A DNA stretch of 26,553 nucleotides from Punctularia strigosozonata HHB-11173 SS5 (taxonomy: Eukaryota; Basidiomycota; Agaricomycetes; Corticiales; Punctulariaceae). The notes below the pieces were generated by a model. It saw only the letters and a program-made list of their open reading frames with translations. It did no database searches and was not told the origin of the DNA. Below are positions 1 through 26,553 of this stretch, piece after piece. The stretch spans positions 51,089 to 77,641 of the forward strand of contig NW_006767436.1 in the NCBI RefSeq assembly GCF_000264995.1, read 5' to 3'. Position numbers and translations under genes: made by a program. Within the stretch, counting starts at the first letter, position 1, and every line of letters starts with the position of its first letter.

Positions 1-2218
1 AGGGGCTGGCTGAGCGGCAGGAGCGCGCCGGGGTGGAAGCGCGTCGCGAGCAGGGTGGGGCCCGCGGGGAGGTAGGGCGGGGGCGGCGTCGTGGGGCGCG
101 AGGGCCCGTCCGGGACGATGCGCTCGTCCTCGCCCGCGCCCGCGTCTTCCTCGGGCGAGTCCGAGTCGCTGCTGCTGCCGCTCGTAGATGAACCGGCGTC
201 CGCTTCGTCGTCGCGCGCGTCCTCGTCGCCGTACGCGGTGCTATCGAGCCACTCTTCGTCGTTGCGGAGCCACGACGGCGAGGCCTTGTCGGCGGCGCGC
301 GCACCCTGCGCCTTGCGCTTCACGCCGATCAGCTGCTTGATCACGCCGACGCGCGGGTCCGTCGCGGCCGCGTAGCGCAGCCTCCAGCCCTCCGCCGCGG
401 CGCTCTTCGGCGACAGTGGCAGCACGACGTCCTCCTCCCCCAGCACCGGCTCCTTCCCCAACACCGGGAGCGCGAACTTGCCGAGCAGGTACTTGCCGTC
501 CGCCTGGCGGTGCGTCGGCGCGAACGGGATCGGGTCGAACGGCGACGCGCCGCCGCCCGGGGAGGCCGCGACGTGCACGGCGGGCGTCGCGGGCGCGGGA
601 GAGGCGGCGGAGGAGGGCGTGTCGCGCGACGAAGGGGGGACGAGCTCGGGCGGCGGCGGCGGCGCGGGGGGCTCGAACGCGTCCGCGGGCGTCGGCGCCG
701 GCCAGGGCGGGTCGGCGAACGGGGGCGAGAGGCCGAGCGGCGCGGGCCCCGCGGCGGGCGTGAGGCCGCTCCCGAAGATCGGCAGGCCGTGCTCCGCGAG
801 CGTCGTGCTCGCTGTTAGCGGCGCGGCGAGGGCGGTGACGGCGGAGGTGGTGGTGGAGGTGGCGGCGGCTGCGGCGGTGGACGGCTTGTCGAAGAAGCTG
901 AAGTCGTCCTCGGTGAACATCTCCTCGAAGTCGACGCCGACGCCCATGTCGACGTCCATGTTCGCGGCTACCGTCGGTATATCGTGGGGCGCGCCGCCGC
1001 TGGCGATAGCGTCCATGTCCATCGCAAAGTCAAAGTCCATGTAGTCGTCCCCAGCAGCGGAGCCCCAGCCCTCCAGCGCGAAATCGTAGCTCGTCGGGGC
1101 GGGGGCCGGCGGTGCGGCGGGAGCACCAATAGAGTCCGGAACCGGAGGGACATCCGCGGTGGACGGCGGGGCCATGCCCGCATCCTGGACCGCCGCCTGC
1201 TCCCCCCCACCCTCTCGAACCTGTCCCCCCCCTCCTCCTTCCGCAAACCCACCGCCCGCTCCGTCCATCGCCGCTCCTCGTCCCTCTCCTACCCCAACCC
1301 CGATCGGTTGCGCCAACGCCAACGGCGGCGGCGACGACGACGACCCCACCCCCACCGCGCCCACATCCTCCTCCTTGTCCGCTTCCGCCTTACTCGAACC
1401 CGCGCCGCCCTCCCGCTCCCGCTCCCTCTCCCTCTCCCTCCTCATCCGCTCCCTCTCCCTCTCCCTCTCCTTCGCGACCGCGTCCGTGTACACCGCGACC
1501 TCGACCGCGCGCGCGCGTATCCCGCTTCCCCCCCTCGTCCTCGTCGCCGTCCTCTCCCTCCTCTCCCTCGTCGTCCTGCTCCTCCCCGGCGGCGCGTCTT
1601 GGGCGAGGGTGAGCGCGCGGAAGGCGGCGGCGGCGCGCGTGGGCGAGGCCGGGGGGTGGTACGCGAACGGGCCTCTGGACGGTGGCCGCGAGCCTGGTCC
1701 TCCCCCTGCCCCTCCTCCTACTCCTGTTCCTGCCCCTACCCCCACTCCCCCTCCTCCTGTTCCTGCCCCTACTCCTCCTCCTCCTCCGGGCACTGGACCG
1801 AGAGCAGTCGCAGAAGAAGGTCCAGGTCCAGGTCCAGGCGTAGTCGAGCGCGAGAGCGATCTCGCGACCAAGCTCGCGATCGGGCCTGCGGCGGCGCCTG
1901 CGGTGGTGGGCGAGGGCGCGGCGGACGACGGCGCAGAGGCCGATGCGGAGGAGAGGCGGGCGAGGTGGGCGAGCGAGAGCGGGAGCGGGAGGGATGGGGC
2001 GGGCGGGGGCGGGGACGGCTGGAGCTGCGGGGCGAGGGCCGGGATGTGCGAGAGCGGTGGGGGTGGTGGTGGTGTGGAGGAGGAGGGGGAGGAGGAGGTG
2101 ATGGGGGAGGAAGGGGAGAAGGCGAGGGAGAGGCGGGCGGGCCAGACGATCGGCAGGCCGCGGTCGGGGTCGAGGGGGAGCCAGGCGATGATGTAGGTCG
2201 GCGTGGCGTGTTTATCTT

Positions 2219-2253
<35 letters not shown>

Positions 2254-3546
2254 GTGTGTGTGTCTGAAGTGGGGACCGAGCTCGGATCGGGGTGGGAGGC
2301 GGAGGCGGAGGCGGAGAAGGGGGAGGTGCGCGTGGGGGGCGAGAGGTAAGGGGGCGGGGAGGTCCAGTCGCCGGCGCCGAGCCCGGCGAGGGAGGCGGTG
2401 AACTGGCGGGTGAGGGAGGAGAGGGCGGAGGCGGAGGGAGAGGTCTGGGAGGAGGAAGGGGAGGGGGAGGAGGAGGCGGGGTAGGGCGCAAGGAAGTGGG
2501 CGGGCGTGTGGAAGGGGAGGAGGACGATGGGCGCGCCGGGGCGGAGCGAGGCTGGGCGGCCGTGAGAGGTGGAAGGGGGAGAGGGGGAGAGGAAGAGCGG
2601 GAGGGGGAGGTAAGGCGTCGGGCGGAGGAGAGGATGGATGGAGATGTGCGTCGCGTGGAGGTGTAGGTGCAGGTGGCAGTATATCAGGGGTCTGTTGAAA
2701 CAGAATAGAAAAAATGGGATGGTTAGCGATGAGGAGAGGCCGAGATGTGGGGACGTGTCCTTCTGACCTTGACTGGGCGTGGTGCTGCCATCCGTCGCTC
2801 CAGCGCGACGTGGCCGGGCTCGGGCCGAGGAGGAAGCCCGCGCCGAGCCTCTTCACGGGCGGCTCGCTCGGGTCGGTGGAACATGCGGAGACGCGGACGA
2901 CGTCGTCGAGGAGACGAGCGCGGAGCGCGTCCAAGAAGAGGGCGTAGGGCAGGCGGAGCGGCTCGCGGGGGAGGCGCGGGCCCGAGCCGGCGCGGCGCGG
3001 GCGGGACGGGCTCGCGGGCGGGCTCGGGTAGCGGGGGAGCGCGTGCGCGAGGGGCGGGTTGAGGCAGGCGGGGCAGGGCATGCGCTGCGGGGCGCAGGCG
3101 GGCGAGCAGGGGTAGAGGTCCTGCGGGGTGAACGTGCCGGTGTCGCGGAGGACGAGGGAGGGGGGGAGGGAGGCGGAGAGGGAGGCGAGGGCGGTGGTGG
3201 ACGGCGTGGGGCCGTCCGTCGTGCCGAGGGCGAAGACGTAGAGCAGGCCGAGGGCGACGTGCGTGTACGGGAGGAGCGCGTCGCGTAGCGGAGGCGGGGC
3301 GAGGCGGTCGGGTCCATGCTGGACGATGGGAAAGGCGAGGATGCGGCGGCGGGCGTCGTCGAGCGTGTGGAGGACGTCGGATGCAGCCGAGGCCGGTGCG
3401 TACACCGAGTAAGAGACGAGCGGATTGGGCAAAAGCGGGAGAGAGGCGGCGAGGAGCGGCGAGGAGGGCGCGAGCGAGGCTGGAAGCTGGGCGAGGAGCG
3501 TCGTCGCTGCGTGGTCCGGGTTCGCGAGCGACGTCTTGGCCGCCAT
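1..3546 (-). CDS. MED13: Mediator complex subunit 13 (N-terminal part, runs off the left edge)
   Basis: MED13 (SSN2/SRB9 in yeast) links the CDK8 kinase module to core Mediator in the nucleus. I see two exons: 3546-2768 and 2691 to beyond position 1, joined by a 76-bp intron (GTCAGA donor, CTAAC branch-like site, AACAG acceptor) that splits an Arg codon. The second frame stays open to the window edge, giving about 1,156 residues. Residues 1-~450 resemble the Med13 N-terminal domain: an HPLLRPTPYLPLPLF stretch, then LTRQFTASLAGLGAGDW, then YIIAWLPLD...GLPIVWPARLSLAF. Near residue 850 there is an acidic FTEDDFSFFD motif typical of fungal Med13, followed by a GWRLRY...VIKQLIGVKRK block. Linkers are Pro, Gly, Glu/Arg and Asp/Arg repeats. 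The C-terminal PIWI-like part lies outside. The ATG at 3546 was chosen because the frame extends upstream only to a non-ATG codon. It is divergent from SPT4. Assignment is from motifs, without a database search. Confidence 0.82.
2217..2262. repeat. Hexanucleotide microsatellite inside MED13
   Basis: About five to six copies of TCCCTG on the plus strand. On the minus strand they encode an alternating Arg-Asp run in the MED13 linker just before the YIIAWLPL block. Length changes of whole hexamers would not shift the frame. Confidence 0.8.
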
Positions 3547-4055
3547 CGTCGTCTGCGTCGTCCGTGCAAGTTGAGGGGAAAAGGGGCCCCCCGGTAGATC
3601 TTGATTATATGCGTCGGTCAACGTGGGTTTGATGTGCGGGGCAGTTTATCTAGATGAGATTGCAGGACGGCCGCGAGCACGCAAGGTGCCCCGGGTCTTT
3701 GTCGAGTGTTGAAGCTCGTAATCAGGGCCGACAAGTCCGCGAAGCCCGAGCAATATCAGCAGGGCTACCTCTCGGTATAACAAGTCGAGAGGCCAGTGAA
3801 CCAGAAGAATAAGCGAAGAAATATTCGATATCGAGTCCCTCGCGCTACTCGTCCATCGCACCTCGTCCGTCGGTGTCGTGGACGTGTGGACAAGCCCGAT
3901 CCGGACTGGCGCCTTCGATCACTGAGTCACATGCGGCAGCTCCCTGTTCCACGTGTCCCACCCGAGTGCCCATCGTCAGTGCTCCACGTGCCTCTTTCTT
4001 CCCCGTCTTTCTCAGCCCCCCGCCTGGACCGGGTCGTCCACCACCTCCAACGCTG
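3547..4055. promoter_or_regulatory. Shared divergent promoter of MED13 and SPT4
   Basis: A 509-bp interval separates the two start codons. It holds a TGAGTCA site (3923-3929), the core recognised by Gcn4/AP-1-type bZIP factors, and two CACGTG boxes (3950-3955 and 3985-3990), recognised by bHLH factors such as Cbf1/Pho4 types. All lie within 135 bp of the SPT4 ATG. The sites are seen; their use is inferred. Confidence 0.5.
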
Positions 4056-4593
4056 ATGTCCGCCGCGATCCCGCCCGCGAAAGCCAAGTCGCTGCGCGCA
4101 TGCCTCCTCTGCTCGCTCATCCAGACGCCCGTCGACTTTCGCAAAAATGGCTGTCCCAACTGCGAAGAGCTCATGCAAGTCAGTGTCCCCATAGAACCAA
4201 CAACACGATAAACGGGTTATCTGATACACCCGTTTCCGTGTTTTCTTGATACAGATGCGCGGCTCGCCCGACAGGATCTCGGTCTGCACGACGACCTACT
4301 TCGACGGCGTCATAGCCGTCATCGACCCGGAGACGAGCTGGGTCGCCAAGTGGCAGCGAACCTGTACGTCTCCCACCGCAACCGTCCTCGGGCGCTTATC
4401 CCGGCGCTAATCCTCGCTCTCACTCTCTTTTTTTTTTTTTTTGCTGCCTCTCATCTTCTGCGTCGAACCAGCGAAATACGTGCGCGGGATGTACGCGGTG
4501 CGCGTGAAGGGCCGCGTGCCGGAGGACGTCGAAGCGGAGCTCGAAGCGCGCGGGATCCGCTACCGCCCGCGCGACGGGACCGAGCAGGACTAG
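4056..4593 (+). CDS. SPT4: Transcription elongation factor Spt4 (DSIF small subunit)
   Basis: Spt4 pairs with Spt5 to form DSIF, which keeps RNA polymerase II processive and acts in chromatin and splicing. Three exons: 4056-4178, 4255-4363 and 4472-4593, total 354 bp, giving 117 residues, the same length as human SPT4. The N-terminal zinc finger is intact: CLLC (Cys16, Cys19) and CPNC (Cys33, Cys36). The core reads FDGVIAVIDPETSWVAKWQR, then YVRGMYAVRVKGRVPEDVEAEL, matching the Spt4 family. Intron 1 (4179-4254) begins GTCAGT; intron 2 (4364-4471) begins GTACGT and has a long T tract near 4430-4442. A stop TAG at 4591 follows GTEQD. The same frame then stays open for another 672 codons (see next gene). 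Confidence 0.96.
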
Positions 4594-4602
4594 AAGACCG
4601 TC

Positions 4603-4638
4603 CCTCCTCCTCCTCCTCCTCCTCCTCCTCCTCCTCCT
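4603..4638 (+). repeat. (CCT)12 microsatellite after the SPT4 stop
   Basis: Twelve CCT triplets begin 9 bp after the SPT4 stop codon, continuing into a C/T-rich stretch to about 4690. In the open frame they would read as polyproline. They may be 3' UTR of SPT4 or the 5' part of the next transcript. Confidence 0.9.
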
Positions 4639-5061
4639 CATCTCCTACCGCCCCCTCGACCCCCCCGCCTCCCACCCCGTCCCGCCCCTCGACCCCGCGA
4701 GCCGGCCTCGTCTTCGGCCTCGACGCCTCCGTCCCGCCCACGCCCCCCTCTCCGTGCCGCACCACCCCCACCCCCACGCCCTCTCTCCCCCCTCGCCGGC
4801 CGTCTCTACAACCGCGCCGCGTTCGACGCCTCCCCGGCCGCCGCCAGCCACCCCTCGCTGCACCAGCGGCTCGCCGCCTCCCGCGCGCGCGCGACCGCCT
4901 CGCTCACCGCCAGCCTCCAAGCCCGGACACACCTCTACTCGCACGCGACCCTGCGCAAGGACGGCTTCCACGCCGTACCGACGCCCCCGCCCCTCCATCT
5001 CCATCAGCCTTACCATCTCCACCACCCTTATCACCCGTACCATCCGTACCCGTACTCGTAC

Positions 5062-6612
5062 ATGCACGCCCACTTCGGCCTCGGCCTCGGCCTCCGGCAC
5101 GCCTGGTGGGCGTGGACCTCCAAATCCAAGACCAAAGACGACGCGAGCGAGGACCGCGCCTTCGGGTGGTGGTGGCGCCCGGACCGCAAGGCGGAGGACG
5201 GGTCCTCGTGGGCGCGCCATTCGGATCGGTCGAACGCGTCTACGTCGTCGTCGTCGTGCTCGCGGCACGGCCCGGCGTGGTGGAACGAGCTCGTGAAACG
5301 GCGGCACATGGACGCGTCCTCCTCCTCCTCCTCACGCGTCGCGCCGTGGTGGCACACCCATGGCGACGCGTCCTCCGCCTCCCCGTCGCCTCCGGCGTGG
5401 TGGGCGCAGCGGCAGCAACGTCGGGACGCGTCGTCGGGCGCTCCCGCATCGTCGTGGTGGGCGCACTGGCAACGACACCGCGACGCGTCCTCGGCTTCAT
5501 CTTCGACCTCGCATGCCAAGGATCCATCCTGGACCGAGCTATGGCAGCAACGCCGCGCCGTATCCGCGCGCGCTCAAGCCGCGCCCGCCCGCGGCGCGCT
5601 GTGGTCGTCCGCCGTGAGGTGGTGGCGCGCGCTGCACTCCGCGGACGGCACGTGGTGGGCAGAACCTGCACCCTCCGCGCCTCCTCCCCCTCCTCCTCCT
5701 TCTTGGTCGTGGTGGAAAGCCTCGAATATCGACTCACAACGACGACAACAACAAGACGCTCGCGCCCAGAACGCCGCTCAAGCCCACACCACCTCCGCCT
5801 CGACCGCGGCCCCGTCCCCGCCGTCGTCGCCGGGCTGGGCGTGGTGGTCCGCATCGCGCTCGCGCGACCCGTCCTACTCGCCCGAACGGGCCTCGACGAA
5901 CGCCGCGAACCGGGCGCAACACGCCGAGCGCGTAACAGCGAATTCTGCCTCGGCCTCTTCCGCGGTCCCGTTCTTCGCGCCCTCCGCCAGCGCCGCGTCT
6001 CTGTTACCGTCCTCTGCTGGCGCGGCTCCTTCGGCCTCCGCTTCGTCCTTCCTTTCTTCCTCGTCCGCCACGGCGTCCTCGACCTCGGCAGCCTCGTCCT
6101 CTCTTTTTTCCGCTGTATCGTCATCCGCTACCGCCGAGCCGTGCGCGAACGCGAGCGCCTACGCCGACGTACCGTCTCCGCTCTCCGGCGCCTCCACCGA
6201 CGCTCCCTTCCCCCTTTCTGGCACCACAACCGCAACCGCCGAATCTAAACCCCCCGCCGTCGCCGCCTCGACGACACCCGCCTCGACGTCCGACCTCCTC
6301 GCCGCGCTCCTCTCCAAAGACCTCGAATCCCTCCGCTGGGAAGACCTCGCGAAGCTCAAGTCGTTCGCCACCGCCACCGATACCACCAACGGCACCCGCA
6401 TCGAACGCGAGAGCGAACGCAAGGCGACGCGCGGGCCGAGCCTGATACGCTCCCCGATCCAGCGCGTCTTCCTCCTCACCGCGACGCACCAGCTCGGGCT
6501 GATGCTCACCGTCGGCCTGCTGCCCGGCCTCGCGCTCGCGTTCATCTGCGACGTCGATCTGCTCCAGTTCGTGTGGTGCCTCGGGTTCGGGCCGGGCTGC
6601 GGCGGTGTTTGA
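5062..6612 (+). CDS. Unrecognised Trp/Ser-rich repeat protein with hydrophobic C terminus
   Basis: From the first ATG this is 516 residues. I do not recognise the family. Residues 1-~220 carry spaced WW pairs (15-16, 36-38, 73-74, 96-97, 113-114, 132-133, 187-188, 198-199, 217-218) alternating with DAS motifs (27, 84, 102, 122, 141) in units of about 18-20 residues. Residues ~220-400 are Ser/Ala/Pro-rich and look disordered. A more ordered part starts near 420 (LLAALLSKDLESLRWEDLAK), and a hydrophobic stretch at ~477-495 (LGLMLTVGLLPGLALAFIC) looks like one membrane helix before a short tail. Third codon positions are strongly G/C in this frame, which supports real coding. The same bias extends upstream to about 4780 and the frame is open back to the SPT4 stop, so the true start is uncertain: a missed 5' exon, a non-ATG start, or linkage to SPT4 are all possible. 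Confidence 0.6.
   Translation: MHAHFGLGLGLRHAWWAWTSKSKTKDDASEDRAFGWWWRPDRKAEDGSSWARHSDRSNASTSSSSCSRHGPAWWNELVKRRHMDASSSSSSRVAPWWHTHGDASSASPSPPAWWAQRQQRRDASSGAPASSWWAHWQRHRDASSASSSTSHAKDPSWTELWQQRRAVSARAQAAPARGALWSSAVRWWRALHSADGTWWAEPAPSAPPPPPPPSWSWWKASNIDSQRRQQQDARAQNAAQAHTTSASTAAPSPPSSPGWAWWSASRSRDPSYSPERASTNAANRAQHAERVTANSASASSAVPFFAPSASAASLLPSSAGAAPSASASSFLSSSSATASSTSAASSSLFSAVSSSATAEPCANASAYADVPSPLSGASTDAPFPLSGTTTATAESKPPAVAASTTPASTSDLLAALLSKDLESLRWEDLAKLKSFATATDTTNGTRIERESERKATRGPSLIRSPIQRVFLLTATHQLGLMLTVGLLPGLALAFICDVDLLQFVWCLGFGPGCGGV
5225..5500 (+). repeat. Degenerate coding minisatellite (WW/DAS units)
   Basis: Copies of GACGCGTC start at 5311, 5364, 5424 and 5482 (spacing 53-60 bp), each preceded by a GTGGTGG (Trp-Trp) block. 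A weaker unit lies at about 5234. The unit encodes the Trp-rich repeats of the surrounding protein. Confidence 0.7.
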
Positions 6613-7370
6613 AAATTGAAGGGGGGGCGTCGTACGTCGTTTTCGGGTCGGTCGAGGTGGGACGAAAAAAAGGGGTGGAAGCGGTGGTGAAATACTGACT
6701 TTGTCTGATTTGTCTGCTCTGTCTCTGTCTCTGTCTCTTTTCTCTTTCTCTCTGTCTTCCATCTTTCCTCTGATATATAGTCTCCTTGTGTATGCACGGC
6801 TACGCTGATATATGCCGATCGGCATTACCGACTGTCTCTAGTCTCATAAAACCGATTAATATATATATATATGTTTTGCTGCGCTTCGTTCGTCGACGCA
6901 CATGCACGCTCAGCTTGCCGACAAACCAAGTCTGCCGATATTCAGGGGCTGCGGAGCCTTCACGGACATATGCCTAGTCGGACTGTAAGTATGCTCGGTC
7001 TCAACAACTGCATGACGGGGGCTTCCTCCGAAACATGGGGAATATCGATGGCCTGCTGGCGGACTGGGAAGAAGAAGCCTGCTGCCGGGCGGAAAGAACC
7101 GGCGTCTGACGGCGATATGATCATAGCCCCCTCCTTCGCCGACCAGAAATCGTTCTAAGACATCGTTCAGGTCTGGAGACGGTGCAGGGCCGTCGCGATC
7201 CAACTTCACTGGTAATAACAAGAACGCAGTAGGAGTAAACTACTAGACGGCTATCGTCAGTACTGTTACAAGCATGAGCTCAAGTTCCTTAGCTACGCGT
7301 CGGGGGTGGGGGGATATCCATGGAATGCTCCGTCAGATTAAAAATTTTGAGAAAAAAAAAAGAGGGAGTC
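6613..7370. other. Intergenic stretch without a recognisable gene
   Basis: This follows the Trp-rich gene. It has a CT-rich run at 6713-6765 (repeated TCTG/TCTC), probably 3' UTR, and a short AT dinucleotide run near 6860-6870. Base composition falls from about 70% GC to a mixed level here. The small open frames have no family features. Confidence 0.5.
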
Positions 7371-7594
7371 GCCCTTCCGGTCCAGCTCGCGCCACCTTTC
7401 CGCACATCCGCACGCAAACGTGCGAGTTGCTCGCTTGTGCAGCCTCTCCACGCCGCTTGGACGTCCCTGTCCGCCTTACAGAGCTCCCTGTCCGCATGCA
7501 GCGTGGCATGCTTCAACACTTTGGAATGCCGCTGGAGGTTGCCGAGCGAACGTTCGAGCTCGCGGTTGGACGGGTTGAACGCGAGTAAAAGGAG
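7371..7594 (-). pseudogene. Possible exon relic of an unknown helical protein
   Basis: A short GC-richer island in AT-rich surroundings reads on the minus strand as about 70 residues with many charged residues: NRELERSLGNLQRH, then ADRELCKADRDVQ, then LARLRADVRKGG. It looks alpha-helical or coiled-coil. The frame runs into low-complexity T-rich sequence downstream and has no clear start upstream. I cannot name the family. It may be an exon fragment left in transposon-rich DNA, or chance. Confidence 0.25.
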
Positions 7595-7760
7595 AGATGC
7601 GGAGCCTGTGTGAGTAGCGCGATCGGCAGCATCAGGAAAACCCCCAACTGGTGAATTTGAACACATTGGGTCAGATTGTGCTAATTAAAGTAGCTTCAAC
7701 TAACTTTGGGATAATTTTGTATAATTAAGAGTAATACAAGCAAAATATGAGCCTGTCCTG

Positions 7761-8183
7761 TCAATAGACAGTCTTATAGGTATGTGCATTCCCAAAACAG
7801 TTTACATAGAAGAAGGAAGCATGCTCCATAGCACTGGATGAAGTCCATTCACATGGCACCTGTGAACCAAACTTGGGGATTAGGTGCGCAGCCTGATCCA
7901 ACCTGCACAAAGGGATGACTTCTGCATGTCTTTCCTCTCACTCTGTCCCCTCCCAGTCTAATGAGTGTAAAAGTTGGTACACGCCATGATCAGGATGTGG
8001 AGAGCAAAATGGTGAAATCCATTCAACATAAGCAAAGTAGTCTGACCCAGGAGACAAATCTTGCATAAATAGTGAGACCTGATATTTCTGTGGAATCTTG
8101 AAGATAATTTTGATCTGTGCAGCAGGATAATCTAGCCATGAGATTAGTACAGATAGCATTGGTACTAGATATAATAGTACCAA
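7761..8183 (-). pseudogene. 3'-end relic of a Plavaka-like (CACTA-related) transposase
   Basis: The minus strand reads QIKIIFKIPQKYQVSLF, then YFAYVEWISPF, then PDHGVYQLLHSLDWEG. After a stop/frame change near 7940 it continues in another frame as RHAEVIPLCRLDQAAHLIPK followed by FG, EWTSSSAMEHASFFYVNCFG and a stop at 7761. The order AYVEWF-like, PD-HGLY-like, IPL...HLIPKFG, WT, FYVN matches the C-terminal tail of the large ORF of basidiomycete Plavaka elements, as I remember that family. The rest of the element is missing and the frame is broken, so this is an inactive remnant. Family naming is from motif memory only. Confidence 0.55.
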
Positions 8184-9344
8184 TCATTCCTGGACCACAC
8201 CCATCCTTAGTGTAGTGATACGAGGCCGGTGGGGTGGACCAAGCAATGATGAGTGTGCGCGAGTCCTCGAGGCGCCACAGAGGCTGCCGAGATAGTGGAT
8301 AGTAGTGTAGGTGAACAGAGATGGGGGACAGAGTTTCGATGGCTAAGCTGGAGGTCGGGTGGTTGCTACGCTGGTTTCGGTCGCTGTGTTCGGTCACAGA
8401 TGACGGTGACTTCGTGTATATGCTGGGGTGAGCCTGTGCTATTGCTAGTGTACATGGATATCGAGGATTTATACGTGTGTTTGTGCCTGCATTTGTACGC
8501 GACTATCACTCCTATCTTTCGCCCCTGCTGATCCCTCGTCCCTCGTCCCTGGCCGTATTGAGCCCATCGCCCGTGCATGCGGTTGTTGTCAAGATCGAGC
8601 GGCCGGTAACCGCGAGTCGTGATGAATTGGGGGTGCCGATTTGCCAGATGCGAAGTCGTCGTTGTGGGCCAGAGCAGAGCCGCCGATAAGATGCTGGTGC
8701 CAACTGAGCCATGTCCTCGTGCGCGATGTCATTGCGGCGATGCGGTCTGTCGGCAGCAGGGTGCTGGAGGATGTTCTGTGTGCGCCATGCCGAGCCGGGG
8801 AAGGGTGAGGTCGTCGAGGCGAGAGCGAGAGACCACCGCACTGCCACCGGGCGTTGAGTAGCGCAATCAAGTGCATGTCCGGACGCGCGCGAAGTCAGAG
8901 CGCCACATTAGTCTTGCTCATAGTTACTGTAAGCAGAGGGGCTACCTGTAGATAGTCATCTAAAAAATCCTGATCTATATAGCTGCCCCTCAGACCTATA
9001 GTCACTATTGTAGTTTTATGGGTACTGTATAGAAGTAGGGTAGTTGTTAAAGTGTGCTATGAGTGCTATGTAGATGTCAGTCAGTTGCTACATAATTCTA
9101 TACAGTAGTTAGAGACAACATAGCTCAGTGATTTTAGCTACATAATGATACATATCTAATAGGTGCAGTCAACATAGCACCCATACATTTGGGATGTATC
9201 TGTTTAGTGGTGATAGCAGGCCTGCCAATTCACAAATAACATGATTCAAACAGTCTCAGGTCAATGGTAGTGACTCTATACTGTTAGATGATACATGCTT
9301 CTAACTATCTACCAAGTGAATGAAAATGTGCTATCTGAGTGGTA
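8184..9344. other. AT-rich intergenic DNA, no gene seen
   Basis: Both strands carry only short open frames without family motifs. Between 8930 and 9340 the sequence is markedly AT-rich, with several dispersed near-copies of GCTACATAAT, which suggests old transposon debris. I found no intact terminal repeats here. Confidence 0.45.
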
Positions 9345-9724
9345 CAGTCGAACACCTCATAATGCATAGGGTGATAATGCATAAATCTGATAATGCATCG
9401 GTTTTGGCCTGTAACCACCATGGTTTGCAGGGAATTGCAGGCAAATTGCATAATTGCATAACACATAGCCCAGATCGTACCTTTATGCATTATCAGATAG
9501 GCTGGGCATACCAAATATGGCTATATATCTTCCATATATAGACAAGTAAGCCCCACGCTGGGACCCTCACGTGATGTTAGCAGCACCTTGAGCGTGGACT
9601 TAGGGTTAGGGACTACCTTCTTGGGCTTGCATAGGGTTAGGGTCAGCTGCTGGAAGTGCATAAACTTGATAATGCATAGCAATGAGGGTGTAACCGACGC
9701 TATGCGTTATGAGATGTTCGACTG
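9345..9724. mobile_element. 380-bp MITE of the Tc1/mariner (pogo-type) class
   Basis: The ends are inverted repeats of about 25 bp. The left begins CAGTCGAACACCTCATAA at 9345. The right, read in reverse, begins CAGTCGAACATCTCATAA from 9724. Both ends are bordered by TA (9343-9344 and 9725-9726), as expected for Tc1/mariner target duplication. Internal GATAATGCAT-like repeats follow each end. It has no coding capacity. Its ends match those of the element starting at 26119, which carries a transposase, so that family probably mobilised it. Confidence 0.8.
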
Positions 9725-9825
9725 TAAGGGCACATTGGCCAATGCGGACTTAGAGATTTAATGCGAATCGACAAGACACGTGATACACATCACGTGATCA
9801 AATCTTGCCATGTCCAACTCACTGT

Positions 9826-9949
9826 CTCCGCCAGCAAGATTGCCACCCACCATGCTCGCAAGTGTGCTGACCACCGATCACCGCGCTCGCAAGTGCGCTT
9901 GCAAGTGCGCCACTCACCACGCCGGCAAGAGCACTGCCTACCGCGCTTG
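9826..9949. repeat. Degenerate minisatellite that served as insertion target (left side)
   Basis: Imperfect units around CACGCTCGCAAGTGTGC recur at short spacing up to the target duplication. The same type of sequence resumes immediately right of the large transposon (22453-22560). The array was therefore continuous before insertion. Confidence 0.55.
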
Positions 9950-9955
9950 CAAAGG
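9950..9955. repeat. Left target-site duplication CAAAGG
   Basis: CAAAGG directly precedes the left transposon end and is repeated exactly at 22447-22452. Confidence 0.85.
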
Positions 9956-9985
9956 TATGGCATCATTTATCGATAAAAATTATGA
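9956..9985 (+). repeat. Left terminal inverted repeat of the 12.5-kb transposon
   Basis: Starts TATGGCATCATTTATCG and continues AT-rich. It matches the reversed right end with two mismatches in the first 17 bases, then more loosely. Confidence 0.8.
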
Positions 9986-10186
9986 TCTGTGATCTGTGAT
10001 CTGCATTATAACCCTAGGTTCTGTTTGGTGAAATGCGATCTGACCCTAGCTTTGCCATCTCTGATCTGCAAATGGACCTGTTTTCTCAATATGCACTCGG
10101 TATACTCTGGTATGTAACCCTTATAAACTGTATCGGTGACATGCACTATGCATACTGTAACCTTCGATAGGTGATCTGTGATCTGC
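9981..10186 (+). repeat. Left subterminal GTGATCTG repeats
   Basis: GTGATCTGTGATCTGC occurs exactly at 9989-10004 and at 10171-10186, with shorter GATCTG copies between. A third exact copy lies inverted at 22397-22412 near the other end. Such subterminal repeats commonly bind transposase; that role is inferred. Confidence 0.7.
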
Positions 10187-10207
10187 ACATGTATCACTGG
10201 TCTACTG

Positions 10208-10412
10208 TGGTCAGTATGGCCTGTCTGTGGTTGTGCTGTGGTCAAGGTGTGGTCAAGGTGTGACCGAGGTGTGGTTGAGGTGTGGTCAAGGTGTGGTTAG
10301 ACCGTGGTCGAGGTATGGTTGGGGTGTGGTTGGACTGTGGTCAAGGTGTGGTTGGACTGTGGTCAGGGGTGTGGCTGGACTGTGGTCGAGGTGTGGTCGA
10401 GGTGTGGTCAAA
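10208..10412 (+). repeat. Tandem GTGTGGTC-type array in the left subterminal region
   Basis: About fifteen degenerate copies of a 10-12 bp unit (AGGTGTGGTC, GGACTGTGGTC) in direct orientation. The motif ACTGTGGTC recurs in inverted orientation at the right end (22140-22345). No open frame of interest; the array lies between the terminal repeat and the 3' end of the integrase gene. Confidence 0.75.
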
Positions 10413-10515
10413 CTGTGGGCAAACCAGCCACACTGCGATCAGAATGTGTCCAGATTATGATGTAGCTTTTGATTTAACATTTCGTACACTGCTACCTGTA
10501 GCCTAATGAATTCAG

Positions 10516-12354
10516 CTAAAATACATTTCCAGCAATCAGGCGAGCTGCTGCAAGCCCATAAACCCAAACATTTGCAATGGTGGTGTCGGCCGAAGACAAG
10601 ATCCATGACTGCATCACTGCATTGAATTGGATAATATCAGCTGCTGTCATTGGACCATCGGGGGCCTCCAATGGCACCTCATTGAGGTGAGCCGGCGGAC
10701 CCTGCTGTCCAGCCCATGTGGTGCTATCCTCTTGCTGATCTCTACCATTTCGGGCAAGCGACCGGAGAACATGATCCTCCCTCAGAGCCTCCCAGTCAAC
10801 TCCGAATGCTTCCAAGTCTTCATCTGCCATGGTTTCATTGACAACAAGGCGCTGGCCACGTATACCTTCAGTGAGCATATCAAAACCAAACATGTCAGCA
10901 GGTGAGCGATTTGGTCCACCACGAATCTGCATGTGGTGGTGATTCCAAGCCTCGGCAAAGAAGGTGAGCTGCTCGTTGATTGCTGGCAGGAAAAGATGGT
11001 GGAGAAGCCATATATGGCTTGCATTGTTGATGTCGAGGCCATAGGAGATTTCAAGCTGTGTGAACGATTCATGCCATAGTGATCCAACTTGGGCTGTCAC
11101 ATCAACCCAGAGACGCTCAATGCGCACATTGTGCACACTCCTGTAAACTTTGTTAGTGGGCAGCACAACTAGGAGTGGGTAGGTATACCTTCCCCAAATA
11201 TATGCACCGCGCTGGCCCGGATAGGCATTCTCCATGAAGGCTGCTACTAAAAGATTCTCCACGCCATGGTCACCCCGCATCCGCACAGGAACCCCATACA
11301 TCTGTGTGGCATCTATGAAAAGGGCAAGGACAGTTTCACCCTGGTTGTTGTTACTTGCACGGAGGCCCGTTATAAGCCGCGAGTACCCATCGATAAATCC
11401 ATGAATAACAATTCCCCACCGGATGAGACCTGCACCATATCAATTAGTAATCAGGTGTAGTCAGACATGGTTGAAGCACTGCACATACCATGCTGACCAT
11501 CGTGGTGCCACAATGCATTGGGACCAGGTACACTGTATGTGCGCCTCTGCACCCGGATGCGCTCAAATATACGTTCTACTGGATCAATGCGAGACAGTGA
11601 TTGCCTGATGCGATCGCGAGGAACACGGTGCCCAGAGTTGAGTAGCATCCCTTCAAGCATAGTAACCCCAGCATGTGGATAGGTCAGGCGTATGTGCGAT
11701 AGCAGCTGATCAAGATCGTTGTCGGATATTGAAGACAGTGGCCGGGTGTATGAGACAGTGGCAGGACCAGCTGTAGCAGAACCAGATGTGTGTGGATCAC
11801 TGGCAACATGTGGAGGGAAAGGATTTTCTTGGGGGGAAGCGATGCCATATTCGAGTAGGGCATTATGAACAACAGTCCTGCTAATGCCCAGAAATCTTGC
11901 AATACTCGATGTCGAACGCAAAGAATAGGCCCACCGGAGAAATGTGGGATCAATCACAATGGACGGCCGGCCAGGTCTCCCACTGTGTATAGTTTGTACA
12001 AGCTCTGGCTGTCCATGATGGGATGCCTCTAAGGCCTGATTAAATAGCATGCGAATGTCAATCTGCATTGCACCGATGTTGGCTCGAAGCTGTTGGAGCT
12101 CGCTGTTATAAAAAATGTGGTGATACTATTGGTGCCTCATCATTAGGATCAGAGATATAACAAAAGCTGTTACAAGCTTACCTGATTTACAAGGGCAAGG
12201 TACTCATCGAGGTCATCGCCGAGTCGTGCAATGACATTTGAATCGGTAGCTGACCCAGCTATCTCTGCGACAGCAGAGACAAACCTATGTGATAGTGTAC
12301 TCTGAAGGCCTCTAGGAGATCATTCATATGGGTAGTTTGGCCTGTGTTATCCAT
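10516..12354 (-). CDS. Integrase-core (DDE) transposase with N-terminal helix-turn-helix
   Basis: Predicted to cut and join the ends of the surrounding transposon. Exons: 12354-12182 (N-terminal, uncertain), 12089-11489, 11429-11189 and 11140-10516. Counting from the ATG at 12068, the secure part has 481 residues. A helix-turn-helix spans ~53-76 (SIARFLGISRTVVHNALLEY) after a GRPGRPS hook. The rve-type core has Asp190 (LWHHDGQHG), Asp247 (RMRGDHGVEN) and Glu282 (NVRIERLW), a D-56-D-34-E triad; IHGFIDGYSRLITGL lies between the Asp residues. A SPADMFGFDM block follows. The 48-bp intron 11188-11141 has no stop and keeps frame, so its retention would be tolerated. The 5' exon reads MDNTGQTTHMNDLLEAF, then continues (LSHRFVSAVAEIAGSATDS) only after a one-base frame change near 12300, so this copy may be damaged. 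It resembles integrase-core proteins common in agaricomycetes. Confidence 0.85.
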
Positions 12355-12448
12355 TGCGAGTGTAGACAGCATCCACAAAGGGAATTCTGGGCGGTAAGCC
12401 CCAACCTTCGCCAAGATCAGGTCACATGATCAAGATATCGCTGCATAG

Positions 12449-13980
12449 GCCTATACACTGTGGTTGCCTCTGCCCCATAGCTACTTTCCAGCCCTGTACA
12501 CTGTCATTCTTCCATTTGTTGCCCTCTATTGCCCTGCATATCATGATGGCAGTATCCCCCCAGTCTACCAGTGGTATGTGGATCTATATGGTCAGCTGCT
12601 GTTTAATGTGGCCGATAACGAAGTAGCAACCCTCGCAGATGCTCTGGCCTCATACAGCACAATTTCCTGCACCAGTATACTCTGGAAATCTCCACAGGAG
12701 AACCCACAGTTCCATGTTACAACATCCCTAACTACCTCCTCGGATACCATGAAGCTACGACCAAATGGTCGCTTCTCAATCTGTGTCAGCACTGTGATCG
12801 ATCTCCTTGCCTGTTCTGGCCTGATCCATCCCCTTCCTGCCTGGCTTTCGGCCATTCTTCATGATTGCCCTGCTCTGGATGTTGCTACAGCATCTGTACC
12901 CGAGTTGGGCCCTGCTATAGAGCAGCTGAGTAATGGCTATCGCTGGTTAGGGTCGCTAGCCTCCTTCAAGAACTGCTCGGAGATGCCTTCTGATGGCCAG
13001 ATGGATGTGGCTCGTGAGATTATGGCAATAGACCCAAATAGTCGCACCCCATCTATCCAGGATATCATCACCCAGTATCTCGTTCCTGTAGGAGCCGATC
13101 CACATCTGCATTTCATTATAATATTTCGACCCTCCCAGACCACCCTCCTTCTGCAACCCTTTCGCCACCCATCACCCCTGTCATCCAGCACAAGTGCTGG
13201 GAGCCCTAGGGTCTCTCCTGGACCCCTATATCTGTCAGGATCAGATGCCGATCTATCCTCCCTCCATCAGGGGTCTGTGCCTTCGCCACTTGGAACACCA
13301 TCCCCAGGCCTGCCAGACTCTCCAGGTCGCCTGCATGTGCATGCAAGTGACATCCAGGGTACCGATACTGCACGGCAAAGCAGCGATCGCAACATCGGTG
13401 CACTGCGCACAGGCATCCACACCCTATGTCTAGAGCTTGGTGTTACCGAGGCACAGATGCAGGCAGCTTCGTTCAGTCCCCAGAGAGGTGTCAGTATACT
13501 GTTCTCATCCATACAAAACCACCGTGCCATGTCATCGCTCCTGGTGCAGATTGGGCTACAGGGATATCAGGACGATACCAATGGCAAATCAGTGTGCCGC
13601 TTACCAGGCGGGCTGGATCTCACTGCCTCCTCTGTTCTATCTGAGTTCGGCTGGATAATTCAGACCTATAGAAAGAAGAGCCAGGCATACACTGCTGCAG
13701 AGCAGTATGCAGCGATGGAATGGCCGGCAAACATACAGTGTATGTAGTATCGACTTTTACTATATATTAATCTGGTCTCACTGCTATGGTAGACGACGAT
13801 GGACCAAATCGAAAGCTATACATAGTTTGGCAGTCTATCAAGGCACTTTTCGGTCCTGGTGGATTTTTGGATCGTAACCAGCTGCCACCCAGAGGCTCTA
13901 TGGCAGCCAAACTGACCCAAAACGACCTATATAGCTACCAAACTGCTCTTCGCAATACTCTGATTGCTGGGCCACAGTAG
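12449..13980 (+). CDS. Transposon-borne protein of unknown function
   Basis: Exons 12449-13739 and 13793-13980 are joined by a 53-bp intron (perfect GTATGT donor, GGTAG acceptor) that restores ...EWPANIQYDDDGPNRKLY. The open frame gives up to 492 residues, but no ATG begins it. An ATG at 12426 lies in another frame, so either a small 5' exon is missed or the start is frameshifted. Residues ~1-220 look helical and globular (ALYTVILPFVALYCPAYHDG, VYQWYVDLYGQLLFN). A Pro/Ser-rich linker follows, then a C-terminal globular part (LYIVWQSIKALFGPGGF, LPPRGSMAAKLTQNDLYSY). No catalytic motif was recognised. It is divergent from the integrase, with only about 100 bp between, and convergent with the dioxygenase-like gene. 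It could be an accessory transposition protein, by position only. Confidence 0.6.
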
Positions 13981-14697
13981 TTTATGCATAGGATAGTGTT
14001 CCGTTGGGAAAGCTAGGTTTCATAATCTGACAGTAGACTATCACCAATGTCCCTCTACCACTTCGCCGGTGTCCCTGCACCGCTTTGCCGATGCCAATCC
14101 CACTATTCCTGTTAATCCCGCACCTCCGCCGTCAGTCACGATCCAGACCACGTGGCAACCACATGGGTTTGCAGCATTCACCTGCACAGCATCCTCTTTA
14201 CCCGCCCCCTATACTTATTCTAACCTTTCAGACTGCGGACACATGGGCTCCAGTGGGCGCACCGGAGCAGAGGTCACGTGTGGCGGTGGAAATTCTCAAG
14301 CGGCGGAGGCCGTGCGCTGGCTCTCTGCCTCCGCGCTTGTGGGCGGTGAGGAGATAATCCTCCTGCCTTTTCTTTCGTCCCACCCTCCACAAGCTTGTAA
14401 CAATATATAGGCTGCTCCATTATTTAGATGGTTACCACTAGAAAGGTACATTGAGCAGCCCAGGACCCGCTGACACGGAGAGAAGACCGGCTGAGTAGGC
14501 CAGGGGCGCGCCGTCGTGCTTGCAACCAGCCCTACGCCCAAGCCATCAGGCTTCACCCACACTCACGGTGGTCGTCTCCCTGCGCCATTGGGCTCACAGA
14601 CTGAAGGACCGCAGCCCGCTCGAGAACAAAAACTGAAAGCTCTGTGTTGGGTAATTGGCCAACAGGCTGTACTATATATGGGGGTACAGAAATACCA
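13981..14697. other. Intergenic stretch inside the transposon, no gene seen
   Basis: This lies between the convergent 3' ends of the unknown gene (plus) and the dioxygenase-like gene (minus). Open frames here, up to 113 codons, lack family features. It probably holds the 3' UTRs and terminators of both genes. Confidence 0.45.
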
Positions 14698-16527
14698 CTA
14701 CAGCTGTCCTTCAATGAAAGGGTTACCTTCCCCTGCCCCTTCTCCTGGCACAATACTATAGCCTCGCTCTTCCTCCTTTGCCTGCTGCATGGCATCAGCA
14801 ACAGCCTGGGTGAATGTGAATGTGATCCCAGCAGACCCATGACCATCACTGAGGGTGGTGGCATGCAGGTGCTCTGGCTTGAATGCCAATAGTGTGTGTG
14901 CAGCTGACTTCACCACCACCCTAAGCTCCAGGTCTACAAGGTTAGCACCCCCATCAGGAGGAAACCGCTGCTTTGGGTGGATTTTGTTTTTGAGCCGCTC
15001 CATAAACCTCCCCGTATCTGTGCAGAGAGAGATGGAATACTTGGTATAGTGCCTGTCAATATGGGACCAGCTAGAAAATGTAGCTCAGTGTGCTGCATAA
15101 TAATACAAACCTGGTATAACCTACGCAATATAGCCCTTGGTAATAACACCTTGTGGGGGAGACCGCATGGCAGCAGGGTAATCAAACTGCTGACCCCCAA
15201 CCTTGATGTGATACCCAGTGCCTAAAAACATTCAGCTCAATTAGACTGGATAGATAGGGCTAAAGACCACCTTCACTGATCCTCAGGGTAGACAGACGGG
15301 GCATCTGGGCTTCCTCCATTGACTCCTGGATATCCTTGAGGACCTCAGAAGGCATATTGGCACAGACAAGGCCCCATATAACCGCCATAGCACCTATAAT
15401 GTCTTCATCGTTGGCATCGCATAGCTCCTTGTGCTTCCTAATATTTGATTTGAAGCTAACAGCATTGCCAAGGACTTTGGCATGCCGCGCCCCCATACAA
15501 AGGCCAATCTGTGCCATGCTGCCAGCATGGTTGGGCTAGTATGCCATTAGAGAAATATAGCTGGATAAGGTTATATGCGTACCCGGACATTGCCCTGTAT
15601 CTTGACAGCAGCATTAACCGCATCATTGAGGAATGTGTATAGCGGCACCGAAAATTTGTCGCCCTCAGCAATATGGCGCAGGCAGACAAGCTCAACCTCT
15701 GGTTCTAAAATAGCATTAGCCCTAGCCAGATGCACAGTGCAGATGATATTACCTTCGTAAGTCCCTGACCAGAAAATAACAGACTCCCCAGGAGCGACGA
15801 CGAAAAATCCAGTGTCTGCATTGGCAAGAAATTGGCCATGGAGGGCAGGCCCAACCTCGACAATATGTACCCTATGCTTGCAGGGGGGGCCAACAGGTAT
15901 GCGCCGCACAAAGCGGACACCAGTGGCGGGATCCACAAAGTCGTCCATAGCAGCCCCGCATAGTATCTCAGCGAGGGGACCAAAATGCCTGTTGATACCT
16001 AGCCCGCGTACCTGCCATAGCATTAAAAATAGGATAGGTAGCAGGGTGGGTAAAGGCAGGCTTACCAGGTTGCGTCGCTGGCGTACATTGGCCAGGGGCT
16101 GCGACTCTGCCTGCACATCCTTAAGGATATAGGCAAGATGCCTATAGGCCTGCCTCTGCCATCCCTGCACTGCAGGTGGTGCACTGGGCTTGGGATTCTG
16201 CCCAGCAGCAGCAATCTTCCTGAGCTACTGCACAGTTAGTGAACAGGAATGTATAGGGGGGAATAGGCATACCACACCGACTAGGCCATCGTTACCAGCA
16301 GTGTAGGGCGAACGCAGTGCCAGATCAGTGAGTGTGGCATCTTCGCTGGTGATACTGGTGACAGTGATAGCCTCAACAGCATCCAGGGTGTCTGGGGATG
16401 CCAAAAATGCATGCACTATGAAGATAGTATTATTATTAGTGGTGGTGCATTTAGGGTTAGGTTTAGCCCTACATGCATCCCTGCTATCCTTGATGCGATT
16501 TTTCTTCTGTGTGCGACTAGGGGCCAT
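14698..16527 (-). CDS. 2-oxoglutarate/Fe(II) dioxygenase-like protein (possibly TET/JBP-like)
   Basis: Six exons fit without any forced step: 16527-16273, 16224-16066, 16011-15583, 15535-15271, 15221-15125 and 15070-14698, total 1,578 bp, 525 residues. The basic N terminus (MAPSRTQKKNRIKD) could be a nuclear signal. The middle has a conserved-looking SMAQIGLCMGARHAKVLGN and HKELCDANDEDIIGAM block. The C-terminal part fits a double-stranded beta-helix dioxygenase: WSHIDRHYTKYSISLCTD supplies H-x-D (His405, Asp407), and TLLAFKPEHLHATTL supplies the distal His (471). The usual distal Arg/Lys that binds 2-oxoglutarate is not obvious after it (GITFTFTQ). The 54-bp intron before exon 6 decides the HxD; using a later AG would remove it. 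TET/JBP oxygenases that oxidise 5-methylcytosine are known to travel with other fungal transposons, so a similar role is plausible but inferred. Confidence 0.65.
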
Positions 16528-16909
16528 GTTAGCTGCAGCTGTGGTGGTGGTGGTTACAGTACAAGGGACAGGGGCACCAGTATGGGCGAGGCAGGGGCTG
16601 CCTGCCACAGTAGCACTGCCACATTTAAATGCAGAATGTTTACCTACAGGGGGAATGGAACCAGGGGCTATTAGTTTACTCTCCTTCACACAGCTTAACA
16701 GTCAGGGACGATTTCAACCACTACACCATGGGGCTAATGTAGTGAGCCACAGCTCAAACTCTATAAGTGTGCTCCTCAGTTGTACTGGATGCACATCCAT
16801 GTATTATCCTGGCAGGCAGGGAAGTAGCAGCAATAGGAATCTGACAATTGGGAGCAGGGAGTGGGTATTAGGGAATGTTATGGTGTAGCTATGGTATACA
16901 TGTCAATAG
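16528..16909. other. Spacer between HECT-like and dioxygenase-like genes
   Basis: A 382-bp gap between two minus-strand genes; it should hold the dioxygenase-like promoter. A tRNA-like A-box pattern occurs on the minus strand near 16725-16740, but it does not fold (see rejected items). No gene seen. Confidence 0.4.
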
Positions 16910-19900
16910 CTATGCGATGGTATGCCCACCAATTGCCCCTGAGCACTCACACAGCAGCCAGTGATCTACAGCAGCCTGTAGCGACCTTGGCTCGCTGTCT
17001 TCCAGGTAGGATGCACCTACAAGGGCTAGTATATACTGGATAGGCAGGTGTGCCATCCGAAAGCAGGTGCGAAACGAAATTTTACCCTGGCGAGCCATGG
17101 CAGCTCCAGTACCCCGAGGGGCATATGATGGGCTGGCCTCATCAACGGAGTCCACCTGTAGCAGTATATATCAGCTGCAGGCAGTTGCTGTGAGCTGGAT
17201 CGGTGGCTCACCATCAGCACATCACCCCCTGTAGGTAGGAAGGGGCTACCAGTGGCTGCCCAGACGAAGTGCTGGCTACGAAACCCAGCATCGTCGATCT
17301 TCGACAGGTCAATGATCGATCCGATCTGTCCCCTCACCTCTTCAAATTTACCTGGGCATGGTATACCCGAGCCACTCAGAAAAGAGCGAACGAGGGAGGA
17401 AAAAAGCATAGTCCTGTCCTGGGAGGCTGCCTGCAGCTGGGCCACCAATTGGGGGGCAGGATCGGTTATCCTAATCAACCCATTGATTGCACTGAACGAG
17501 GAGATGTGGGAGGTCCAGACAAGGTTCAGGAAGGTTTCAGACCCCCCCTGTAGTGATGTGATGACCTAACAGCTTTATGTGAGTAAGGTGGGGGCGATGT
17601 CTCCAAAGAGTACATACATTGAGCAGGTTGAAGCCACCTGCACAGGGCAGTGCAAGGCCACTGAAGAATGCCTCCCATTCAGGATGGAGATGTGGCTCAG
17701 GCCCTATAATAGTACGATAGAGCATCTCACAGGCCATGGCATCGTGTAGGGCTGGGGTGCGACCCTGTAGAGCCAGCACCTAAGGGGTCATAATCAGGCT
17801 TTGGCGACCAGTACAATAGCTGCAGTACCCACCTCCATATCGTGCCAGGTTGCGAAATGTGGGCGAAATGGTGCGAGGTTACCAGCTGGACCAGCAGCGA
17901 TCCAGTCTAAGATTGTCTTTCGCAGCTCAGGGTGCCATTCGCCAATGAATGAGGGGTGTAGGGCATTGATATCTTTCCCATGAACAGCGAATTGGATGAT
18001 GCAGGGGTCAATGGGACCAGGCATGAAGCCATGGATCATGCAGAGTGAGGTAAGGGCCCCGAGCCTTGCGATAGCAAGCAGACGATCATCCGAAATCCAG
18101 CGAGCAGCCGAAGAGGGCAACTGAGTCTTAAGTGTCGATCGGCCATCTGCACAAGGAAGATACCACACAGCCTGCTGGTCGAGATACTGCTTCATTGCAG
18201 TCCAGGTGACCTCCCTCTCCAGCCCAGCACCGAACGAAACGCTGATGCCATGATCGTCAAGCCTAATATTCGCATTAGTTAGAGTAACAATACGATAGGG
18301 TATGCAAGCTTACGTTTGGAACTCTCGATTTGGTGAGGGAACATGTTGGAAATCGTGATCGGTGATCGCCTGCCCGATGGCTACCAAATACAGGTCGGCC
18401 ATCGCACTGACATTGCTGCCCTGGATGCGAAATGCATGGGGGTCGGTATTGGCTGTTGCAGCCTCGTATATAACTTTGGGCAGTGTATCGATAGTATATG
18501 TCAAGATCGGATACGGACAAGGGGTAACGGAGTCGGAGGACCGAAGTCCAAAACGTATATACGTAGAATAGAATGAAATAGAAGGGAGGAACTCAAGAGT
18601 GAAGTCGGAGCGGAGTCGGAGACGCGTCGGCGTGAAGTCGATAAGTCGGAAGCGTTGGTGGAGTCGAGATCGGATGCGGACCAAGCCTAAGCTTGTGCGC
18701 TAGGCTGCTACGCGCTCTGAGTCCGCAGGAGGAAGAGAGTAAAGCTTAGTCGATATTCGAACTGACTATCTACGGTACAGTTCGACGGTTTATATGTACA
18801 AAAGAGAACAATGGCAAAGTCGGAGAGTCGGAGATCGGAGGCGCCGTTCGGCGCACAAAGGGAACATACGGAGATGAGAGATATCGTATGGAACACAAAG
18901 GGAACATATCTACGGAAGAGACGGAAAGATCGGACCGAAAGATCCGTCACAAGCGACGGGAAACTAAAGTCTACAAAGGGAAGCTATGATGTCAGACAAA
19001 GGGAACAGGAAACAGGAAAATCGGAGTTGAATCCGTTCAAGATCTGGAACCACCGGGGCGTTGAGCCGCCGGTGGCCCGGTGCATGTGATAGGCGTATCC
19101 CGCCTTCGACCGAAACGGGAAAGTCGGGATCGGCGTCGGTGAAGGAGTCGGCGAAGGGTCGGAGATCGGATCGGAGAAGATCGGTGTAGATCGGTGACGA
19201 TCGGCGGAGCAGGTCGGCGTAGGTCGGTCTGGATCGACACGTGACAGTATACGAGAGTGGGCCACCATCAGTAGGCTGTGAGGGTGATGTCACGGGTCGA
19301 TCATCACCGACCATTGCCTACTATCCCCGACTGTCCTCTGACGTCTCCTCCGCTCTTCGCCGCTCATTTTCCCGCGGTCCTCCGACGGATCTCCGGTGGA
19401 CTTTTCGTATCTTTGACTCCCATATGTTCCCTTTGTTCGTCCTTGCTTATTCTCACACTGTATTTCTCTTCCTTGTGCTCGGTTCTCTTGGCACTGATTC
19501 CCTTTGTGTTCCACATGTACTTTAGATTGATTCCCTTTGTGTTCCACATGTACTTTAGATCTTCTTCCCTGTTCCCTTTGTCTTACTGATGATAGATTCA
19601 TCTCCGACTTTTCCATTGTTCTGCTTAGTACTTATACCAGCTCACCTGTACGATATTGCTCAGTTCCAATATCAACTAGGCTTTCCCCTTTGCTCCTAAG
19701 CAGACCTCGCGTGTGTAGCGACCCTTCGGGTCAAGTCCGCCTCTGCCCCGCTTTGCTCCGACTTTGCTCCGACGTTGCTCCGACTTTGCTCCGACGTCAG
19801 CACACCACTCTTCTCGATATTGTCTCTGAATCGCATCCACCCGACTCTGTGTTGTGGTCTGGGCAAGTACACCCCTGCTTGTTGGACTTAGGTCCACTCG

Positions 19901-21589
19901 TCCCAGACCCGTTCAGCTTCGGTATCGTTCATCTCCGCTTTTCCCGTGCATCGGACCTCCACATTACCGATATTTTTGCCCTGCAGTTCCGTCCCTGACA
20001 GGTGACCAGGGTGCTAATGGCGACCAGATCCTATCTGGAAGAATAGACATGAGGCTACAAAGAGACTGCTGGCGACCAAGAGGTCGAGGGGCATGGGTGG
20101 ACATTGGGACTGCCGATTGCAGTAGGTGACCTGGTGGTGGGGCATCATCGATTGCAGCATCGGTTGCAGCATCAGCAGCTGGACTGTCGCCCTCCATATC
20201 TTTGATATCCTCCATGTCCTCCATTTCCTCGCCCCCAGATGAACTTTCATTGCCTGTAAGGTCAGGGGGCATCGCAGCACCATTTCTGTCCTGAGGGAAC
20301 CAGGAATAGAGCTTCAGCCCCATACAGGTGTGTATTCGGCCCCTGTCAACATGTTGGAGGGGTGATTCAATGACACCTATACAAGACATAAGTATAGGTA
20401 GCGAGAGACTATCGCCAGAGACTTACCAAGATGCAGAACAAAGTGATCGTCCTCGATGCAGCAGGGAAGATTAAAGCGAACACGATCCTGCACGAGGTTG
20501 TTGAGTGATGCATTCTCTGGTGCATGAAAACCCCTAAGATGGATCTGACCAGTGCTTTTTCGCAGAATACCCTTGTTGACAACATGCAGGGCATGCAGTG
20601 GAAAGCCCTCGCCCCTAGTAGTGACAGGAAGTGGTGGTGGTGTAAAGCCATACTGCATCACCGAGTCATCCATCTTCTGGGCTGTCGCCTCGAGGATAGT
20701 GGACAAAGATCTTGATGCAGGGATCTCATCCCGATACAGGAGCCCATGATTCTCCAGGTAGTCGCTGAACAAATACCGAGTGAAGTTGTATAGCACATGC
20801 TCGCCAGGTACAGAGCCCTACAATAAATATTTAGATGAGATGAGCCAATACTGCCCAGGTAAAGCTTTGGTAACATACCTTGATGTTGGGGAAAGAGTCA
20901 GGCCTGGGTGGGTATACCTTAATCGTCACCCTTACAGTCGGTTCAGCAGCCCCATTCACAAAGAAAGGTGCGAAGCCCTGACGAGAGGCAGAGCGAAGTA
21001 CAGGAGGGTGCAGAGAAGGGCCCCTGCGACCTCGACGAGGCAGCATCGTGGGCCTTGGGGTAGTGGCAGCAGCCGATGCCCGTCGCTGCTGATTGACATG
21101 CCCAGTATCAAGCATCAGTGCGAGGAGGTGTATTCCTGGAAATGGCTGATGCCCAGCTGCCCCTGCCCCAGGTACACCAGCGAGAGAAGCTGCAGGTATT
21201 GGTAGGGTCTGCGATGTAGGGGGGTGGATGCTCTGATATGGCTGGGTAATCGCAGGGATACGAGGTGGCTGTGATGGGGCCATAGGTGTAGCAGTGTTTG
21301 GCAACAGCGAGCCGGATATATGGGGACGAGCAAGTGGCTGGGTGGTGGAAGCAGGGGGTGCATCTGAATGTGGTGGGGTAGGGAGAGGGTGTGGTGGAGC
21401 AGCGAGCGAAGCGAGGGTGCTGCCACCTGGTGCCGATGTCACAGCAGCAAATTGGCTCCCCTGGCCCTGCTCAGGCAATGCTGTTGCGATGGTTCCCTGG
21501 TTTCCGAGGAGCAGCTGGAGCTGCCCCAAATGAGGGCCAATCTGGGCGAAAAGAGCGAGAAGTTTGGGGGACAGATTATTCGACTGCAT
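16910..21589 (-). CDS. HECT-type E3 ubiquitin ligase-like protein, interrupted by an insertion
   Basis: HECT ligases take ubiquitin on a cysteine and pass it to substrates. Exons: 21589-20879, 20817-20427, 20376-~20001, ~18498-18314, 18262-17833, 17779-17618, 17565-17212 and 17155-16910, about 950 residues. The N-terminal ~200 residues are Pro/Ala/Ser-rich with basic stretches; an acidic linker (EEMEDMEDIKDMEG) follows. The C-terminal half reads like HECT-related proteins of agaricomycetes: IARLGALTSLCMIHGFMPGP, FIGEWHPELRKTILDW, FRPHFATWHDMEV, FFSGLALPCAGGF, FVWAATGSPFLP, and finally KISFRTCFRMAHLPIQYI, where T-C-F marks the catalytic Cys, ending AIGGHTIA. Introns are 51-62 bp. A ~1.5-kb LTR-like piece (18499-20000) sits in the reading frame; removing it with 5 bp restores the frame. 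This copy is therefore probably broken unless the insert is spliced out. A 5' non-coding exon upstream is possible. Confidence 0.72.
18499..20000 (-). mobile_element. LTR-like (or foldback) insertion in the HECT-like gene, ~1.5 kb
   Basis: The sequence starts TGTCAAGATCGGA and ends TCCGTCCCTGACA, i.e. TG...CA borders with a short inverted match (TGTCA). On the minus strand a TATAAA-like site lies about 300 bp before the end, as in an LTR. It also has inverted internal families: GTCGGAG and ACAAAGGGAACA copies on the left, CTCCGAC and TGTTCCCTTTGT copies on the right. No coding sequence. A solo LTR of a Ty3-type element is my first choice and a foldback element the second. No clear 5-bp target duplication was found (GTATA against GGTGA). 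Confidence 0.5.
19496..19561. repeat. 33-bp tandem duplication inside the LTR-like insert
   Basis: Two adjacent copies (from 19496 and 19529) of a unit containing CCCTTTGTGTTCCACATG and TACTTTAGAT, identical over nearly the full 33 bp. Confidence 0.85.
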
Positions 21590-22412
21590 CTGGGTTGTAT
21601 CAATATTTGGATGGTGAAGCTCAGTGACAATATTACCACTTACTATGCAAAACAGGGTCAAGAAAGTAGTGTGGTAGGCAAAACTGCAGGGGTAAATTGT
21701 GGCGAACAGGGAAGGTGGAGAGCAATTATGATTGTAACCTGATCGGAAATGAACTCTATCAGTCCAGGTGCTTCGAAGTGCGATTAAGACAGTGACATAC
21801 CTGATATTGGACTTAGTGTAGTCGGTGGTGTATAGCTTAGTATTGGATGGATGACAGGGCAAAGCCTGACCGACAAAAATAGATGTACCAAATCAGTTTG
21901 GGTAGGGAAGACATGCACGAGCAAGAATAGCCTACTGGTATTTAGGTGAGGTGACCTTGTGGAATAGGGAGTGTTTGTGTTGGTGGTGGCGAGTCGAAAT
22001 GCAGGCAGGGGCACAAAGAGGTCGGGCAGCGAGCAAGCTAGTCTAGGGGGAGACAGTAGGGCGAAGTAACAGTAGGGCAAAGCGACAGAGTCGATGACTC
22101 CTTTCCCTGGGTGCTACTGGGCCATGGTTAGCATGCGAGACCACAGTAACAGTAGGGCAGCCATAGCTCACTATGTTTGGCACCGAGCATGGTCACCTCT
22201 ATGGTCTCGGCTAGAGTGTAGTGTGGCTGCACCTGTGGTCTTGGCTGGGGTGTGGTGTGGTCTGTCCGAGTGTGGTGTGGTCTGCCCGACCACCATAGTT
22301 CCCCAAGCTCAGACCACAGTATAGCTAGGCATGACCACAGTACACAGATCGCGATCACACAGATGGGGCAGGCCAGCCAGGTTCGATTCACGCATCGCAG
22401 ATCACAGATCAC
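21590..22412. promoter_or_regulatory. HECT-like gene upstream region and right subterminal repeats
   Basis: No other gene seen. Near 21640 a GTAAGT donor followed by an AG at 21590 hints at a 5' UTR intron for the HECT-like gene. The stretch 21940-22090 is pyrimidine-rich on the minus strand, as in many fungal transcription starts. From 22130 to 22345 copies of GACCACAGT and GTGTGGTCTG mirror the left-end array in inverted orientation, and GCAGATCACAGATCAC (22397-22412) mirrors the GTGATCTG block. Confidence 0.5.
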
Positions 22413-22416
22413 GAGG

Positions 22417-22446
22417 CGTTATTTTACAACGATAAATAATGTCATA
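22417..22446 (-). repeat. Right terminal inverted repeat of the 12.5-kb transposon
   Basis: Ends CGATAAATAATGTCATA at 22446; the reverse complement matches the left end at 15 of the first 17 bases. Confidence 0.8.
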
Positions 22447-22452
22447 CAAAGG
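22447..22452. repeat. Right target-site duplication CAAAGG
   Basis: Exact copy of 9950-9955, directly abutting the right end of the transposon. Confidence 0.85.
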
Positions 22453-22560
22453 CGCCGGACGCGGCGCTGACGAGTGCGCCGTCCGCCCTCCTCGCGCCGA
22501 CAAATGCATGACCCACGGCGCTGGTAAGTGTGCCGGTCACCACGCGCAAGTGCGCATACT
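22453..22560. repeat. Degenerate minisatellite, right part of the split target
   Basis: Units such as GGCGCTGGTAAGTGTGCC and CACCACGCGCAAGTGCGC resemble those left of the transposon (9826-9949). Joined across one CAAAGG, both halves give a continuous open frame on the plus strand with Lys-Cys-Ala repeats. Confidence 0.5.
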
Positions 22561-22821
22561 CGCCCCGCGCCCTCAAACACCGGGACCACCCTCCATCGTC
22601 TCCCATCGAGCACGAGCCGCCAACGCGGTCGGGCTCGATGTCGCCTACCTCCCTCGTGCCCCCTCGCGCACTATCAACACCCCATGAGTCGCGCGCGTCG
22701 CTCGACCTGAGGTGACGCAGAACTGACGAAAACCGCCAATTCGATAGGACGAGTGTTGTCCAATGCCATGCGTTGTGTTGTCGTGTCTTCGTCGTCGTGC
22801 GCTGACAACGCGGTCTTACAG

Positions 22822-23460
22822 AGCCCATTCAGCTCACCTGGTCTGATGGAACCGCGCCCTACTTCCTGTCCCTCCTTCCTGGTATGTAGAGATATAGTGT
22901 TGCTGCCTGTTTCTGATGCCTGACGTGCGATGTCTAGGTGGCCAGCCCTCCGCGACGCCTCTTGAGTCGTTCATTCGACGACTTCGACCTCGTTCACTTG
23001 GACCGTCAACCTCCCTGACATGTACGTAATTGATGGTTGCGGATGAAACATGTCCATTTGAACCGTATCTTGGCTTCTTCCCAGCACCGCCCAGATCAAG
23101 GATAGCACGGGTACCCTCGCGTACTCCGACATTTTCACCATCCAGTCGGGCTCGGACTCTAGGTATGATTCCCGCGTGCGCATGGTGTCGTGTGTGACCC
23201 TGAGCGGGCTGTTGACAGCTGCTTGACCTCATCCGGTGCTGCGGGCGCGATCTCCAGCGGCTCGTCCGCCACAACCAGCGGCGCAGCTGCGACCACCACC
23301 GGCACCGGCTCGTCCGGTGCCTCGACAACCGCCGAGACCTCAGGCTCGGTGGCTGCCACTGGCTCTAGCACCGCCAGCTCGTCGGCGTTGAGCACGAGCA
23401 GCAGCTCCAACGCCGCGCGCGGCAGCTCCTTCAGCGCGTTCGGCATCGCTGGCGTCCCAC
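22822..23460 (+). pseudogene. Relic of a Kre9/Knh1-like Ser/Thr-rich cell-wall (GPI-anchored type) protein
   Basis: Four exon-like pieces can be joined: 22822-22881, 22938-23021, 23085-23162 and 23219-~23460. They read PIQLTWSDGTAPYFLSLLP, GGQPSATPLESF, then (after a one-base frame change) STTSTSFTWTVNLPD, then TAQIKDSTGTLAYSDIFTIQ and SGSDSSCL, followed by a Ser/Thr/Ala/Gly-rich tail ending SSFSAFGIAG. This matches the secreted Ser/Thr-rich family with a Kre9/Knh1 N-terminal domain, common in basidiomycetes. The signal-peptide exon is missing, exon 2 is one base short, and the expected hydrophobic GPI-anchor end is replaced by unrelated GC-rich repeat sequence after 23460. It is therefore a truncated, frameshifted pseudogene. 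Confidence 0.7.
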
Positions 23461-23555
23461 TCCTCCCGCCTGCCTCCGCTCCTCCCTTCCCCGCGCCAAC
23501 CTTTTGCCCAGCCCCGAGCGAGAGCCGCCAACGCGATCTCGCCTGGCGTTGCTTA

Positions 23556-23928
23556 CAGCTACTCTCAGAACGATAGACGAATGCGCCTGCATTCGGTTCG
23601 TGTGCCGTAGCCGCCGAGCTCCACCTTTCCCATATATGGAAAGGGGCTCTTCTCATGAGTTTGGTGCTCTGCGTCCATGCTCATTCAAAAAATCAAGCAT
23701 CAAATCGACAGAGCCCGGTCAATTAATGAACACAGCGCGATTTAAGGCAACTATTGTTCGAGTAGAGGCGTGCAGCTAGCAAACAAAACATCGTGGATAG
23801 TCGTCCGTACATGCGGAGGTTCAAAACCGCCGCTTCTGAGCCCCAATCGTTGCTTCCATTGGAGTCCGGCAGGCTATGGCACACGAACCGAACGTGGACG
23901 GATTGGTCTATCGTTCTGAGTGTAGCTG
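23556..23928. mobile_element. 373-bp MITE with ~68-bp terminal inverted repeats and TA borders
   Basis: The left end CAGCTACTCTCAGAACGATA and the reversed right end CAGCTACACTCAGAACGATA continue to match through TTCGGTTCGTGTGCC and, with small gaps, to about 68 bp. TA lies outside each end (23554-23555 and 23929-23930), typical of Tc1/mariner-type insertion. No coding capacity. It sits within the GC-rich repeat field and is not related to the MITE at 9345. Confidence 0.8.
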
Positions 23929-23934
23929 TATCCT

Positions 23935-24245
23935 TCGCGCCCCCGCTCTTCGCCCAGCCCCAAGCACGAGCCGCCAACGCGGTCGCGCTCGGTGCCACTT
24001 CCACCCCGCACCGACCGTTGGCCCAGCGCCAAGCTCCCCTCTCTTGCGCCCTCCTTTGACCAGCCTCAAGCCGGAGCCAACGTGGTCTCGCTGCGCAGTC
24101 TCCCTCGCCTCCTACCCTCCTTCGCCCTGCACCGAGCCCGAGCCGCCAACGCGGTCGCGCTCTGCCTTGCCTTCCCTGGCCCCTCGTTTGCCCAATGCCG
24201 AGCCTGAGCCGCCAACACGGTCGGTTGGCCGCTCGCGCTCGGCGT
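23935..24245. repeat. GC-rich tandem repeat field (unit ~65-70 bp)
   Basis: Copies of a GAGCCGCCAACGCGGTCG core occur at about 23968, 24070 (diverged), 24139 and 24205, each after a TTCGCCCAGCCCCAAGC-like lead. Further copies lie at 22614 and 23522, outside the array. Plus-strand open frames here are by-products of the repeats, and I see no gene. Confidence 0.7.
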
Positions 24246-24700
24246 CCCCGGTGTGCCCCATTTGGCATTCCGGCATACCCACCCTGACTCGGCCGCACTA
24301 GAATGGGCTGCCCCCAGGTAGTTAGTAGGCTGTTTGAGGTGCTTTTGGAGTTTGTATTAGTAGTGAATTGTGTATGCAGTCTTTATGAGCTACGCTTGTT
24401 CCTCACTGAACTGTGGTGATGATACTAGTGAAGAGGAATGGTCACCAGCAGCAAGCCCTGCTCAGGCAAGGATTACCCTGGATTATCTCAAATTATTGAT
24501 ATGTTATCCCCAATTACAACTAATTGACGGGGGACCTGTTGAATCCGGATAATTGGGCATAATTTGCCTACTTCGGTGCATTCAGCACAATTACTTCTAG
24601 ATCTTTGCAACCTCAGCTAATTTCAGCTGATTTGTCCCATGAGGATGTTCCTGATGAGGGTTCAGCGAAACGCATTGACGCGTGAAAGGTAAGCGGGATG
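24246..24700. other. AT-rich stretch without a gene
   Basis: This lies between the GC-rich repeats and the STAND-type relic. AATTG/CAATT motifs near 24490-24560 suggest transposon debris. No open frame with family features. Confidence 0.4.
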
Positions 24701-24708
24701 AGACGTAC

Positions 24709-25194
24709 GTCGAGGTTCTCCGGCGTCAGTGAGAAATGCACGGCGCACGCAGCAGCACACGTCAAGGACGTCGCCGTATATGTCTATCAGAGCGTTTTGA
24801 ACGTGGAAGTTGCCCTCATACAACGTTGTGGCGTAGTCATGCATGTAGCGAAAGTTTTGCGCAATTTGTTCAAGCCCTTTCGTGATCGTCTCAAAGTAGC
24901 GGGACACCCGCAGCGCGCTCTGCGACATTTAAGGTGCAATCATGAGTAAGATCGATGGCAACTACTTACCACCATCAAAAATCTCAATCCGCCCCATACC
25001 AACGCAATGACATCTGGATGAGACGACACGAGTGCATCGATCACGGAGAGATATGGTTCAAATCCGTCCACAATGACGCGGAAGCGATCGATGCAGCGTC
25101 GGACACGGCTTCCCCTCTTGTGAGCAAGATCGAGATGCTGAATGTGTAAGACGATCTCGCGATGCGAGTACCGTCGGAAGCACGCGCGATCGAT
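24709..25194 (-). pseudogene. Fragment of a STAND/NACHT-type N-terminal domain (DUF7708-like)
   Basis: Two exon pieces, 25194-24970 and 24919-24709, are joined by a 50-bp intron (GTAAGT donor, GCAG acceptor), giving about 145 residues: VRRCIDRFRVIVDGFEPYLS, then HPDVIALVWGGLRFLMV, then SRYFETITKGLEQIAQNFRY and VQNALIDIYGDVLDVCC. The ALVWGGLRFLMV...YFETI...RY...IYGDVLDVC pattern is typical of the helical N-terminal region of many fungal NTPase/ankyrin (STAND) proteins used in non-self recognition. No upstream start and no NACHT domain follow; a GTACGT donor at 24708 leads into AT-rich debris. It is a remnant, or an isolated exon pair. Family assignment is from motif memory. Confidence 0.5.
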
Positions 25195-25411
25195 CTGTTG
25201 AACTTTGTATATTGTATATATAAGGAAATATCACACACTCGTTACCTATTATGTATAGATTCTCTCACGTGTTCTATTCTTGTGTTCTTCCTTGCGATCT
25301 TCTATCTTTCCTGATTGATATTACCGCTTTAGGCACATTCTTTTGTTCCCTTTATGGAAATGCTTCCCTCGAGCTCCCTCACATATACCAGGAGCTCTCC
25401 CTCCGCATCTC

Positions 25412-25440
25412 CTCAGTCTTTTCCCTTATACTTGACTGAG
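25412..25440. repeat. Hairpin repeat, copy 1
   Basis: CTCAGTC and GACTGAG flank a CTTTTCCCTTATACT-like loop and could pair over 7 bp. A near-identical copy lies at 25530-25559. Confidence 0.6.
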
Positions 25441-25529
25441 GAGTGAGTCTGCCATGTCCCTTCATGTCCCTTATGTCCTAACGTACTTATGATGCCTCTG
25501 TAGTCATATATTAGGTACTACATGCGTAA

Positions 25530-25559
25530 CTCAGTCTTTTCCCTTATACTTTGACTGAG
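25530..25559. repeat. Hairpin repeat, copy 2, between 12-bp direct repeats
   Basis: Same CTCAGTC...GACTGAG hairpin with one extra T. It lies between two copies of TCATATATTAGG (25504-25515 and 25562-25573). Probably a piece of a small mobile or duplicated segment. Confidence 0.55.
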
Positions 25560-25639
25560 GATCATATATTAGGGAATTATCGCTCTTGCCTTCAGATCCA
25601 GAAGTTCATCACGATCGGGGTAAGTTTGTCGTATTTTCG

Positions 25640-25835
25640 TTGGAGAGCTATAAGGAAAAGCGCGTTTGAGTTGTCAGTGAAAGCAACACCTGACATAGTG
25701 GATAGTGGAGAGCTGCCAATGATGGGGAGGAGAGAGACCAAAAGCTTGGGGCCAAGGACGGCGTTGGTAGAAAGTCCGGCGATGGCTGTAGAGAAGCCGT
25801 CGACCGCGTTGTTTGCAATCAGAAAGCCCGAAACT
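25640..25835 (-). pseudogene. Short protein-like segment of unknown family
   Basis: The minus strand reads about 65 residues with a protein-like hydrophobic pattern: SGFLIANNAVDGFSTAIAGL, GPKLLVSLLPIIGSSPLSTM, ALFLIALQRKYDK. A stop lies upstream and no start or splice partners are clear. It may be an exon fragment of a gene broken by transposons, or chance. Confidence 0.2.
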
Positions 25836-26118
25836 CATCAAGAAGCCCTATAGCTGGGGTGAGGCTATACGGTCTGGGCACTGTCGGCCCACGTTTCCTT
25901 GTAGCTGATTCCTGCCAGCGAAAGGACCACAAAAAGCTGAGGTACGACGCTTGCACACCAAAGGCACCTAAAGGAGAAAGTGTGGCCAGCCCCAAAAAAG
26001 CAGTTGAATACTAGGAGCTGTGTGACTGGAGCACTGAGCATGTAAACACAGTCAATGCACGTCCGAGCTATTGTCGTAGAAGACTAAGAAGATGACCAGG
26101 CGGCAGGCCACGAGAATA

Positions 26119-26553
26119 CAGTCAAACACCTGATAACGCATAACGTGGTTCCGCGCGTCGAGGCTATGCATTATGAGATTTATGCATTAGCGTATATTAG
26201 GAATATTCATCTATTTATGGGGCCCACATATCGTCAAGAGTCATCTGGTTTGTCTCTGCAGAAAGCTGATCTCGTGTTACCTGTGCCCAAAGCTTACGCA
26301 GCTGTCCACAAAGCTCAGGTTTGTCATACTGTATACAGACGGCCTCCAACCGCGCGCACAGTAGTTTGACCTCATCCGGAGACTCGCCCGGGGGAGGTTT
26401 GTCATCGTCGTCATCCTCAGGCTCCGAGTCCGACTCCTGCGTAGGGTGAAGCTCGGACTGAAGCTCCTCAAGAATGTCGGCATCTCCACGCGGGTAAGTG
26501 AAGATGGTTTGACCAACTTCGAGTTCTTCTGGAGGATTAAGGACCTCGTCGAG
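26119..26553 (-). mobile_element. End of a Tc1/mariner (pogo-type) transposon, continuing past the right edge
   Basis: The end CAGTCAAACACCTGATAACG starts at 26119 after a TA (26117-26118). It aligns along about 70 bp with the ends of the MITE at 9345-9724, including an internal CTATGCATTAT block. The transposase stop codon lies about 100 bp inside, the expected layout for a compact pogo-like element. The other end is outside the window. Confidence 0.7.
26215..26553 (-). CDS. Pogo-type (CENP-B/Tigger-like) DDE transposase, C-terminal 112 residues
   Basis: The minus-strand frame is open from the window edge to a TAA at 26215-26217. It reads NPPEELEVGQTIFTYPRGDA, an acidic ESDSEPEDDDDDKPPPGES linker, a helical KLLCARLEAVCIQYDKPELC segment, and ends QMTLDDMWAP. 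The catalytic DDE domain would lie upstream, outside the window. This tail (Pro-Glu stretch, acidic run, Cys/Leu helix, TLD-x-W/F end) is what I recall for basidiomycete Tigger/pogo transposases of the DDE_1 family. Its position next to a TA-bordered inverted end supports this. It is probably the source of mobility for the related MITE at 9345. The gene looks intact as far as visible. Confidence 0.65.
   Translation of the reverse strand, partial: LDEVLNPPEELEVGQTIFTYPRGDADILEELQSELHPTQESDSEPEDDDDDKPPPGESPDEVKLLCARLEAVCIQYDKPELCGQLRKLWAQVTRDQLSAETNQMTLDDMWAP

Follow-up and report, generated by a model that had tools for sequence, protein, structure and literature searches.

A transposon of 12.5 kb occupies positions 9956-22446 of the 26,553-nt stretch of contig NW_006767436.1 of Punctularia strigosozonata HHB-11173 SS5 that we analysed as a whole (the window), and it holds a transposase gene, an unknown open frame, a dioxygenase-like gene and a large HECT-like gene into which two LTRs later inserted. 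The element is bounded by 17-bp terminal inverted repeats, TATGGCATCATTTATCG at 9956-9972 (plus strand) and TATGACATTATTTATCG at 22430-22446 (minus strand), 15 of whose 17 positions are identical, and both the sequence and a border scan place an exact target site duplication, CAAAGG, directly outside them at 9950-9955 and 22447-22452. Subterminal repeats of the GATCTG type follow inward, with seven GATCTG units on the left (9984-10185, plus strand) and three inverted units on the right (22345-22410, minus strand), compared with five occurrences of GATCTG elsewhere within the element (three plus, two minus). A scan for TA..TA pairs with identical 6-bp flanks and ends matching at 15/17 positions or better found one pair that spans the integrase gene; 100 block-shuffled windows yielded in total no pair at this threshold and two at 13/17 or better, and the same scan of five other regions yielded none. 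The joined flanks of the element match five other loci, uninterrupted across the junction (three of the alignments were viewed in full), these empty-site loci being paralogous tandem repeats of the same minisatellite and not alleles; the target sequence occurs in them once, as CAAATG. We conclude that 9956-22446 is a genuine transposon and that its borders are right.

The transposase gene lies on the minus strand at 10519-12354, where five exons (12354-12301, 12262-12182, 12125-11489, 11429-11189 and 11140-10519) join into an open frame of 545 amino acids. Pfam recognizes rva_4 in the open frame at 10516-11439 with an E-value of 6.6e-51, and rve at 0.0015. Its catalytic triad is an exact D,D-34-E, formed by D254, D311 and E346, the second aspartate and the glutamate being separated by 34 residues; inspection by eye upstream of the DDE domain revealed no HHCC zinc motif. 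IS3EU elements are defined with TA..TA termini and usually 6-bp target duplications (PMC10045372), and here the termini read TATGG... and ...TCATA, with the 6-bp CAAAGG present twice. Together with the DD34E integrase, these features make assignment to the IS3EU type well supported. The first-pass annotation, made from the letters alone, had claimed a single element with inverted ends, an exact CAAAGG duplication, mirrored subterminal repeats and a D,D-34-E transposase, had noted a likeness to IS3EU and had proposed comparison with empty sites; on all these points it is borne out, down to flanks that are continuous without the insert at the paralogous minisatellite loci. By the mechanics of DDE transposases and integrases in general, the transposase would bind the mirrored subterminal repeats, cut both ends and insert them at a target site whose two strands it cleaves 6 bp apart.

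At the right-hand side of the element lies the HECT-like gene, modelled on the minus strand in two parts, a 5' part at 20001-21589 (exons 21589-20879, 20817-20427 and 20376 to about 20001) and a 3' part at 16910-18490 (exons 18490-18314, 18262-17833, 17779-17618, 17565-17212 and 17155-16910). Between them sit two solo LTRs that the first-pass annotation overlooked, both of them later insertions into the gene: LTR A (18499-19246, minus strand), with a 5-bp TATAC duplication on both sides and no fewer than 31 further long matches across the genome, and LTR B (19288-20000, plus strand), with a 5-bp GGTGA duplication on both sides and at least nine. The duplications rule out the region at 18.5-20.0 kb as cargo of the transposon itself. 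Once the lengths of the inserts are subtracted, the two parts of the gene share one frame, which rules out two separate genes at 21.6-20.0 kb and 18.5-16.9 kb. This copy, so interrupted, cannot encode the entire protein in one continuous frame; it is decaying.

Near the C-terminus of the HECT-like protein, as in HECT proteins, stands a pair of C-lobe-like motifs in the expected order, including the cysteine of an FRTCF stretch; this end of the protein resembles a HECT C-lobe, and the cysteine would be the catalytic one. The pair scores above each of 199 other ORFs and was reached by 15 of 5000 shuffles; combined with an N-lobe block it was reached by 21 of 3000, and the N-lobe block by itself, reached by 1603 of 3000, lends no support. 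The HECT profile (PF00632) has no match in the whole window at E<=1, the profile and hhalign placed the HECT-like protein no higher than shuffles, and a PDB sequence search with the HECT-like part found no relative; another PDB search gave one match at E 1.8, which we take as chance. The HECT-type ubiquitin ligase claimed at first is, then, a reading from the C-lobe motif pair, in a gene split by two LTRs and lacking a profile match.

The dioxygenase-like gene, on the minus strand at 14698-16527, is modelled with six exons (16527-16273, 16224-16066, 16011-15583, 15535-15271, 15221-15125 and 15070-14698) that encode 525 amino acids. The best motif placements in this protein are HID, a distal HLH and an FTFTQ stretch, in the order expected of a 2OG/Fe(II) dioxygenase; at the same time, a few unrelated ORFs equal its score, 112 shuffles of 3000 in one motif test and 241 of 2000 in another scored as high (4-12%), 1006 of 2000 shuffles contained HxD and H at comparable spacing, and no 2OG-binding arginine was identified in the protein. 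The Tet_JBP profile has no match at E<=1 in the whole window, TET profiles score the protein no better than its shuffles, and Pfam at E<=10 assigned no family to any of four cargo-protein sequences, dioxygenase-like and HECT-like pieces among them; an extra Pfam run covered 20 ORFs chosen from among those of the window and the sister-locus stretches described below. A single-exon AlphaFold model of the dioxygenase-like protein had a mean pLDDT of 44.4, too low for a fold search, and a second single-exon model reached 42.6. In viral contigs, searches for relatives of the transposase, the dioxygenase-like protein and the HECT-like 3' part gave four, one and three pattern stretches, respectively, none of which is a relative. 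In PE-type TET/JBP proteins HxE replaces HxD (PMC12730594); the Punctularia protein has HID instead, which rules out PE-type identity. The earlier claim of a 2OG/Fe(II) dioxygenase-like enzyme thus keeps its ordered HID and HLH motifs, without a profile match and with shuffles that often equal them. The protein may belong to the TET/JBP-like 2OG dioxygenases as a very divergent member, and we use the dioxygenase and HECT ligase labels as weak readings at the level of motifs.

We believe that this is an IS3EU-type cut-and-paste transposon with passenger genes, and that the likeliest role of its cargo is to aid escape from host silencing, a reading to which we give a probability of about 0.5. 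Beside the transposase, the passengers would be the TET/JBP-like protein of 525 residues, the large protein with a HECT-C-lobe-like end and the unknown frame, which has 432 codons from stop to stop in the ORF list (12449-13744, plus strand), matches no Pfam family and for which no other copy was found in the genome. The dioxygenase would oxidise methylcytosine on the element and so let it escape host silencing, as proposed for the rust elements discussed below, and the HECT-like protein would perhaps mark a host silencing factor for removal. A distinct possibility, if one on which we would not wager, is that the transposon is of IS3EU type but its passengers are neither dioxygenase nor HECT ligase, being lineage-specific cargo that resembles these enzymes by chance. 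The missing profile matches, the shuffles and unrelated ORFs that equal the dioxygenase motifs, and the unseen HECT N-lobe all favour chance, as does the way the tests were built: the motif blocks for both proteins were picked after the earlier claim had been seen, and several were tried, so that the shuffle fractions are not clean probabilities. Chance accounts less well for the greater rarity of the HECT pair and its position near the C-terminus, for dioxygenase motifs that fall in the expected order, and for the company kept by related integrases. The genome contains four sister loci, C27, C2, C18 and C3, that share the rva_4 integrase, 28-71% identical by piece to that of the element, and TET/JBP-type genes are found near the first three of them, with a Tet_JBP match 3 kb from the C18 integrase and 11 kb from that of C2. 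At C27, the closest sister, a TET-like frame lies 37 bases from the integrase frame; its protein is similar by blastp to a Tet_JBP match and is also undetected by Pfam, so the Tet_JBP profile test is blunt for divergent members. These loci differ from the element in that no complete matching ends were found at any of the four and blastp revealed no HECT-like gene there. The genome yielded no second copy with the four genes together; the element is single-copy there and partly broken.

Counter-silencing cargo is also our preferred reading over a composite, in which an IS3EU element that began with a transposase alone would have received some of the genes through insertions of mobile or host DNA from elsewhere, and which we consider improbable. 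Nested insertions are certainly present: besides the two solo LTRs, a multicopy MITE-like repeat, likewise overlooked at first, lies at approximately 14248-14631, a stretch that received 44 of the 49 genome matches of one element search, at about 67-84% identity. For the dioxygenase-like gene, a separate relic of the 5' part was located at C18:322543-322988, and matches to 16551-16743 occur on C1 and C11, so this 5' part may have been mobile on its own; tRNA scans returned none. Set against a composite are the open frames and clean introns, which speak for kept genes, the normal presence of passengers (TET and alpha-kinase) in rust IS3EU elements (PMC12730594), and a single CpG-poor composition, with an observed/expected ratio of 0.39-0.61 across the four genes and the two non-coding ends, compared with 1.16 in the nested LTRs and 1.05 in the right flank; the dip starts already in the left flank, at 0.58-0.65 between 7.5 and 10 kb. 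Such depletion suggests past methylation and fits long methylation of the element's lineage; a CpG-poor foreign origin is another reading of the composition. Read as decay, it shows that the cargo failed to keep methylation-type decay away.

For other fungi, the idea that an IS3EU element may carry a dioxygenase is already published: TET+ IS3EU elements have been described from Pucciniales (rusts) and Tuber indicum (Kojima 2025, PMC12730594), and counter-silencing by methylcytosine oxidation has been proposed for those of rusts. The Punctularia element has in common with them 6-bp duplications, TA..TA ends (TAYGG..CCRTA in rusts) and passengers that include a dioxygenase, but the rust elements have terminal inverted repeats of more than 30 bp rather than 17 bp, a recognisable TET gene rather than a motif-level dioxygenase, and an alpha-kinase gene where ours has the large HECT-like gene (PMC12730594). 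Among the Agaricomycotina TET+ lineages listed in that paper IS3EU is absent, and its main text contains neither 'HECT' nor 'ubiquitin'. Kyakuja, Zisupton and Plavaka with TET/JBP genes (PMC12730594) are likewise DNA transposons of mushrooms with a dioxygenase gene, and differ in their transposases, termini and duplications (7 bp and CA..TG in Kyakuja). We found no dioxygenase and HECT ligase paired on a transposon in the open-access literature searched, to which most subscription papers do not belong. A fungal IS3EU lineage with a two-part counter-silencing cassette, in which a divergent TET-like dioxygenase would edit methylcytosine and the element's own HECT-family ligase would remove a host silencing or repair protein, is a novel but rather doubtful proposal.

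To our knowledge, few transposons are known that carry enzymes against host silencing. If the HECT-type ligase is truly cargo, it would suggest that transposons fight silencing at the protein level too, and a dioxygenase-like gene on such an IS3EU element would widen a group whose reported members come so far from rusts and Tuber. An element this poor in CpG, whose genes are open and whose nested young LTRs are CpG-rich, can serve as a record of methylation pressure on such a transposon.

Overall, we regard the element at 9956-22446 as a real, single-copy IS3EU-type transposon, partly broken by now and unusual in its cargo. Its left end (TATGGCATCATTTATCG) and its right end read on the other strand (TATGACATTATTTATCG) are identical at 15 of 17 positions, and a 6-bp CAAAGG adjoins both. 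Exactly one TA..TA pair in the window has identical 6-bp flanks, ends matching at 15/17 or better and a span that takes in the transposase gene; 100 block-shuffled windows held no such pair at that level and two at 13/17 or better, and a comparable end-pair scan of five other genome regions, four of them around the sister integrases of this genome, found none. Genome-wide, the exact end pattern turns up three times (control, 0), at the two ends of the element and at C6:1521012 on another contig, an end-like 71-bp piece (82%). The mirrored subterminal repeats described in the first-pass annotation are present, with seven GATCTG units on the left (9984-10185) and three inverted units on the right (22345-22410); five more GATCTG (three plus, two minus) lie elsewhere inside the element.

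The borders drawn in that annotation are borne out by these ends, by the CAAAGG duplication and by an empty-site comparison run within the 33.57-Mb genome, in which the window spans C4:51089-77641. The flanks, joined minus the element, gave nine matches, two of them the window itself. The junction is crossed without a break, at 75-78%, by six of the other seven, at five loci: C4:2497303 with the adjoining 2497428, on the contig of the window, C18:176617, C6:1542837, C6:1792696 and C1:375287, the last two with just 15 bases on the left side of the junction. In three of these loci, as aligned, a single CAAATG replaces the two CAAAGG of the window. These are paralogous sites rather than alleles, because they are GC-rich minisatellite copies, for which more than one alignment register is possible; though paralogous, they mark 9956 and 22446 as insertion borders. 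The target is itself a GC-rich minisatellite (9880-9955 and 22453-22560), with units like GCGCTTGCAAGTGCGCC and several further sites in the genome. Immediately left of the element, a 30-bp inverted repeat pair (9343-9372 and 9697-9726, 90%), with a related stretch at 26117-26186, may be a small MITE-like repeat in its own right within the CpG-poor left flank. On the minus strand, 2212-3645 is a host gene whose product has the N-terminal domain of Mediator subunit 13 (Med13_N, 3.7e-15).

The transposase gene (10519-12354, minus) joins five exons into an open frame of 545 aa. The claimed DD34E enzyme is confirmed, with 34 residues between D311 and E346 and a match of the open frame 10516-11439 to Pfam rva_4 at 6.6e-51 (to rve at 0.0015, below the cut-off of that family). 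TA..TA ends and, usually, 6-bp duplications are the marks of IS3EU according to PMC10045372, and IS3EU is named as a repeat class in two mushroom genome papers (PMC12411881, PMC8955403). Besides that of the window, the genome holds four integrase loci, on contigs C18, C2, C27 and C3. Further copies holding all four genes had been envisaged, but the genome search found no second full element: at E<=1 nothing else in it matches either part of the HECT-like gene or the unknown frame (12449-13744, plus), and of the dioxygenase-like gene there is a 5' relic (77%) at C18:322543-322988.

The HECT-like gene now lies in two parts, 16910-18490 (minus; the 3' part, five exons, 455 aa) and 20001-21589 (minus; the 5' part), between which sit two solo LTRs, A (18499-19246, minus, TATAC duplicated) and B (19288-20000, plus, GGTGA duplicated). 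Since the parts share a frame once the insert lengths are subtracted, they were formerly one gene; split as it is by two solo LTRs, it marks the window copy of the element as decaying. By long matches, type A has at least 31 further genome copies and type B at least 9, counted from 66 matches with the window itself and short cross-matches left out and 40 of 61 candidates scored. A multicopy repeat lies near 14248-14631, where 44 of 49 genome matches fall.

The claim of a HECT ligase finds support in a C-lobe motif pair and none in profile, Pfam, PDB or hhalign comparisons. The 3' part holds WAATGSPFLPTGG, followed after 45 residues by FRTCFRMAHLP, an order that matches the two C-lobe motifs of HECT; the score of the pair is reached in 15 of 5000 shuffles and in none of 199 other ORFs (>=150 aa), and that of the pair plus an N-lobe block in 21 of 3000 shuffles and 0/49 ORFs. 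The N-lobe block alone lends HECT no support (1603/3000 shuffles reach its score), a search of the window with the HECT profile gave nothing at E<=1, and the protein matches no Pfam family and no PDB chain at E<=10. A seven-sequence HECT profile reported 564 of 2001 targets, the protein not among them and the other targets being its shuffles; by hhalign against that profile it scored 16.9, under the best of 100 shuffles (21.8). Agaricomycete proteins resembling it carry HECT-domain annotation.

The dioxygenase-like gene (14698-16527, minus) encodes 525 aa in six exons, with GT-AG introns of 47-54 nt. Its label is a lead, because profile matches are absent (none to Pfam at E<=10, and none to Tet_JBP anywhere in the window at E<=1) and motif scores are reached by shuffles and unrelated ORFs. 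Motifs of the genome's own TET/JBP proteins fall best on HID and GANLVDLELRVVV...HLH, a placement equalled by 112 of 3000 shuffles, with a score reached or exceeded by five unrelated ORFs of 391 examined, besides C18, C2 and C27. Against the C27 protein, a comparison in four blocks was equalled by 241/2000 shuffles and 2/66 ORFs, HMM and hhalign scores were not above shuffles, and HxD with an H 40-90 residues further is present in 1006 of 2000 shuffles. Upstream, 16551-16743 matches C1:274750 (98% over 122 bp) and C11:749054 (87% over 189 bp) and is perhaps a short dispersed repeat; it shows box-like tRNA motifs by eye and no tRNA by ARAGORN.

The label gains from context, namely TET-type genes near sister integrases. 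These TET/JBP-type genes lie at C18:580475 (locus L032), C2:2870500 (L031) and C27:18730-19368 (L043). The Tet_JBP match is ~3 kb from the integrase at C18 and ~11 kb at C2, where an LTR and a withheld stretch intervene. At C27, the closest sister, a frame resembling the C2 TET (38% over 77 aa, 2.9e-8) is separated by 37 bases from that of the integrase, and it too is missed by Pfam at E<=0.01. The surroundings of the C3 integrase yielded no TET-type gene, and the three TET-linked loci yielded no complete ends. C27 is a small contig that carries, beside its integrase and TET-type gene, a tnp2-type transposase match (L042:6811-8601; PF02992, 2.3e-6, just under the cut-off).

The CpG record bears on the age of these parts. 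Observed/expected CpG is 0.39-0.61 across the element genes, and the two non-coding ends stand at 0.42 and 0.54, with TpG and CpA elevated. The nested LTRs reach 1.16; of the flanks, the right one has 1.05, and the left one 1.16 over the leftmost 7 kb and 0.81 at 7001-9949. The change is sharp at the right border and not at the left, because 1-kb steps in the left flank already fall to 0.65 (7.5-8.5 kb) and 0.58 (9-10 kb). The four sister integrase loci give 0.70, 0.96, 0.75 and 0.80, and 13 other loci 0.94-1.31 in 12 and 0.66 in one, a Tet_JBP locus (L034). With CpG low in the element and high in the LTRs, the element thus looks like long-methylated DNA and the LTRs like younger arrivals; another reading of the same depletion is an element of foreign, CpG-poor origin. 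The common depletion ties the element genes together, and the CpG decay of the element shows that its cargo did not prevent it.

Kojima 2025 describes TET-bearing IS3EU elements in rusts and Tuber, those of rusts with 6-bp duplications and an alpha-kinase gene (PMC12730594). The element shares the 6-bp duplications; whereas the rust elements pair TET with an alpha-kinase, it carries the dioxygenase-like and HECT-like genes. The words 'HECT' and 'ubiquitin' are absent from the main text of that paper, and 'HECT' from the text of a fungal transposon fusion screen (PMC10799480); by title and abstract, the literature searched, which took in few subscription papers, held nothing relevant on a transposon with a HECT gene. 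The TET+ lineages that Kojima 2025 lists for Agaricomycotina do not include IS3EU (PMC12730594), and the sister loci on C18, C2 and C27 may represent a TET+ IS3EU lineage that, should the host belong to Agaricomycotina, would be an addition to that list.
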